Below are positions 1 to 64,000 of a stretch of 64,000 bases of DNA, piece by piece (positions within the stretch are counted from its first letter, which is position 1; every line of letters starts with the position of its first letter). Origin of the DNA: Streptomyces sp. NBC_01335 (GTDB lineage Bacteria > Actinomycetota > Actinomycetes > Streptomycetales > Streptomycetaceae); the NCBI RefSeq assembly GCF_035953295.1, contig NZ_CP108370.1, forward strand, positions 2,542,001 to 2,606,000. Reading direction: 5' to 3'. A program made the translations under genes and the position numbers. The notes beneath the pieces were generated by a model that made no database searches, was not told where the DNA came from, and saw only the letters and a program-made list of their open reading frames with translations.

Positions 1-498
1 CTCCGTACGCGGCAGGGCGGACACCTCGGCCGCCGCCCGCACCGCCTCGGGGACGCGTACGGTCTCCGGCCCGGCCGTCCAGAAGTGCGCCCCGGCCAGG
101 ACCGCGAGGCCGACCAGGACCACGCCCAAGGCGGCCGTCGCCTTCGGTTCGAGGGCGCAACGGAGCTGGAACCAGAGAGGTAACCGCTCGCGGAGAGCGG
201 CACGAGCAACGGCCCCGGCGTCCTCATCCCCCATGGACTCCCCCACCGGCTCTGCCACCGCCTCGCCCAGCAACGCGGCGGCCCGGCGGCGCCCCGCCAC
301 ATCTGCCTCGTCCTTCGGCCGCCCCCTCGCGCGTCGCCCCGGTCGAACGCCGGGGACGACACCAGGGACGACACCGGAAACAGCCCCGGGGCCGGACGCG
401 GTGTCAGCAGGCCGCGGGTGCGGGGAGTCGGGAGGGGCCGGGAGGTCGAGGACGGGAGCGGCGGAGAACGGGCGCGGAGGAGCTGATCGAAGAGCCAT
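1..498 (-). CDS. comEA: ComEA family DNA-binding protein, 5' part only (cut by window edge)
   Basis: The reading frame from the ATG at 498 stays open to the window edge, giving 166 residues. The first ~100 residues are a Pro/Ala/Arg-rich cytoplasmic stretch. A segment near residues 103-120 reads RERLPLWFQLRCALEPKA, and a hydrophobic membrane span (ALGVVLVGLAVLAGAHFW) follows it. This is the usual N-terminus of streptomycete ComEA, whose helix-hairpin-helix DNA-binding domain would lie outside the window. The family binds incoming DNA outside the membrane for the ComEC channel, although natural transformation is not established in Streptomyces. The position upstream of degV and leuS matches the usual order. 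The identity rests on the N-terminal pattern and location because the diagnostic domain is not visible. Confidence 0.75.
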   Translation of the reverse strand, partial: MALRSAPPRPFSAAPVLDLPAPPDSPHPRPADTASGPGAVSGVVPGVVPGVRPGRRARGRPKDEADVAGRRRAAALLGEAVAEPVGESMGDEDAGAVARAALRERLPLWFQLRCALEPKATAALGVVLVGLAVLAGAHFWTAGPETVRVPEAVRAAAEVSALPRTE

Positions 499-550
499 GC
501 CTCAGGACGTTAGGCACTTCCGCGCAAACCCGCTGAGCAGCGCCGATTTC

Positions 551-577
551 CGTGGACAACCGCCCAGTTGTGGACAA
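551..577 (-). promoter_or_regulatory. Two DnaA-box-like sites between comEA and degV
   Basis: Bases 569-577 read TTGTCCACA on the minus strand, the exact preferred DnaA box of Streptomyces. Bases 551-559 read TTGTCCACG, one mismatch away, in the same orientation and 18 bases apart. They lie in the gap between degV and comEA. Whether DnaA binds here is not known. Confidence 0.4.
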
Positions 578-679
578 CTCCGCCACCCGAAGGAGGGAAG
601 ACACCCCAAGGACGCGACGGGATCGACGCGTTGGGAACACCCACGCCGGCATCAGCGCGGCGAGATCACCGGACCGGAC

Positions 680-1525
680 TCACCGCTCCGAGATCACCGC
701 GCCGAGCAGCCCCGGTCCCGTGTGCGCGCCGATCACCGCACCGACCTCGCTGACGTGCAGGTCCACCAGCCCCGGCACCCGCTCCCGCAGGCGTTCCGCG
801 AGCCGCTCGGCCCGATCCGGGGCCGCGAGGTGGTGCACCGCGATGTCCACCGCGCCCGTACCGGCCCGGTCGGCGACGATCTCCTCCAGCCGGGCGATGG
901 CCCGGGAGGCCGTCCGTACCTTCTCCAGCAGCTCGATGCGCCCGCCGTCGAGCTGAAGCAGCGGTTTCACGGCGAGCGCGGACCCGAACAGCGCCTGGGC
1001 CGCCCCGATCCGGCCGCCCCGGCGGAGGTAGTCGAGGGTGTCCACGTAGAAGTAGGCGGAGGTGACACGTGCCCGCCGCTCCGCCGCCAGTACCGCGTCG
1101 TCCAGTCCGCCGCCCGCCTCGGTGGCCTCGGCCGCCGCCAGCGCGCAGAAGCCGAGGGCCATCGCGACCATCCCGGTGTCCACCACCCGCACCGGCACCG
1201 GGGCTTCCTTCGCGGCCAGCAGCGCGGCGTCGTACGTTCCCGAGAACTCGGCGGACAGGTGCAGCGAGACGACACCGGTCGCACCCGCTTCGGCCGCTGC
1301 CCGGTAGGTCTCGGCGAAGACCTCCGGGCTGGGGCGGGACGTGGTCACCGAACGGCGCTTCTGGAGGGCCACCGCGAGCGAACGGGACGAGATCTCCGTG
1401 CCCTCCTCCAGCGCCTGATCGCCGAGGACGACGGTCAGCGGCACCGCTGTGATGCCGTGCCGCTCCATCGTCCGGGGAGGCAGGTAGGCCGTTGAATCGG
1501 TGACGATCGCGACATGGCGGGACAT
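680..1525 (-). CDS. DegV family fatty-acid-binding protein
   Basis: This 281-residue protein has the full DegV fold signature. It opens with VAIVTDSTAYLPP at residues 5-17, has TSRPSPEVF around residues 61-69, LHLSAEFSGTYDAA around residues 88-101, and DTLDYLRRGGRIG in the middle. DegV/FakB proteins bind a fatty acid and present it to a kinase (FakA) for phosphorylation and use in phospholipid synthesis. No FakA partner lies in the window. The ATG at 1525 gives the normal start just before the first beta strand, and the length is typical of the family. The ligand is unknown. The gene reads toward comEA with a gap of about 180 bases. Confidence 0.9.
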   Translation of the reverse strand: MSRHVAIVTDSTAYLPPRTMERHGITAVPLTVVLGDQALEEGTEISSRSLAVALQKRRSVTTSRPSPEVFAETYRAAAEAGATGVVSLHLSAEFSGTYDAALLAAKEAPVPVRVVDTGMVAMALGFCALAAAEATEAGGGLDDAVLAAERRARVTSAYFYVDTLDYLRRGGRIGAAQALFGSALAVKPLLQLDGGRIELLEKVRTASRAIARLEEIVADRAGTGAVDIAVHHLAAPDRAERLAERLRERVPGLVDLHVSEVGAVIGAHTGPGLLGAVISER

Positions 1526-1687
1526 GAGCCGGAGATTACCTTCCGGAGCAGGGGCGCGGCAGCCCGACCCCGGGCCGCTGATCCCTTACGGACGGTGCGG
1601 GAGGCATCTTGCCACCTGCGGGGCCGGTGCCCGGGGCCACCACCACCCACCACGTCGCACCCTGCGCGGACGCGTCCCGCACGACGC

Positions 1688-2437
1688 TCAGTTCGTCGTC
1701 TCCGGCCGGGCCGACTTCTGCCACGGCGGCCTGATCCGCGCGGCGGGACCGGACTCCGGCAGCTCGCGCGAGGCATCCTGCCCCGCCCCCGGCGCGGCCG
1801 CCCCGAACCCCTGGGACGCGGCGGAACCACCACGGGACGTACCGGAGCCGTGCGCGTGCGGCGTCCGGGGAGCCGGAGCCGGCGGCTCCTCGCCCGTCGT
1901 CCAGTGCCGCAGCGCCCCGGCCTCCACGTCGATCTGCGCGTTGAGGGTGTCCAGGTCGTCGTCGGCGAACCGCCTGGCCCGGTCACGGGCCGCCCAGCGG
2001 AGCGAGTCGGCGGACTTCGTGATGCGGTCCGTGCGCTCCCGCAGCCCGGGCATCAGGGTCGCCACCGTCGCGCGGTCGGGCTCCCGCTCCAGCCGCTTCA
2101 GCTCGTCGTCCAGCTCCCGGCCGTGCACGCTGAGCCGCTGGAAGAGCCCCAGGGACTCCGACAGCGAGGCGTCCTCGGCAACCCCGGCCCCCAGCGTCTC
2201 CTGGGTCGCGCGCATCGCGGTGCGCAGGGAGAGCCGCAGCTGCGCCAGCTCACCGGTGACCCCGGGCTGGCCGTAGCTCTTCGCCCGCAGCGTGGTCTCC
2301 TCCACCGTCCGCCGGGCCTGGGTGAGTGTCCGGTCGACGCCTCGCTTGGCGGCCTTGACGGCCTTCACCCCGGCGTACACGCCGAGGCCCACGAACGCGA
2401 CGAAGAGCAACGCCAGGATCAAGAACAGGGTCTCCAT
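1688..2437 (-). CDS. Conserved single-pass membrane protein, unknown function
   Basis: I do not recognise a named family. The 249-residue product starts METLFLILALLFVAFVGLGVYAGVKAV, one N-terminal membrane span (residues 3-25). An alpha-helical, charge-rich region follows (residues ~30-165, many Leu/Arg/Glu, likely coiled coil), and then a Pro/Ala/Ser-rich low-complexity tail from about residue 185. I start it at the ATG at 2437, which has GAGGGG just upstream. An upstream in-frame start at 2515 would put a polar leader before the membrane span. It lies downstream of the leuS terminator and so is probably its own transcription unit. The layout suggests a membrane-tethered cytoplasmic helical protein. 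Confidence 0.7.
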   Translation of the reverse strand: METLFLILALLFVAFVGLGVYAGVKAVKAAKRGVDRTLTQARRTVEETTLRAKSYGQPGVTGELAQLRLSLRTAMRATQETLGAGVAEDASLSESLGLFQRLSVHGRELDDELKRLEREPDRATVATLMPGLRERTDRITKSADSLRWAARDRARRFADDDLDTLNAQIDVEAGALRHWTTGEEPPAPAPRTPHAHGSGTSRGGSAASQGFGAAAPGAGQDASRELPESGPAARIRPPWQKSARPETTN

Positions 2438-2548
2438 GAACGCCCCTCGGCAGTCGGCGGTCGGTCGGATCGGGATGCGGATCGGAAAGCCGGCGGTGAG
2501 TGCTCCGGCGGCCACCCGGTGACGGCCGCCCTCTCCACCGTAAACGCA

Positions 2549-2591
2549 ACGGGCAGGCCGAGGGTTCCGTCGGAACCCTCGGCCTGCCCGT
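2549..2591 (-). terminator. Intrinsic terminator after leuS
   Basis: An inverted repeat of 20 base pairs (arm gggcaggccgagggttcc at 2551-2568, partner 2572-2589, extended by two pairs) closes a 3-base loop, about 100 bases past the leuS stop. The stem is strong but lacks a clear U run, as is common in Streptomyces. Confidence 0.85.
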
Positions 2592-2693
2592 AGGGGAAAG
2601 CCCTGGCAGCCGTGTGCCCGGTGGCCCGGGGCCCCGGGAGGCGCCTCATGACGAGCTGCCTACCCAGGTCCCCGGCGCCTCACGCGGAAACGA

Positions 2694-5567
<2,874 letters not shown>

Positions 5568-5634
5568 GATCCTCAAAGCTCCATCGATCGTCATCTGCCG
5601 GCGCCCACGTCGAAGGACGCGCGTCTACGGAAAC

Positions 5635-5743
5635 GAAAAATCCCCTCGCACAGGAGGGGACGCCGCGCCGAGTCCGACCAGGCGTTCTCACCGGTCGGTA
5701 GTGATCAGCGCGGCTCGCTAAGCAGAAGGCGTACGGCACGCAT
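5635..5743 (-). promoter_or_regulatory. Leucine attenuator upstream of leuS (leader peptide, pause hairpin, terminator)
   Basis: On the minus strand the order is a short leader ORF (5743-5705), a hairpin with stem ccgacc/ggtcgg (5698-5674), then a terminator with stem tcccctc/gagggga (5660-5641) followed by UUUUU (5640-5636), about 70 bases before the leuS start. The leader has three consecutive Leu codons. This is the classical layout of ribosome-mediated attenuation. When Leu-tRNA is short, a ribosome stalled on the Leu codons would change the folding and let transcription reach leuS. The alternative antiterminator pairing has not been computed. Confidence 0.75.
5705..5743 (-). CDS. leuS leader peptide MRAVRLLLSEPR
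   Basis: A 12-residue ORF starts at the ATG at 5743 and ends at the TGA at 5705-5707. Codons 6-8 are CTT CTG CTT, all leucine. CTT is a rare Leu codon in this GC-rich genome, which fits a sensing role more than an ordinary protein. It ends about 45 bases before the attenuator terminator. The peptide itself is probably without function; its translation is the signal. Confidence 0.7.
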   Translation of the reverse strand: MRAVRLLLSEPR

Positions 5744-5968
5744 GGCGTCAGGGTACCGCACAGGGCCGGAGCCTCACCGGGAGCGGCCACCTGCTGGACG
5801 GCCGGAGGCGGCCCGGCGGGACGACCTGCGGGCGGGGCGACGAGCGGCCGGCGAGCGGGGGCGGCCGCAGGAAGCGCGAGAAGGCCACGAAGCCCGGCGA
5901 CGAGGACCGGCGAAGTCCGCGAGGAGCGACGGGGAGCCGCGGCGAACAACGGAGAACGGCGGACAACG

Positions 5969-6003
5969 AAAAGGCGGGCCATCCGATTCGGATGACCCGC
6001 CTT
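5969..6003 (-). terminator. Terminator after the first tRNA-Ala
   Basis: The stem ggcgggccatcc (5973-5984) pairs with ggatgacccgcc (5990-6001), with one G-U pair on the minus-strand RNA, followed by four U residues. It lies just past the 3' end of the tRNA. Confidence 0.85.
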
Positions 6004-6011
6004 CTTCGCTG

Positions 6012-6084
6012 TGGAGCTAAGGAGAATTGAACTCCTGACCTCCTGCATGCCATGCAGGCGCTCTACCAACTGAGCTATAGCCCC
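6012..6084 (-). tRNA. tRNA-Ala(GGC), copy 1
   Basis: Seventy-three bases fold as a standard cloverleaf: acceptor GGGGCTA/TAGCTCC, anticodon stem CCTGC/GCAGG with loop ATGGCAT (anticodon GGC), and T loop TTCAATT. The G3-U70 wobble pair, the identity element for alanine, is present. CCA is not encoded. An identical copy lies at 6920-6992, and a terminator follows at 5969-6003. Confidence 0.97.
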
Positions 6085-6259
6085 TTGTTTCGCTTGCCGT
6101 TCCGGTTTCCCTTGGCGACATCGAGAACATTACACGGCCTCCCCGGTACTCCCCAAATCCATTCCGACCCGGTCCGCTATGCCCGATTCGCACCGGCCTC
6201 GCGGCCCCACCGCGACTCCACGGCCCCTACCTCCGGGCCCCTGCCGCCGGGCCCTGCCG

Positions 6260-6493
6260 TCAGGCCGTGGCGAAGGAGTAGAACCGCTTGAGGGTGCAGT
6301 GCTCCTCCAGGAGCCGCCCGTAGATGGGCTCCCCCTCCAGCTCGCGGTACGTCTCGATGGGGTCGCCTTTTATGATCAGCGCCCGCGCGCACTCTTCGCA
6401 CCAGTACTGGTAGTCCGCGTTGATCGGATCCATGTCCCTGACGATGGGCGTACCACTGCCACACCAGTCGCATTTCCGCCTGTGCGCACCCAT
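6260..6493 (-). CDS. Small zinc-ribbon protein, unknown function
   Basis: This 77-residue protein has two Cys pairs, CDWC (residues 8-11) and CEEC (residues 32-35), separated by about 20 residues, the layout of a zinc ribbon. The rest is acidic and soluble, with no membrane span. It lies between the two tRNA-Ala genes, and I recall similar small proteins at this place in other streptomycetes. It could bind nucleic acid or a protein partner; nothing in the sequence decides this. Confidence 0.75.
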   Translation of the reverse strand: MGAHRRKCDWCGSGTPIVRDMDPINADYQYWCEECARALIIKGDPIETYRELEGEPIYGRLLEEHCTLKRFYSFATA

Positions 6494-6882
6494 GCAGTCA
6501 GCTCCAGCTGTGGCCGCTGGCCGTACGTGCGCACCTGATCCCGCCGCCCTCCGGTGTCTGGACCACCTGGGAGAAGCCGCGGGACGGGCCGCCGGGACCG
6601 GACCTGTGTTCGGGAATCACGGTAACTACGGGACGGGCGGACGGAGCTGGGGCATCGGACGCACAAGACTGACCGGGGACCCGCACGCGGCTCGCAGGCA
6701 TCGCGCTCCCTCCCGATCGGTCCGTCGCCCCCTCCGGCGCTCCGATTCTGCCATGACACCGCAAGAGGGGAAGCCCGCCGAACCGGGCCCGAGGAGCGAC
6801 ACTGACGCTACGTCAGCCCGAGCGCCCGGCCCCACGACGGGTGAAGACGCAGGCGACCGCCACCCACGGACCGGCAAACACA
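6494..6882. other. Gene-free gap between zinc-ribbon gene and second tRNA-Ala
   Basis: About 390 bases with no convincing gene. The ORFs here have arginine/proline-rich shadow-type translations and no ribosome binding site. It presumably carries the promoter of the zinc-ribbon gene. I see no repeat or clear structure. Confidence 0.5.
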
Positions 6883-6914
6883 GAAGATCCCGCCCCCAAG
6901 GGGACGGGATCTTC
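6883..6914 (-). terminator. Terminator after the second tRNA-Ala
   Basis: A stem with arms gaagatcccgccccc and ggggacgggatcttc (one G-U pair in the minus-strand RNA) closes a short loop, ending six bases past the 3' end of the tRNA. Confidence 0.85.
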
Positions 6915-6919
6915 ATCTG

Positions 6920-6992
6920 TGGAGCTAAGGAGAATTGAACTCCTGACCTCCTGCATGCCATGCAGGCGCTCTACCAACTGAGCTATAGCCCC
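6920..6992 (-). tRNA. tRNA-Ala(GGC), copy 2
   Basis: Identical over all 73 bases to the tRNA at 6012-6084, with the same anticodon GGC and G3-U70 pair. The flanking DNA differs except for the presence of a terminator immediately downstream, so this is an old gene duplication or a conserved pair and not a recent segmental copy. Confidence 0.97.
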
Positions 6993-7141
6993 GCTGTTCG
7001 CTGTCCTTCTCCGCGTCTTCACCGTTTCCGGTGTTTTCCGCGCTGCGAACAAGAAGAACTCTAGCCTGTGACCAGCCGGAAAGTGAAATCCGGCCGGTGC
7101 CGCCCTCCCCGAGGTGCCCTCCGGGGTGGTCGGGCGGCCCC

Positions 7142-7795
7142 TCAGGTGTCGTCGCCGAGCACCGGTTCGGGCAGGGTGCCTGCGTTGTGCTCCAGCAGGC
7201 GCCAGCCGCGCGCACCCTCGCCCAGCACCGACCAGCAGCAGTTGCTGAGTCCGCCGAGGCCCTCCCAGTGGTGGGCCTCCAGTCCGAGCAGCCGGCCGAT
7301 CGTCGTCCGGATGGTGCCGCCGTGGCTGACCACGACGAGCGTGCCACCGTCCGGCAGCCGGTCGGCGTGGTCCAGGACGACCGGAGCGGCCCGGTCGGCC
7401 ACCTCGGTCTCCAGCTCGCCGCCACCCCGGCGTACGGGCTCGCCGCGCTTCCACGCGGCGTACTGCTCGCCGTACCGGCCGATGATCTCCTCGTGCGTGA
7501 GCCCCTGCCACTCGCCGGCGTAGGTCTCGCGCAGGCCGGCGTCGTGGGTGACCGTGAGGCCTGTCACGGCGGACAGCTCGGCGGCCGTGGCCGCCGCGCG
7601 CCGCAGATCGGAGGCGACGACGGCGTCGGGCTTCAGGGACGCCAGGAGGCGGGCCGCCCGGCGGGCCTGCCCGACTCCGGTGTCGGTCAACTCGATGTCG
7701 GTGGTGCCCTGGAAGCGCCGCTCCAGGTTCCACGCCGTCTGACCGTGCCGCCAGAGGACTACTCGGCGGCCCCGGCCGCTGCCGCTGCCGTTCAG
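7142..7795 (-). CDS. Histidine phosphatase (phosphoglycerate-mutase-like) family protein
   Basis: The product (217 residues from the CTG at 7795) has the catalytic RHGQT motif near residue 16 (VVLWRHGQTAWNLERRFQG), the acidic motif ETYAGEWQG in the middle and the second catalytic His in VVVSHGGTIR. These are the hallmarks of the histidine phosphatase superfamily. The substrate is unknown. No ATG, GTG or TTG lies between the upstream in-frame stop and the RHG motif. The CTG overlaps the rsfS stop as CTGA, mimicking the usual ATGA/GTGA coupling, so I take it as the start. It is therefore probably co-transcribed and translationally coupled with rsfS. The first ATG would fall after the catalytic histidine and cannot be right. 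Confidence 0.9.
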   Translation of the reverse strand: MNGSGSGRGRRVVLWRHGQTAWNLERRFQGTTDIELTDTGVGQARRAARLLASLKPDAVVASDLRRAAATAAELSAVTGLTVTHDAGLRETYAGEWQGLTHEEIIGRYGEQYAAWKRGEPVRRGGGELETEVADRAAPVVLDHADRLPDGGTLVVVSHGGTIRTTIGRLLGLEAHHWEGLGGLSNCCWSVLGEGARGWRLLEHNAGTLPEPVLGDDT

Positions 7796-8223
7796 CTCGC
7801 GTCACCTTCCGTGGTGCCGTTGAGCCGGGCGTGCTCCTCGGCCTTGCCCCGGGTCTTCAGCGCGTCCTCGGGGAGCGCGATCTCGGGGCAGTCCTTCCAC
7901 AGGCGCTCCAGCGCGTAGAAGACGCGCTCCTCGCTGTGCTGGACGTGGATGACGATGTCGACGTAGTCGAGCAGGATCCAGCGGGCGTCGCGGTCGCCCT
8001 CGCGGCGCACCGGCTTGGCGCCGAGCTCCTTCAGGAGCCGCTCCTCGATCTCGTCGACGATCGACTTGACCTGGCGGTCGTTGGGGGCCGAGGCCAGCAG
8101 GAAGGCGTCGGTGATCGACAGGACGTCACTGACGTCGTAGGCGATGATGTCGTGCGCGAGCCGGTCGGCCGCTGCCTGGGCGGCGGCGGTGATGAGCTCG
8201 ATGGAGCGGTCCGTGGCGGTCAC
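7792..8223 (-). CDS. rsfS: Ribosome silencing factor RsfS
   Basis: RsfS binds protein L14 of the large ribosomal subunit and blocks subunit joining in starvation. The 143-residue protein shows the family features: DIIAYDVSDVLSITDAFLLASAPNDRQVKSIVDEIEE near residues 25-60, RDARWILLDYVDIVIHV near residues 77-95, then FYALERLWKD. The start is GTG at 8223. Its stop overlaps the next gene by four bases (CTGA). The position next to nadD and a LytR-type gene is the usual actinobacterial context. Confidence 0.96.
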   Translation of the reverse strand: MTATDRSIELITAAAQAAADRLAHDIIAYDVSDVLSITDAFLLASAPNDRQVKSIVDEIEERLLKELGAKPVRREGDRDARWILLDYVDIVIHVQHSEERVFYALERLWKDCPEIALPEDALKTRGKAEEHARLNGTTEGDAS

Positions 8224-8407
8224 ATGCAGGCTTTCGTCGGCGGTCGGGGCAGTCCCTGGAAGCTGTTCCGTCGTCCCTGGCGGATCGGCACGCGGACGGA
8301 GCGGCGGGGTTCCGTCGCCGTCGTCGCGTGCCCGCCAGAAATCGCGGGACTGTTCTTTAGGGTCTCACGGACCGCCGACAGCGCCGACTGGGAATTCCCC
8401 CGGTACG

Positions 8408-8448
8408 CCGCAGGGGCCCCGCGCCACCTCGGCGCGGGGCCCCTGCGG
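8408..8448 (-). terminator. Terminator between the LytR-C gene and rsfS
   Basis: A perfect 18-base-pair stem (arm ccgcaggggccccgcgcc at 8408-8425, partner 8431-8448) with a 5-base loop, 30 bases past the stop of the upstream gene. Confidence 0.85.
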
Positions 8449-8480
8449 GCCGGTCGACGGGTTCTGGCCCGCATGGCGGG

Positions 8481-10295
8481 TCAGGGCTTCTTGAACACGT
8501 AGTCCTGGCCGAGCACCACGGAGACGTCCGCGTTCGCGGCGGCCTCCCCCTTGGTCACGACGGTCTCGGGCAGGCCGAGCGTCTTGGCCACCTCCACCGC
8601 CTTGTCCTTGTCGTCGGCGGTGCCGTAGACGACCTGGGAGGTGGACCGGCTGTCCGTCTTTCCGGCGTCGACGAAGGAGTAGCCGCCGTTCACCAGCACG
8701 ACCCGCGCCGCGTCGAGGGCGTCGGTGTCCCCGTAGGCGTTCTTCACGCCGACCCGGACCGCGGCGTCCTTGTCCGGGGCACGTACGGCTCCGCCCAGGA
8801 CGTCCTTCACCACGCTCTTGGTCGCCGCGTCGCTCAGGGTGCCGTCGTCCTGCACCGGCAGGACCTCGGTGGTGTAGTCCCCCACCTTGGCGTGGCCCGC
8901 GAGCTTGGCGAGCGAGGCGCCGAGGTCGGCCTCGGGGAGCGAGGGGTCGAGGATCTGGGCGAGCGTCTGCACGGTGATCGTCGCCGCCTCGGGGTCCTCG
9001 GACATCTTGCGCAGCACTCCGCGCAGCACCTGCCCGAATCGCGTCAGCTGCTTCGCCTCCGGCTCCCCCTTGGCCCGGTACGTGGCGTACGCCACGGCCA
9101 TCGTGCCGCTCAGAGTCTGTGCCTCGCCCTTGTGGACCAGGGGCGAGGCGCCCTTCTTGGTGTCGGGGACGTCGGTGTCGGTGTCGACCTCGATGTTGCC
9201 GACCAGTTCGACGAGGTTCTCCAGGTACGGGGTGTCCAGCCGCCAGGTGCCGCTGATCTTCGTACCGAGGAGGGTGTCGATCGCCTCGCGGGTCCCGGTG
9301 CTGCCGTCGTCCTCCACCGACTCGCCGAGCGTGGTGGTGGTGCCGTCGTCGTTGGCGACCGCGAGGGAGTTGGGCAGCAGGACGGTGGTGCCCTTCTTGG
9401 TGGTGACGTTGTCCACCAGCAACGCGGTGGACGTGCCGCCGCCCTTGGTGTTGTGCAGGTGGACGACGATGACGTCGCGCTGCTGCGGGCCACCCGCGGT
9501 GGCGGTCTTGCCGTCCTCGCCGGAGGAGCCGGGAAGCTTGCCGGCCGACCAGAGGTAGCCCACCCCAGCGACGACGACGAGCACCACGACGACGATCAGC
9601 CCGATCAGCCGGTTGCGGCCCTTGCGCCGGGCTTCCTCACGCCGCTCGCTGCGGCTCTCGGTGAACGCCAGCCAGTCGATGACGTCCTCGGAGTCCTCGT
9701 CCGGCTCCTCGATGAAGGAGAACTGCCCGGTGCGGTAGTCCTGGGACGAGCGGCGCTGCTCCGGAACCCCGGGCTCCTGGCCGACGGGCCCCTGATCCCC
9801 GGTCCGGGCCCCGGGATCCGGCTGCGGCGCGTGCGCCGGGGCGGCGGCCTGGGGCGCGGTCCGGGGAGCGGCCTGCGGGGCCATCGTGTTCTGCTGCGGG
9901 ACGTTCCACTGCTGGGCCGTCGCGTCGACCACCACGGGCTGCTGCCCGGTGTCGTAGCCGTAGCCCCCGCCGTATCCGTACCCCTGCTCGCCGCCCTGCG
10001 GCTGCTGCGGCTGCTGCGGCTGGCCGGTGTACGGGTCGTAGAGCTGCTGCGGCTGCTGCTGGGCGTACGGGTCGTAGCCGTACCCCGCCTGCCGGCCCTG
10101 CTGCCGGCCCGCCTGCTCGCCCTGCTGCTGACTCTGTGTCGGCTGACCGTAGGTGTACGGGTCCTGCGGGGAGGCGTACGGGTCGTAGCCCTGCTGCTCG
10201 GGCTGCTGCTGGTACACCGGCTGCCCGTACGCGTCGTAGCCGATGATCTGCGGCTGTTGTCCGTACGGGTCGTACGGGTTCTGTCGGTCGTTCAC
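8481..10295 (-). CDS. LytR-C-terminal-domain membrane protein with Tyr/Gln-rich N-terminus
   Basis: About 604 residues. Residues 1-~150 are a low-complexity cytoplasmic region with repeats of the form YDPYGQQP and GYDAYGQP. A membrane span (LIGLIVVVVLVVVAGVGYLWSAG) follows near residue 230. The extracellular part resembles an LCP (LytR-CpsA-Psr) domain in its order of motifs but is divergent. The last ~100 residues (VRVGVKNAYGDTDALDAARVVLVNGGYSF ... VVLGQDYVF) are a LytR C-terminal domain. LCP proteins attach glycopolymers to peptidoglycan, so a wall role is plausible but the catalytic residues are not clearly conserved. Two adjacent GTG codons could start it; I use the second (10295). GGAGAGG lies upstream, and nadD ends 22 bases before. 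Confidence 0.8.
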   Translation of the reverse strand: MNDRQNPYDPYGQQPQIIGYDAYGQPVYQQQPEQQGYDPYASPQDPYTYGQPTQSQQQGEQAGRQQGRQAGYGYDPYAQQQPQQLYDPYTGQPQQPQQPQGGEQGYGYGGGYGYDTGQQPVVVDATAQQWNVPQQNTMAPQAAPRTAPQAAAPAHAPQPDPGARTGDQGPVGQEPGVPEQRRSSQDYRTGQFSFIEEPDEDSEDVIDWLAFTESRSERREEARRKGRNRLIGLIVVVVLVVVAGVGYLWSAGKLPGSSGEDGKTATAGGPQQRDVIVVHLHNTKGGGTSTALLVDNVTTKKGTTVLLPNSLAVANDDGTTTTLGESVEDDGSTGTREAIDTLLGTKISGTWRLDTPYLENLVELVGNIEVDTDTDVPDTKKGASPLVHKGEAQTLSGTMAVAYATYRAKGEPEAKQLTRFGQVLRGVLRKMSEDPEAATITVQTLAQILDPSLPEADLGASLAKLAGHAKVGDYTTEVLPVQDDGTLSDAATKSVVKDVLGGAVRAPDKDAAVRVGVKNAYGDTDALDAARVVLVNGGYSFVDAGKTDSRSTSQVVYGTADDKDKAVEVAKTLGLPETVVTKGEAAANADVSVVLGQDYVFKKP

Positions 10296-10317
10296 CACCG
10301 GTGCCCCTCTCCGTGGC

Positions 10318-10935
10318 TCATTCGCCTCGGTACAGCTGCCGTTTGTCGATGTAACGGACCACACCGTCGGGCACCAGATACCAGACCGGATCGCCCTGCG
10401 CGACCCTCCACCGGCAGTCCGTCGACGAGATGGCCAGGGCGGGGACCTCCACCAGGGAGACGCCGCCTGCGGGCAGTCCCGCGTCGGTGAGCACATGGCC
10501 CGGCCGGGTCACGCCGATGAAATGGGAGAGCGAGAAGAGCTCCTCGGCGTTCCGCCAGGTGAGGATCTGGGACAACGCGTCGGCGCCGGTGATGAAGAAG
10601 AGGTCCGCGTCCCCGTGAGTCTCCCGCAGGTCCCGCAGGGTGTCGATCGTGTACGTCGGTCCCCCGCGGTCGATGTCGCTGCGGCTCACCGAGAACTGCG
10701 GGTTCGACGCCGTGGCGATGACCGTCATCAGATAGCGGTCCTCGGCCGGCGAGACCTCTTTGTGGCTCTTCTGCCACGGCTGCCCGGTCGGCACGAACAC
10801 GACCTCGTCCAGGTGGAACTGGGCGGCCACTTCACTGGCCGCCACCAGGTGTCCATGATGGATCGGGTCGAACGTCCCGCCCATGACGCCGATTCGGCGC
10901 TTGCCGCGGCCGGTAGGCACTTCCTGCTCTCCCAT
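10318..10935 (-). CDS. nadD: Nicotinate-nucleotide adenylyltransferase
   Basis: NadD joins nicotinate mononucleotide and ATP to make deamido-NAD in NAD synthesis. The 205-residue protein has the nucleotidyltransferase signature [15 protein letters not shown] at residues 19-33 (HxGH at 26-29) and the C-terminal ISSTDCRWR variant of the ISSTxIR motif. The start is the ATG at 10935, 14 residues before the first strand. The gene sits directly upstream of the LytR-C gene and rsfS, a common actinobacterial operon. Confidence 0.96.
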
Positions 10936-10967
10936 GCGTGCAGACCCTACTGGCACGGCGTCACCGC

Positions 10968-11129
10968 TCAGCGGTCGCGGTTGAAACGGGTGGTGACGAA
11001 CAGCAGGAGCAGCAGGGCGATGAAGGCGCCGCCGCCGGTCACGTACGGGTTGAGGCTTTCGTGGTTGCCGCCCTCTCCGCCTTCGGAGGCGAGAAGGACC
11101 AGCTGGTGGGCGGTGCTCGTGAGGCTCAT
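10968..11129 (-). CDS. 53-residue membrane protein, unknown function
   Basis: The [13 protein letters not shown] ... RFNRDR runs from the ATG at 11129 to the TGA at 10968. It has a short polar Gly/Glu/Asn-rich segment followed by one membrane span ([16 protein letters not shown], residues 33-47) and a basic end. It lies 32 bases upstream of nadD on the same strand. I recall a small membrane protein at this place in other streptomycetes, which supports it as a real gene. Function unknown. Confidence 0.65.
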
Positions 11130-11141
11130 CTTCGGCAGGAC

Positions 11142-11207
11142 CTATTCGTCGGGAGTCGGAAGGAAGACGTCGGGCACATCGTATGCGGGTCCGTCGGGCA
11201 CGCTCAC
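11142..11207 (-). CDS. Possible 21-residue ORF, doubtful
   Basis: An acidic ORF starting GTG at 11207 ([21 protein letters not shown], stop TAG) fills the gap between two small membrane-protein genes. It has no good ribosome binding site and no recognisable feature. It may be a real micropeptide or chance. Confidence 0.2.
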
Positions 11208-11213
11208 GGCGAC

Positions 11214-11366
11214 TCAGTCGTTGGAGTCGTTGTTGCGGTACCCGCGCAGCAGGAGCCAGGCCATCAGGGCCGCCCCGACGAGCGAGACGAGCAACACGAT
11301 GCGCACCGTGTTGCCGGGTCCCTGGTCGTCCGCGGCGGCGGCAAGCAGTGCGACGGTGTGCGGCAT
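11214..11366 (-). CDS. 50-residue membrane protein, unknown function
   Basis: From the ATG at 11366 ([18 protein letters not shown]...) the product has a short, weakly hydrophobic start, an Asp/Gly turn, then one membrane span ([23 protein letters not shown], residues ~20-42) and a polar tail [12 protein letters not shown] lies upstream of the start at suitable spacing. It begins a short run with the 53-residue membrane protein and nadD. Function unknown. Confidence 0.65.
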
Positions 11367-11384
11367 TCCGGGTGCTCCTCTTGG

Positions 11385-11393
11385 TTGTCCACA
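11385..11393 (+). promoter_or_regulatory. DnaA-box-like site TTGTCCACA
   Basis: A perfect match to the preferred Streptomyces DnaA box in the divergent gap between the small membrane gene (minus) and the M48 protease gene (plus). Binding is not shown. Confidence 0.35.
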
Positions 11394-11477
11394 GCCCCCC
11401 GCACACCGTAGCGCCAGCACCTAGGCTGACCGGTGTCAGGGGGACGGGCGGCGTCCCACAGCGACCAGGGGGATCAG

Positions 11478-12539
11478 ATGACCGGCGACACCCGTACGAA
11501 CGAACCCAGCAGGCGGCGCAGGCGGTTCCCGGGAATCTCCTCCCGGGCGTACGAGCACCCTACGGACCGCTCGGCGCTGGTGGCGCTGCGCAAACTCTCC
11601 GGGTTCGACACCGTCTTCAAGGCGCTCAGCGGTCTGCTGCCCGAGCGGAGCCTGCGGCTTCTCTACCTCTCCGACTCCGTGCGGGTGGGCGAGGAGCAGT
11701 TCACCCATCTGCACACCATGCTCCGTGACGCCTGCTACATCCTGGACCTGGAGAAGGTCCCCGCGATGTACGTCACGCAGAACCCCCAGCCCAACGCGAT
11801 GTGCATCGGGCTCGACGAGCCGATCATCGTGGTGACCACCGGTCTGGTGGAGCTGCTGGACGAGGAGGAGATGCGGGCCGTCGTGGGCCACGAGGTGGGG
11901 CACGCCCTCTCCGGCCACTCCGTCTACCGCACGGTGCTGCTCTTCCTGACGGGCCTCGCGGTGAAGGTGGCCTGGATACCGCTGGGCAACGTGGCGGTGC
12001 TGGCCATCGTGACGGCGCTGCGCGAGTGGTTCCGCAAGTCGGAGCTCTCGGCCGACCGGGCCGGGCTGCTGGTGGGCCAGGACCTCCGGGCCTCCATGCG
12101 GGGCCTGATGAAGACAGCCGGCGGCAATCACCTCCACGAGATGAACGTCGACGCCTTCCTCGCCCAGGCCGAGGAGTACGAGAAGGCGGGCGATCTGCGC
12201 GACTCCGTGCTCAAGATCCTCAATGTGCTGCCCCGTTCGCACCCCTTCACCACCGTGCGGGCGGCGGAGCTGAAGAGCTGGTCGGAGACCCGGGACTACC
12301 AGCGCATCATGGACGGCCACTACCCGCGCCGCGAGGAGGACAAGGACACCTCGGTGACGGACTCCTTCCGCGAGTCCGCCGCGCACTACGCCGACACGGT
12401 CCGCACCAGCAAGGACCCGCTGATGAAGCTCGTCGGCGACGTCGCGGAAGGCGCCGGGGACCTGGGCGGCAAGCTCCGGGACCGGTTCACCGGCGGCGCC
12501 CGGGGCGGCGCACCGGACCCGGCCGCCGGTACGGAGTAG
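11478..12539 (+). CDS. M48 family zinc metalloprotease
   Basis: The 353-residue product carries the zinc site HEVGH at residues 138-142 and a third ligand Glu in SELSADRAG near residue 189, as in M48 (HtpX/Ste24-like) peptidases. A hydrophobic stretch ([30 protein letters not shown]) follows the HEVGH helix and may insert in the membrane. The C-terminal ~80 residues are polar and disordered. The start is the ATG at 11478, preceded by AGGGGGA. Related M48 proteins degrade damaged membrane proteins; the substrate here is unknown. It is one of only four plus-strand genes in the window and converges with the SCO2583-type gene. Confidence 0.92.
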
Positions 12540-12549
12540 GGCCCGCACT

Positions 12550-12583
12550 ACGTGGGCCCCGGCGTTACGTGGGCCCCGGCGTT
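12550..12583. repeat. 17-base tandem repeat, two copies
   Basis: The unit acgtgggccccggcgtt occurs at 12550-12566 and 12567-12583 with no mismatch, and the next four bases start a third copy. It lies between two convergent stop codons. Each copy supplies one arm of the terminator at 12554-12616. Confidence 0.8.
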
Positions 12584-12616
12584 ACGTGAGCCGCGGCCCC
12601 GGGTACGCCGGGGCCC
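12554..12616. terminator. Convergent terminator with two alternative 5' arms
   Basis: Both copies of gggccccggcgt (12554-12565 and 12571-12582) can pair with acgccggggccc (12605-12616). The structure can end the M48 transcript from the left and lies at the 3' end of the opposing gene. Confidence 0.55.
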
Positions 12617-13703
12617 GGAGGGCCGGCGGGGCCTGGCCGAGCGGAGGGCTGATCTCCAGCGTTCCGCAGAGCCCGCCGGAGGGGGTCCCGGTCGCGTACG
12701 GATCGGTCCCCCCGGGTCCGGCGGGGTCGGCGCGCTCCCCGGCGAGCAGCGGGCGCAGCGCCGGGGCGGTCCCCGAGGAGCAGGACTCCGGTCCCGCCTG
12801 TACGTACGCGGTGCGCAGTTCCAGTCGGTGCAGCCTCAGGTCGTCCCGGTCGAAGCGGAAGTGCAGCAGCCGGTGCACGGTGAACAGGGAGGCGCCGTCC
12901 GCCTGCTGGGGGCCGTTGACAACCGGGCGCACGGCGTAGGTGAAGGTGTGGTCCGCGACCACCTCCAGCCGGCTCGCGTCCGTCTCGGAGTAGGCGAGGG
13001 TCCCGAAGACCCGGATCGCGGGGTCGGCGAGTTCGGCGTGGGCCGGGTCGAAGCGCACCAGCCAGCCGGCCGCCGGATGCCTGCCGTCCCCGGCCGGGCC
13101 TTCCATGCTCAGGTCGAACTCGGCGGCCTGGTCGGGGTCGAGCAGGGCCTTGACCGTCCCGGTCTCCTGTCCGTCGAGGACGTCGGGGTTGAGCGAGGAC
13201 TCCACCAGGAAGTCCTTGGCGGTGGCCAGGGCCGCCATGACCTGGCTGACCGAGAAGTTGTCGGTCCGCCGGACCGCCGGCAGGTTGATCCCGGCCGCCC
13301 CGACGCGGAAGTGCGCGGCCGGGCCGTGCTCGATGAGCGAGCCGGGGGTCCCGCCCGGTACGGCTCCGCGCGGGGCGAGCGGTACGACGGTGGCCTGGAG
13401 CGGTTCCGCCCGGCCGGGCAGGGGCGGGGGCAGCGGCTGGCGGAAGCCGATGTACACGGCGGTGGCGAAGGCCAGTGCGACGAGCACCACCATCGTGGTG
13501 GCGAGGCCGGGGCTCTTGTGCGAGGAGCGCCGGGGCAGGGAGCGGACGGCGCGGGCGTGCTCGCCCATGCGTTCCTGGGCGGAGAACTCCTGGAGTCGGG
13601 CAGCCCGGACGAAGGACTCGTCGAAGACGAGCGAGCGGTATTCGTCCTCGCCGTCGGCGGGGCTCTCGGGCTGCTCTTCCGGTGGATCTCCGCGGCCTGC
13701 CAT
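12582..13703 (-). CDS. SCO2583-type membrane protein
   Basis: The 373-residue product has a ~75-residue cytoplasmic N-terminus, one membrane span (TTMVVLVALAFATAVYIGF, near residues 77-95) and a ~270-residue extracellular domain that I do not recognise. Residues 26-46 (VFDESFVRAARLQEFSAQERM) nearly repeat a motif in the next upstream gene's product. The order and layout match the SCO2583 family. I know of no defined activity. The gene starts at the ATG at 13703 and lies beside the SCO2584-type gene, whose product is linked to spore-wall synthesis, so a wall-related role is an inference from context. Confidence 0.8.
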   Translation of the reverse strand: MAGRGDPPEEQPESPADGEDEYRSLVFDESFVRAARLQEFSAQERMGEHARAVRSLPRRSSHKSPGLATTMVVLVALAFATAVYIGFRQPLPPPLPGRAEPLQATVVPLAPRGAVPGGTPGSLIEHGPAAHFRVGAAGINLPAVRRTDNFSVSQVMAALATAKDFLVESSLNPDVLDGQETGTVKALLDPDQAAEFDLSMEGPAGDGRHPAAGWLVRFDPAHAELADPAIRVFGTLAYSETDASRLEVVADHTFTYAVRPVVNGPQQADGASLFTVHRLLHFRFDRDDLRLHRLELRTAYVQAGPESCSSGTAPALRPLLAGERADPAGPGGTDPYATGTPSGGLCGTLEISPPLGQAPPALRAPAYPGPRLT

Positions 13704-13849
13704 GACTTCTCCCGATCTCCACACCACCGGCCGAGGTCGGTGCGCAACGGTCTGCCCGGCCAGGCGGCCGAGGGCAGCGAGAAGCCCCCTCCCGAAGAGG
13801 GGTCACACAGTGAGAGTAGGTCGAATGCCCCTCGCGTAAACGCGGTGGC

Positions 13850-13858
13850 CGTGGACAA
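13850..13858 (-). promoter_or_regulatory. DnaA-box-like site TTGTCCACG
   Basis: One mismatch from TTGTCCACA, in the gap upstream of the SCO2583-type gene. The context ccgtggacaaccgc is also seen at 550-563. Confidence 0.3.
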
Positions 13859-13954
13859 CCGCACAGTTCCCACGACTGGGCGCTACGGGGCGACACGGCC
13901 GGACGGGTGACACGGCACGCGCTCCGGGCGCGGGAACCACGGTCGAGGGCCCGC

Positions 13955-14557
13955 TCAGGGTGTGTGCGGGACGGCGGCGGCCGGGGCGTGCCGGCCCACC
14001 GGCGCGGACGGCAGCAGGTCCGCCGGGCCGGCCGGGTCCGCAGTGGTGTCCACGCCGCTGGTGGCGGGCGGGACGTGGTCCTGGCTGTCGGCCGAGGTGC
14101 CGCGGTAGACGGCGCTGAAGGCGAGCGCGACCATCCCGATCCCCATCACCAGCGCCAGGAGCCAGGCGACCGGCCTGTGCCAGCGCGCGGAGGGCCGGTA
14201 GGGGCGCAGCGAGCCCCCGTGAGGGCCGTACGGGCCTCTGCCGATGCCGTGGCCGGGGTCGTAGTCGAGGTCGTCGGGGTCGAGCGCACCGCCGCGCCCG
14301 CCCGCGTGTCCGGGGCCGTAGTGGTCGTACGGGTCGCCGTCGCGGGCGGCGCCCGCCGAACGCGACCGGGCGGCCTCGGCCTCCGCGCGCGCCTCTGCGG
14401 CGGCGACCAGCCGCTCCACAGCGGTGGGTTCGTGGATCCTCGCGGCCCGTACGAAGTCCTCGTCGAAGACCACGGTGGCGAAGTCCTCGTCCGCGCCCCC
14501 GCGGTCGTCGTCGGGCTCCGAGCCGTCCGGGAACGGCCTGCCCCCCGCGTCGTCCAC
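13955..14557 (-). CDS. SCO2584-type spore wall biosynthesis membrane protein
   Basis: The 200-residue product begins with an acidic stretch, then VFDEDFVRAARIHEPTAVERL at residues 30-50, an Ala/Glu-rich helix, a Gly/Asp/Tyr-rich linker, and one membrane span (VAWLLALVMGIGMVALAFSAVY) near residues 135-156 with a short outside tail. From memory, SCO2584 of S. coelicolor interacts with the Mre-type spore wall synthesizing complex and affects spore-wall integrity. The mre genes are in this window (49217-52145). I use the GTG at 14557; the ribosome binding site is weak. Confidence 0.8.
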   Translation of the reverse strand: MDDAGGRPFPDGSEPDDDRGGADEDFATVVFDEDFVRAARIHEPTAVERLVAAAEARAEAEAARSRSAGAARDGDPYDHYGPGHAGGRGGALDPDDLDYDPGHGIGRGPYGPHGGSLRPYRPSARWHRPVAWLLALVMGIGMVALAFSAVYRGTSADSQDHVPPATSGVDTTADPAGPADLLPSAPVGRHAPAAAVPHTP

Positions 14558-14587
14558 GGAATCAGCGTAGCCGTGCGGGGGCGGTCC

Positions 14588-14618
14588 GGTCAGGGAGACG
14601 GGGGAAGTCTCCCCGACC
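14588..14618 (-). terminator. Terminator after proA
   Basis: ggtcagggagac (14588-14599) pairs with gtctccccgacc (14607-14618) with one wobble, 7-base loop, about 30 bases past the proA stop. Confidence 0.75.
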
Positions 14619-14646
14619 GGGCGACCGGGCGACCGGTTCCGGCCGG

Positions 14647-15930
14647 CTACCGGGTGTGGCCGTCGCCGGTGACGATGTACTTCGTCGAGGTCAGCTCCGG
14701 CAGCCCCATCGGGCCCCGGGCGTGCAGCTTCTGCGTGGAGATGCCGATCTCCGCGCCGAATCCGAACTGGCCGCCGTCGGTGAAGCGGGTGGAGGCGTTG
14801 ACGGCGACCGTCGTCGCATCGACCAGCTGGGTGAACCGGCGCGCGGCGGCCTGGGAGGTGGTGACGATCGCCTCGGTGTGGCCGGAGGACCAGAGGCGGA
14901 TGTGCGCCACGGCGGCGTCCAGCGAGTCCACCACGGCGGCGGCGATGTCGTAGGAGAGGTACTCCGTCTCCCAGTCCTCCGGGGTGGCCGGAACGACGGT
15001 CGCCTTGGACCCCTCGGCGTACGTCAGGACGCGCTCGTCGCCGTGCACGGTGACCCCGGCCTCGGCCAGCGCGTCCAGCGCCAGGGGCAGGAACTGGTCG
15101 GCGACGTCCCGGTGGACGAGGAGGGTCTCGGCGGAGTTGCAGACGCTGGGGCGCTGCGCCTTCGAGTTGACCAGGATGTCGACGGCCATGGCCAGGTCGG
15201 TGTGCGCGTCCACGTACACGTGGCAGTTGCCGGTGCCGGTCTCGATGACGGGGACGGTGGACTCCTCCACGACCCGGCGGATGAGCCCGGCGCCGCCGCG
15301 CGGGATGAGGACGTCGACGAGGCCCCGGGCCCGCATGAGTTCGCGGACGGAGTCGTGGGTCTCGCCGGGGACCAGCTGCACCGCGTCGGCCGGGAGTCCG
15401 GCGCCGCCGACCGCGTCGCGCAGCACGCGGACGAGGGCGGTGTTGGAGGCGTACGCGGACGAAGAGCCGCGCAGCAGTACGGCGTTGCCGGACTTGAGGC
15501 AGAGGACGGCGGCGTCGACGGTGACGTTGGGGCGGGCCTCGTAGATGATGCCGACCACGCCGAGCGGCACCCGGACCTGACGCAGGTCGATGCCGTTGGG
15601 GAGGGTGGAGCCGCGCACGACCTCGCCGACCGGGTCGGGCAGGGAGGCGACCTGGCGCACGTCGGCGGCGATGGCGCGGATGCGCTCGGACGTCAACGTG
15701 AGCCGGTCGACGACCGATTCGGCGGTGCCAGCGGCCCGGGCGCGGTCGACGTCCTCGGCGTTGGCCGCGATGATTTCGCCCGCGCGCACCTCCAGCGCGT
15801 CGGCCACGGCGAGCAGTGCGTCGTCCTTGGCTGCGCGCGGGAGCGGCGCGATGTCGGCGGCGGCAGCGCGCGCCCGGTAGGCGGCCTGCGCGACCGGGGA
15901 CATGTTGTCGTACGGGGTGAGCGTGGTCAT
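14647..15930 (-). CDS. proA: Glutamate-5-semialdehyde dehydrogenase (gamma-glutamyl phosphate reductase)
   Basis: ProA reduces gamma-glutamyl phosphate to glutamate semialdehyde with NADPH, the second step of proline synthesis. The 427-residue protein belongs to the aldehyde dehydrogenase superfamily, with the catalytic Cys in [13 protein letters not shown] near residue 262, the segment [20 protein letters not shown] and the typical C-terminus [30 protein letters not shown]. It starts at the ATG at 15930. It is separated from proB by one small gene on the same strand. Confidence 0.97.
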
Positions 15931-16008
15931 GCCCGCAGGGTAGTGCGCGGCCTCGGCTCGTCCGGCCCGTATTTCGTGATGCGAGACGCCCCGAGACCAC
16001 CGGGGGGC

Positions 16009-16039
16009 GGCGGGAGCGGGCCGGACGCGCGCTCCCGCC
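16009..16039 (-). terminator. Terminator after the 16078-16590 gene
   Basis: ggcgggagc (16009-16017) pairs with gctcccgcc (16031-16039); 13-base GC-rich loop. Confidence 0.6.
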
Positions 16040-16077
16040 CCGGGGGCCGGTGGACGCGCTCCCGCCTCCGGGGTCGG

Positions 16078-16590
16078 TCAGTAGGGGTGCACGCCGACGG
16101 GTGCGGCGGGCGGCGGGCCGTACCCCTCGGCGACGCGCTGGTGGTAGGTCTCCCGGTCGATGACTTCGAGGCCGACGATCTCCCAGGGCGGCAGCTGGGC
16201 GGTGGAGCGGTGCTCGCCCCAGAGCCTCAGGGCGACGGCCGCCGCGTCGTGCAGGTCCCGGGCCTCTTCCCAGTACCGGATCTCCGCGTGGTCGTTCGCG
16301 TACCGGCTGGTCAGCAGGAAGGGGTGGTCGTGTGCCAGTTGTTCCAGGCCGCGTCTGACCTCCCCCAGCGGTGTCTCGGTCCCGGACACGCAGAGCGTGA
16401 TGTGCCACAGCCGGGACTGTGTGGCCTCCCCCTTCGCGGCTACCGGGTCGTGGCCGGTGGTGCGGTCCTCGGCCCGGTCGGACGTGCGGTCGGCGGGCGG
16501 ACTCCGGTCGAAGCCGGTTCCCGCTCCCACGCTGGTCAGTGCGCGGGTGCCCGTTCCTCGGGGCGGCGCCCCCGGGCGCGCTCGTCTCAC
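16078..16590 (-). CDS. Small conserved protein between proB and proA, unknown function
   Basis: The 170-residue product has a basic, Pro/Gly-rich N-terminal third (residues 1-55) and a compact C-terminal part: RLWHITLCVSGTETPLGEVRRGLEQLAHDHPFLLTSRYANDHAEIRYWEEARDL..., mixed alpha/beta, no signal peptide or membrane span. The start GTG at 16590 has AGGAGG upstream. I recall an equivalent gene between proB and proA in other streptomycetes. I cannot name a family; the compact part resembles an ACT-like or ferredoxin-like fold only in its strand/helix alternation. Confidence 0.7.
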   Translation of the reverse strand: MRRARPGAPPRGTGTRALTSVGAGTGFDRSPPADRTSDRAEDRTTGHDPVAAKGEATQSRLWHITLCVSGTETPLGEVRRGLEQLAHDHPFLLTSRYANDHAEIRYWEEARDLHDAAAVALRLWGEHRSTAQLPPWEIVGLEVIDRETYHQRVAEGYGPPPAAPVGVHPY

Positions 16591-16712
16591 CGGCGGCCTC
16601 CTGTGGATGTGTTGCTGTGCTGTTCCCCTGCGAACCCCCGCTACAAAGTTGACCAGCCCGAGGGCGGGCGTGGGGCGGTTTTGGTGAAGGTCTCCGTCAG
16701 GAGTGCGGAGTT

Positions 16713-17876
16713 TCAGCCGATTCGGGGCGTCGAGGGGGGCATGAGAACGACGAGGTCGTCCCTGTGTACGACCTCGCGTTCGTAGGCGGGTCCGAGTTCG
16801 CGGGCGAGGTCGTGGGTGGAGCGGCCGAGCAGCTGGGGGATCTCCCTGGCGTCGAAGTTGACGAGGCCGCGTGCGACCGCCCGTCCTTCGGGGTCGCGGA
16901 GTTCGACGGGGTCTCCGGCCGTGAAGTCGCCGTCCACGGCGCAGATGCCCGCGGGCAGCAGGGAGGTGCGGCGTTCGACGACGGCCCGCACGGCCCCTTC
17001 GTCGAGGACGAGCGCGCCCTGCGGGGCGGAGGCGTGGGCGAGCCAGAGGAGGCGGTCGGCGGAGCGGCGGCCGGTGGGGTGGAAATAGGTCCCGGTGTCC
17101 CGTCCGGCGAGGGCGTCGGCGGCGTGCCAGGCGGAGGTGAGGACGACGGGGATGCCGGCGGCGCTGGCGATCCGGGCCGCCTCCACCTTGGTGACCATGC
17201 CGCCGGTGCCGACGCCGGCCTTGCCCGCGCTGCCGATCGTGACCCCGGCCAGGTCCTGTGGGCCGGTGATCTCGGCGATCCGCGAGGTGCCCGGCGTGCT
17301 GGGGTCGCCGTCGTACACCCCGTCCACGTCGGAGAGGAGGACGAGCAGGTCGGCGTGGACGAGGTGGGCGACGAGGGCGGCGAGGCGGTCGTTGTCGCCG
17401 AAGCGGATCTCGTCCGTGGCGACGGTGTCGTTCTCGTTGACGACGGGCAGGGCGCCCATCTCCAGGAGCTGGTCGAGGGTGCGGTAGGCGTTGCGGTAGT
17501 GGGCGCGACGGCTGGTGTCGTCGGTCGTCAGCAGGACTTGGCCGACGCGTACGCCGTAGCGGGCGAAGGAGGCGGTGTAGCGGGCCACCAGCAGGCCCTG
17601 GCCGACGCTGGCGGCCGCCTGCTGGCGGGCCAGGTCCTTCGGTCTGCGGTGCAGGCCCAGCGGGGCGAGCCCGGCGGCGATGGCGCCGCTGGAGACGAGG
17701 ACGATCTCCCGCTCACCGCCGCTGCGGACCTTGGCGAGGACGTCCACGAGGGCGTCGACCCGGTCGGCGTCGAGTCCGCCCACCGCGGTGGTGAGCGAGG
17801 AGGAGCCCACCTTGACGACGATCCTGCGGGCCTCGGTCACCTGTTGTCTTGCCACTGTCTCCGCTACCGATGTCAC
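16713..17876 (-). CDS. proB: Glutamate 5-kinase
   Basis: ProB phosphorylates glutamate in the first, proline-inhibited step of proline synthesis. The 387-residue product has the amino-acid-kinase start RRIVVKVGSSSLTT, the SSGAIAAG loop, NENDTVATDEIRFGDNDRLAALVA in the middle, GTGGMVTKVEAA, and a C-terminal PUA domain (residues ~280-375, with DPVELRDPEGRAVARGLVNF). I use the GTG at 17876; a second GTG seven codons later (VARQQ) is also possible. In other streptomycetes obg lies close upstream. Here about 13 kb of wall-polymer genes separate them. Confidence 0.96.
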   Translation of the reverse strand: MTSVAETVARQQVTEARRIVVKVGSSSLTTAVGGLDADRVDALVDVLAKVRSGGEREIVLVSSGAIAAGLAPLGLHRRPKDLARQQAAASVGQGLLVARYTASFARYGVRVGQVLLTTDDTSRRAHYRNAYRTLDQLLEMGALPVVNENDTVATDEIRFGDNDRLAALVAHLVHADLLVLLSDVDGVYDGDPSTPGTSRIAEITGPQDLAGVTIGSAGKAGVGTGGMVTKVEAARIASAAGIPVVLTSAWHAADALAGRDTGTYFHPTGRRSADRLLWLAHASAPQGALVLDEGAVRAVVERRTSLLPAGICAVDGDFTAGDPVELRDPEGRAVARGLVNFDAREIPQLLGRSTHDLARELGPAYEREVVHRDDLVVLMPPSTPRIG

Positions 17877-17979
17877 AGGGGCGAATGTATGCCAGTCCGG
17901 GCGCCGGGCGCACCGCTGTTCCGCCTCCTGGACACGGAGTGGTAACGGCGGTCCCGGGGCTGCGGGCGGGCGGCGCACG

Positions 17980-18042
17980 GGAACGCCCCGGCCGCGGCGG
18001 GCGCTGTCGGTCGACGGCGTCCGCGGGTGGCCGGGGCGTTCC
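17980..18042 (-). terminator. Terminator after the acyltransferase gene
   Basis: ggaacgccccggcc (17980-17993) pairs with ggccggggcgttcc (18029-18042). A second inner stem ccgcgg/ccgcgg adds to it. It lies 20 bases past the acyltransferase stop. Confidence 0.75.
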
Positions 18043-18061
18043 GGTGAGGGTGTGCGGGGCG

Positions 18062-19510
18062 TCAGCCGCCCGTGCGGCTGCCGCTGTCCGCGAGCGTCCG
18101 GCCCTGGCCGGACTCGTCGACCGATTCTTCCGTCTCCCCGGGGGGAGCGGGCTGGGCGGCCACGGGGGCGGTGCGGACGGCCGGCTTGCGGCCGATGTCC
18201 TTGAGCCGCATCGCGGGCTTCTCGATCAGGTGCCAGGAGAGCGCCGCGACCGCCAGCGTGCCGCCGAGCGACATCGCGAGGTAGGGCCAGAATCCCCAGC
18301 GCGCGAAGCCGACGGCGGTCAGCGACTGCTGGACGGCGAACCCGTAGATGTAGACGCCGTACGAGAGGTCGTTGCGGGCCCCGATGCGGCGGAACGGCCC
18401 GGGGAGCCGGATCGCGAGCCAGAGGAGCAGGTAGGCGAAGGCGGGGATGCCGACGACGAAGAGGTACCCGTAGTGGATGCTCCCGAGGAGCAGGACGACC
18501 GAGAGGATGCCCAGCGGGTCGCTGACCGGGATGCGCTCCCGGTACATCTCGATCACGGCGCCGATGGCGAACGCGAAACCGAGGTAGATGAGGATGTCGG
18601 GGTCGAACTTGCCCATCACGGGGAAGATCTCGAAGCTCGTGGCGTACGACGAGTCGGAGAATCCGGCCCAGTGCGGGGTGGCCAGGGCCGGGTTGATCAC
18701 GAAGAAGCCGAGGACCACGGCCACCAGGAGCACGACGCGGCGGGCGCGGGCGAGCACGCCGGTCAGGGCGAGCAGGGCGACGCCGAAGTAGCAGAGCACC
18801 TCGTAGCGCAGCGACCAGAGCGCGGCGTCGATGCTGGGGCTGTGCGCCAGGCCGGAGCCGGCGGAGTGGGCGATGACCCCGGAGACGTCGTTCTGGCGGG
18901 GGGCGATGGCCCAGTTCGACTCCATGTAGTCGAGCGGCCCCCTGGAGTGGCCCCAGAAACCGTCCAGGCTTCCCTGCTGGCGCCAGTAGAGGAAGGGGGC
19001 GATGACGAAGGCGGTCACGGCGAGGCAGACCCAGAGGCCGGGCAGCAGGCGCAGGGCGCGGTGCCAGAGGTAGCGGCCCAGCGGGAGCCGGTTGCCGCTG
19101 CGGGTCACGAGAATGCCCGAGAGGACGAAGAAGCCGTAGACGGAGAGCTTGCCGAGGTCGGTCTGCCCGTGGCTGAACCAGTGACCGAACTCCTTGTCCC
19201 CGAATCCCAGCACGCTGGCGTGCGAGACGACGACGGCGGAGGCCAGACACAGCCGGATGAATCCGAGACTGTTGTTCCGGCCTTTGAAGCAGTCGGCGAC
19301 CGATCCCTGGGACCATGTGATCCGGCCGACCGCAATACGCGTACGAGTGATGACTGCACCTCTAACCGAAGAAGCGGCGAACCGGCTTCCCGACCGGCAC
19401 GCGAGGTGTGCGCGAGAGCAACGCCGCAAGAGCGCAAGGCCGTTGTTGCGTACCCCACTTGGCCGCGCGGGAGGGCCTGCCCGACCCCACACCTCTGGTG
19501 CACCGTACAT
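18062..19510 (-). CDS. Acyltransferase 3 family membrane protein
   Basis: The product is a multi-pass integral membrane O-acyltransferase (OafA/YrhL-like, acyltransferase 3 family). It opens with NNSLGFIRLCLASAVVVSH, a histidine at the end of helix 1 as in the family, followed by FGHWFSHGQTDLGKLSVYGFFVLSGILVTRS, and about ten hydrophobic helices ending in ALSWHLIEKPAMRL. Such enzymes move acetyl or similar groups from acyl-CoA to surface sugars, here perhaps the ribitol-phosphate or rhamnose polymer. The start is uncertain. In-frame codons are ATG 19510 and GTG 19546 or 19492, but the ~55 residues they add look non-coding. An ATC at 19351 with AGAGGTG upstream fits the family start better. 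The gene is divergent from the glycosyltransferase at 19649. Confidence 0.85.
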   Translation of the reverse strand: MYGAPEVWGRAGPPARPSGVRNNGLALLRRCSRAHLACRSGSRFAASSVRGAVITRTRIAVGRITWSQGSVADCFKGRNNSLGFIRLCLASAVVVSHASVLGFGDKEFGHWFSHGQTDLGKLSVYGFFVLSGILVTRSGNRLPLGRYLWHRALRLLPGLWVCLAVTAFVIAPFLYWRQQGSLDGFWGHSRGPLDYMESNWAIAPRQNDVSGVIAHSAGSGLAHSPSIDAALWSLRYEVLCYFGVALLALTGVLARARRVVLLVAVVLGFFVINPALATPHWAGFSDSSYATSFEIFPVMGKFDPDILIYLGFAFAIGAVIEMYRERIPVSDPLGILSVVLLLGSIHYGYLFVVGIPAFAYLLLWLAIRLPGPFRRIGARNDLSYGVYIYGFAVQQSLTAVGFARWGFWPYLAMSLGGTLAVAALSWHLIEKPAMRLKDIGRKPAVRTAPVAAQPAPPGETEESVDESGQGRTLADSGSRTGG

Positions 19511-19648
19511 GACATCGCGCCGGGACCGAACTGTTCGATGCGCCACAACCGCTATGGTGCTTCCGGGCGGCGACCCTCGCCCTCAATCGGTCTCCGATCC
19601 CGACACCGCCTTCGCGTTCAGGGTTCCCACTAGAGATGGGACACAGTT

Positions 19649-21679
19649 GTGTCAGTCAAAGTCAGCGTCATCATTCCGGTGTACAACCCGGGAAAGTACA
19701 TCGATCCCGCCATCGACTCGTTGCTGCGCCAGACCCTGCCCGCGAGCGAATTCGAAGTGCTGTTCGTCAATGACGGCTCGACCGATGACACACGCGAGCG
19801 CCTCGAAAAGCTGGCCACCGAGCACCCGCACTTCCGGGTGATCACCATCCCCAATTCGGGGTGGCCTGGCAAGCCTCGCAATATCGGCGTGGCGGAGGCC
19901 AAGGGCGAATACGTACAGTTCCTCGACCAGGACGACTACCTGGCATCCGAGGCTCTGCTGCGTCTCTACAACATGGGGCACCGCAACGGCTCCGACATCG
20001 TCATCGGTAAGGTGGCCAGCAACTTCCGCGGCGTCCCGCACGGCGTCTTCAAGGTCAACCGGGAGAAGTGCACGCTGCGTGACGCGCCGCTCTACGACTC
20101 CCTGACGCCGCACAAGATGTTCCGGACGGAATTCCTCCGCGAGAACTCGATCGCCTATCCCGAGGGCAAGCGCCGCCTCGAGGACCAGCTCTACATGATG
20201 CAGGCGTACTTCCCGGCGAAGGTCGTCTCCATCCTCGGGAACTACACCTGCTACTACTACTCGCGGCGCGACGACGGCCAGAACGCGGGCTCCGCGAAGC
20301 TCATCCCCTCGGGCTATTACGGAAACCTCCGCGAGGTCCTCGACGTCGTCGTGGAGAACACCGAGCCGGGCGAATTCCGCGACCTTCTGCTGCGCCGTTT
20401 CTACCGTGTGGAGATGTTGTCGCGCCTCAGTGAACCCGCCGTGCAGAAGTACGCGCCGGACTACCGCGACGAGATGATCGACGCCGTCCAGCCCCTGGCA
20501 CGCGACTTCATGCACGACGGCGTGCACGACGGGCTCGGCCCGATCCAGCGGCTCCGCTCCACCCTGCTGCGCAACGACGACCGCGAGGGGCTGGTCCGCA
20601 TCGCCCGGCTCGCCGGCTCCATCAAGGCGGCCGCCCGCCTGGAGAAGTTCGAGTGGCAGCCGGACGGCCGCATCCGGCTCGACATCACCGGCCGGCTCGT
20701 GCACGGCGACGACCAGGCGCCCGTCACCCTGGTGCGCCGCGACGGCCGCCTCCACCTGCACCCCGACCTCACGGCGGGCCTGCTGCCGGCCGGAGAGCTG
20801 CTGGACGTCGAGGACGACCTCGACGGCTACATGGCGGAGATCTCGCTGCGCAACCGCGAGACCGCCGTCGAGTGGCCCTGCCCCGCCAAGTTCACCTCGG
20901 AGGTCAAGGAGACCTCCGGCGGCGTCTTCGAGGTCGTGCTGACCGGCCACGGCCACGTCACCTCGGAGGGCGTCAAGAACCGCGGGCGCGTCTCGCGCGG
21001 ATTCTGGGACATCTGGGTGCCGCTGCGTGGCCTCGGCGTGGTCCGCAAGGCCCGGCTCGGCGCCGACCGCGCCCCCGGGGTGGACGCGGACTGCCTGCCC
21101 GCCTCGCTGGGCTCGCCCGCCCGCGCGGTGATCCCTTACTTCACCGACCCGCACGGCAACCTCACGCTGGACGTGGCCCGCCGCGCCAAGAAACTGGCCG
21201 TGTACCTGGAGGGCCGCCCGGTCCTGCGCACCCCCGGCAGCAAGACGGAACTGCGCCTGGACATCGTCACCACGACCGCCACGGCGGCCTCCAAGGCCGA
21301 ACTGGTGCTGACCGCCGCCGGCGGCACCGACCGGGTGCTCCCGACGACGCTCCGCCCCGTCCAGGGCCGCGCCCACGTGTCGGTGCCCGCCAGGGCCGCG
21401 GACGTGCCGCCGGGCGAGTGGAAGCTCTCGGTCCGGCTGGACGGCGCCAAGAGCGCCGCCGTGCCGCTCGCCGACGTACGGGTGGAGCGGGGCGGGAAGA
21501 TCGTCCTCGCGTCGGACCTGCCCGAGGTGAGCCCCGCCATGCTGAGCGCGATGGCCTCCGCCCGCCGCAAGGCGACCGTGCGCAGCGCGCTGCGGAGCGT
21601 GGGCGGGCCGATCGTCCGCCGACTGCCCGCCAAGGCCCGCAAGAAGGCGCGCGGCCTCGCCGCGAAGGTGGCCGGCTGA
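19649..21679 (+). CDS. TarS/TarP-like family 2 glycosyltransferase with beta-rich C-terminal domains
   Basis: The 676-residue product starts with a GT-A domain: VSVIIPVYNPGKYIDPAIDSLLRQ, VNDGSTDDT, the acceptor-loop motif NSGWPGKPRN, and the metal-binding LDQDD. YPEGKRRLEDQLYMMQAYF holds the likely catalytic acid. After about residue 330 come two or more beta-rich segments resembling the C-terminal domains of the S. aureus wall teichoic acid transferases TarS and TarP, then a basic tail (RRLPAKARKKARG). It probably decorates a poly(ribitol phosphate) or related wall polymer with a sugar; the sugar is unknown. No signal peptide, so it acts on the cytoplasmic face. The first ~700 bases look less GC-rich than the neighbours. 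It runs with rmlC on the plus strand. Confidence 0.85.
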   Translation: MSVKVSVIIPVYNPGKYIDPAIDSLLRQTLPASEFEVLFVNDGSTDDTRERLEKLATEHPHFRVITIPNSGWPGKPRNIGVAEAKGEYVQFLDQDDYLASEALLRLYNMGHRNGSDIVIGKVASNFRGVPHGVFKVNREKCTLRDAPLYDSLTPHKMFRTEFLRENSIAYPEGKRRLEDQLYMMQAYFPAKVVSILGNYTCYYYSRRDDGQNAGSAKLIPSGYYGNLREVLDVVVENTEPGEFRDLLLRRFYRVEMLSRLSEPAVQKYAPDYRDEMIDAVQPLARDFMHDGVHDGLGPIQRLRSTLLRNDDREGLVRIARLAGSIKAAARLEKFEWQPDGRIRLDITGRLVHGDDQAPVTLVRRDGRLHLHPDLTAGLLPAGELLDVEDDLDGYMAEISLRNRETAVEWPCPAKFTSEVKETSGGVFEVVLTGHGHVTSEGVKNRGRVSRGFWDIWVPLRGLGVVRKARLGADRAPGVDADCLPASLGSPARAVIPYFTDPHGNLTLDVARRAKKLAVYLEGRPVLRTPGSKTELRLDIVTTTATAASKAELVLTAAGGTDRVLPTTLRPVQGRAHVSVPARAADVPPGEWKLSVRLDGAKSAAVPLADVRVERGGKIVLASDLPEVSPAMLSAMASARRKATVRSALRSVGGPIVRRLPAKARKKARGLAAKVAG

Positions 21680-21763
21680 CCCGTCGGCCGTCCGGTACCG
21701 GACGGCCGGGGCACAGCCCGGCCGGAGAACCAGAAGTACACGAGAAGCGAAAAGAACAGGAAC

Positions 21764-22372
21764 GTGAATCAGATGCGGCAGCTCGACATCGCCGGAGCCT
21801 GGGTCCAGGAGCCCAAGGTCTTCCCCGACAGCCGGGGAAGCTTCCACGAGTGGTTCAAGGCCGCCGACTTCACCGAGGCGGCCGGCCACGGGCTCCAGCT
21901 CGCCCAGGCCAACTGCTCGGTGTCGAGCCGGGGCACCCTGCGCGGCATCCACTTCGCCGACGTCCCGCCGAGCCAGGCCAAGTACGTCAAGTGCGTGCGC
22001 GGCGCGGTGCTGGACGTGATCGTGGACATCCGGGTCGGCTCCCCCACGTACAAGCAGTGGGAGGCCGTCCGCCTCGACGACGTGGACCACCACGCGGTGT
22101 ACCTCTCCGAGGGCCTCGGCCACGCCTTCATGGCGCTGACCGACGACGCCACCGTGGTCTACCTCTGCTCCGAGGGGTACGCCCCCGGCCGCGAGCACGG
22201 GATCAACCCGCTCGACCCGGAGCTGGGCATCGAGTGGCCCGAGGGCATCACCCCGCTGCTCTCCGACAAGGACGCCGCCGCCCCCACGCTGGCCGAGGCC
22301 GAGGCGCAGGGGCTGCTGCCCTCCTACGAGGACTGCCAGGCCTACTACGAGCAGCTGCGCGCCCGGGGCTGA
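21764..22372 (+). CDS. rmlC: dTDP-4-dehydrorhamnose 3,5-epimerase
   Basis: RmlC epimerises dTDP-4-keto-6-deoxyglucose at C3 and C5, the third step to dTDP-L-rhamnose. The 202-residue cupin protein shows DSRGSFHEWFKAADF, QANCSVSSRGTLRGIHF with the catalytic His, KYVKCVRGAVLDVIVDIRVGSPTY, and YLSEGLGHAFMAL. The GTG at 21764 is preceded by AGGA at good spacing; the ATG three codons later is less well placed. It follows the glycosyltransferase by 85 bases on the plus strand, while rmlD, B and A face it on the minus strand. A terminator follows at 22394-22426. Confidence 0.95.
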   Translation: MNQMRQLDIAGAWVQEPKVFPDSRGSFHEWFKAADFTEAAGHGLQLAQANCSVSSRGTLRGIHFADVPPSQAKYVKCVRGAVLDVIVDIRVGSPTYKQWEAVRLDDVDHHAVYLSEGLGHAFMALTDDATVVYLCSEGYAPGREHGINPLDPELGIEWPEGITPLLSDKDAAAPTLAEAEAQGLLPSYEDCQAYYEQLRARG

Positions 22373-22393
22373 CCCGGCGACAAGCCCGTACGA

Positions 22394-22426
22394 GAACGCC
22401 CGGCCGGGGTCACCGGCCGGGCGTTC
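22394..22426 (+). terminator. Terminator after rmlC
   Basis: gaacgcccggccgg (22394-22407) pairs perfectly with ccggccgggcgttc (22413-22426), 5-base loop, 21 bases after the rmlC stop. Confidence 0.85.
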
Positions 22427-22491
22427 GGCGTTCCCGGGCGGCGGACCGGAAGGAGAGCCGGGCCGGGCAGGGAGCCGGGCCGGGAACACCG

Positions 22492-22531
22492 ACGGCCGGC
22501 TCCCCGCCCGGGTGGGCGGGGAGCCGGCCGT
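22492..22531 (-). terminator. Terminator after rmlD
   Basis: A perfect 18-base-pair stem (arm acggccggctccccgccc at 22492-22509, partner 22514-22531) with a 4-base loop, 20 bases past the rmlD stop. Confidence 0.85.
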
Positions 22532-22551
22532 GGTGACGGCGCGTCGGGCGG

Positions 22552-23436
22552 TCAGCCGCGCTCGGCGGCGACGAGGGCGTCGAACGCCTCCGTCAGCGCC
22601 TCGTGCCAGTCGCGGAGCGGTGCGATCCCGGCGGCGGCCCAGCGGTCGTGTCCGAGCACGCTGTACGCCGGGCGGGGAGCGGGCCGGACGAAGGCCTCGC
22701 TGGTGGTCGGGCGGACCCGCTCGGGGTCCGCGCCCAGCAGCCGGAAGATCTCCCGGGTGAAGCCGAACCAGGTCGTCTCGCCGCCGCTGGTGCCGTGGTA
22801 GACACCCGCCGGGGCGTCGCCCGCGAGGGCGGCCCGGCCGAGGGCGACCAGACGGTCCGCCAGGTCGACGGTCCAGGTCGGCTGGCCCCGCTGGTCGTCG
22901 ACGACGTCCAGGGTCTCCTTGATGCCTTCCAGCTTGATCATCGTGCGGACGAAGTTGCCGCCGCCCGCTCCGTACAGCCAGGCCGTACGGACCACGTAGC
23001 CGGTCTCCGGGAGGGTCTCCAGCACCGCGCGCTCGCCGGCGAGCTTGGTCCGCCCGTAGGCGCTGCGCGGGGCGGTGGCCTCGTCCTCGGCGTACGGCTT
23101 GTCGGCGTCGCCGGCGAAGACGTAGTCCGTGGAGACCTGGAGCAGCACGGCGCCGTTCTCACGGCACGCCTCGGCGAGGACCGCCGGGCCCGTGCCGTTG
23201 ACGCGCAGCGCGGCCTCCTCCTGGCTCTCCGCGTCGTCCACGGCGGTCCAGGCGGCGCAGTTGACGACGACCGCGGGGCGGTGCTCCGCGAACGCGGCGG
23301 CGACGGCGGCCGGGTCGGCGACGTCGAGCGCCGCACGGTCGGCGGCGACGGCGTCGACGCCCTCCGCGGCCAGCTTCGCCAGGACGTCGCGGCCCAGCAT
23401 GCCGCCGGCTCCGGTCACCAGCCAGACGGGGCTCAC
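22552..23436 (-). CDS. rmlD: dTDP-4-dehydrorhamnose reductase
   Basis: RmlD reduces dTDP-4-keto-L-rhamnose to dTDP-L-rhamnose, the last step. The 294-residue SDR protein has the NAD(P) loop VTGAGGMLGRDVL near residues 7-19, NCAAWTAVDDAE, the STDYVF motif, and the catalytic YGRTK (Tyr-x-x-x-Lys). The GTG start at 23436 overlaps the rmlB stop by four bases (GTGA), so the two are translationally coupled. It is the last gene of the minus-strand rmlA-rmlB-rmlD run. Confidence 0.95.
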   Translation of the reverse strand: MSPVWLVTGAGGMLGRDVLAKLAAEGVDAVAADRAALDVADPAAVAAAFAEHRPAVVVNCAAWTAVDDAESQEEAALRVNGTGPAVLAEACRENGAVLLQVSTDYVFAGDADKPYAEDEATAPRSAYGRTKLAGERAVLETLPETGYVVRTAWLYGAGGGNFVRTMIKLEGIKETLDVVDDQRGQPTWTVDLADRLVALGRAALAGDAPAGVYHGTSGGETTWFGFTREIFRLLGADPERVRPTTSEAFVRPAPRPAYSVLGHDRWAAAGIAPLRDWHEALTEAFDALVAAERG

Positions 23437-24419
23437 AGGGCGGCCCGGTCCTTCAGCGGCTCCCACCAGGCGCGGTTGTCGCGGTACCACTGCACGGTCT
23501 CGGCGAGGCCCTGCTTGAAGTCCTTGCGCGGGACGTAGCCGAGCTCCTCGCGGATCTTGGTGCAGTCCACGGAGTAGCGGCGGTCGTGGCCCTTGCGGTC
23601 CTCGACGTAGGTGACGCTGGTCTCCCAGTCGGCGCCGCAGGCTTCCAGCAGCAGGCCGGTGAGCTCCTTGTTGGAGAGCTCGGTGCCGCCGCCGATGTTG
23701 TAGACCTCGCCGGCGCGGCCCTTCGTGCGGACCAGCTCGATGCCCTGGACGTGGTCGTCGATGTGCAGCCAGTCGCGGACGTTGGCGCCGTCGCCGTAGA
23801 GCGGGACGGTCTTGCCGTCGAGCAGGTTGGTGACGAAGAGCGGGATGACCTTCTCGGGGAAGTGGTGGTGCCCGTAGTTGTTGGAGCAGCGGGTCACCCG
23901 CACGTCGAGGCCGTGGGTGCGGTGGTAGGAGAGCGCGATGAGGTCGCTGGACGCCTTCGCCGAGGAGTACGGCGAGTTGGGCTCCAGCGGGTGCGTCTCG
24001 GGCCAGGAGCCCTCGTCGATCGAGCCGTAGACCTCGTCGGTGGAGATGTGCACGAAGGTCTTGATCCCGGCCAGGTGCGCGGCGTGGATCAGGGTGTGGG
24101 TGCCCACGACGTTCGTACGGACGAACTCGGCGCCCCCGTCGATGGAGCGGTCCACGTGCGACTCGGCGGCGAAGTGCACCACCTGGTCGTGGTCGGCCAT
24201 GAGCTTGCCGACGAGTTCCGCGTCGCAGATGTCGCCCTGGACGAAGGAGAAGCCCGGGTGGTCGCGGACCTCGTCGAGGTTGGCGGGGTTGCCCGCGTAG
24301 GTGAGCTTGTCCAGCACCGTGACGGTGATGTCGCCGGGGCCCTGGGGGCCGAGGACGGTACGGACGTAGTGCGAGCCGATGAAGCCGGCTCCGCCGGTCA
24401 CCAGGATGTTGGTCGTCAT
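23433..24419 (-). CDS. rmlB: dTDP-glucose 4,6-dehydratase
   Basis: RmlB converts dTDP-glucose to dTDP-4-keto-6-deoxyglucose using bound NAD. The 328-residue extended SDR shows ILVTGGAGFIGSHYVR at residues 5-20, AAESHVDRSI, ISTDEVYG (with the TDE catalytic residues), and PYSSAKASSD with Tyr-x-x-x-Lys. The ATG at 24419 overlaps the rmlA stop (ATGA). It is coupled upstream to rmlA and downstream to rmlD. Confidence 0.97.
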   Translation of the reverse strand: MTTNILVTGGAGFIGSHYVRTVLGPQGPGDITVTVLDKLTYAGNPANLDEVRDHPGFSFVQGDICDAELVGKLMADHDQVVHFAAESHVDRSIDGGAEFVRTNVVGTHTLIHAAHLAGIKTFVHISTDEVYGSIDEGSWPETHPLEPNSPYSSAKASSDLIALSYHRTHGLDVRVTRCSNNYGHHHFPEKVIPLFVTNLLDGKTVPLYGDGANVRDWLHIDDHVQGIELVRTKGRAGEVYNIGGGTELSNKELTGLLLEACGADWETSVTYVEDRKGHDRRYSVDCTKIREELGYVPRKDFKQGLAETVQWYRDNRAWWEPLKDRAAL

Positions 24420-25486
24420 GAGGAGATCTGCACCTTGCTGTGGTCGCCGAGGACGAGTCGGTGGGCGGACGGGTTGCGGGGCGCCGGGGTGACCTCGACG
24501 TCGCGGCCGATGAGCGACGCCTCCACGCGGCGGACACCGGTGATGGAGGCTCCCCGGAGCACGATGGAGTACTCGATCTCGCTGTCCTCGATCCGGCAGC
24601 CCTCGGAGACCGAGGTGAAGGGACCGACGTACGCGTCGCTGATGACCGAACCGGCTCCGATGATCGCGGGACCGACGATGCGGCTGCCGGTGACCTTCGC
24701 GCCGGGCTCGATCCGCACGCGGCCGATGATCTCGCTGTGCTCGTCCACCTCCGCGCCGTCGGTGGCCGGCTCGACGGTCTCCAGGACGGACCGGTTGACC
24801 TCCAGCATGTCGGTGACGTTGCCGGTGTCCTTCCAGTAGCCGGAGATGGTGGTGGAGCGGACGTTGCGCTGCTGGTCGATCAGCCACTGGATGGCGTGGG
24901 TGATCTCCAGCTCGCCGCGCCAGGACGGCTCGATCGAGCGGACGGCCTCGTGGATCGCCGGGGTGAAGAGGTAGACGCCGACGAGGGCCAGGTCGCTCTT
25001 GGGCTTCTTCGGCTTCTCCTCCAGCGCGACGACGCGGCCCTCGGAGTCCAGCTCGGCGACGCCGAAGGAGGTCGGGTTGGGCACCCGGGTCAGCAGGATC
25101 TGCGCGTCGGGGCGGTCTCCGCGGAAGCCCTCGACGAGGCCGGTGATGCCGCCCACGATGAAGTTGTCGCCGAGGTACATCACGAAGTCGTCGTCGCCCA
25201 GGAAGTCGCGGGCGATGAGCACCGCGTGCGCCAGGCCGAGCGGCTGGTCCTGCGGAATGTAGGTGACCTCGATGCCGAGCGCGGAGCCGTCGCCGACCGC
25301 TTCACGGATCTCGGCGGCGGTGTCGCCCACGATGATGCCGACCTCGGTGATACCGGCGTCGGCGATCGCTTCGAGCCCGTAGAAAAGCACCGGCTTGTTG
25401 GCGACCGGTACCAATTGCTTCGCGGACGTGTGGGTGATCGGGCGCAGGCGGGTGCCCGCCCCGCCGGAGAGTACGAGTGCCTTCAC
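24416..25486 (-). CDS. rmlA: Glucose-1-phosphate thymidylyltransferase, long form
   Basis: RmlA makes dTDP-glucose from dTTP and glucose 1-phosphate, the entry to dTDP-L-rhamnose. The 356-residue product has the nucleotidyltransferase start ALVLSGGAGTRLRPITHTSAKQLVPVANKPV, YLGDNFI with the metal-binding Asp, and a C-terminal left-handed beta-helix (residues ~245-320). The extra ~65 residues over the ~290-residue housekeeping form place it with the long type seen in antibiotic and polysaccharide clusters. I start at the GTG at 25486 (VKALVLSGG). It heads the rmlA-rmlB-rmlD operon. Confidence 0.95.
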   Translation of the reverse strand: MKALVLSGGAGTRLRPITHTSAKQLVPVANKPVLFYGLEAIADAGITEVGIIVGDTAAEIREAVGDGSALGIEVTYIPQDQPLGLAHAVLIARDFLGDDDFVMYLGDNFIVGGITGLVEGFRGDRPDAQILLTRVPNPTSFGVAELDSEGRVVALEEKPKKPKSDLALVGVYLFTPAIHEAVRSIEPSWRGELEITHAIQWLIDQQRNVRSTTISGYWKDTGNVTDMLEVNRSVLETVEPATDGAEVDEHSEIIGRVRIEPGAKVTGSRIVGPAIIGAGSVISDAYVGPFTSVSEGCRIEDSEIEYSIVLRGASITGVRRVEASLIGRDVEVTPAPRNPSAHRLVLGDHSKVQISS

Positions 25487-25654
25487 GTGTGCTGTCCCCA
25501 AGCTGCGTGGTCGGTGGCCGGAAGCCGGATGGCAGGCGTTCCCGAGGCCGCTTTCATTCCATGGGATATTACTTCGAGTTCCGGTGAGGTTTCCCGACGA
25601 GTAACCCCGGCCACCGCCCCGCCCCGCCCCGGCCGCCCGCTCCGGGCTCCCGGA

Positions 25655-26887
25655 TCAGACCGAGGACTTCCACCGCTTCATGTCACGGCGGACCCGGCGC
25701 ACCACCCTGCGTGCCAGGGTAGGCCTGGGCTTGGGCCGGCCCGGCTTCGGCCGCGCGGGCGCCTGCAGCCGCTTGCTCGGGGCCCACTCCGGCACCGTCA
25801 TCTCGAACGCCTCGTCGGGGAGGCCCGCACCGGGCTTCCGGAAGTGCGGATAGACGAGGTAGGCGGCGTCCCCCTGCTCGGCCCGGACGACCTTCGGGGT
25901 GTGCCGGGCGGCGATGTACCGGTGGATGTCGGCGAGCAGGTCCAGCCGGCCGCGGGCGACGCATTCGAGCCGGAGGCGTTCGTTCACCTTGATCAGCTTC
26001 GCCACGCCCGGGGTCCAGTACCTGGTGATCGGGGCGGCCAGCTCCAGCTTGTGGGCGCGGACCGTCTCGCTCTCGTTGGCCACGGCCGGACCGAACTGCT
26101 GGATGAGCCCCACGGTGAACGGGCGCGCCATCATGAAGTCGCGCTCAGGCCCCTCGGGCACGAGTTCGGCGATGAGCTCGACCAGGGCCGTCAGTGCCTC
26201 GAACCGGGGCTCGTAACTGCCGCTGCGGGTGACGTGCAGGCCGTCGTCACGGCCCACCAGGTAGTAGCAGACGTACTCGGAGACGACGGAGACACCGGCG
26301 CCCCGGAGGTAGGCCTCCATGGTGAAGAGGGCGTCTTCGCCGGTACTCATCTTCTCGTCGAAGGTCATCCCGTGGCGGACCAGCAGCTCGCGGCGGAAGA
26401 GCTTCTGGGCGCTGAGTGTGAAGATGACGCGCGACTTGTAGAGATCGACGCGCTCCTCGTCCTTGCGCCCCCACATGGACCCGGCGGCGCTCCGGTTGAC
26501 GCCCACCATTTTGCCGAGCACCACGTCGGTGCCGGCCTTGTCGGCGATGGCGACCATGCGTTCCAGCGCCTCGAAGCCGAGGAAGTCGTCGGCGTCGAGG
26601 AAGAAGACGTACCGGCCGCGCGCGCGGGCGAGGCCCACGTTGCGCGGCCCGCTCGGGCCGCCGGAGTTGGCCTGGTGGATCACGGTGGTGGGGACGGCCG
26701 TACGCGCGGCGAACTCGTCCAGGTACGCGCCGGTGCCGTCCTTCGACCCGTCGTCGACCGCGATGAGCTCGAAGCGGTCGGCGGGCAGGGTCTGCGCCTC
26801 CACGGACTGGAGGCAGCGGATGAGATAGGGCATGGCTTCGTAAGCGCCGATGATCACGCTGACGTCTGGAATTCGAGTGTCGTTCAC
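25655..26887 (-). CDS. TarS-like family 2 glycosyltransferase
   Basis: The 410-residue product has a GT-A domain closely patterned on S. aureus TarS: VSVIIGAYEAMPYLIRCLQSVEAQ, VDDGSKDGT, NSGGPSGPRN, FLDADD (metal site), SRVIFTLSAQKLFRRELL and STGEDALFTMEAYL with the likely catalytic acid. The C-terminal part is helical and ends in a very basic tail (ARRVVRRVRRDMKRWKSSV) that may bind membrane lipids. It lacks the beta-rich C-terminal domains of the two larger relatives in the window. It likely adds a sugar to a ribitol-phosphate wall polymer. The GTG at 26887 is chosen; an alternative GTG lies at 26929. Confidence 0.85.
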   Translation of the reverse strand: MNDTRIPDVSVIIGAYEAMPYLIRCLQSVEAQTLPADRFELIAVDDGSKDGTGAYLDEFAARTAVPTTVIHQANSGGPSGPRNVGLARARGRYVFFLDADDFLGFEALERMVAIADKAGTDVVLGKMVGVNRSAAGSMWGRKDEERVDLYKSRVIFTLSAQKLFRRELLVRHGMTFDEKMSTGEDALFTMEAYLRGAGVSVVSEYVCYYLVGRDDGLHVTRSGSYEPRFEALTALVELIAELVPEGPERDFMMARPFTVGLIQQFGPAVANESETVRAHKLELAAPITRYWTPGVAKLIKVNERLRLECVARGRLDLLADIHRYIAARHTPKVVRAEQGDAAYLVYPHFRKPGAGLPDEAFEMTVPEWAPSKRLQAPARPKPGRPKPRPTLARRVVRRVRRDMKRWKSSV

Positions 26888-26956
26888 GAATAGAGATGAC
26901 AGCGGACGCACAGAATTGGTTGTGCGCACCTCTCAAGTGCGAAAAGTGACTTGCGT

Positions 26957-27004
26957 CACAATGGCCTGTTCTGACCTCTTTGGAGGCGAGAACAGGCCAT
27001 TGTG
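26957..27004 (-). terminator. Terminator after the polyol-phosphate polymerase gene
   Basis: cacaatggcctgttct (26957-26972) and its perfect complement (26989-27004) form a 16-base-pair stem. The inner bases can extend it with cctc/gagg. It is relatively AT-rich for this genome. Confidence 0.85.
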
Positions 27005-27033
27005 TATTACTTTTCGGTCATCGCTGGCGAGAT

Positions 27034-29079
27034 TCAGCCATTCACATGCTCGCTGAGATGAGCGACCCCGAGATTGCGCGTCTCCGCCCGGGCGGCCAGC
27101 GCCTGGACAGCACGGTCGAACTGGACGAGCGAAGTCGGCTCGTCGGGCCCGAGGAGGTACTCCTTCAGCTCGCGCCGGCCCTCGGCCCGGTCGTCCGCGG
27201 CGGGGTCGGACACGGCCGCGAGCAGCCGGTCCAGCTCGCTCGCGTCGTTGGAGAGGATCACCGCGGCCCGGACGGCCGTGTTCTGGCGCTTGAACTCCTC
27301 CTCGCCCAGCTCGGCCGAGTCGGTCACCGCGTACGGCTTGCCGCTGGCGATGAAGTCGGAGACCACGCTGGAGATGTCCGACACCATGGCGTCCGACTCG
27401 TTGAAGCAGTCGTACAGACGCATGGTCGATCCGGAGATGACCTGGTGCTGCCACCAGCCCTGGGAGCGCCAGTAGGCGGTGTTCCAGTCGTCCCGCAGCT
27501 TCGCGGTCTCGGCCTCGCGCGCGGGGTCGGCCAGCGAGTTGCGCGAGAGCTCGGCCTCGTCGCGGGCCGTCTCGCCGGTGCCGCCGGTCAGCTCGACCAG
27601 GCGCGCCTCGATACGGGCCAGCTCGGCGCGGGCCTCGGCCTGCTCGCCCCGGAGCGCCGCGCTCTCCCCGGCCCAGCGCGGGTCGTTGGCGCGGCGTGCG
27701 GCCGCGTCCTCGATCATCGCGGTGATCCGCAGGTGGGCGGCGGCCGCCTTGCGGCTGCGGGTGCCGGTGAACGGGTGCGGCTTGTAGAGCACCCGGACGG
27801 GCTTCTCGGACTCCAGCAGCCGGCGGACGATGTTCTCGCCGGCGAGCAGCAGCGAGGTGTTGCCCGGGTTGTCGTCCCAGCCCTCCCAGGTGGGCGCGTA
27901 CAGCACGGTCGGGACGGAGTTCTTCGGGGTGCCGGTCCAGGAGGTGATGGAGGCCAGCTGCGGCCGCCCCACCTCCACGATGTCCTCGTCGCGGACGCCG
28001 ACGTCGGCCAGCGCGTAACGGTCGCGGCCGGCCCGGCCCGCCGTCCAGACCTCGTCGTACGCCTTGCTGTACGGGTTGACGCTGGCCAGCTTGTCGCTGT
28101 CGCCGTGGCCGATGAAGACGTGCTTCATGGTCGGCACGCGCAGCATGTGGATGTTCTTGCCGACGTTGGCCGCGTAGAGCGCGACCCGCACCGTCGAGAG
28201 GTCCATGTTCATCAGGTGCACGCCGCCGGGGACGCAGAGCACCGGGACGGACGTGCCGGCGAGCTGCGGGACGATGGCGCGCTCGCGGAGCACGATCATC
28301 GGGCGGCCGCTCAGCCGGCCCATGGTCTCCAGCCACATGTTGACCTGGTAGGCGGAGTCCTTGGAACCGGAGAAGTAGAGGATGACGGTCGGCTTGTACT
28401 CCTGCAGCCACGCGTCGACGGCCGCCAGGACCTTGGCCTCCGGCGGCACGAGACGGCTGGGCCGCACGTACGGCAGCAGCGCGAGGATGTAGACCACCGC
28501 GAGGAAGAGCGTCAGCCCGAGGCCGGCGTAGGCGAGCGCGTCGGTGCCGCTCTGGATCGCGGCCACCACGCCCACCATGGCGAACACGTCGAAGTGGAGC
28601 ATCTTCTCGGCGGGGCGGCTCATCAGCAGACGCGGCGGCGCGTCCCCTATCCCGACGGGGCCGAGGTCGATGTTCCGGGTGACCACCGGCAGCTTGCGGC
28701 GGAGCCGGATGAGGGTCACCATCGCGCTCTGTGGTGCCTGGAGACCGTAGAACGCCAGGAGACAGGCGACCGTCGTGTAGAAGAACGCCCCCTCGCCGTA
28801 TCCCATGCGCGACATGAGCAGGATCAGCAGCAGCTCACGCACGAGGAAACGAATCGACAGACCGGCCCGGACGGCGGCGAGACGATTGACGAGATAACTG
28901 CCGCAGTGGTGCAGATAACGGTCGGCCAGATATGTGACGAGGACCGCCGCGGAGAACAGCCAGATATTGGGGAGTATCGCCGCGAGCATGACGCACGGGA
29001 ATCCCAGGGCCAGGAGAATTGCGGCGGCGAGCTCAGAACCGCTGCCCACTCTCGCCACGCGAATGGCTTTCGAAAACAC
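27034..29079 (-). CDS. Membrane-anchored CDP-glycerol/CDP-ribitol polyol-phosphate transferase (TagF/TarL-like)
   Basis: The 681-residue product has two parts. Residues 1-~225 hold about six membrane spans (AAAILLALGFPCVMLAAILPNIW... to FLAVVYILALLPYV). Residues ~235-680 form a TagF/TarL-type transferase with VPTMKHVFIGHGDSDKLASVNPYSKAYDEVW (catalytic His in GHGDSDK), VLYAPTWEGWDDN, RVLYKPHPFTG and SDAMVSDISSVVSDF. Between the last two motifs lies an extra ~90-residue Ala/Glu/Arg-rich, probably coiled-coil insert. The family polymerises glycerol or ribitol phosphate from a CDP precursor. The next upstream gene should make CDP-ribitol, so poly(ribitol phosphate) is the expected product. Staphylococcal and Bacillus relatives are not fused to a multi-pass membrane domain. 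Confidence 0.85.
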   Translation of the reverse strand: MFSKAIRVARVGSGSELAAAILLALGFPCVMLAAILPNIWLFSAAVLVTYLADRYLHHCGSYLVNRLAAVRAGLSIRFLVRELLLILLMSRMGYGEGAFFYTTVACLLAFYGLQAPQSAMVTLIRLRRKLPVVTRNIDLGPVGIGDAPPRLLMSRPAEKMLHFDVFAMVGVVAAIQSGTDALAYAGLGLTLFLAVVYILALLPYVRPSRLVPPEAKVLAAVDAWLQEYKPTVILYFSGSKDSAYQVNMWLETMGRLSGRPMIVLRERAIVPQLAGTSVPVLCVPGGVHLMNMDLSTVRVALYAANVGKNIHMLRVPTMKHVFIGHGDSDKLASVNPYSKAYDEVWTAGRAGRDRYALADVGVRDEDIVEVGRPQLASITSWTGTPKNSVPTVLYAPTWEGWDDNPGNTSLLLAGENIVRRLLESEKPVRVLYKPHPFTGTRSRKAAAAHLRITAMIEDAAARRANDPRWAGESAALRGEQAEARAELARIEARLVELTGGTGETARDEAELSRNSLADPAREAETAKLRDDWNTAYWRSQGWWQHQVISGSTMRLYDCFNESDAMVSDISSVVSDFIASGKPYAVTDSAELGEEEFKRQNTAVRAAVILSNDASELDRLLAAVSDPAADDRAEGRRELKEYLLGPDEPTSLVQFDRAVQALAARAETRNLGVAHLSEHVNG

Positions 29080-29147
29080 GAAGTACCGCTCCCGAGGGTT
29101 CCGACTTATACCTTGCGGGGGAATTGTGCAGAATTAGCTTCACGAAT

Positions 29148-29194
29148 TCGGACCCCTGCCGTTCACGCGAAGTGAACGACAGGGGTCCGAATGG
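29148..29194 (-). terminator. Terminator after the CDP-ribitol synthase gene
   Basis: A 21-base-pair stem with one wobble (arms 29148-29168 and 29174-29194; the core reads cggacccctg/caggggtccg) and loop gcgaa, 18 bases past the stop. Confidence 0.85.
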
Positions 29195-29211
29195 TGGATT
29201 GTCAAGCAGTA

Positions 29212-30711
29212 TTACACATCGGCCTGTCGGTCCAGGACCGCGGCCAGCGCCTGCTCGAAGCCCGACGCCTCGGAGGCCCCCCGGGTCGGGTCCTGCTGCC
29301 GGACGTCGATGACGTGCCCGGTCATCTCGGAGAGCAGCACGTCGAGGGAGGTCCGGGCGACCGCCTCGGAGGAGAGCAGCGACCCCGCGGGCTCGTCGCC
29401 GAAGGCCTTCGTACGCATCGGGGTGGCGGTGCGCTCCGGGTTCACGCAGTTCACACGCACTCCGTCACCGGCCCACTCGTCCGAGAGCGCCTGGGTGAGA
29501 TTGACCATGGCGGCCTTGGTGGAGGAGTACAGGCTGTACTCGGCACGTCCCCGGGTGTAGCTGCTGGAGGTGTAGAGGAGCAGCTGTCCCTTGGACTCGG
29601 CGAGGAACTTGTGCGAGGCCCGGGCGATCTGGACCGGCGCGAGGTAGTTGACGTTCAGGGCTTCCTGGATCGTCGCGTTGTCCGTCTCGGCGAGCTTGCC
29701 GATCCGCAGCACCCCGGCGGTGTTGACGACGTAGTCGACCCGGCCGGTCTCGGCGTACGCCTTGGAGAGCGCGTCGTCGATGTGCTCCGGGTTCTCCACG
29801 TGGGTCCCCGTGGTGGACCGGCCGAGCGCGTAGACCTTGGCGCCGAACGACTCAGCGAGGGCGGCGATGTCCGCGCCGATGCCGTAGGAGCCGCCGAAGA
29901 CGACCATGGTCTTCCCGGTCAGCGCCTCCCGGTAGGCCGCGTCGTCGGCGGGCGACGGCACGGCCGTGGAGGCCAGCTGGAAGAGCTTGTCCGCGATGAA
30001 GACGTCGACCGGCTGGGTCACCTTCATGTTGTACTCGTCGCCCGCGACGACGTAGATCGGCACGTCGGGCAGGTACTTCAGGACCACCGAGCAGTCGTCG
30101 GTCGCCTGGAAGTTCGGGTCGCCGGCCGCGACCTCGTACGCCCTGCGGATGGTGGAGAGCTTGAACGCCTGCGGCGTCTGGCCCCGGCGCAGGCGGGAGC
30201 GGTCGGGGACCTCGGTGATGAACTCGCCGTCACCGCCGTGCGTACGGGTCACGATGATCGTGTCCGCGGACGGGATGGCGACGTCCACCGCCTCGTACCG
30301 GCCGAGGGCGTCCACGCAGTCCGTGATGACGCGCTGCGACAGCAGGGGGCGCACGGCGTCGTGGAAGAGGACGTTGCGGTCCTCGCCCTCCGCCAGGCCC
30401 TCGCCGAGGACGGAGATGGCCCGCTCGGTGGTCTCGTTGCGCGTCGTCCCGCCCTCGATGACCTTGACCACCTTGGTCAGGCCGGCCTTCGCGACGATCT
30501 TCTCGACGTCGGCGACATAGCCGGGCGCCATCAGCACGATGATGTCGTCGATCGACTCGGACTGCTGGAAGATCGACAGGGTGTGCTCGATGACAGCCTT
30601 GCCTGCGATCTTCAGCAGCTGCTTGGGGATGGACAGTCCCACGCGCTGACCGGTACCCCCGGCGAGCACGACTGCTGTGGTACGGGCTTGGGCTATGTGC
30701 TGCACAGACAC
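29212..30711 (-). CDS. Bifunctional CDP-ribitol synthase: IspD-like cytidylyltransferase fused to SDR reductase
   Basis: The 499-residue protein is a two-domain fusion. Residues ~10-240 are an IspD/TarI-type cytidylyltransferase: TAVVLAGGTGQRVGLSIPKQLLKIAGK, FHDAVRPL, RRGQTPQAF, and EYNMKVTQPVD. Residues ~260-495 are a short-chain dehydrogenase with GGSYGIGADIAALAE (NAD(P) loop), NTAGVL, TSSSYTRGRAEYSLYSSTKAAM (Ser, Tyr-x-x-x-Lys) and VNCVNPERTATPM. The same fusion is known in Haemophilus influenzae Bcs1, which reduces ribulose 5-phosphate and activates it to CDP-ribitol. S. aureus uses separate TarJ and TarI. I expect the same reaction here. The GTG at 30711 has AAGGTAGG six bases upstream; that site is partly buried in a leader hairpin. 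Confidence 0.88.
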   Translation of the reverse strand: MSVQHIAQARTTAVVLAGGTGQRVGLSIPKQLLKIAGKAVIEHTLSIFQQSESIDDIIVLMAPGYVADVEKIVAKAGLTKVVKVIEGGTTRNETTERAISVLGEGLAEGEDRNVLFHDAVRPLLSQRVITDCVDALGRYEAVDVAIPSADTIIVTRTHGGDGEFITEVPDRSRLRRGQTPQAFKLSTIRRAYEVAAGDPNFQATDDCSVVLKYLPDVPIYVVAGDEYNMKVTQPVDVFIADKLFQLASTAVPSPADDAAYREALTGKTMVVFGGSYGIGADIAALAESFGAKVYALGRSTTGTHVENPEHIDDALSKAYAETGRVDYVVNTAGVLRIGKLAETDNATIQEALNVNYLAPVQIARASHKFLAESKGQLLLYTSSSYTRGRAEYSLYSSTKAAMVNLTQALSDEWAGDGVRVNCVNPERTATPMRTKAFGDEPAGSLLSSEAVARTSLDVLLSEMTGHVIDVRQQDPTRGASEASGFEQALAAVLDRQADV

Positions 30712-30780
30712 AGACGACCTACCTTGCGAGGGCTCGGGAACCCCCCGATGGTTGCACTCTCCGTTACCATCTCGCAAGGT
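30712..30780 (-). promoter_or_regulatory. Structured 5' leader that pairs with the ribosome binding site of the CDP-ribitol synthase gene
   Basis: On the minus strand ACCTTGCGAG (30780-30771) is the exact complement of CTCGCAAGGT (30730-30721), which includes the AAGG of the ribosome binding site. Between them a second hairpin ATGGT/ACCAT can form. The 10-base-pair stem would hide the site. It may be a translational switch or simply a stable leader; no known riboswitch is recognised. Confidence 0.4.
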
Positions 30781-31112
30781 GGACGTCGAGTGCGGGCCGC
30801 CCCCACGACACCCGCCGTTCCCGTGTGAACAGGGCCGTTACCTGCGAAAGTGCCGCACGAGCAGGTGACCGACACCACACGGTTGAGCGGCCGATGTCCC
30901 GGCTGAGCGGCGCGGACGGCCGTTTCGTTTCACCCGACCGGCCGACACACACCTCCCGGCCTCACCCGTTCGGGGGCGCCGGCCCCCACCGGTTCCGCAC
31001 CGCGGCACCGCCGTGCCGCCCCGCCGGGACACCGCCCGGAACGCCCGAGGGCCCCTCCCCCGGCGACCGCGCGGGCCCGGGGGCCCTGCTGCGGTGTCCG
31101 GCGGAGAGGCCC
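30781..31112. other. Gene-free gap between the CDP-ribitol synthase gene and obg
   Basis: About 330 bases of very GC-rich DNA with no convincing gene. It marks the right end of the inserted wall-polymer block and presumably holds the promoter for the CDP-ribitol synthase gene. I see no attachment-site repeat or integrase remnant. Confidence 0.5.
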
Positions 31113-31137
31113 GCACCGGGCGTCACGCGCCCGGTGC
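31113..31137 (-). terminator. Terminator after obg
   Basis: gcaccgggcg (31113-31122) pairs with cgcccggtgc (31128-31137), 5-base loop, 22 bases past the obg stop. Confidence 0.75.
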
Positions 31138-31159
31138 TCCTCACGTGGAACGGCTCCCT

Positions 31160-32596
31160 TTAGAAGGGGTCGAACTCGTCGTACTCCTTCTGCGCGTCGT
31201 CCCGCTCGGCGTCGCGGTCCCGGCGGCGCTGGGCGGCGGGGCGCGGGGCCTCCAGGCGGTGGTCCTCGCCGCGTCGGCCGAGCATCTCGGCGCCGGCCAT
31301 CATCGTCGGCTCCCAGTCGAAGACGACCGCGTTCTCCTCGGGGCCGATCGCCACGCCGTCACCGGCGCGGGCGCCGGCCTTCATCAGGGCGTCCTCGACG
31401 CCGAGACGGTTCAGGCGGTCCGCGAGGTAACCGACGGCCTCGTCGTTGTTGAAGTCGGTCTGACGCACCCAGCGCTCGGGCTTGTCGCCGCGCACCCGGT
31501 AGATGCCCTCTTCGTCGACGGCCACGGTGAACCCGGTGTCGTCGACGGCCTTCGGGCGGATGACGACCCGGGTCGCCTCCTCCTTCGGCTTGGCGGCACG
31601 CGCCTCGGCGACGATCCCGGCCAGTGCGTACGAGAGGTCGTTGAGCCCCTTGTGCGCGACGGCGGAGACCTCGAAGACGCGGTAGCCGCGCTCCTCCAGC
31701 TCCGGGCGGATCATGTCGGCCAGGTCCTGGCCGTCCGGGATGTCGACCTTGTTGAGGACGACGATGCGGGGCCGGTCCTCCAGGCCGCCGTACTGGCGCA
31801 GCTCCTCCTCGATGATGTCGAGGTCGGAGACGGGGTCGCGGTCGGACTCCAGCGTCGCCGTGTCCAGTACGTGCACGAGCACCGAGCAGCGCTCGACGTG
31901 GCGGAGGAACTCCAGGCCCAGCCCGCGGCCCTGGCTGGCGCCGGGGATGAGGCCAGGGACGTCGGCGATGGTGTAGACGTTCGAACCGGCGGTGACGACA
32001 CCGAGGTTGGGGACGAGCGTCGTGAACGGGTAGTCCGCGATCTTCGGCTTGGCCGCCGAGAGGACCGAGATCAGCGAGGACTTGCCCGCGCTCGGGTAGC
32101 CGACCAGCGCCACGTCGGCGACGGTCTTCAGCTCCAGGACGATGTCGCGGTCCTCGCCCGGCTCGCCGAGCAGCGCGAAGCCGGGGGCCTTGCGGCGGGC
32201 CGAGGAGAGCGCGGCGTTGCCGAGGCCGCCGCGGCCGCCCTGTCCGGCGACGAACGTGGTGCCCTGGCCGACGAGGTCGGCGAGGACGTTGCCGTCCTTG
32301 TCGAGGACGACGGTGCCGTCCGGCACGGGCAGGACCAGGTCCTGGCCGTCCTTGCCCGAACGGTTGTCGCCCGCGCCGGGCTGGCCGTTGGTGGCCTTGC
32401 GGTGGGGGTGGTGGTGGTAGTCCAGCAGCGTGGTCACGGACTGCTCGACGACGAGGATCACGTCGCCGCCGCGTCCGCCGTTGCCGCCGTCGGGTCCGCC
32501 GAGGGGCTTGAACTTCTCACGGTGGACGGAGGCACAGCCGTGGCCTCCGTTACCCGCGGCGGCATGGAGCTCGACGCGGTCCACGAAGGTGGTCAT
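31160..32596 (-). CDS. obg: Obg GTPase
   Basis: Obg is an essential ribosome-assembly GTPase that in Streptomyces also affects the onset of aerial growth. The 478-residue protein has the glycine-rich Obg fold (residues 1-160; [31 protein letters not shown]), the G domain with [26 protein letters not shown], and NKVD, an OCT domain (residues ~350-430) and a charged C-terminal tail. It follows rplU and rpmA in the usual order. The ATG at 32596 has an AGG-containing site upstream. Confidence 0.97.
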
Positions 32597-32648
32597 GGTG
32601 GGTGCCTCCAGGTACTGCTATCTACGGATCTGTCTCTGATGTAACACG

Positions 32649-32701
32649 CCGAGGGCGGACCCGCTTCCCCGTCGACCGGGAAAGCTGAGATCCGCCCTCG
32701 G
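32649..32701 (-). terminator. Terminator or attenuator between rpmA and obg
   Basis: ccgagggcgga (32649-32659) pairs with tccgccctcgg (32691-32701), with an inner stem cttccc/gggaaag. It could end most rpmA transcripts while letting some reach obg. Confidence 0.7.
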
Positions 32702-32735
32702 AAGGTGTTGCGTCGTTACCGTGCTCGCCGGAAGA

Positions 32736-32993
32736 TCAGGCGGCGACGGGAACGATGTTGACGACCTTGCGGCCGCGGTGCGTACCGAACTCCACCGCAC
32801 CGGCGGTCAGCGCGAACAGCGTGTCGTCGCCGCCACGGCCGACGCCCGTGCCCGGGTGGAAGTGGGTGCCGCGCTGGCGGACCAGGATCTCACCGGCGTT
32901 GACGGCCTGACCGCCGAAGCGCTTCACGCCGAGCCGCTGAGCATTGGAATCGCGCCCGTTCCGAGTGGACGATGCGCCCTTCTTGTGTGCCAT
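32736..32993 (-). CDS. rpmA: 50S ribosomal protein L27
   Basis: L27 lies near the peptidyl transferase centre. The 85-residue sequence starts [29 protein letters not shown] and continues [28 protein letters not shown], the family's signature. The N-terminus is the short uncleaved form, unlike the extended form of Firmicutes. It lies 11 bases after rplU. Confidence 0.98.
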
Positions 32994-33004
32994 GTCTCAG
33001 TCCC

Positions 33005-33325
33005 TTACTTCGCAGCCGCGGGGATACCGGTGACCTTGATCGCCGTGTACTGCTGACGGTGACCCTGGCGACGGCGGTAGCCGGTCTTGTTCTTGTAGCG
33101 AAGGATGTCGATCTTCGCACCCTTGTGGTGGTCCACGACCTCGGCCTGGACCTTGATGCCGGCCAGGACCCACGGGTCGCTGGTCACGGCGTCACCGTCG
33201 ACAACGAGCAGGGTCGAGAGCTCGACCGTGTCGCCAACCTTGGCAGTGGAAATCTTGTCAACCTCAACGATGTCACCGACAGCAACCTTGTGCTGGCGGC
33301 CACCGCTGCGCACGATGGCGTACAC
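33005..33325 (-). CDS. rplU: 50S ribosomal protein L21
   Basis: L21 binds 23S rRNA during large-subunit assembly. The 106-residue sequence starts [25 protein letters not shown] and ends with the basic [22 protein letters not shown] signature. The GTG at 33325 follows a GAGAGAGA ribosome binding site. Unlike the usual order, rne is not directly upstream: a glycosyltransferase gene lies between them, so rplU must have its own promoter in the 285-base gap. Confidence 0.98.
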
Positions 33326-33610
33326 GCGGATCTCTCTCTCGCTCGGAACGGATCCCCTGATGCCAGCCGCTCGCACGGGCCGGGGCCCGGGACGATCCGG
33401 AAGGATGAGCGGCCTCTCCTGGCGCGGAACCGCGCCGGGAGGGATGTGCTCAGGGGTAGGCGCACAGACAAACACGCCGAGGGTCAAGGCTACGGGGCCA
33501 CTGCCCGACGGGTCAAACCGCCCCCGGCACGGGCTCCCGGGCCGTGCCGGTCGGCCCCGCCCGGCTGTCCCTGCCCGGACGAGGCCCGGTACGGCGGTCT
33601 CGCCCCGGCC

Positions 33611-35314
33611 TCAGCGCCGTCCCGGCAGCCGGCGCCGGACCGCCGCGGCGTACCTGCGTACGGCCTTGCGCGGCCCGGGGGGCAGCCGTCGCAGCGCACC
33701 GCGGTAGATCCGGCGCAGCCCGGTCGGCGGCGGCTTGACCGCGACCGGCTTCGGAGCGGGCTTGGGCTTCGTGACGACGAGCCTCAGCTGGCCGCCCCTG
33801 CCCGACCAGTCCGCGCGCACGGTGCGTCCGGTACCGCCCAGCGGGACCGCGCCGAACGCCACCCTCTGGGCGGTGTCGGCCGGGGTGAGCCGGGGGCGGC
33901 GGCCGACACCCAGCACCTGGACCCCGAGCCACACCTCGTAGGTGCCGGGCCGGAGCGGTTCACCGCCCGCCAGGGTCAGCGGGTCGAGCACGGCTCCGCC
34001 CTCGACCACCACGTGGCTCCGCCCGTCCTCCAGGCTCTCGACCCGCGGCCGGAAGGTGTCCTCGGCGTGCCACCAGACGTTGCGGCTGAGGTCGTGGACG
34101 AGCACCTCGCCGTTCGCGTAGGAGAGCGGGTCGGGGACGGGCAGGCCACCGGCTCCCTCGGCCCCCTCGATGCCCTCGGTGAACGCGGGGTCGAGCACGT
34201 ACCCGTCGGCCTCCGTCCCGGCGAGGGCCAGCGGGCCGGTGAGGGCCAGCGGGTCGACGCCGGTGTGCTGGAGGGTGGCTCGGATGCGCAACGACAGCCG
34301 CCCGGCGGCGTCCTGCTCGGCCGCCCCGACCTCGATGCGGGGCCTGACCTCGCGAACCCGCCGGGCCACTTCCCGAAGGGCCTCGGGACGGTCCTCCGCC
34401 AGGAGGGTCGCGCGCAGCCGCTGCACCGCCGGCATGCCCGCGGTCACCCCGGGCGGGAAGCATTCGACTGCCAGCGGGCGCGTCAGCTCGTAGGCTTCCC
34501 GGCGTTCCTCCTCCTCCGCGTCGACGATGAAGGGCTCGGACACCGTCCGCATCAGCTCGACGCGGTACAGGCGGCGCAGCAGTCGGTCCTGGAGCTCCCC
34601 GGGTTCGGTGGCTTCGGCCAGTGCCTCGATGATCGTGCGCAGCCGGCGGAAGTTGTCGGCGAGGTCGAACTCGGCCTCGCTGTTGTTTCCGCCGTCCTCC
34701 CTGCGGTCCCAGAGGTAGCAGGGGTAGTCGGCGAGTATCGAGACGACCTTGGCCCGGGGGTAGGCGCGGACCATGAAGAGCAGGTCCTCCATGCGCCAGT
34801 ACCCCTCGGGGAAGCGGAGTCCGGACTCCTCCAGGAACGCGCGGCGGAACATCCGGTGCGCCGTGAGCGTCTCGATCAGCGGCGCGTCCTCCACCGTGCA
34901 GCGTTCGCGGTTGCGGCGGAAGACGGGCGAGGGGCCGACCATGGAGCCGGCCATCTTGCCGAGCACGATGTCGGAGCCGTTGCGGCTGCCCATGGCGTAC
35001 AGGCGTTCCAGTGCCTCGGGGGCCAGCCGGTCGTCCTGGTCGACGAGCTGTATGTACTCGCCGCGTGCCATGGCCATGCCGACGTTGCGCGGCTTGCCCG
35101 GCCAGCCCGAGTTCTCCTGGTGGTGCACCCGTATTCGGGGGTGCTCGGCGGCGAGCCGGTCGAGTACCTCGGCCGAACCGTCGGTCGATCCGTCGTCCAC
35201 GTAGACGATCTCGTACTCGTCCTCGCGCAGGCTCTGTCCGAGCAGAGACGGCGCACAGCGCTCGATGTACGGCCCCGCGTTGTACACGGGCACCACGACA
35301 CTGACCTTCAGCAT
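33611..35314 (-). CDS. TarS/TarP-like family 2 glycosyltransferase inserted between rne and rplU
   Basis: The 567-residue protein is a relative of the product of 19649-21679. It has VSVVVPVYNAGPYIERCAPSLLGQ, VDDGSTDGS, NSGWPGKPRN, QLVDQDD (metal site) and YPRAKVVS. YWRMEDLLFMVRAY holds the probable catalytic acid. After about residue 320 come beta-rich segments like those of TarS, then a basic tail (RRIYRGALRRLPPGPRKAVRR). It should glycosylate a polyol-phosphate wall polymer from the inner membrane face. The ATG at 35314 has AAGGAA upstream. Terminators isolate it from rne. Its placement inside the otherwise conserved rne-rplU-rpmA-obg order points to gene gain. Confidence 0.85.
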   Translation of the reverse strand: MLKVSVVVPVYNAGPYIERCAPSLLGQSLREDEYEIVYVDDGSTDGSAEVLDRLAAEHPRIRVHHQENSGWPGKPRNVGMAMARGEYIQLVDQDDRLAPEALERLYAMGSRNGSDIVLGKMAGSMVGPSPVFRRNRERCTVEDAPLIETLTAHRMFRRAFLEESGLRFPEGYWRMEDLLFMVRAYPRAKVVSILADYPCYLWDRREDGGNNSEAEFDLADNFRRLRTIIEALAEATEPGELQDRLLRRLYRVELMRTVSEPFIVDAEEEERREAYELTRPLAVECFPPGVTAGMPAVQRLRATLLAEDRPEALREVARRVREVRPRIEVGAAEQDAAGRLSLRIRATLQHTGVDPLALTGPLALAGTEADGYVLDPAFTEGIEGAEGAGGLPVPDPLSYANGEVLVHDLSRNVWWHAEDTFRPRVESLEDGRSHVVVEGGAVLDPLTLAGGEPLRPGTYEVWLGVQVLGVGRRPRLTPADTAQRVAFGAVPLGGTGRTVRADWSGRGGQLRLVVTKPKPAPKPVAVKPPPTGLRRIYRGALRRLPPGPRKAVRRYAAAVRRRLPGRR

Positions 35315-35400
35315 TTCCTTGTCCCCCCACACATGAGTCCCCCTCATGAACCGAATGCCATCGGTGCCGCCCGGCGAGGGCGGGCACCACACCATGCTCC

Positions 35401-35426
35401 CGCCGTTCCCGGCGCCGGGAACGGCG
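35401..35426. other. 26-base perfect palindrome upstream of the glycosyltransferase gene
   Basis: The half-site cgccgttcccggc is followed at once by its exact complement, with no spacer, about 90 bases before the glycosyltransferase start. It could be an operator for a dimeric regulator or a second terminator hairpin for rne. Confidence 0.6.
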
Positions 35427-35444
35427 TACGGCCGCCCCCCACGC

Positions 35445-35488
35445 ACCGGTGGGCCGCTTCCCCGCGTCGGGGAGAACGGCCCACCGGT
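35445..35488 (-). terminator. Terminator after rne
   Basis: accggtgggccg (35445-35456) pairs with cggcccaccggt (35477-35488), with an inner stem of about six pairs, 26 bases past the rne stop. Confidence 0.85.
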
Positions 35489-35513
35489 TGGGTGGTACGG
35501 GGTCAGCCCGCGG

Positions 35514-38500
35514 TCACTCCTCGGACGAACCGGCCGACGCCTGCTCAGCTGCGACGGCCTTCTTCGTCGCCCGCTTCGCCGGCGCCTTCTTGGCCGCCGT
35601 CGTCGTCTTCTTCGCGGTCGTCGTCTTCTTCGCCGCCGTCGTCGTCTTCTTGGCAGCCGCCGCCTTCTTGGCCGGGGCCGCCTTCTTCGCCGGGGCCTTC
35701 TTGGCCGTCTTGCGCGCCGCCGCCTTCTTGGCGGGCGCGGCCTCCTCGGTCTCGGCCGCGTCACCGGACTCGGCGACGGGAGCCTCGGCGACCTCGTCGG
35801 CCACGGCGGGCGCACCCGTCACGACGACGATCTCGGCCTCCTCGGCACCGGACGGCCAGCCCGCCGGAGCGGTCGCCTTCCGGGTCGCCCGACGGCGGGC
35901 CCGCGGCGGAGCCGCCGCCTCGGGGGCCTCGGCCGGCGCTTCGGCGACCGGGGCGGGCGCCTCCACGACCGGGTCCTCGACGGCCACCGGCTCGGCGGTG
36001 GGCTCGACCGGGGTCACCGGCTCCGCCGGGGCGGCCTGCTTCGGCGAACCCGCCGGAGAGGTCGCCTTACGGGTCGCCCTGCGGCGCGTACGGCCCTGGG
36101 GCGCGGCCTCGGGCTCGGGGGCCACCGGAGTCTCCACCACCGGCTCCGGCTCCACGACGGGCTCCGGCTCCACGACCTCGGCCGGCTTCTCCTCGGCGAC
36201 CGGCTTCTCCTCGACGACCGGCGCCGGGCCGGCGGCCTTGGGAGCGCCGGCCGGGGCCGACACCTTGCGGGTCGCCCGGCGGCGTCCACGGCCGCGCGAA
36301 GCAGCCGCCTCCGCCTCGGCGGGGCTGCTGTACAGCTCCTCGTCCGGGACGAACTCCGGCTCCGGCAGCGCCACCGGCTCGGCCACCTCGGCGGCGACCT
36401 CCGCCAGGGACTCGTGCTCGTGCTCGTGGCCGTGGTCCTGCTCGTGACCGTGGTCCTCGTGACCGTGGTCCTGGTCCGCGCCGCGGCCGCGCTTCTTGGA
36501 CCGCTTGCCGCCACCGCCGCCACCGGACGTCGTCGGCTGCTCCATGTGCACGATCACGCCGCGCCCGTTGCAGTGGACGCAGGTCTCGGAGAACGACTCC
36601 AGCAGGCCCTGGCCGACCCGCTTGCGGGTCATCTGGACGAGCCCCAGCGAGGTCACCTCGGCGACCTGGTGCTTCGTACGGTCGCGTCCCAGGCACTCCA
36701 GCAGGCGCCGGAGCACCAGGTCGCGGTTGGACTCCAGCACCATGTCGATGAAGTCGACGACGACGATGCCACCGAGGTCGCGCAGCCGCAGCTGACGCAC
36801 GATCTCCTCGGCCGCCTCCAGGTTGTTCTTGGTGACGGTCTCTTCGAGGTTGCCGCCCTGACCGGTGAACTTGCCGGTGTTGACGTCGACGACGACCATC
36901 GCCTCGGTCTTGTCGATCACCAGCGAGCCGCCGCTGGGCAGGTAGACCTTGCGGTCCAGCGCCTTCATCAGCTGCTCGTCGATGCGGTACGTCGCGAAGA
37001 TGTCGACCTCGGAGGTCCACCGCGACAGCCGGTCCGTCAGGTCGGGGGCGACCTGCGAGACGTATCCGTGGATCGTCTCCCAGGCGTCGCCGCCGCTCAC
37101 GATGACCTTGGAGAAGTCCTCGTTGAAGATGTCGCGGACGACCCGGACGGTCATGTCCGGCTCGCCGTAGAGCAGCGTCGGCGCGTTGGAGCTGCCGGTG
37201 GCACGCGACTTCCGCTGGATCTCCTCCCACTGGCCCTGGAGGCGCTCGACGTCACGGCGGAGCTCGTCCTCGCTCGCGCCCTCGGCGGCGGTGCGCACGA
37301 TGACGCCCGCGTCCTCGGGGACGATCTTCTTGAGGATGGTCTTCAGCCGGGCGCGCTCGGTGTCCGGGAGCTTGCGGCTGATCCCGGTCATCGAGCCCTC
37401 GGGCACGTAGACGAGGTAGCGGCCGGGCAGGGAGACCTGGCTGGTCAGGCGGGCGCCCTTGTGGCCGATCGGGTCCTTCGTCACCTGGACGAGCACCGAC
37501 TGGCCGGACTTGAGGGCGGTCTCGATGCGGCGCGGCCCGTGGGCCATGCCGAGCGCCTCGAAGTTGACCTCACCGGCGTACAGCACGGCGTTGCGGCCCT
37601 TGCCGATGTCGACGAACGCGGCCTCCATCGACGGCAGCACGTTCTGGACCTTGCCCAGGTAGACGTTGCCGACGTAGCTGGTGGCCTGCTCCTTGTTGAC
37701 GTAGTGCTCGACGAGCACGTTGTCCTCGAGGACGCCGATCTGGGTGCGCTCGCCGCTCTGGCGGACGACCATGACCCGCTCGACGGCCTCGCGGCGGGCC
37801 AGGAACTCGGCCTCGGTGATGATCGGGACGCGGCGGCGGCCCTGCTCGCGGCCCTCGCGGCGGCGCTGCTTCTTCGCCTCCATGCGGGTCGAGCCCTTGA
37901 TGGACTGGACCTCGTCGAAGCCGGTGCCGGGCTCGCGGTCGGCCGACTCGCGGCTGCGGCGCTCACGCGGTTCGCGGACCTTGACGACCGTACGCTCCGG
38001 GTCGTCGGAGCCGGAGCCGTGGGCTCCGTTGTCGGTGCCGTTGTCGACCGCGTCACCGCTGCGACGGCGACGGCGACGGCGGCGACGGCTGCTGCTGGAG
38101 CCGCCGGCCGAGTCGTGGCGCTCATCGTCCTCGTCGTGGTCGCTGTCGTCGTCGTGCGCGACTGCGGGCTGCTGCTCGTCGGCGCGGTCGGCGGCGGTGT
38201 CGGACGGGGCGGAGTGCTCCGTCTCGTAACCCTCGTCGCCGTCACCGGCGTCACCGCGACGGCGGCGGCGGCCACCGCGGCGGCGGCGGCGCGACGGGCG
38301 GTCGCCGTACTCGTTGTCGTCGGCGGCCTCGTGCTCCGCCTCCGGCTCGCTCACGTCCTCGGCCTCGGCCTCGGGCTCGGCCTCCGGCTCGGAGGGCGCG
38401 ACGGCCTGCTCGGCCTCGGGGGCCTCGGGGGCCTCGCCGCGACGGCGGCGACGGCGGCGCGGGGTCTGCCCGGCGGGCTCGGCGGGCGCGGGCGCCTCGA

Positions 38501-39716
38501 CGGCCTGCTGGGTGTCCTCGGTCTCTTCCTCGTCCTCCGGCTCCACGTACGGCGGAGCGGCGGCGGCCGCGGCGGCCGCGGTCTCCGGCGTCTGGAACAT
38601 GGGCTCGGAGAAGACCGGCGCCTGGAAGACGGCCACGGCCGGGCGGGTGGCGCGTCGTCCGCGGCGGACGGGCTCCTCGGTGGCGGTGAATTCGGGGCGG
38701 CCGGCCGGGGCGGTGGCGCGGCGGCGCTGACGGCCGCGCGGCGCGGACTCCGCTACCTCCTCGGGCTCGGCGGCGAGCTCCTCGGCGACGGCCTCGGGCA
38801 GGGCTTCGCCGACCGGCTCGGCGGGCTCGACAGCGGGCGCGGCGGCCTGCGGCGCACCGGCCGGCGAGGTCGCCTTGCGCACCGCGCGACGACGGCCACG
38901 CGGCGCCTCGACCACGGGCTCCTCAGCAACGGCCTGCTCCACGACGGCCTCGGCCACCGGAGCGGACTCGACCACGATCTCCTCGGCGGCTGCCGTGGTG
39001 TCGGCGGCCTGCGGCGCACCGGCCGGGGCCGTCGCCTTACGGACCGCACGACGGCGGGCACGCGGCGCCGGAGCCTCCACCGGCTCCTCGGCGGCCTCGG
39101 CCACCGGGGCGGTCTCGACGGCCGGAGCGGTCTCCACGGCTGCCTGCGGCGCACCGGCCGGAGCGGTCGCCTTGCGCACCGCGCGACGACGGCCACGCGG
39201 CGCCTCGACCACGGGCTCCTCAGCGACGGCCTGCTCCACGACGGCCTCGGCCACCGGAGCGGACTCGACCACGATCTCCTCGGCGGCAGCCGTGGTGTCG
39301 GCGGCCTGCGGCGCACCGGCCGGGGCCGTCGCCTTACGGACCGCACGACGGCGGGCACGCGGCGCCGGAGCCTCCACCGGCTCCTCGGCGGCCTGCTCCT
39401 CGACCGGCTCCACCACCGGAGTGGCCTCCACGACGGCCTGCGGCGCACCGGCCGGGGACGTCGCCTTGCGCACCGCGCGACGACGGCCACGCGGCGCCTC
39501 GGCCACGGGCTCCTCAGCGACGGCCTGCTCCACGACGGCCTCGGCCACCGGAGCGGACTCGACGGCCGGCGTCTCGTCCTGCGTCTTCGCGGCTCCGCCG
39601 GACGGCGGGCCGGCGGGGCGGGAAGCGGCGCGGCGCCTGCGGCGCGGCGGCAGCTTGTCCCCGGGGGTGTTGTCTTCGTTGTTTCCGGTCGTGCCGGATT
39701 CGGTCGGCTCAAGCAT
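35514..39716 (-). CDS. rne: Ribonuclease E/G family protein with long repeat-rich arms
   Basis: RNase E/G cuts AU-rich single-stranded RNA in mRNA decay and rRNA/tRNA processing. The product is 1,400 residues. The catalytic core (~612-1060) has an S1 domain (NVYLGKVQNVLPSMEAAFVDIGKGRNAVLYAGEV), the metal-binding VVDVNTGKF and GGIVVVDFIDM, and the zinc link CVHCNGRG. The N-terminal arm has five copies of the motif RRRAVRKAT(S/A)PAGAPQA separated by acidic Ala/Glu/Pro/Val stretches. The C-terminal arm has three similar copies, a His-rich cluster (HGHEDHGHEQDHGHEH) and a Lys/Ala/Thr-rich histone-like tail. Arms on both sides of the core are typical of Streptomyces RNase E and usually bind RNA and PNPase. 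The ATG at 39716 follows GGGAGAA. Confidence 0.96.
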   Translation of the reverse strand: MLEPTESGTTGNNEDNTPGDKLPPRRRRRAASRPAGPPSGGAAKTQDETPAVESAPVAEAVVEQAVAEEPVAEAPRGRRRAVRKATSPAGAPQAVVEATPVVEPVEEQAAEEPVEAPAPRARRRAVRKATAPAGAPQAADTTAAAEEIVVESAPVAEAVVEQAVAEEPVVEAPRGRRRAVRKATAPAGAPQAAVETAPAVETAPVAEAAEEPVEAPAPRARRRAVRKATAPAGAPQAADTTAAAEEIVVESAPVAEAVVEQAVAEEPVVEAPRGRRRAVRKATSPAGAPQAAAPAVEPAEPVGEALPEAVAEELAAEPEEVAESAPRGRQRRRATAPAGRPEFTATEEPVRRGRRATRPAVAVFQAPVFSEPMFQTPETAAAAAAAAPPYVEPEDEEETEDTQQAVEAPAPAEPAGQTPRRRRRRRGEAPEAPEAEQAVAPSEPEAEPEAEAEDVSEPEAEHEAADDNEYGDRPSRRRRRGGRRRRRGDAGDGDEGYETEHSAPSDTAADRADEQQPAVAHDDDSDHDEDDERHDSAGGSSSSRRRRRRRRRSGDAVDNGTDNGAHGSGSDDPERTVVKVREPRERRSRESADREPGTGFDEVQSIKGSTRMEAKKQRRREGREQGRRRVPIITEAEFLARREAVERVMVVRQSGERTQIGVLEDNVLVEHYVNKEQATSYVGNVYLGKVQNVLPSMEAAFVDIGKGRNAVLYAGEVNFEALGMAHGPRRIETALKSGQSVLVQVTKDPIGHKGARLTSQVSLPGRYLVYVPEGSMTGISRKLPDTERARLKTILKKIVPEDAGVIVRTAAEGASEDELRRDVERLQGQWEEIQRKSRATGSSNAPTLLYGEPDMTVRVVRDIFNEDFSKVIVSGGDAWETIHGYVSQVAPDLTDRLSRWTSEVDIFATYRIDEQLMKALDRKVYLPSGGSLVIDKTEAMVVVDVNTGKFTGQGGNLEETVTKNNLEAAEEIVRQLRLRDLGGIVVVDFIDMVLESNRDLVLRRLLECLGRDRTKHQVAEVTSLGLVQMTRKRVGQGLLESFSETCVHCNGRGVIVHMEQPTTSGGGGGGKRSKKRGRGADQDHGHEDHGHEQDHGHEHEHESLAEVAAEVAEPVALPEPEFVPDEELYSSPAEAEAAASRGRGRRRATRKVSAPAGAPKAAGPAPVVEEKPVAEEKPAEVVEPEPVVEPEPVVETPVAPEPEAAPQGRTRRRATRKATSPAGSPKQAAPAEPVTPVEPTAEPVAVEDPVVEAPAPVAEAPAEAPEAAAPPRARRRATRKATAPAGWPSGAEEAEIVVVTGAPAVADEVAEAPVAESGDAAETEEAAPAKKAAARKTAKKAPAKKAAPAKKAAAAKKTTTAAKKTTTAKKTTTAAKKAPAKRATKKAVAAEQASAGSSEE
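38869..39580 (-). repeat. Long direct repeats inside rne (unit about 300 bases)
   Basis: Near-identical blocks begin at gtcgccttgcgc at 38869, 39166 and 39470 (periods 297 and 304). The first two are almost identical over about 230 bases; the third is cut short by the unique N-terminus. Each full block encodes two PAGAPQA motifs. Such repeats can change number by recombination without breaking the frame only if the unit is a multiple of three, as 297 is. Confidence 0.8.
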
Positions 39717-39889
39717 GCGGGCGGTTCTCCCGTCGCGCTCCCGGGCGCCGCGCTGGTCCGGTCCGGCGGGCTGGTCGCGTGGTGCGCGACCCCGCTGTCC
39801 GGGGCGCGGGCGCCGCACGGGAGCTGATGTCTGGCTCGCCGGTTCCCTACGCGGTGTGCGTACGGCCTGGCGAAAGTCTTCTGGTCAGT

Positions 39890-39926
39890 GCGCGGCCCGA
39901 CCCCGGTGCCTTCCCGGGGGCCGCGC
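39890..39926 (-). terminator. Terminator after the TIGR03936 gene
   Basis: gcgcggccc (39890-39898) pairs with gggccgcgc (39918-39926), loop rich in C and G, 14 bases past the stop. Confidence 0.65.
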
Positions 39927-39939
39927 TACAACGACCGCC

Positions 39940-40761
39940 TTACGCGGAACCCGAACCTTCAGGCGCCGTCGCGACACTCCCGGGGGCCGTCGCGGGGACG
40001 GCCGGGGGTGCGTCGCGGTCGGGCGCGAGCGGGTCGGTCACCGTGCCGGACTCCTCGTCGAAGAGCCCCTGCGCCAGCCTGGTCACCGCTACGGGGACCG
40101 GCGGCGCCAGGTCGGCCACAGCTCGGAGACCGGACAGGACGTCGTCGGGTCGTACGGCGGGTGTCATGTGCCGCACTACCAGGCGCAGTATCGCACAGGC
40201 GGTGTCCACGGACCCATCGGCTCGTGGATCGAGGGCCTCAAGACCGACCACGGCCTCGCGGGCGTCGAAGGTACGCATACCGTTCTTCGCCCGGCGCTGG
40301 ACCTCGACCGTTTCGGCGGCGAGGAAGGCGGCCACGGCCTGTTCGGCGTCCTTGACGGTGACCCCGTCCAGGCGCATCTCCCAGATGGAGGCGGTCAGCC
40401 GGTCGGCGAGCCCGGAGGTCCGGGCCTCCACGGCGTCGGTGATGTCGAGGCCGTCCGGGAGGGACGTGTTGAGGAGGTCCTGCAGGACCTTCGGGTCGCG
40501 GTGCTCGGTGAGCGCGATCTCCAGGAACTCGGCTTCGCTGCCGGTGCCGGTCGGAGCCGCGTTGGCGTACGAGACCTTGGGGTGCGGGGTGAAGCCCGCT
40601 GAGTAGGCCATGGGTACCTCGGAGCGGCGCAGGGCCCGCTCGAAGGCACGCTGGAAGTCTCGGTGGCTGGTGAACCGGAGGCGGCCGCGCTTGGTGTAGC
40701 GCAGTCGGATGCGCTGCACCGCCGGTGCGGGCGGCGGGCCTTCGGGCTGTCGCTTGCCCAG
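39940..40761 (-). CDS. TIGR03936 / DUF2344 family protein, partner of the radical SAM protein
   Basis: The product shows IRLRYTKRGRLRFTSHRDFQRAFERALRRSEVPMAYSAGFTPHPKVSYANA, the clear signature of the TIGR03936 family, which in other bacteria is fused to the TIGR03960 radical SAM protein. Here that partner is encoded at 42191. The reaction is not known. The C-terminal ~40 residues are Pro/Ala-rich and poorly conserved. The first GTG is at 40719, without a ribosome binding site. Fourteen codons upstream a CTG (40761, LGKRQPEGPPPAPA...) has GAGGAGAAG seven bases before it and restores the N-terminus I remember from relatives (VGKRQPEG...), so I choose it. Confidence 0.85.
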   Translation of the reverse strand: MGKRQPEGPPPAPAVQRIRLRYTKRGRLRFTSHRDFQRAFERALRRSEVPMAYSAGFTPHPKVSYANAAPTGTGSEAEFLEIALTEHRDPKVLQDLLNTSLPDGLDITDAVEARTSGLADRLTASIWEMRLDGVTVKDAEQAVAAFLAAETVEVQRRAKNGMRTFDAREAVVGLEALDPRADGSVDTACAILRLVVRHMTPAVRPDDVLSGLRAVADLAPPVPVAVTRLAQGLFDEESGTVTDPLAPDRDAPPAVPATAPGSVATAPEGSGSA

Positions 40762-40842
40762 TGGTTCTTCTCCTCGGTGCGGGGCGGGCGCGGTGGCGCG
40801 CCGCCCACGAAGTACAGGTCGTCACGGGGGGCCCGCTCCGGC

Positions 40843-42117
40843 TCACCCCCTCCGGCCTGTGGTTCCGCCGGGCGGGGAGATCTCGGGTGCGGGCGCCACG
40901 CCGTGCACGGGTGTCGCATGGTGCTCCTCACCCAGAGTACGCGCAGTAACCCTCCCGGGTCCGCCGACCTCCGGGTTCGCCGGCCGGCCGTTCACCGGCC
41001 GGCCGGTGAACGCGCGCCATGCGTCGCGGCGGGCCTGGCGTACGGCGTCGCGTGCCGTACGCAGCGTGCCGCGCACGGCACGTCCGGTCGCGGCGGCGGC
41101 GATACGGGCGGGCTTCCACACCCAGTCCCGTACGGCGTGCCCGACCGGGGTGCAGAGGGTGCGGTAGCTCCAGGCCAGGGGCGCGACGAGGAGGGTGCGG
41201 AGCAGCCACGCCAGGGCCCGCCCGAGCGCCCGGCTGATCATTCCGGTGATCCGCCAGGCCACCACGAGCGCCGCACCGGTCTCCCGCAGCACAGGGAGGA
41301 GGACACGCCGCCAGAGCCAGGCGACGGGGACGGCGACCAGCATCCGCAGGCACCACACGAGCCCGGCCCCCACCGCACGGAGGAGCCGGAGCGTGCCCCG
41401 CCCGAGCGGGGTGAGCACCGACCGCCAGAGCCAGACCACCGGCACCACCAGCAGGATGTGCGCCAGCCAGGCGACGGCGAGGCCGAGGGGGGTGAGGACG
41501 TACCGCCAGAGGCCGACGAAGGGCCGGACGAAGAGCGCGAGGCCGAGCCACCGCAGTACGGCGAGGAGCCCGTGCCCCAGCGGGATCAGCAGGGCGCGGT
41601 ACAGGCCCCGCAGCCCGTGTCCTGCCGGGGTGAGGACGGCCGCGTACAGCCAACGGCACGGGACGAGGACGCCGTACCGGACGAGTGGGACCAGCACGTA
41701 CCGCCAGAGGGAGACCACCGGCCACACCGTCAGCGCCCAGGCCACCAGCACCAGCGCGCGGCCGACCGGGGCGAGCACCGCGCGGTACAGCCACCCGAGC
41801 GGGACGACCACGAGGTACGTCCACGCCCAGGCGACCGGGCGGACGACCAGGTGGCGCCACACCCGGGCGACGCCACGGCCCAGCGGCCGCAGCACCACCC
41901 GGTCCAGGCCACGCAGGGTCACGGCGAGCAGGTCCCACACGACGCGCACCGGCAGCACGACGAGCACCGCGACGATCCGGACCGGGATGCGGACGAGTTC
42001 GACGAGGCAGCCGTCGCCGGGCTCGTACCCCGCGGGCGCCTGGTGCCTGCCGTACCCCGGCCGCTGCCGTACGACCCGGGTGCCGTGCTCGTTCTCGCCG
42101 TCCATGGGGTTCATCAT
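40843..42117 (-). CDS. Pro/Trp-repeat hydrophobic protein, unknown function
   Basis: I recognise no family. The 424-residue product is built almost wholly from short repeats between residues ~38 and ~350. Two alternating units recur: (R/Y)xVLxPLG(R/H)G, for example RVVLRPLGRG, YRAVLAPVGRA, YRALLIPLGHG, RYVLTPLG, RSVLTPLGRG, RTLCTPVGHA; and LVVxPVxWLW, for example VVVPLGWLY, VVPVVWLW, VAVPVAWLW, VAPLAWSY. Each ~20-26-residue period is hydrophobic with a central proline and flanking Arg/Trp, so it may form many short membrane or re-entrant helices. The tail (from ~residue 355) is polar. It lies between the two radical-SAM-system genes. Two ATGs (42117, 42114) are possible starts; the ribosome binding site is weak. 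Confidence 0.65.
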   Translation of the reverse strand: MMNPMDGENEHGTRVVRQRPGYGRHQAPAGYEPGDGCLVELVRIPVRIVAVLVVLPVRVVWDLLAVTLRGLDRVVLRPLGRGVARVWRHLVVRPVAWAWTYLVVVPLGWLYRAVLAPVGRALVLVAWALTVWPVVSLWRYVLVPLVRYGVLVPCRWLYAAVLTPAGHGLRGLYRALLIPLGHGLLAVLRWLGLALFVRPFVGLWRYVLTPLGLAVAWLAHILLVVPVVWLWRSVLTPLGRGTLRLLRAVGAGLVWCLRMLVAVPVAWLWRRVLLPVLRETGAALVVAWRITGMISRALGRALAWLLRTLLVAPLAWSYRTLCTPVGHAVRDWVWKPARIAAAATGRAVRGTLRTARDAVRQARRDAWRAFTGRPVNGRPANPEVGGPGRVTARTLGEEHHATPVHGVAPAPEISPPGGTTGRRG

Positions 42118-42120
42118 GCA

Positions 42121-42157
42121 AAAGGCCCGCCCCGGGGGATCCCGGGGACGGGCCTTT
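42121..42157 (-). terminator. Terminator after the radical SAM gene
   Basis: aaaggcccg (42121-42129) pairs with cgggccttt, extended through cccc/gggg with a single bulge. It has a short AT-containing loop and is 34 bases past the stop. Confidence 0.75.
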
Positions 42158-42190
42158 GTCACACGCTTGGTACGCCGACCGGCGCGCCGG

Positions 42191-44116
42191 TCACTTCACC
42201 ACGGTGAGCGGCAGCAGCTTCTTGCCGGTGGGGCCGATCTGGATGTCCAGGTCGAGCTGGGGGCAGACGCCGCAGTCGAAGCAGGGGGTCCAGCGGCAGT
42301 CCTCGACCTCGGTCTCGTCGAGCGAGTCCTGCCAGTCCTCCCAGAGCCAGTCCTTGTCCAGGCCGGAGTCGAGGTGGTCCCAGGGCAGGACCTCCTCGTA
42401 GGTGCGCTCGCGGGTGGTGTACCAGTCGACGTCGAGGCCGAAGCCGGGCAGCGTCTTGTCGGCGCAGGCCATCCAGCGGTCGTAGCTGAAGTGCTCGCGC
42501 CAGCCGTCGAACCGGCCGCCGTCCTCGTACACCGCGCGGATGACCGAGCCGACGCGGCGGTCACCGCGCGAGAGCAGGCCCTCGACGATGCCGGGCTTGC
42601 CGTCGTGGTAGCGGAAGCCGATGGAGCGGCCGTACTTCTTGTCGCCGCGGATCTTGTCGCGGAGCTTGGCGAGCCGCGCGTCGGTCTCCTCGGCGCTCAG
42701 CTGCGGCGCCCACTGGAACGGGGTGTGCGGCTTGGGGACGAATCCGCCGATGGAGACGGTGCAGCGGATGTCGTTCTGGCCGGAGACCTCCCGGCCCTTG
42801 GCGATCACGTTGACCGCCATGTCGCCGATCTGGAGGACGTCCTCGTCGGTCTCGGTGGGCAGGCCGCACATGAAGTACAGCTTCACCTGGCGCCAGCCGT
42901 TGCCGTACGCGGTGGAGACCGTGCGGATCAGGTCCTCCTCCGAGACCATCTTGTTGATGACCTTGCGCATGCGCTCGGAGCCGCCCTCGGGGGCGAAGGT
43001 GAGACCGGACCGGCGGCCGTTGCGGGTCAGCTCGTTGGCGAGGTCCACGTTGAACGCGTCGACGCGGGTGGACGGCAGCGAGAGGCCGATCTTGTCCTCG
43101 GTGTACCGGTCGGCGAGGCCCTTGGCGATCTCGCCGATCTCGGAGTGGTCGGCGGAGGAGAGCGAGAGCAGGCCGACCTCCTCGAAGCCGGTGGCCTTCA
43201 GACCGCGGTCGACCATCTCGCCGATGCCGGTGATGCTTCGCTCCCGCACGGGGCGCGTGATCATGCCGGCCTGGCAGAAACGGCAGCCGCGGGTGCAGCC
43301 GCGGAAGATCTCGACGGACATCCGCTCGTGGACGGTCTCGGCGAGCGGGACCAGCGGCTGCTTCGGGTAGGGCCACTCGTCGAGGTCCATGACCGTGTGC
43401 TTGGACACACGCCACGGCACGCCCGACTTGTTGGGCACCACACGGGCGATGCGGCCGTCGGGTAGGTACTCGACGTCGTAGAAGCGCGGGACGTAGACGC
43501 CACCGGTACGGGCGAGGCGGAAAAGCACCTCGTCGCGGCCGCCGGGCCGGCCCTCGGCCTTCCAGGCGCGGATGATCTCGGTGATCTCCAGGACCGCCTG
43601 CTCGCCGTCGCCGATGACCGCGCAGTCGATGAAGTCGGCGATGGGCTCGGGGTTGAACGCGGCGTGGCCGCCCGCGAGCACGATCGGGTCGTCCATCGTG
43701 CGGTCCTTGGACTCCAGCGGGATGCCCGCCAGGTCCAGGGCGGTGAGCATGTTGGTGTAGCCGAGCTCGGTGGAGAAGCTCAGCCCGAAGACGTCGAACG
43801 CGCCGACGGGCCGGTGGCTGTCCACGGTGAACTGCGGCACCTTGTGCTCGCGCATCAGCTCTTCGAGGTCCGGCCAGACGCTGTACGTGCGTTCGGCGAG
43901 GACCCCTTCGCGCTCGTTGAGCACCTCGTAGAGGATCATGACGCCCTGGTTGGGCAGACCGACCTCGTACGCGTCGGGGTACATGAGCGCCCAGCGGACG
44001 TCGCATTCGTCCCACGGCTTGACGGTGGAGTTCAGCTCACCGCCGACGTACTGGATGGGCTTCTGCACATGCGGGAGCAGAGCTTCGAGCTGTGGGAAGA
44101 CCGACTCGGCAGACAT
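42191..44116 (-). CDS. TIGR03960 family B12-binding-domain radical SAM protein
   Basis: The 641-residue product has an N-terminal Rossmann-like cobalamin-binding-type domain (residues ~40-240; YPDAYEVGLPNQGVMILYEVLN, FDVFGLSFSTELGYTNML, LAGGHAAFNPEP). The radical SAM core has the cluster-binding CTRGCRFC near residues 274-281, PSTRVDAF and LTFAPEGGSERMRKVINK. Four more cysteines at the end (CRWTPCFDCGVC) may bind another cluster. The family pairs with DUF2344 (here 39940-40761); its substrate is unknown. The ATG at 44116 is the clear start. A methylation or thiolation role is only a guess from the fold. Confidence 0.93.
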   Translation of the reverse strand: MSAESVFPQLEALLPHVQKPIQYVGGELNSTVKPWDECDVRWALMYPDAYEVGLPNQGVMILYEVLNEREGVLAERTYSVWPDLEELMREHKVPQFTVDSHRPVGAFDVFGLSFSTELGYTNMLTALDLAGIPLESKDRTMDDPIVLAGGHAAFNPEPIADFIDCAVIGDGEQAVLEITEIIRAWKAEGRPGGRDEVLFRLARTGGVYVPRFYDVEYLPDGRIARVVPNKSGVPWRVSKHTVMDLDEWPYPKQPLVPLAETVHERMSVEIFRGCTRGCRFCQAGMITRPVRERSITGIGEMVDRGLKATGFEEVGLLSLSSADHSEIGEIAKGLADRYTEDKIGLSLPSTRVDAFNVDLANELTRNGRRSGLTFAPEGGSERMRKVINKMVSEEDLIRTVSTAYGNGWRQVKLYFMCGLPTETDEDVLQIGDMAVNVIAKGREVSGQNDIRCTVSIGGFVPKPHTPFQWAPQLSAEETDARLAKLRDKIRGDKKYGRSIGFRYHDGKPGIVEGLLSRGDRRVGSVIRAVYEDGGRFDGWREHFSYDRWMACADKTLPGFGLDVDWYTTRERTYEEVLPWDHLDSGLDKDWLWEDWQDSLDETEVEDCRWTPCFDCGVCPQLDLDIQIGPTGKKLLPLTVVK

Positions 44117-44168
44117 CTCGCGAACCTTCGTGAGCTGGCAGGGGTGACCATCCAGCGTACCCCGCTGT

Positions 44169-45704
44169 TCACCTCTTCAGCGCCGCCCGCAGCCGGGCCC
44201 CGGACGCGCGGTCCCACACGCGGGGCAGCTCGTCCTCCAGCCGGGCGGCCGTCGCCTCCTCGCGGCCGTACAGAACTCCCCAGGTGAAAGCGGACTCGCC
44301 GGCTCCATGGGCGTGCACGGCCATGGCGCGCAGGGCGGCGCGGGCGACCACGCCGTCCTGGTGGTCGCCGAGCAGACTCTGGACGGCCTTGACCCGTTCG
44401 GCGAGCCGTTTGGCGGGCTTGCCGAGGGCGGGGCGCGCGGCCTCGGCGGCGTACCGGGTGCGCTTGGCCGCCTTGCGGGCCTCGTGCATCGCGAGGTCGC
44501 GGTCGTGGCCCGGCGGCAGGTCGAGGGCGTGGCGGACCCGGGCGGCGAGCCGGTCGTGGTCCTTCAGCACCGCTCGGGCGAGCGTCCCGGCGGCGTCCTC
44601 GCCGGCCGCGGGCAGCAGTGGCGGGCCGGCGAGCAGCGCGTCGAGGCTGTCGAGCAGCGCGAGGTGGCGCTCGCTGTCGAGCGCCACGAGGATCCGGCGG
44701 CGGGCGGCGGCGCGTTCCGCGGCCCCCCACCGCTCCAGCCTGCCCCGCACGGGCCCCAGCAGCAGGGTGGGTTCCACCGCGTCGACGCGGTCGGACAGCC
44801 GCGCCTCCAGGACCTCGTGGTCCCGGCCGGTGCCGAGTTCGGCGGCGAGCCACTTCAGTTCGGCGCCCAGCTGGTCGGTGACGGCCCGGTCGAGGACCTT
44901 CCGGTACGTCTTGAAGGCGCTGCGCAGCCGCCGGGTGGCGACCCGCATCCGGTGCACCGCGTCGGGCAGGTCGCGGCGGACGGCGGGGTCGAGGGTGACG
45001 ATCGTCCCGATCTGACGGCGCACGTGGGCGAGGACCTGCTCGCCCGCGGTGCCGGGCTCCCCGCCCGCCGGCGCCCGACGCCCGGTCTCCTTCTTCCCCG
45101 GTGCCGTCTCGGCGAGCGCGCGGCCCACCTTGGAGTCGGAGGCCGAGGCGCGTACGCCCGCACCGGCGAACCGCTCCTCCACGGCGTCCAGGAAGGCGGG
45201 GTCGCCGTCGTCGGCCAGCTCGACCTCGATCTCGGTCCACCCGGCGGTGGCTCCGGCGCCGTCCGCCGTGAGCCGCTCGGCGAGGACCGTGTCGACGCTC
45301 AGCTCGGCGAGCAGCCGGCCTTCGGCGTCGGCGAGGTGGTGGACGTCGCGCGAGGAGAACAGCCGGACGACCGGGACCACGGGCCGGCCGCGGACCCGGG
45401 AGCGGATCAGTCCGGCGAGCTCGTCGGGCAGGGTGTCGGCGAGCGGCGCGCGGATCTCGTCGCGTACGCCGGGGGCCACCGGGAACTTCACGTGCCAGCC
45501 CTCTTCGTCGCCGCCGGTCCTGCGGCGCAGGGTGACGGAGCCCGCCGCCAGCCGGAAGTCCTCGGTGTCGTAGTAGACGGCGTCGAGTTCCACCACCCCG
45601 CGGGGCACGGACGCGGCCGTTCCGGCCACCCCGGTGAGGTCGGGCAGCCGGATGCCGGGAGCCGCTTCGTACTTCCGCTCGATCTCGCGCTTCACGTCGG
45701 CCAT
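44169..45704 (-). CDS. CYTH and CHAD domain protein
   Basis: Residues 1-~200 form a CYTH domain with the ExExK signature (EIERKYE, E7-I-E9-R-K11), the fold of inorganic triphosphatases and class IV adenylyl cyclases that holds a triphosphate in a charged beta tunnel. Residues ~225-510 form a CHAD domain, an all-helical, His/Arg/Lys-rich domain known to bind polyphosphate (VHRMRVATRRLRSAFKTYRKVLDR, HEARKAAKRTRYAAE). The pairing suggests polyphosphate hydrolysis or targeting to polyphosphate granules. It starts at the ATG at 45704 and is cytoplasmic. Its neighbours do not explain its role. Confidence 0.93.
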   Translation of the reverse strand: MADVKREIERKYEAAPGIRLPDLTGVAGTAASVPRGVVELDAVYYDTEDFRLAAGSVTLRRRTGGDEEGWHVKFPVAPGVRDEIRAPLADTLPDELAGLIRSRVRGRPVVPVVRLFSSRDVHHLADAEGRLLAELSVDTVLAERLTADGAGATAGWTEIEVELADDGDPAFLDAVEERFAGAGVRASASDSKVGRALAETAPGKKETGRRAPAGGEPGTAGEQVLAHVRRQIGTIVTLDPAVRRDLPDAVHRMRVATRRLRSAFKTYRKVLDRAVTDQLGAELKWLAAELGTGRDHEVLEARLSDRVDAVEPTLLLGPVRGRLERWGAAERAAARRRILVALDSERHLALLDSLDALLAGPPLLPAAGEDAAGTLARAVLKDHDRLAARVRHALDLPPGHDRDLAMHEARKAAKRTRYAAEAARPALGKPAKRLAERVKAVQSLLGDHQDGVVARAALRAMAVHAHGAGESAFTWGVLYGREEATAARLEDELPRVWDRASGARLRAALKR

Positions 45705-45754
45705 GGTCCGAATCTAACGCCGGGGCCCGGTGGATTCACGGGCCCGGACAGCAC

Positions 45755-45786
45755 TCCGGCCCGGTGGCTGCTGCCACCGGGCCGGA
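45755..45786 (-). terminator. Terminator after rodA (end of the mre cluster)
   Basis: A perfect 13-base-pair stem tccggcccggtgg/ccaccgggccgga (45755-45767, 45774-45786) with loop ctgctg, 26 bases past the rodA stop. Confidence 0.85.
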
Positions 45787-45811
45787 GGACGGGTAGGGCC
45801 TTCCGTTCGGA

Positions 45812-47005
45812 TCAGGCGGTCGTCGGCCGCTGCACCCGGATCGACTGGAGCAGCCCGATCGCGACCCAGACGGCGAACATCGACGACCCTCCGTACGAGA
45901 CGAAGGGCAGCGGCAGACCGGCGACCGGCATGATGCCGAGGGTCATTCCGATGTTCTCGAACGCCTGGAAGGCGAACCAGGCGATGATCCCGGCGGCCAC
46001 GATCGTGCCGTACAGCTCGGTGGTCTCGCGGGCGATGCGGCAGGCGCGCCAGAGGACGACGCCGAGCAGGACGATGATCAGCCCGGCGCCCACGAAGCCC
46101 AGTTCCTCGCCGGCGACCGTGAAGACGAAGTCGGTCTGCTGCTCGGGGACGAACTGCCCGGTGGTCTGGGTGCCGTGGAAGAGCCCGGTGCCGGTGAGGC
46201 CGCCGGAACCGATCGCGATGCGCGCCTGGTTGGTGTTGTAGCCGACGCCCGCCGGGTCCAGGGCGGGGTTGGCGAAGGCGGCGAACCGGGCGATCTGGTA
46301 GTCGTCCAGCAGCCCGAGCTGCCAGACGGAGACGGCACCGAGGGCGCCCGCGCCGAGGAGCCCGAAGACCCAGCGGTTGGAGGCGCCGGAGGCGAGCAGG
46401 ACGCCGAGGACGATGAAGACCATCACCATGACCGAGCCGAGGTCGGGCATGAGCATGACGATGCCCATCGGGATCGCGGCGACCCCGAGGGCCTTGGCGA
46501 CGGTCCGGTGGTCCGGGTGGAGCTGGTCGCCCGCGTCGACGCGGGAGGCGAGCAGCATCGCCATGCCGAGGATGATGGTGATCTTGGTGAACTCGGAGGG
46601 CTGGAGCGAGAATCCGCCGCCGATGATGATCCACGCGTGCGCGCCGTTGACCGTGGCGCCGAGCGGGCTGAGGACCGCCAGCACCAGGACGACGGAGAGC
46701 GCGTAGAGGATCGGTACGGCGCCGCGCAGGGTGCGGTGGCCGAGCCAGATCGTGCCGATCATCAGGCCGAAGCCGATGCCGGTGTTGAGGGCGTGGCGGA
46801 AGAGGAAGTAGTACGGGTCGCCGTGGGTGAGGCCGTTGCGGCCCCGGGTCGCCGAGTAGACGAGCAGCGACCCGATGAAGGAGAGCGCGAGCGCCGAGCC
46901 GAGCAACGGCCAGTCGAGCCGCCGCACGACGGAGTCGCGTGCGGTGAGCCGGGCCCAGGAGGACCGCTCGGGGCCGTACCCGGAGACGGAGAAACCACCG
47001 GCCAT
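45812..47005 (-). CDS. rodA: RodA-type SEDS peptidoglycan glycosyltransferase
   Basis: RodA polymerises lipid II into glycan strands together with a class B PBP. The 397-residue protein has about ten membrane spans and the SEDS signatures: WIIIGGGFSLQPSEFTKI, LMPDLGSVMVM (with the catalytic Asp), GSGGLTGTGLF, FVPEQQTDFVF and GLPLPFVSYGGSSM. The ATG at 47005 overlaps the pbp2 stop by one base (TGATG). It is the last gene of the mreB-mreC-mreD-pbp2-rodA run, equivalent to the S. coelicolor sfr/rodA2 gene needed for spore-wall synthesis. Confidence 0.96.
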   Translation of the reverse strand: MAGGFSVSGYGPERSSWARLTARDSVVRRLDWPLLGSALALSFIGSLLVYSATRGRNGLTHGDPYYFLFRHALNTGIGFGLMIGTIWLGHRTLRGAVPILYALSVVLVLAVLSPLGATVNGAHAWIIIGGGFSLQPSEFTKITIILGMAMLLASRVDAGDQLHPDHRTVAKALGVAAIPMGIVMLMPDLGSVMVMVFIVLGVLLASGASNRWVFGLLGAGALGAVSVWQLGLLDDYQIARFAAFANPALDPAGVGYNTNQARIAIGSGGLTGTGLFHGTQTTGQFVPEQQTDFVFTVAGEELGFVGAGLIIVLLGVVLWRACRIARETTELYGTIVAAGIIAWFAFQAFENIGMTLGIMPVAGLPLPFVSYGGSSMFAVWVAIGLLQSIRVQRPTTA

Positions 47006-49176
47006 CAGTCCCGCCTCCCGAGTGTCGCGGCGAGCGCCTGCTGTCCCTCGCCGAGGGGCTTGTTGGCGTCGGGGTCGTACGGCTTGACCTTCGGCGCGTT
47101 GATCGTGCCGTCGGGCTGGATCCGGGGGAGGGTCTTCTGCGGCGTGGGCAGCAGGGCCTTCTTGAGGTCCTGCTTGCCTTCGGCGTCCAGGCCGTAGAGG
47201 GCGTTGTAGATGTTGCGCACGGCGGGGCCGGAGGCGCCGGAGCCGGTACCACCCTGGGAGATCGTCATGACGATCGAGTAGTCCTTGGTGTACGTGGCGA
47301 ACCACGAGGTCGTCTGCTTGCCGTAGACCTCGGCGGTACCCGTCTTGGCGTGCATCGGGATCTTGTCCTGGGGCCAGCCGCCGAACCGCCAGGCGGCGCT
47401 GCCCCGGGTCGCGACACCCGCGAGGGCTTCGTCTATTTTGTCGCGCGTGTCTCCGGTGAACGGAAGCTTGCCGTGCGAGACGGGCTTGATCTCCTGGACC
47501 GTCTGCCCGTCGCCGCTGACGATGGCCTTGCCGACCGTGGGGTCGTAGAGGGTGCCGCCGTTGGAGATCGCGGCGTAGATGGTGGCCATCTGGATCGGGG
47601 TGACGAGGGTGTCGCCCTGCCCGATCGAGTAGTTGACGGAGTCACCGGCGCGCATCTTGTCGCCTTCGCGGCAGTTCTCGTACTCGATCTGCTGGGCGTA
47701 CGTGCCGTCCTTCTTGCCGTCCTTGCACCAGTAGGCCTTGTTGGCCTTGAAGAAGTTCTCCTTCCACAGGCGGTCGGGGACGCGGCCGGTGACCTCGTTG
47801 GGGAGGTCGATGCCGGTCTCCTTGCCGAGGCCGAACTGGTGCGCGGTCTTGTAGAACCAGTCGCCGGGGTTCTTCTTCGGCGAGGTGCCGCCGTCCTTCA
47901 GCCACTCCTTGTGCGCGATGCCGTAGTAGACGGTGTCGCAGGAGACCTCCAGGGCGCGGCCGATGGTGATGGAGCCGTAGCCCTGCGACTCGAAGTTCTT
48001 GAAGGTCTGGCCGCCGATGGAGTACGAGCTGGGGCACGGGTAGTTGCCGTCGAACGGGTACCCGGCGTTGACCGCCGCCGTGGAGGAGACGACCTTGAAG
48101 ATGGAGCCGGGGGCCGCCTGGCCCTGGATCGCCCGGTTCAGCAGAGGGTAGTTGGACTTCTTGGTGGTGAGCTTCGTGTAGTCCTTGGCGGAGATCCCGC
48201 CGACCCAGGCGTTGGGGTCGTAGTCCGGCAGCGAGGCCATCGCGACGACCCGGCCGGTCTTGGCCTCCATCACGACGACGGCGCCGGAGTCGGCCTTGTA
48301 GTTCTCGTTGGTGTTCTTGTCGAACTCCTTGCGGGCCGTCTTCATCGCCTTGTCGAGCTCGTACTCGGCGACGGACTGCACCCGTGCGTCTATCGACGTG
48401 ACGACGGACGATCCGGGCTCGGCCGGGTCGTTGTCGGCCTGCCCGATGACCCGGCCGAGGTTGTCGACCTCGTAGCGGGTGACGCCGGCCTTGCCGCGCA
48501 GCTCCTTGTCGTACGTGCGCTCCAGGCCGGAGCGGCCGACCTGGTCGGAGCGGAGGTACGGCGACTCGGTGTCCTGGGCCTTGGTGATCTCCTCGTCGGT
48601 GACCGGGGAGAGGTAGCCGAGGACCTGGGCGGTGTTGGCGCCGCCGGGGGCCGCGTAACGGCGTACGGCGGTGGGCTCGGCGGTGATGCCGGGGAAGTCC
48701 TCGGCGCGCTCGCGGATCTGGAGGGCCTGCTGGGTGGTGGCCTCGTCGGTGACCGGGATCGGCTGGTAGGGCGAGCCGTTCCAGCAGGGCTGGGGGGTCT
48801 TCGCGTCGCAGAGCCGGACCTTGTCCTTGACGTCCTGCGGTTTCATGTCGAGGACGTCGGCGAGGCGGGTGAGGACGGCGTCGCCGTCGTCCGCCATCTT
48901 CAGCAGCTCGGTGCGGCTGGCGGAGACGACGAGGCGGGTCTCGTTGTCGGCGAGCGGTACGCCGCGCGCGTCGAGGATGTCGCCCCGGACGGCGGGCTGC
49001 ACGACCTGCTGGACGTGGTTGTTCTTCGCCTCGTCGGTGTACTCCTGGCCGTTGCGGATCTGGAGGTACCAGAGTCGGCCGCCGAGCGTCAGGAGGAGGG
49101 AGAAGACGAGGATCTGGATGACGACGAGGCGGATCTGGACGCGCTGGGTCCGGCCGGTCTCGGGGATGTTGCTCAC
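47005..49176 (-). CDS. pbp2: Penicillin-binding protein 2 (class B transpeptidase)
   Basis: PBP2 cross-links peptidoglycan, working with RodA. The 723-residue product has one N-terminal membrane span (VVIQILVFSLLLTLGGRLWYLQI, residues ~18-40), a PBP dimerisation domain, and a transpeptidase domain with the active-site Ser in the SxxK motif SIFK (AAPGSIFKVVS), SVN, and KTGTAEV. The C-terminal ~50 residues are polar. The GTG at 49176 lies 40 bases after mreD, and rodA follows at once. In S. coelicolor this protein belongs to the spore wall synthesizing complex. Confidence 0.95.
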   Translation of the reverse strand: MSNIPETGRTQRVQIRLVVIQILVFSLLLTLGGRLWYLQIRNGQEYTDEAKNNHVQQVVQPAVRGDILDARGVPLADNETRLVVSASRTELLKMADDGDAVLTRLADVLDMKPQDVKDKVRLCDAKTPQPCWNGSPYQPIPVTDEATTQQALQIRERAEDFPGITAEPTAVRRYAAPGGANTAQVLGYLSPVTDEEITKAQDTESPYLRSDQVGRSGLERTYDKELRGKAGVTRYEVDNLGRVIGQADNDPAEPGSSVVTSIDARVQSVAEYELDKAMKTARKEFDKNTNENYKADSGAVVVMEAKTGRVVAMASLPDYDPNAWVGGISAKDYTKLTTKKSNYPLLNRAIQGQAAPGSIFKVVSSTAAVNAGYPFDGNYPCPSSYSIGGQTFKNFESQGYGSITIGRALEVSCDTVYYGIAHKEWLKDGGTSPKKNPGDWFYKTAHQFGLGKETGIDLPNEVTGRVPDRLWKENFFKANKAYWCKDGKKDGTYAQQIEYENCREGDKMRAGDSVNYSIGQGDTLVTPIQMATIYAAISNGGTLYDPTVGKAIVSGDGQTVQEIKPVSHGKLPFTGDTRDKIDEALAGVATRGSAAWRFGGWPQDKIPMHAKTGTAEVYGKQTTSWFATYTKDYSIVMTISQGGTGSGASGPAVRNIYNALYGLDAEGKQDLKKALLPTPQKTLPRIQPDGTINAPKVKPYDPDANKPLGEGQQALAATLGRRD

Positions 49177-49216
49177 GGTGCGCCCCCGTCGGTGGTGCTC
49201 GGGTGCTGGTCCGGCC

Positions 49217-49876
49217 TCACAGTCGCTTGACCCCCTTGATCCTTCCCGCGCGCGCGGCGCGATTGCGGGCGGCCCTGACGCGGAGTCCGCCGCGCTGGTT
49301 GCCGATCGTCAGGCCGGTGCCCGAGGAGAGCCAGCCGGCGGAGACGTCGCCGCCGGCCGACTCGGAGACCGGGTCCTTCTCGGTGCGTCTGGCGAGCCCC
49401 ATGATCAGCGGTACGACGAACGGCGCGAGCAGCAGGTCGTAGACGGCGGCCGTGAACACCAGGCTGCCGAGGCCGACGTGCCGGGCCGCGGTATCGCCGA
49501 CGAGGGCGCCCACCAGCGCGTACAGCAGGGTGGTGCCGACGGCCGCCACGACGACGAACGCCATGGGGCCGAAGGCCGACTTGAGCTGCCCGTTCTCCGG
49601 GCGGACCAGCCCCGCGAGGTAGCCGATGACGCAGAGCACCAGGGCGTAGCGCCCGGCGGCGTGGTCGGCGGGCGGGGCCAGGTCGGCGAGGATGCCCGCG
49701 CCGAAGCCGATCAGCGCGCCGCTGACGTGCCCGTACACGAAGGCGAGTCCGAGGACGGTGAGCAGCAGCAGGTCGGGGACGGCTCCGGGGAGCTGGAGCC
49801 GTGCGAGCACGGATACCTGGACCACGAGGGCGACCACGACGAGGGCGACGGAGAGCAGCGTCCGGTTCAAGCGCAT
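49217..49876 (-). CDS. mreD: Rod shape-determining protein MreD
   Basis: MreD is a multi-pass membrane protein linking MreC and the synthases. The 219-residue product starts MRLNRTLLSVALVVVALVVQVSVLARLQLPGAVPDLLLL and has about five to six membrane spans up to residue ~165, then a basic Gly/Arg-rich tail longer than usual (to residue 219). The ATG at 49876 lies 11 bases after the mreC stop. The tail ends RRVRAARNRAARAGRIK-like and is probably cytoplasmic. Confidence 0.93.
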   Translation of the reverse strand: MRLNRTLLSVALVVVALVVQVSVLARLQLPGAVPDLLLLTVLGLAFVYGHVSGALIGFGAGILADLAPPADHAAGRYALVLCVIGYLAGLVRPENGQLKSAFGPMAFVVVAAVGTTLLYALVGALVGDTAARHVGLGSLVFTAAVYDLLLAPFVVPLIMGLARRTEKDPVSESAGGDVSAGWLSSGTGLTIGNQRGGLRVRAARNRAARAGRIKGVKRL

Positions 49877-49887
49877 GGGGTTCAGCC

Positions 49888-51003
49888 CTACTCCTGGTCG
49901 TCTGCCTGGCCGTCGGGGTCGGCGGCGGCGTCGGTGTCTGCGTTGGCGTTCGCGTCGGCGTCGGTGTTCGCGTCGGGGAGCGCGGCGACGTCGGTGGCAC
50001 CGGCCGCCGCCTCGCCCGAGGCGGTCGCGCCGGGCGTCTGGTGGATGTTGCCGACGACCCTGCCGCTGCCGTCGACGAGGTCGCCGTTGGGCTGGACGGT
50101 CACGGTGACGGTCGGGGTGGGCTTCGGCTTGGCAGGCTTGGCGGCCTTCTTCGGCAGGACCGCGTCGCGCGGGTCCGTGCGGGGGGCCTCCACCACGATG
50201 CCGACGATGTCGAGCTTGGTGAAGCCGACGTACGGCTTGACGTAGACGGTCCGGGTGAGGTCGCCGCCGGACGGGTCGACGCGGACGACCTCGCCGACCG
50301 GGACACCGGGCACGAACGGCTTGCCCTTGCTGGAGCCGAAGGTGACGAGCCGGTCGCCCTTCGCCACCTTGGCCTTGCCGTTGAGGAACTGCACCGAGAG
50401 CGGGCTGTTGCCCTGGCCGGTGGCGAAGCCGAGTTCGTCGGTGTTCTCCATCCGCGTGCCGACGGTGAAGTCCGGGTCGTTGGCGAGGAGTACGGTCGCG
50501 GTGTTCGGGCCGACGGTGGTGACCCGGCCGACGAGCCCTTCGCCGTTGAGCACGGTCATGTCGCGGGCGATGCCGTCCTTGGAGCCGGCGTCGATGGTGA
50601 TCGTCCAGGAGAAGCCCTGGGCCGCTCCTATGGCGATGACCTGGGCGCCCTTGATGCCGTACTGGCCCGCGTTCGCGTTCTTGAGGATCGCGTCGAGCTG
50701 GCGGACCCGGCTGTTGGTGCGGGCGTCGCTGCCGAGCTCCGTCTTGAGCTCCGCGTTCTCCTTCTGCAGGGCCGCGATCTTGTCGTGCCGGTCCCCGGAG
50801 TCCCGGACGGCGCCGATGGCGTTGCCCACCGGGTCCACCGCCGCCGCCACGCCGTTCTCGACAGGCCCGAAGACCGTCGCGGCGGCCTGCCGGGCGCCGT
50901 CCACCGGCGAGTCCTCGCCGCCGCGGATGTCCACCGTGATCAGTGCGAACGCGATGACGATCAGCAGCACCAGGAGCAGCCGGCTCTCTCGTGTGTCCCT
51001 CAC
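49888..51003 (-). CDS. mreC: Rod shape-determining protein MreC
   Basis: MreC is a membrane-anchored periplasmic scaffold. The 371-residue product has an N-terminal membrane span (RLLLVLLIVIAFALITVDI, residues ~8-26), a coiled coil (KIAALQKENAELKTEL), and two beta-rich domains (VIAIGAAQGFSWTITIDAGSKDGI, GLVGRVTTVG). After residue ~280 it has a long Ala/Asp/Thr/Pro-rich tail, ending in an Ala/Asp-rich repeat (DANTDADANANADTDAA). The tail is unusual beside rod-shaped bacteria but fits other Streptomyces MreC. The start is the GTG at 51003. Confidence 0.94.
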   Translation of the reverse strand: MRDTRESRLLLVLLIVIAFALITVDIRGGEDSPVDGARQAAATVFGPVENGVAAAVDPVGNAIGAVRDSGDRHDKIAALQKENAELKTELGSDARTNSRVRQLDAILKNANAGQYGIKGAQVIAIGAAQGFSWTITIDAGSKDGIARDMTVLNGEGLVGRVTTVGPNTATVLLANDPDFTVGTRMENTDELGFATGQGNSPLSVQFLNGKAKVAKGDRLVTFGSSKGKPFVPGVPVGEVVRVDPSGGDLTRTVYVKPYVGFTKLDIVGIVVEAPRTDPRDAVLPKKAAKPAKPKPTPTVTVTVQPNGDLVDGSGRVVGNIHQTPGATASGEAAAGATDVAALPDANTDADANANADTDAAADPDGQADDQE

Positions 51004-51125
51004 GTGCGGCGGCCGTGCCTTCCTCGTAGGAATGTTCGTGCCTGTATATCAACGATCTGCCGTACGGGGCGGCAGCGCCCGCACGGCAGACCGAAGGTGT
51101 GTCAGGGGCCTGTCGGCCGCACCGC

Positions 51126-52145
51126 TCAGCGGCGCGGCTGCGCGTCCAGGACCTGCTGCAACGCCTCGAACTCCTCGACGCACTTGCCGGATCCGAGCGC
51201 CACCGAGTCCAGCGGGTCCTCGGCGATGTGGATCGGCATGCCCGTCTCGCGGCGCAGCCGCTCGTCCAGCCCGCGCAGCAGCGCGCCGCCGCCGGTGAGG
51301 ACGATGCCGCGGTCCATCACGTCGCCGGAGAGCTCGGGCGGGCACTTGTCGAGCGTCGTCTTCACGGCGTCGACGATCGCGTTGACCGGCTCCTCGATGG
51401 CCTTGCGGACCTCGGCGGCCGAGATGACGACCGTCTTGGGCAGTCCGGAGACGAGGTCCCGGCCGCGGATCTCGGTGTGCTCGTCCTTGTCCAGGTCGTA
51501 CGCGGAACCGATCGTGATCTTGATCTGCTCGGCGGTGCGCTCACCGAGGAGGAGGGAGTACTCCTTCTTGATGTGCTGGATGATCGCGTTGTCCAGCTCG
51601 TCCCCGGCGACCCGGATCGACTGGGCAGTGACGATTCCGCCGAGGGAGATCACCGCGACCTCGGTGGTGCCGCCGCCGATGTCGACGACCATGTTGCCGG
51701 TGGCCTCGTGGACGGGGAGGCCGGAGCCGATGGCCGCCGCCATGGGCTCCTCGATGATGTGCACCTGGCGGGCACCGGCCTGCGTCGACGCCTCGATGAC
51801 GGCGCGGCGCTCGACCCCGGTGATGCCGGAGGGCACGCAGACGACGACGCGCGGGCGGGCCAGGTAGCGGCGCTTGTGGATCTTGAGAATGAAGTAGCGG
51901 AGCATCCGCTCGGTGATCTCGAAGTCGGCGATGACGCCGTCCTTCAGCGGCCGTACGGCAACGATGTTGCCCGGCGTACGGCCGATCATCTTCTTGGCCT
52001 CGGAGCCGACCGCGAGAATGCCGCCGGTGTTGGTGTTGATGGCCACGACGGACGGCTCGTTCAGGACGATGCCGCGCCCCCTGACGTACACCAGCGTGTT
52101 GGCAGTCCCGAGGTCGATAGCCATGTCACGACCGATGAACGACAT
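51126..52145 (-). CDS. mreB: Rod shape-determining actin homologue MreB
   Basis: MreB forms membrane filaments; in Streptomyces it mainly serves spore-wall thickening and not hyphal growth. The 339-residue actin fold has phosphate loop 1 DLGTANT (residues 11-17), DIGGGTTEV (from residue 155), and the adenosine motif [10 protein letters not shown]. The ATG at 52145 (MSFIGRD) follows AGGGGAA at good spacing; a second ATG seven codons upstream (MGNKGNS) has no such site. It heads the mre-pbp2-rodA cluster. Confidence 0.97.
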
Positions 52146-52380
52146 TGAGTTCCCCTTGTTCCCCATGAGGATGCGGCGGTGCCTTCCCGAGAAAGCATGA
52201 TGGCTGGTTCTGCTCGGCGAATCCGGCGCGCTGCGGGTGTGGAAGCTTCCATCGTAGTGCCGTGTGCACGTACGCAGCGCGAGGGTCATTCGCCTTACCG
52301 GGTGGAACGACTACCCGTCCCACCCATGGTGACGTTACGTCGGTGGGATGCGTTCCCGCGATCGGTGTACGTATACCGAA

Positions 52381-52406
52381 GGGCGACCGAATTACTTCGG
52401 TCGCCC
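52381..52406 (-). terminator. Terminator after ndk
   Basis: gggcgaccgaa (52381-52391) pairs perfectly with ttcggtcgccc (52396-52406), loop ttac, 33 bases past the ndk stop. Confidence 0.85.
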
Positions 52407-52438
52407 CGGGTCACCAGCGCTGTTTGGCCGATCAACCG

Positions 52439-52852
52439 TCAGGACAGACCCGGAAAGAAAAGCTTCAGTTCCCGCTCCGCGGACTCCTCGGAGTCCGAGG
52501 CGTGGATGAGGTTCTCCCGGGTGATCGTCCCGAAGTCGCCGCGGACGGAGCCGGGCGCGGCGGCGATCGGGTCGGTCGGGCCGGCCAGGGCGCGGACGCC
52601 CTCGATGACCCGCTCGCCCTCGGCGACCAGCGCCACGACGGGGCCGGAGGCCATGAACTCCACGAGCGGCTCGTAGAACGGACGGCCCTTGTGCTCGCCG
52701 TAGTGGGCTTCCAGCGTGTCCCCGTCGAGCGTACGCATCTCCAGGGCGGTGATCCGCCAGCCGGCCTTGCGCTCGATGCGGCCGACGATCTCACCGATCA
52801 GCCCACGCCGGACCGCGTCCGGCTTGAGGAGAACGAGGGTGCGCTGGGTCAT
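52439..52852 (-). CDS. ndk: Nucleoside diphosphate kinase
   Basis: Ndk balances nucleoside triphosphates by a phosphohistidine ping-pong reaction. The 137-residue product has VLLKPDAVRRGLIGEI, the active-site His117 in ENLIHASDS, and RGDFGT. Length and motifs are normal. It sits between mreB and a DUF4233 gene on the same strand and has its own terminator. Confidence 0.97.
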   Translation of the reverse strand: MTQRTLVLLKPDAVRRGLIGEIVGRIERKAGWRITALEMRTLDGDTLEAHYGEHKGRPFYEPLVEFMASGPVVALVAEGERVIEGVRALAGPTDPIAAAPGSVRGDFGTITRENLIHASDSEESAERELKLFFPGLS

Positions 52853-52989
52853 GTCGTGCGGCTCCTTGAGGGTGGCGGGGTGCGGGAGAGCGAGATTACA
52901 GGGGCAGGCCCGAGCCCCGACGGGTGGGGGTTACGCAGCGTCAAGCTCGGGGGTGAGCGCAGGGTCGACCGACGGGGGTGGGCGAAGGG

Positions 52990-53352
52990 TCAGCCGGCGG
53001 CCGGGGCGGCGTCCGCCTCGGTCTCCATGGCCGCCCAGCGGGCCTTCGCCTCGTCGATCTTCCGGCCGTAGTGCACCGACGCCCACCACAGGGCGGCGAA
53101 GGCGACGCCGAGGAAGTACATCACCGGGACGAAGAAGCCGCTCACCACGAGGGCGATCTGGAGCGCCCAGCCCAGCGCGACACCACCGGGGCGGCCGAGC
53201 ATGCCGCAGAGCAGCACGGAGAGCAGCATGCCGATGCCGCACACGGTCCAGACGGTCGCCGCGGTCAGGTCGTCGGACTTCATCGCGACGAGCCCGGCGA
53301 AGCCGATCACGAAGAACTCGCCGATCAGCGTCGACGCGCAGAGGGTACGCAC
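52990..53352 (-). CDS. DUF4233 membrane protein
   Basis: A 120-residue protein with four membrane spans: STLIGEFFVIGFAGLVAM, ATVWTVCGIGMLLSVLLCGML, ALGWALQIALVVSGFFVPVMYFLGVAFAALWW, then a charged tail. This matches DUF4233, which regularly follows folC in actinobacteria. The GTG at 53352 starts six bases after the folC stop, so the two are surely co-transcribed. The function is unknown; the link to folate is only by position. Confidence 0.88.
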   Translation of the reverse strand: MRTLCASTLIGEFFVIGFAGLVAMKSDDLTAATVWTVCGIGMLLSVLLCGMLGRPGGVALGWALQIALVVSGFFVPVMYFLGVAFAALWWASVHYGRKIDEAKARWAAMETEADAAPAAG

Positions 53353-53358
53353 AGGGCG

Positions 53359-54891
53359 TCAGCCCCTTCCCAGGAGCAGCCGGGCCTCGCCGACCGTGAT
53401 CACGGAACCGGTCACCAGCACGCCGGCGCCCGCGTATTCGTCTTCTTCCTCGGCGAGGGTGATCGCCGCCTCCAGCGCGTCGTCGAGCCGGGGCTCCACC
53501 TGCACGCGGTCGTCGCCGAACACCTCGACCGCGACGGCGGCCAGGGTGTCGGCGTCCATCGCGCGGGCGCTGGAGTTCTGGGTGACGACGATCTCGGCGA
53601 AGATCGGCTCGAAGGCTTCGAGGAGCCCGCGCACGTCCTTGTCGTCGCTGGCGCCGACCACCCCGATGAGCCGGGAGAAGCTGAAGGCCTCGGAGATGCC
53701 CTCGGCGGTGGCGGCGGCGCCGGCCGGGTTGTGGGCGGCGTCCAGGACGACGGTCGGGCTGGAGCGGACCACCTCCAGGCGGCCCGGCGAGCGGACCGAG
53801 GCGAAGGCGGTGCGGATCGCGTCGATGTCGAGCGAGCGGGTCTGTTCGCCGCCGATGCCGAAGAACGCCTCCACCGCGGCGAGCGCCACCGCCGCGTTGT
53901 GCGCCTGGTGGGCGCCGTACAGCGGAAGGAAGATGTCGGTGTACTCGGAGCCCGCGCCGCCGAGTCCGCGCAGCGTCAGCAGCTGGCCGCCGACCGCGAT
54001 CTCGCGGGAGACGACGCCGAACTCCATGCCCTCGCGGGCCACCGTCGCGTCGACCTCGACGGCCTTCTTCAGCATCACCTGCGCGGCGTCCACCGGCTGC
54101 TGGGCGAGCACGACCGTCGCGCCCTGCTTGATGATCCCGGACTTCTCCCCGGCGATCTCGGCGGGCGTGTTGCCGAGCCGGTCGGTGTGGTCGAGCGAGA
54201 TCGGGGTGACGACGGCCACCCCGGCGTCGATCACGTTGGTGGCGTCCCAGGTGCCGCCCATGCCGACCTCGACCACGGCGACGTCGACCGGCGCGTCGGC
54301 GAAGGCCGCGTACGCCATGCCCGTCAGCACCTCGAAGAAGGAGAGGCGGTACGGCTGCTGGGCGTCGACCATCTCGACGTACGGCTTGATGTCCTGGTAC
54401 GTCTCCACGAACCGCTCGGGGGCGATCGGGGAGCCGTCCAGGCTGATCCGCTCGGTGATCGACTGGACGTGCGGCGAGGTGTAGCGGCCGGTGCGCAGGT
54501 CGAAGGCGTTGAACAGGGCCTCGATCATGCGGGCCGTGCTGGTCTTGCCGTTCGTCCCGGTGATGTGGATCGAGGGGTACGCGCGCTGCGGCTCGCCGAG
54601 CACGTCCATCAGGGCGGCGATCCGGGTGACGGAGGGTTCGAGCTTGGTCTCACCCCAGCGCCCGGCCAGCTCCTGCTCCACGGCGCGCAGCGCCTGGGCG
54701 GTCTCGGGGTCCTCGGGCGTGGCCGGGGGCGCGTCGGACACGGGCGGCCCGGACTGGGTGCGCAGGGTGCGGCTCCCGGCCTCGATCACCGCCAGGTCGG
54801 GGTCGCGCTGGGTTGCTTCGTCCACGATCTCCGAGAAGGTGTCGTCGGACTCTGACGCGTCGTGCCGGTCTGAAGGGCGGGGCTCACTCAC
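53359..54891 (-). CDS. folC: Folylpolyglutamate synthase / dihydrofolate synthase
   Basis: FolC adds glutamate to dihydropteroate and to folates. The 510-residue product has a mostly polar ~90-residue N-terminal extension, then the Mur-ligase-like core with ITGTNGKTSTARM (ATP loop), GRYTSPHVQSITERI, EVGMGGTWDATNVID, SLDHTDRLGNTPAEIAGEKSGIIK, and VVLDAAHNPAGAAATAE. The core length is normal; the extension is typical of streptomycete FolC. The GTG at 54891 gives MSEPRPSDRHDASESDD. It is downstream of valS and upstream of the DUF4233 gene. Confidence 0.96.
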   Translation of the reverse strand: MSEPRPSDRHDASESDDTFSEIVDEATQRDPDLAVIEAGSRTLRTQSGPPVSDAPPATPEDPETAQALRAVEQELAGRWGETKLEPSVTRIAALMDVLGEPQRAYPSIHITGTNGKTSTARMIEALFNAFDLRTGRYTSPHVQSITERISLDGSPIAPERFVETYQDIKPYVEMVDAQQPYRLSFFEVLTGMAYAAFADAPVDVAVVEVGMGGTWDATNVIDAGVAVVTPISLDHTDRLGNTPAEIAGEKSGIIKQGATVVLAQQPVDAAQVMLKKAVEVDATVAREGMEFGVVSREIAVGGQLLTLRGLGGAGSEYTDIFLPLYGAHQAHNAAVALAAVEAFFGIGGEQTRSLDIDAIRTAFASVRSPGRLEVVRSSPTVVLDAAHNPAGAAATAEGISEAFSFSRLIGVVGASDDKDVRGLLEAFEPIFAEIVVTQNSSARAMDADTLAAVAVEVFGDDRVQVEPRLDDALEAAITLAEEEDEYAGAGVLVTGSVITVGEARLLLGRG

Positions 54892-55006
54892 GGGGCCCAG
54901 TCTACGGATCGCCGCGGACATCGCGCGCAGCGCCCGCACCGGGGGCCGGAGGGCTGGTGTACGGCGGTGTCCGGCGAGGTGGTGTCCGGCGGATCGAGGT
55001 CGGACA

Positions 55007-55055
55007 CGGCCGAGGCCCCCGCGCCCCGGTCGTGGGGGTGCGGGGGCCTCGGCCG
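55007..55055 (-). terminator. Terminator after valS
   Basis: cggccgaggcccccgc (55007-55022) pairs with gcgggggcctcggccg (55040-55055), 16 pairs, 17-base loop, just past the valS stop. Confidence 0.85.
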
Positions 55056-55060
55056 GGAGA

Positions 55061-57682
55061 TCAGCCCTGCGGCAGGTTCGCCAGCTGGGCGGTGATGCGC
55101 TCGATGTCGGCGTTCGCCTTGGCGAGCCGGGTGTGGATCTTCTCGACCACGTTGTCCGGCGCCTTGGCGAGGAAGGCCTCGTTGCCGAGCTTGGCGTTGG
55201 CCTGCGTCTTCTCCTTCTCGGCGGCGCCCAAGTCCTTCGTGAGGCGCTTGCGCTCGGCCACGACGTCGATGGTCCCGGAGAGGTCGAGGGCGACCTGCGC
55301 ACCGGCCACCGGCAGGGTGGCGGTGGCGTTGAAGCCCTCCTCCGCCGGCTGGAGGCGGAGCAGCTGGCGGATGGCCGCCTCGTGCGGGGCCAGCGCCGTG
55401 CCGGTCAGGGTCAGCCGGGCCGGGACCTTCTGGCCGGGGTTGACGCCCTGGTCTCCCTTGAAGCGGCGGACCTCGGTGACGACCTGCTGGACCAGCGCGA
55501 TCTCGGCCTCGGCCGCCTGGTCGCGGAAGCCGGAGTCCTTCGGCCAGTCGGCGACGACGAGGGACTCGCCACCGGTGAGGGTGGTCCAGAGCGTCTCGGT
55601 GACGAACGGCACGATCGGGTGGAGCAGTCGCAGCGTCACGTCGAGGACCTCGCCGAGGACCCGGCCGGAGACCTTGGCCTGCTCGCCGCCCGCGAAGAAC
55701 GTGGTCTTCGACAGCTCGACGTACCAGTCGAAGACCTCGTCCCACGCGAAGTGGTAGAGGGCGTCGGAGACCTTGGCGAACTCGTAGTCCTCGTAGAACC
55801 GGTCGACTTCCGCGACGGTCTTGTTGAGGCGGGAGAGGATCCAGCGGTCGGTGGCCGTCATGGTGGCGGCGTCCGGCAGCGGGCCGTCGACCGTCGCGCC
55901 GTTCATCAGGGCGAAGCGGGTGGCGTTCCAGATCTTGTTGGCGAAGTTGCGGGACGCCTTGACCCAGTCCTCGCCGATCGGCACGTCGGCGCCGGGGTTG
56001 GCGCCGTTGGCCAGGGTGAAGCGGACGGCGTCGGAGCCGTAGGCGTCCATCCAGGTCAGCGGGTCGACCGCGTTCGGGTTCGACTTCGACATCTTCTTGC
56101 CGAACTCGTCACGGACCAGACCGGTGAGGGCGACGGTCTTGAACGGGATCTCGCCGTCCATGGCGTAGAGGCCGAACATCATCATCCGGACGACCCAGAA
56201 GAAGATGATGTCGTGGCCGGTGAGCAGGACGTCGGTCGAGTAGAACTTCTCCAGGTCCGGGGTCTCCTCCGGCCAGCCGAGCGTGGAGAACGGCCACAGG
56301 CCGGAGGAGAACCAGGTGTCGAGGACGTCCTCGTCCTGCGTCCAGCCCTCGCCGGTGGGCGCCTCGTCGTCGGGGCCGACGCAGACGACCTGGCCCTCGG
56401 GGCCGTACCAGACGGGGATGCGGTGGCCCCACCAGAGCTGGCGCGAGATGCACCAGTCGTTGAGGTTGTCGACCCAGTCGAAGTACCGCTTCTCCATCTC
56501 CTTGGGGTGCAGCGTGACCCGGTCGTCGCGGACCGCGTCGCCGGCGGCCTTGGCGAGCGTCTCGACCTTGACCCACCACTGGAGGGAGAGCCGCGGCTCG
56601 ATGGTCGTCTTGCACCGCGAGCAGTGGCCCACGGAGTGGACGTACGGGCGCTTCTCGGCGACGACGCGGCCCTGCTCGCGCAGGGCCGCGACGATGGCGG
56701 AGCGCGCCTCGAAGCGGTCGAGTCCCTGGAAGGGGCCGGGCACGGTGATGACGCCGCGCTCGTCCATGACCGTGAGCGACTCCAGGCCGTGGCGCTGGCC
56801 GATGGCGAAGTCGTTCGGGTCGTGCGCCGGGGTCACCTTGACCGCGCCGGTGCCGAACTCGGGGTCGACGTGGGTGTCCGCGACGACCGGGATGGTGCGG
56901 TCGGTGAGCGGGAGCTTGATGTGCTTGCCGATGAGGTGGGCGTACCGCTCGTCCTCGGGGTGGACGGCGACGGCGGTGTCGCCGAGCATCGTCTCGACCC
57001 GGGTGGTCGCCACGACCAGGGTCTCGTCGCCCTCGCCGTACTGCAGGGAGACGAGCTCGCCGTCGTCGTCCTGGTAGTCGACCTCGATGTCCGAGATCGC
57101 GGTCAGACAGCGCGGGCACCAGTTGATGATGCGCTCGGCGCGGTAGATCAGCTCGTCGTCGTAGAGCCGCTTGAAGATCGTCTGGACGGCGCGGGAGAGG
57201 CCCTCGTCCATGGTGAACCGCTCGCGCGACCAGTCGAGACCGGCGCCCAGGCGACGGAGCTGGCCGAGGATGCGGCCGCCGTACTCTTCCTTCCACTGCC
57301 AGACACGCTCGGTGAACGCCTCACGGCCGATGTCGTGGCGGGACTTGCCCTCTTCGCCGAGCTGCTGCTCGACCTTGTTCTGGGTGGCGATGCCGGCGTG
57401 GTCCATGCCGGGCAGCCAGAGGGTCTCGAAGCCCTGCATCCGCTTGCGCCGGGTCAGCGCGTCCATCAGCGTGACCTGGAAGGCGTGGCCGAGGTGGAGG
57501 GCGCCGGTGACGTTCGGCGGCGGGATGACGATGGTGTACGGCGGCTTCTCGCTGGACGCGTCCGCCGTGAAGTAACCGCGCTCCACCCAGCGCTCGTACA
57601 GCGGCCCCTCTACCTCGGCCGGCGCGTACTGGGTCGGCAGTTCGGGGTTGCTGGCGGGCGTATGCGTTGCGTTCTCGGTCAC
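55061..57682 (-). CDS. valS: Valyl-tRNA synthetase
   Basis: ValRS charges tRNA-Val. The 873-residue class I enzyme has the HIGH motif HLGH in [15 protein letters not shown] near residues 55-68, the KMSKS motif [11 protein letters not shown] near residue 527, a CP1 editing domain between them and a C-terminal helical coiled coil ([29 protein letters not shown]...). The ATG at 57682 is clear. It is divergent from the gene at 57819. No T-box or leader peptide is evident upstream, in contrast with leuS. Confidence 0.97.
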
Positions 57683-57818
57683 GGAGACAGTTTAGGGCTG
57701 TCACAGTCGTGCCCCGAAACCGGTTTGTTCCGTAACGGTGTGCCCTCGGGCGCCCAACTCCGGAGCCGCTTCCGCCAGGATGTTCGAAACGCATAAGCAT
57801 TCTGGAGGGGACAGCGTC

Positions 57819-58880
57819 ATGAGCAACGACCAGCCGGGACCGTACGGCGGCCCGCCGCCGCAGGGCCAGCCCGGACCCTACGGCCAGCAGCCCGGACCGT
57901 ACGGTCAGCAGCCGGGCCCGTACGGCCAGCCGCCGCAGGGCGGACAGCCCGGCTACGGCTACCCCCAGCAGGCCCCCCAGGGTGTCCCGCCGCAGCAGCC
58001 CCCGGCCCCGCCGGCGCAGGGCTACGGCTACCCCCAGGGCCAGCAGCCCGGACCGTACGCCCAGCAGCCCGGACCGTACGGGCAGCAGCCGCCCACTCCC
58101 CCGTACGGGCAGCAGCCGCCCACGCCCCCGCACGGCGGCCAGCCGGGCTTCCCGGGGCAGCCGGGCGTACCCCTGTTCGAGCAGCCCAAGAAGAAGCGGA
58201 CCGGCCTGATCGTGACGGCCGTCGTCGTGGTGCTGGCGGTCGTCGCGGGCGGGGCGTATCTGCTGACCTCGGGGTCGAACAGCGATGTCGCGGACTCCAC
58301 CAAGGGGTACAAGATCACGCCGCCGGCCTCGGTGGACGACTACAAGCAGGACACCACGGACGCGAAGCCCGGCGCCCCGATGACCGGCAAGGACAAGACC
58401 GACGCCGAGGCCATCGGGATCAAGAACCCCAGCCAGGTCAGCACCACGTACGTGAGCGGTGACCTGGAGAAGAACCCGCTCACCACGAAGATGCTCCTCC
58501 TGGAGGGGAGCTGGGGCGAGATCGCCGATCCCGCGAAGGTCATCGACGCGTCGTTCGCGAGCGCCGCGAAGAAGGCGGAGCTCGGCGACTCCAACGGGGG
58601 GGCGCTGGTCGGAAGTCCCGAGGACGTCAAGCCGGCCGGTTTCAAGGGCGCTCTGATGAAGTGCCAGAACGCCAAGATGATCAACGACAAGGCCGACGGC
58701 ACCGCCGCGAACGGCCCCAAGGAAATGATCATTCCGGTCTGCGTCTGGGCCGACTACAGCACCGTGGGCATCGTGATCGGCTTCGACATCGGCGGCGCCA
58801 TGACCAACAAGCCGATGAGCCGGGACGAGACGGCGGCCCTCGCGGCGAAGCTCTACAACACCGGGCGCACCAAGATCTGA
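57819..58880 (+). CDS. Pro/Gln/Tyr-rich single-pass membrane protein, unknown function
   Basis: The 353-residue product has a ~145-residue cytoplasmic low-complexity N-terminus of repeats such as GPYGQQP and GYGYPQ, one membrane span ([24 protein letters not shown], after KKKR), and a ~185-residue extracellular domain ([19 protein letters not shown] ... [23 protein letters not shown]) of a type often seen in streptomycete surface proteins but without a known function. The ATG at 57819 follows GGAGGGG. It corresponds to the small plus-strand gene found between valS and clpX in other streptomycetes. The PYGQQP repeats resemble those of the product of 8481-10295. Confidence 0.85.
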
Positions 58881-58947
58881 TCAGCGCGGAGAGTTCCGTC
58901 CCGCCCGGAGGGGTCCGGTCGGCGCCGGAGGGATCGGCTCGGTACGA

Positions 58948-58996
58948 CGCCCGAGGGGCCCGCTCGCACGGTCGGTGCGGACGGGCCCCTCGGGCG
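58948..58996. terminator. Bidirectional terminator between the 57819 gene and clpX
   Basis: cgcccgaggggcccg (58948-58962) pairs with cgggcccctcgggcg (58982-58996), with an inner stem cgcac/gtgcg. It separates two convergent genes. Confidence 0.85.
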
Positions 58997-59012
58997 TTGC
59001 TGCGAGCGGGAG

Positions 59013-60311
<1,299 letters not shown>

Positions 60312-60403
60312 GAGGTGCTTCCCCTTCGCCTGGGAGACGCCTGGTTCAGCGACTCCTGGTGCCTCTCTTCGACGGTACCTTGCCTGGCCCCCCGTTCGGG
60401 CCC

Positions 60404-60455
60404 CCCTTGGCACGGTTCACACGGCCAAAGGCCGGTCGTATGTGCGTGCCAAGGG
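60404..60455 (-). terminator. Hairpin between clpP2 and clpX
   Basis: cccttggcacg (60404-60414) pairs with cgtgccaaggg (60445-60455), with inner GGCC/GGCC pairing. It probably ends the clpP1P2 transcript before clpX. Confidence 0.7.
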
Positions 60456-60468
60456 GAAAAGACCGACG

Positions 60469-61137
60469 TCAGACCTGGGCTCCGGCCGAGGTCTTACGGG
60501 TGGAGACGATCTGGTCCACCAGACCGTACGCCAGAGCCTCCTCGGCGGTAAGGATCTTGTCGCGCTCGATGTCCTCGCTGATCTTCTCCAGCGGGGTCGT
60601 CGAGTGCTTGGCCAGCATCTGCTCCAGCTGGGTGCGCATGCGCAGGATCTCGTTGGCGGCGATCTCCAGGTCGGAGAGCTGCTCACGGCCGGTCTGCGAG
60701 GACGGCTGGTGGATGAGCACCCGGGCGTGCGGGAGCGCCATGCGCTTGCCGGGGGTGCCGGCGGCCAGCAGGACGGCGGCGGCGGAGGCCGCCTGGCCCA
60801 TGCAGACCGTCTGGATGTCCGGCTTCACGAACTGCATCGTGTCGTAGATCGCGGTGAGCGCGGTGAACGAGCCGCCGGGGCTGTTGATGTAGATCGAGAT
60901 GTCGCGGTCCGGGTCCATCGACTCCAGGCACATCAGCTGCGCCATGACGTCGTTGGCCGAGGCGTCGTCGATCTGCACGCCGAGGAAGATGATGCGCTCC
61001 TCGAAGAGCTTCGCGTACGGGTCGTACTCGCGCACGCCCTGCGAGGTGCGCTCCACGAAGCGCGGCACGATGTAGCGGTTGTCCACCTGCGGGCCGGTGT
61101 AGAGGCCGCTCGCGGAGGCGCCGGGGAAGTTGTTCAT
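60469..61137 (-). CDS. clpP2: ATP-dependent Clp protease proteolytic subunit 2
   Basis: ClpP2 is the second serine protease ring of the actinobacterial ClpP1P2 complex. The 222-residue product has Ser118 in [10 protein letters not shown], His143 in VLIHQPSSQ and Asp193 in ERDKILT. The long N-terminus (MNNFPGAS...[33 protein letters not shown]) is the mark of ClpP2 and includes a propeptide. I start at the ATG at 61137; five codons upstream another ATG (MVNTH) is possible. It lies 107 bases after clpP1 in the same operon. Confidence 0.96.
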
Positions 61138-61243
61138 GTGGGTGTTCACCATCCTGGTGGCGTTCTGTGGGCTGGTTTCTCGGCGCACGTTCTTGGCGTA
61201 CGAGAGGTGTGTGCGGAAGCGGGGCCGTCCGGGGTGAGCCGGA

Positions 61244-61861
61244 TCAGGCGCCGGTGCCGCCGCCGCCCGGGATGCCCGACGCGAACGTGATGATCTCGTC
61301 GATGAGGCCGTAATCCTTGGCCTCCTCCGCGGTGTACCAGCGGTCGCGGTCGCCGTCGCGGATGATCGTCTCCACGGTCTGGCCGGAGTGGTGGGCGGTG
61401 ATCTCCGCCATCCGCGTCTTGGTGCGGAGCAGGTACTCGGCCTGGATCTTGATGTCCGAGGCGGTACCGCCGATGCCGGCCGAACCCTGGTGCATGAGGA
61501 TGTCGGTGTTGGGGAGCGCGAAGCGCTTGCCCGCGGCGCCGCCGGTGAGCAGGAACTGGCCCATCGAGGCCGCCATGCCCATGCCGATGGTGACGACGTC
61601 GTTCGGGATGTACTGCATGGTGTCGTAGACGGCCATGCCGGCCGTCACGGAGCCACCGGGGCTGTTGATGTAGAGGTAGATGTCCTTGTCCGGGTCGGCG
61701 GCAAGGAGCAGCAGCTGTGCGGTGATCTTGTTGGCGATGTCATCGTCGACCTGCTGACCGAGGAAGATGATGCGCTCGCCGAGCAGTCGGCTGTAGACCT
61801 GGTCGCCGAGGCCACCACCGAGGGACGGCTCTCCGGCGGCGTAGGGCATCAGATTCGTCAC
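61244..61861 (-). CDS. clpP1: ATP-dependent Clp protease proteolytic subunit 1
   Basis: ClpP1 is the first protease ring subunit. The 205-residue product has Ser99 in MGMAASMGQ, His124 in ILMHQGSAG and Asp173 in DRDRWYT. The text HQG replaces the common HQP after the catalytic His. The start is the GTG at 61861 ([10 protein letters not shown]). A ClgR-like operator lies about 135 bases upstream, and clpP2 follows in the same operon. ClgR is the known activator of clpP1P2 in Streptomyces and is itself a Clp substrate. Confidence 0.96.
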
Positions 61862-61994
61862 GTATCCACCTGCTCGTCTCTGACGGCTCCGGCCGTCTCA
61901 GCGTCTTCGTACAGGGCGGGCCGGGACTACCCGACCCTTCCTCTTCATGGACCCTAACGCGCAGGTGGAACAAGACCATCCCGCTTCCACAACT

Positions 61995-62008
61995 GTTCGC
62001 TGGGAGCG
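61995..62008 (+). promoter_or_regulatory. ClgR-like operator upstream of clpP1
   Basis: GTTCGC (61995-62000), five bases, then GCG (62006-62008): the GTTCGC-N5-GCG motif that ClgR recognises upstream of clpP1 in Streptomyces. It lies in the 386-base gap between tig and clpP1 and reads toward either gene since the site is pseudo-palindromic. Confidence 0.75.
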
Positions 62009-62190
62009 CAAGGTACGCAGTGCGCACAAGGGTTCTGAGGGTTCGTCGCGGATGCGCCGGAGCGGCCCGGGGACCCCCGCCCGGGAGCCTACGGGCCCCC
62101 GGGCCGGGCGGTGCCGCCGGGGGGTGTGCGACGGCGCCCCGGGGGGCGTGCGTGCCGCCCCGTCGCCGTACCGGCCGCGGCGGGTACGGC

Positions 62191-62228
62191 GACGGGCCCC
62201 GGACGGCGTGATGCGTCCGGGGCCCGTC
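62191..62228 (-). terminator. Terminator after tig
   Basis: gacgggccccggac (62191-62204) pairs perfectly with gtccggggcccgtc (62215-62228), 10-base loop, 20 bases past the tig stop. Confidence 0.85.
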
Positions 62229-62247
62229 GTGCGGATCAGGGGGAGGC

Positions 62248-63627
62248 TCAGGCCTCCGTCTTCTCCTCGGCGGCGGCCTCGTCGGAGTCGGCGGTGGCGG
62301 CCTCGGCCGTCTCCTCCTCGTCCTCCAGGTCGACGACCTCACCGTTGGTGTCGGTGACCTTCGCGGCCTCGACGACCAGCGCGAGGGCCTTGCCGCGGGC
62401 GACCTCGCCGACGAGCATCGGCACCTGGCCACCCTCGACGACGGCCTGGGCGAACTGGTCGGGGCTCATGCCGGAGGAAGCAGCGCGCCGCATGAGGTGC
62501 TCGGTGAGCTCCTCCTGGTTGACGTTCAGCTTCTCCTTGTTGACGATCTCGTCCAGCAGGAACTGGGTCTTGATGCCCTTGACGGCCTGCTCCGAGGTCT
62601 CGGCCTCGAACTCCTCGACGGTCTTGCCCTGGATCTCCAGGAACTTCGCCAGGTCGAGACCCATCTGGCCGAGCTGGTGGTGCTCCAGGTTGTGCTTGCG
62701 GGTGTTGATCTCGTCCGCGAGCAGCTTCTCCGGGATCGGGACCTCGGCGAGCTTCAGCAGCTCTTCGAGGACGCGCTCCTGGGCCTGGGTGGCCTGGTCG
62801 TACTGCTTGGTGTTCTCCAGGCGCTTGCGGCTGTCGGCGCGCAGCTCCTCCAGCGTGTCGAACTCGCTCGCCATCTGGGCGAACTCGTCGTCCAGCTCGG
62901 GCAGTTCGCGGGCGGCGACGGCGGTGACCTTGACGGTGACCTCCGCTTCCTTGCCCTCGGCCGAGCCGCCCTTCAGCTCGGAGGTGAAGGTGGCCTCGCC
63001 ACCGGCCTCCAGGCCCTTGACGGCCTCGTCGATGCCCTCGAGGAGCTCGCCGGAACCGATGGTGTACGAGACACCGTCGGCCACGCCGTCCTCCAGGACC
63101 TCGCCGTCGACCTTGGCCTGCAGGTCGATCGTCACGACGTCGCCCTCGGCGGCGGCGCGCTCGACCGGGTTGGTGGAGGCGAAGCGCTCGCGGAGCTGCT
63201 CCACGGCCTTCTCGATGTCCTCGTCGGTGACTTCGAGGGCGTCCACGGTGACCTCGATGCCGGAGTAGTCCGGGATCTCGATCTCGGGGCGCACGTCCAC
63301 CTCGGCGGTGAAGGAGAGCAGCTCGCCGTCCTTCAGCTCGGTGATGTCGACGTCGGGCTGGCCGAGAACGTTCAGCTCACCCTCGTTGACCGCCTCGGTG
63401 TAGAACTTCGGGAGGGCGTCGTTGACGGCCTCCTCCAGAACCGCACCGCGGCCGAACCGCTGGTCGATGACGCGGGCCGGGATCTTGCCCTTGCGGAAGC
63501 CCTTCACCGTGACCTGCTGGTTGATCTTCTTGTACGCCGCGTCGAGGCTGTCCTTGAGCTCCTCGAAGGGCACCTCGATGCTGAGCCGAACCCGGGTCGG
63601 GTTCAGGGTCTCCACGGCGCTCTTCAC
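62248..63627 (-). CDS. tig: Trigger factor
   Basis: Trigger factor is the ribosome-bound chaperone at the exit tunnel with a peptidyl-prolyl isomerase domain. The 459-residue product has the ribosome-binding signature GFRKGKIP (residues ~44-51), a PPIase (FKBP-like) domain near residues 160-240 ([20 protein letters not shown]), a helical C-terminal domain and a very acidic tail ([25 protein letters not shown]). The GTG or ATG start at 63627 follows AAGGAG. It lies between tRNA-Pro and clpP1, the normal order. Confidence 0.97.
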
Positions 63628-63775
63628 GGTTCGGTCTCCTTGGTGGCTGACTTCGGGGGGTCCCGCCCGCCGCCTGTCGGCGGCTTCGCGGATCGGCCCG
63701 GCTCATCAGACACACGGGCACGCAATTTGCATAGTAACGGCAAGGGGGAGGACTCCCCCAATGCGATCTTCCTGG

Positions 63776-63852
63776 TGGTCGGGGTGGCCGGATTCGAACC
63801 GACGACCTTCCGCTCCCAAAGCGGACGCGCTACCAAGCTGCGCCACACCCCG
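63776..63852 (-). tRNA. tRNA-Pro(TGG)
   Basis: A 74-base cloverleaf (acceptor CGGGGTG/CACCCCG, anticodon stem TCCGC/GCGGA, loop TTTGGGA with anticodon TGG, T loop TTCGAAT) followed by an encoded CCA. The C1 start is typical of bacterial tRNA-Pro. It lies about 150 bases upstream of tig on the same strand. Confidence 0.97.
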
Positions 63853-64000
63853 TCGGTGCGACACAGAGGGTACATGCAGAAAGGGCGCCCTCCCGCCGCT
63901 TTCCGGTGGCCCTGCGGCAGATGGCCCGCCCCGGGTACGGCAGGAGGCGGGGCGCGCGCCACTGAAGGGTGTTGCGAAAGTGGCGCCGTCCGCCCGGAGG

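Follow-up and report, generated by a model that had tools for sequence, protein, structure and literature searches.

In Streptomyces griseus, PMC13274773 describes a locus for wall teichoic and teichuronic acids (WTA-TUA; SGR_4943 to SGR_4957) in which TarIJ and TagF genes lie beside obg, followed by the genes for ribosomal proteins L27 and L21. According to the same text, the walls of S. griseus and S. antibioticus contain ribitol phosphate, the S. griseus polymer was identified as ribitol phosphate by NMR, and surface polymers determine which umbrella toxins bind to Streptomyces, as demonstrated for teichuronic acid. In Listeria monocytogenes, the rmlT-rmlACBD genes are described as encoding a rhamnosyltransferase, RmlT, that acts on wall teichoic acid (PMC4441387; structures 8bz4-8bz8, 9gzj, and 9gzk). 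The S. coelicolor protein PdtA attaches a diglycosyl-phosphate polymer (PMC7831098). A search of the open-licence literature for rhamnosylated Streptomyces ribitol teichoic acid, phage receptors, and an obg-linked variable locus found only PMC13274773 for this locus; older wall chemistry lies mostly outside that literature.

The window analyzed here is a stretch of 64,000 nucleotides from Streptomyces sp. NBC_01335. Between proB (16713 to 17945, minus strand; TIGR01027, 422 bits) and obg (31160 to 32596, minus strand; NF008954, 792.6 bits) lies a cassette of about 13 kb, in which a codon-score gene caller found nine genes: AT (minus), GT1 (plus), rmlC (plus), rmlD, rmlB, and rmlA (minus), GT2 (minus), POL (minus), and IspD-SDR (minus). 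The acyltransferase, glycosyltransferases, rml genes, polymerase-like protein, and CDP-ribitol synthase placed here by a first-pass annotation were all recovered with domain and family profiles. Since the nine called genes are the nine wall-polymer genes, the caller placed neither an integrase nor a transposase gene in the interval, which agrees, as far as gene calling goes, with the earlier remark that no mobile element is left at the edges. On the other side of obg, rpmA (L27; 32736 to 32993) and rplU (L21) form a conserved block (32736 to 33323, minus; TIGR00062 and TIGR00061) that separates the cassette from a second variable site, whose outer flank is rne (RNase E; 35514 to 39818, minus; TIGR00757, 498.9 bits). 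The spore-wall neighborhood noted earlier was confirmed, with pbp2, mreC, and mreB at 47005 to 52289.

We consider it quite probable that this is an exchangeable wall-teichoic-acid cassette, specifying a ribitol-phosphate polymer that is rhamnosylated by GT1 and modified by GT2, AT, and a further enzyme, GT3. A wall-polymer locus has been described in Streptomyces before, and the cassette is probably a variant of it. Judged by gene order, it occupies the place of the locus described for S. griseus and S. antibioticus, where TagF and TarIJ adjoin obg, the L27 and L21 genes come next, and genes that modify the polymer follow; that locus likewise has a TarS-like glycosyltransferase (there UtrC), a predicted O-acetyltransferase, and a gene content that differs from species to species (PMC13274773). 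The likeness of IspD-SDR and POL to SGR_4956/4957 is one of position, not of alignment. The window departs from the S. griseus locus in that the proB side carries genes for rhamnose synthesis together with an RmlT-like enzyme and an AT3 acyltransferase. Its genome also yielded no UtrD orthologue; the best relatives there of a UtrD-like probe (named from its domain) are 31 to 33% identical. A teichuronic acid (utr) locus, with a UtrD-like UDP-sugar dehydrogenase and partners, is absent from the rplU-rne interval of the window. The word "rhamnose" occurs 0 times in the available text on the S. griseus locus (PMC13274773).

The claim of a full dTDP-rhamnose pathway was borne out at the family level, with rmlA, rmlB, rmlC, and rmlD each matching a family model. 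These are rmlC (dTDP-4-dehydrorhamnose 3,5-epimerase; 21764 to 22372, plus; TIGR01221, 161.8 bits against a cut-off of 155.75), rmlD (dTDP-4-dehydrorhamnose reductase; 22552 to 23436, minus; TIGR01214, 298 bits), rmlB (dTDP-glucose 4,6-dehydratase; 23433 to 24419, minus, start from the codon-score caller; TIGR01181, 430.8 bits), and rmlA (glucose-1-phosphate thymidylyltransferase, long form; 24416 to 25501, start 25486 or 25501, minus; TIGR01208, 461.6 bits). By family assignment, the four enzymes would make dTDP-L-rhamnose.

GT1 (19649 to 21679, plus; Glycos_transf_2 and TarS_linker) is predicted from its fold and gene linkage to be the transferase that moves rhamnose from dTDP-rhamnose to ribitol phosphate. 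The closest fold to the model is Listeria RmlT, which it matches over the full length, reaching past the catalytic half; TarS and TarP also match well. Identity to RmlT is about 24%. The motifs FLDQDD (residues 91 to 96) and ED (178 to 179), candidates for the metal-binding DxD and the catalytic Asp, are both conserved in a 22-row alignment. The ED pair aligns with TarS, and in a pairwise alignment the catalytic D198 of RmlT falls opposite GT1 Q180, one residue off. As in Listeria, the genes of a full dTDP-rhamnose pathway lie next to one for a GT-A transferase, and the two transferases agree in overall fold. The streptomycete case differs in phylum, in the low identity, in the linkage of an AT3 acyltransferase and polymer genes, and in interspecies exchange at two sites around obg. 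Rhamnose-bearing ribitol teichoic acids occur in other actinomycetes (Agromyces).

Linkage fits a joint function of GT1 and the pathway: rmlC adjoins GT1 in all 27 named loci, which occupy two different chromosomal sites and include Glycomyces, and rmlD, rmlB, and rmlA are linked to it in 26 of the 27. This adjacency speaks against the reading that a ribitol-phosphate polymer is made while the rhamnose is built into a polysaccharide of its own, into a longer side chain, or into a natural product that is secreted, with GT1 using another sugar. That reading, which we regard as unlikely, draws on the cassette RmlD, the single match in its own genome at an E value at or below 1e-20, which would have to serve all rhamnose needs, and on the 7 of 11 rmlD intervals that lack any GT1 family member. 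An RmlT-like fold is, moreover, common to TarS and TarP, and GT3 likewise has RmlT as its best solved relative by sequence, so the RmlT sequence match alone does not fix the sugar donor. Rhamnosylation by GT1 remains our preferred assignment, and the rhamnose-bearing ribitol-phosphate polymer proposed in the first-pass annotation is likely, given the fold of GT1 and the placement of IspD-SDR and POL as in S. griseus TarIJ/TagF. The kinship of POL to TagF/TarL is thin.

The less GC-rich 5' end noted for the first glycosyltransferase was confirmed (0.633 in the first 900 bases of GT1, 0.752 in the remainder), and among all 1-kb windows in the 64 kb, the two with the lowest GC content begin at 19250 and 19500. 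The same drop was present in 25 of 25 orthologues measured, out of 27 named (0.63 to 0.69 vs 0.73 to 0.76). It is thus a property of the GT1 gene, and the dip was rejected as a signal of import.

IspD-SDR (29212 to 30777, minus) joins PF01128 and PF00106 in one protein and scores just above the cut-off of the ribitol-5-phosphate cytidylyltransferase model (NF001183, 167.9 bits against 166); its best solved relatives are enzymes of that name. A Bcs1-type CDP-ribitol synthase is therefore upheld at the family level, and the fusion may make both ribitol-5-phosphate and CDP-ribitol, as its domains and the published TarIJ at the equivalent place suggest. It shares the cytidylyltransferase family of Staphylococcus aureus TarI. 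Unlike S. aureus TarI/TarJ, the IspD domain is fused to a short-chain reductase rather than paired with a separate TarJ; S. aureus TarJ is a different type of dehydrogenase.

POL (27034 to 29079, minus) is a membrane-anchored GT-B protein and the predicted ribitol-phosphate polymerase. Its total PF04464 score exceeds the cut-off (30.3 bits against 22.1), yet no single stretch is significant alone. The model (pLDDT 74.7; GT-B part, residues 227 to 668) has TagF and TarL among its fold matches, in lists from which a missing family is not thereby excluded, but sugar epimerases score as high or higher. No NCBIfam model matched POL and no solved relative was found by sequence; the hhalign probability was 30.6% over 113 columns, and when the whole genome was searched with PF04464, the one gene listed was a different one. 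Neither sequence nor profile comparison established POL as a clear TagF. POL differs from S. aureus TarL in its N-terminal membrane part and is distant from it in sequence.

The weak TagF evidence, together with a true TagF domain encoded far from the cassette (a TagF fusion at 6.53 Mb) and POL relatives that stand without IspD-SDR in 17 of 96 proB-obg intervals, could mean that the backbone is something other than poly(ribitol phosphate). POL would then act on a different CDP-polyol or on a sugar phosphate, or would make no more than a short primer, the main polymer being produced by the TagF fusion. We think this quite unlikely, as IspD-SDR accompanies POL in 50 of the 96 intervals and passes the cytidylyltransferase model, and as ribitol phosphate is reported from the two Streptomyces walls described above. 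Polymerization of ribitol phosphate by a membrane-bound, TagF/TarL-like POL is the role we would assign.

Attachment to peptidoglycan may fall to an LCP ligase, perhaps the LCP-domain protein at 8481 to 10496 (minus; PF03816, 30.1 bits, and PF13399, 35.1 bits), which may, judging from synteny, be kin to PdtA (SCO2578). The first-pass annotation had overlooked this gene. The window resembles the S. coelicolor PdtA/SCO2997 (TagF homologue) system in its LCP protein and mre genes, with a TagF fusion elsewhere in the genome; it differs in that PdtA attaches a diglycosyl-phosphate polymer, whereas the cassette polymer is predicted to be ribitol phosphate. A PF03808 search for a TagA-type linkage-unit enzyme (TagA/WecG) gave 0 matches in the genome; the linkage unit may be made by a route other than TagA.

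Three TarS-like enzymes were found where two TarS/TarP-like glycosyltransferases had been counted: GT1 and GT2 are both in the cassette, and the third, GT3, lies beyond obg. All share the TarS-linker domain and catalytic half of S. aureus TarS/TarP. GT2 (25655 to 26929, minus; PF00535 and PF22181 [TarS_linker], the latter at 38.3 bits and weaker than in GT1) has TarS as its best solved relative (E value, 1.5e-38), and its relatives occur in 41 of the 50 intervals with the IspD-SDR/POL core. GT3 (33611 to 35314, minus; PF00535 and PF22181, the latter at 90.2 bits), previously overlooked, is the only gene between rplU and rne in the window and has a 79% relative at the equivalent place in another genome (G170). 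GT2 and GT3 may add other sugars. AT (18062 to 19546, true start probably nearer 19300, minus) is an OafA-like AT3 acyltransferase (PF01757, 71.8 bits against 31); a simple hydropathy scan gave 7 hydrophobic segments, consistent with a multipass membrane core, and relatives adjoin GT1 in four loci (L102, L104, L106, and L015). The earlier suggestion of O-acylation is thus possible from the domain content, with AT as the candidate for adding the O-acyl group.

To place the cassette within the genus, obg was located in all 179 genomes searched, and 100 proB-obg intervals were taken from among the places listed, mostly nearest by Obg first and then spread to favor long contigs. Four were left out (L025 and L026, no proB within 19 kb; L072, cut off by the contig end; L080, proB out of reach), leaving the 96 usable intervals; L025 and L026 both show core and rml genes. 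Gene families were built by single linkage at 38% identity from codon-score calls. The description of the island as strain specific did not hold: 50 of 96 intervals hold the IspD-SDR/POL core at this site, and 192 of 392 genus genomes encode IspD-SDR. It is the rhamnose module that is rare. GT1 at 60% identity or more was found in 19 of 392 genomes, the window's own included. The rml genes, a GT1 orthologue, GT2, POL, and IspD-SDR occur together in 3 of 96 intervals (L015, L021, and L031), far from nearly all Streptomyces, and the full set including AT in 1 of 96.

Trees support exchange of the block between conserved genes with another lineage. When the window was forced to join its flank sisters, POL lost 268 log-likelihood units (AU p = 9.9e-6) and IspD-SDR lost 83 (AU p = 7e-4), with tree groups named after the trees were seen. 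The window is closer to L021 than to L003 in POL (83.5 vs 76.8% identity) and farther from it in the 3' part of obg (84.8 vs 92.2%). These values argue against vertical descent of the cassette, in which the odd place of POL would stem from old copies of the gene that separate lineages have since lost, a reading we hold to be very improbable. For it speak the agreement of the POL tree with the flank tree in most rows and the nucleotide identities of proA and the middle of obg, which do not separate the two candidate sisters. The flank tree groups the window with L002-L017 (support, 92; not starred) and does not reject the window and L021 as a pair (p = 0.20). Exchange would most simply have occurred by homologous recombination in the flanks. 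The GT1 tree, in which two long branches meet, indicates at least two changes of site by the module, so its relocation is rare.

On the rplU-rne side, a nonrandom set of 60 stretches was compared. Five of these genomes (G140, G177, G133, G011, and G141) were chosen for TarS-like matches near obg, so the 5 of 60 with a rhamnose module give no frequency; in G011, G133, and G141, the module lies on this other side of the obg-rpmA-rplU block. Tentatively, the two sides may form one genus-wide serotype locus whose ready-made modules (for the ribitol core, rhamnose, teichuronic acid, or pyruvyl groups, or of TagF or Stealth type) pass from one species to another, some being able to sit on either side, with rhamnose as an alternative to the teichuronic acid bound by umbrella toxins, so that acquisition would alter the attackers. 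The likely benefit would be a surface recognized differently by lectin-guided toxins and phages. If correct, the rhamnose cassette would change which rivals' toxins and phages can attack, and relatives counted with and without it offer a genetic handle on wall chemistry and toxin or phage susceptibility. In gene content and predicted fold, the cassette also extends the Listeria type of rhamnosylation of teichoic acid to the actinomycetes.

Utr-type genes, named from domains of L156 and one gene of L160 and from the description in PMC13274773, were found in 17 of the 60 stretches, an assignment resting on one dehydrogenase motif. The counts did not establish that rhamnose and teichuronic acid exclude each other: among 40 core genomes read on both sides, 1 had rml and utr, 5 rml only, 16 utr only, and 18 neither (Fisher p = 0.22), where the rml flag covered the proB side only, G174 was scored as neither despite rmlA and rmlB, and 4 of the 18 had an upstream stretch too short to reach rne. 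Counting G174, G011, G133, and G141 as rhamnose carriers gave 1, 9, 16, and 14 (p = 0.026), and removing the three genomes chosen for matches near obg gave 1, 6, 16, and 14 (p = 0.097). With kinship ignored, utr genes occurred only together with the core, in 17 of 40 core genomes and 0 of 18 without it (p = 5e-4).

The window spans contig positions 2,542,001-2,606,000, and those relatives of its genes that bear a name are from Streptomyces. Between proB and obg, it encodes, in order, an AT3 acyltransferase (AT; 18062-19546, minus strand), an RmlT/TarS-like glycosyltransferase (GT1; 19649-21679, plus strand), rmlC, rmlD, rmlB, rmlA, a TarS-like glycosyltransferase (GT2; 25655-26929, minus strand), a membrane-anchored GT-B protein (POL; 27034-29079, minus strand) and an IspD-SDR fusion (29212-30777, minus strand). 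Gene calls and family models bore out the first-pass description of this gene set. All four rml genes passed curated models in profile searches, and at E <= 1e-20 the genome has no RmlD besides that of the cassette. Across obg, between rplU and rne, lies GT3 (33611-35314, minus strand), a third TarS-like glycosyltransferase that the first-pass annotation overlooked; it has a 79% relative at the same chromosomal place in another genome (G170).

IspD-SDR scored 1.9 bits above the cut-off for ribitol-5-phosphate cytidylyltransferases and below that of the general ispD model, and the solved structures closest to it are those of ribitol enzymes. In a structure model, POL has a helical N terminus followed by a GT-B part at residues 227-668. 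Most of 120 POL homologues among the matches listed carry a precomputed PF04464 label, and kinship to TagF/TarL is plausible, if thin. The probable TarIJ/TagF identity of this core (IspD-SDR plus POL) is best supported by its position beside obg: PMC13274773 names the S. griseus L27/L21 neighbors TarIJ (SGR_4956) and TagF (SGR_4957) and reports ribitol phosphate in the wall polymer by NMR. The first-pass finding holds, and its chemical reading as a rhamnose-bearing ribitol-phosphate polymer is probably correct, but loci of this kind have already been published. Novel features are the rhamnose and acyl variant, the tally of cassette types at proB-obg, the occurrence of the rhamnose module on one or the other side of obg, and a signal of exchange. 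From PMC13274773 we infer that the cassette may be tied to toxin or phage recognition.

Obg was present in 179/179 genus genomes sampled. Interval counts are based on the 96 of 100 fetched stretches downstream of obg in which proB was in reach; the shortest of these intervals is 77 bases and the longest 17.2 kb, with a median of 8.8 kb. IspD-SDR plus POL occupied 50/96. A GtrA/GT2/TagF-fusion cassette was present in 10, a different gene set including POL or TagF in 14, Stealth genes in 1 and other content in 1; no gene was called in 3. The remaining 17, each about 2.5 to 3 kb, held a lone divergent POL, approximately 43% identical, without IspD-SDR (L033, L040, L042-L044, L050, L051, L055, L061-L064, L070, L076, L086, L090 and L099). 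The 50 core intervals also contained a GT2 relative (41), pyruvyl transferase (18), PhoD (18), a TagF protein (12), divergent POL (11), rmlD (5), a methyltransferase (4), the GT1 family (4) or AT (1). Across 392 genus genomes, IspD-SDR was found in 192 and GT1 at >=60% identity in 19, including our own, 4 of which match over part of the length.

In one proB-obg interval (L046:6097-13066), ALF-repeat and trypsin/FG-GAP genes lie beside Stealth-type genes. The set resembles umbrella-toxin components, and PMC13274773 places an UmbA gene beside utrJ. Relatives occur in rplU-rne stretches L145, L149, L153 and L159.

A scan of named genomes carrying GT1 yielded 27 loci in Streptomyces, Actinacidiphila and Glycomyces. 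rmlC adjoins GT1 in all 27; 26 also have rmlD, rmlB and rmlA, the exception (L114) stopping at a contig end, and 25 have POL plus IspD-SDR (missing from L114 and L127). Twenty loci are next to proB, and another five sit across obg, next to rplU (L117, L118, L120, L121 and L123; rne visible in four); in two Glycomyces loci neither anchor is visible. Mapped onto a 36-row GT1 tree, the two positions around obg require at least two changes of site. A methyltransferase relative occurs in 20/27 loci but in neither L102 nor the window, and AT adjoins GT1 in L102, L104, L106 and L015; the window variant, with AT and without the methyltransferase, is the same as L102. A partly chosen sample of 60 stretches from the upstream side of obg comprised 17 with a UtrD-like dehydrogenase, 5 with the rhamnose module, 21 with a short interval (<1.3 kb) and 17 with other content. 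The domains of one utr-like locus agree with the published pathway. In this sample, utr-like genes turned up solely in genomes with the ribitol core (17/40 versus 0/18), a pattern that would follow from assembly of teichuronic acid on the ribitol polymer.

In a 51-row flank tree built from proA, proB and a portion of obg, the window groups with ten rows of L002-L017 (support 92, not starred), whereas in the POL tree it groups with L021, L015, L008 and L031 (support 99, starred). In tests of groups named once the trees had been seen, forcing the window together with nine of its flank sisters lowered the log-likelihood by 268 units for POL (AU p 9.9e-6) and by 83 for IspD-SDR (AU p 7e-4). The flank data rejected a clade of the five POL sisters (p 1e-91) but did not reject the window paired with L021 (p 0.20). 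Nucleotide identity of the window to L021 versus L003 was 83.5 versus 76.8% in POL, 88.9 and 91.1 versus 85.9 and 87.4% in the IspD-SDR halves, and 84.8 versus 92.2% in the 3' part of obg; proB slightly favors L003, and proA (86.9 versus 86.8%) and the middle of obg (91.8 versus 90.6%) separate little. This pattern fits an exchange whose breakpoints would lie before obg and, less clearly, between proB and GT1. GT2 DNA is about 72 to 74% identical to every relative compared, equally distant in all lineages, as if it had been exchanged or had diversified independently of the rest.

A PF03808 search of the genome for TagA/WecG gave no match, so the linkage unit of any teichoic acid would have to come from another enzyme. 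The genome has other proteins with a TarS linker, matched at 3.107 and 3.553 Mb and, weakly, at 6.532 Mb. The last is fused to a clear TagF domain; this 1264-residue fusion of GT2 and true TagF domains (L137:8770-12564, about 6.53 Mb) is likely a second teichoic-acid polymerase of the genome. At about 3.547-3.554 Mb (L139:3066-9826), a TarS-like glycosyltransferase has a sulfotransferase and an APS kinase gene within a few genes of it, a neighborhood that possibly specifies a sulfated wall polymer.
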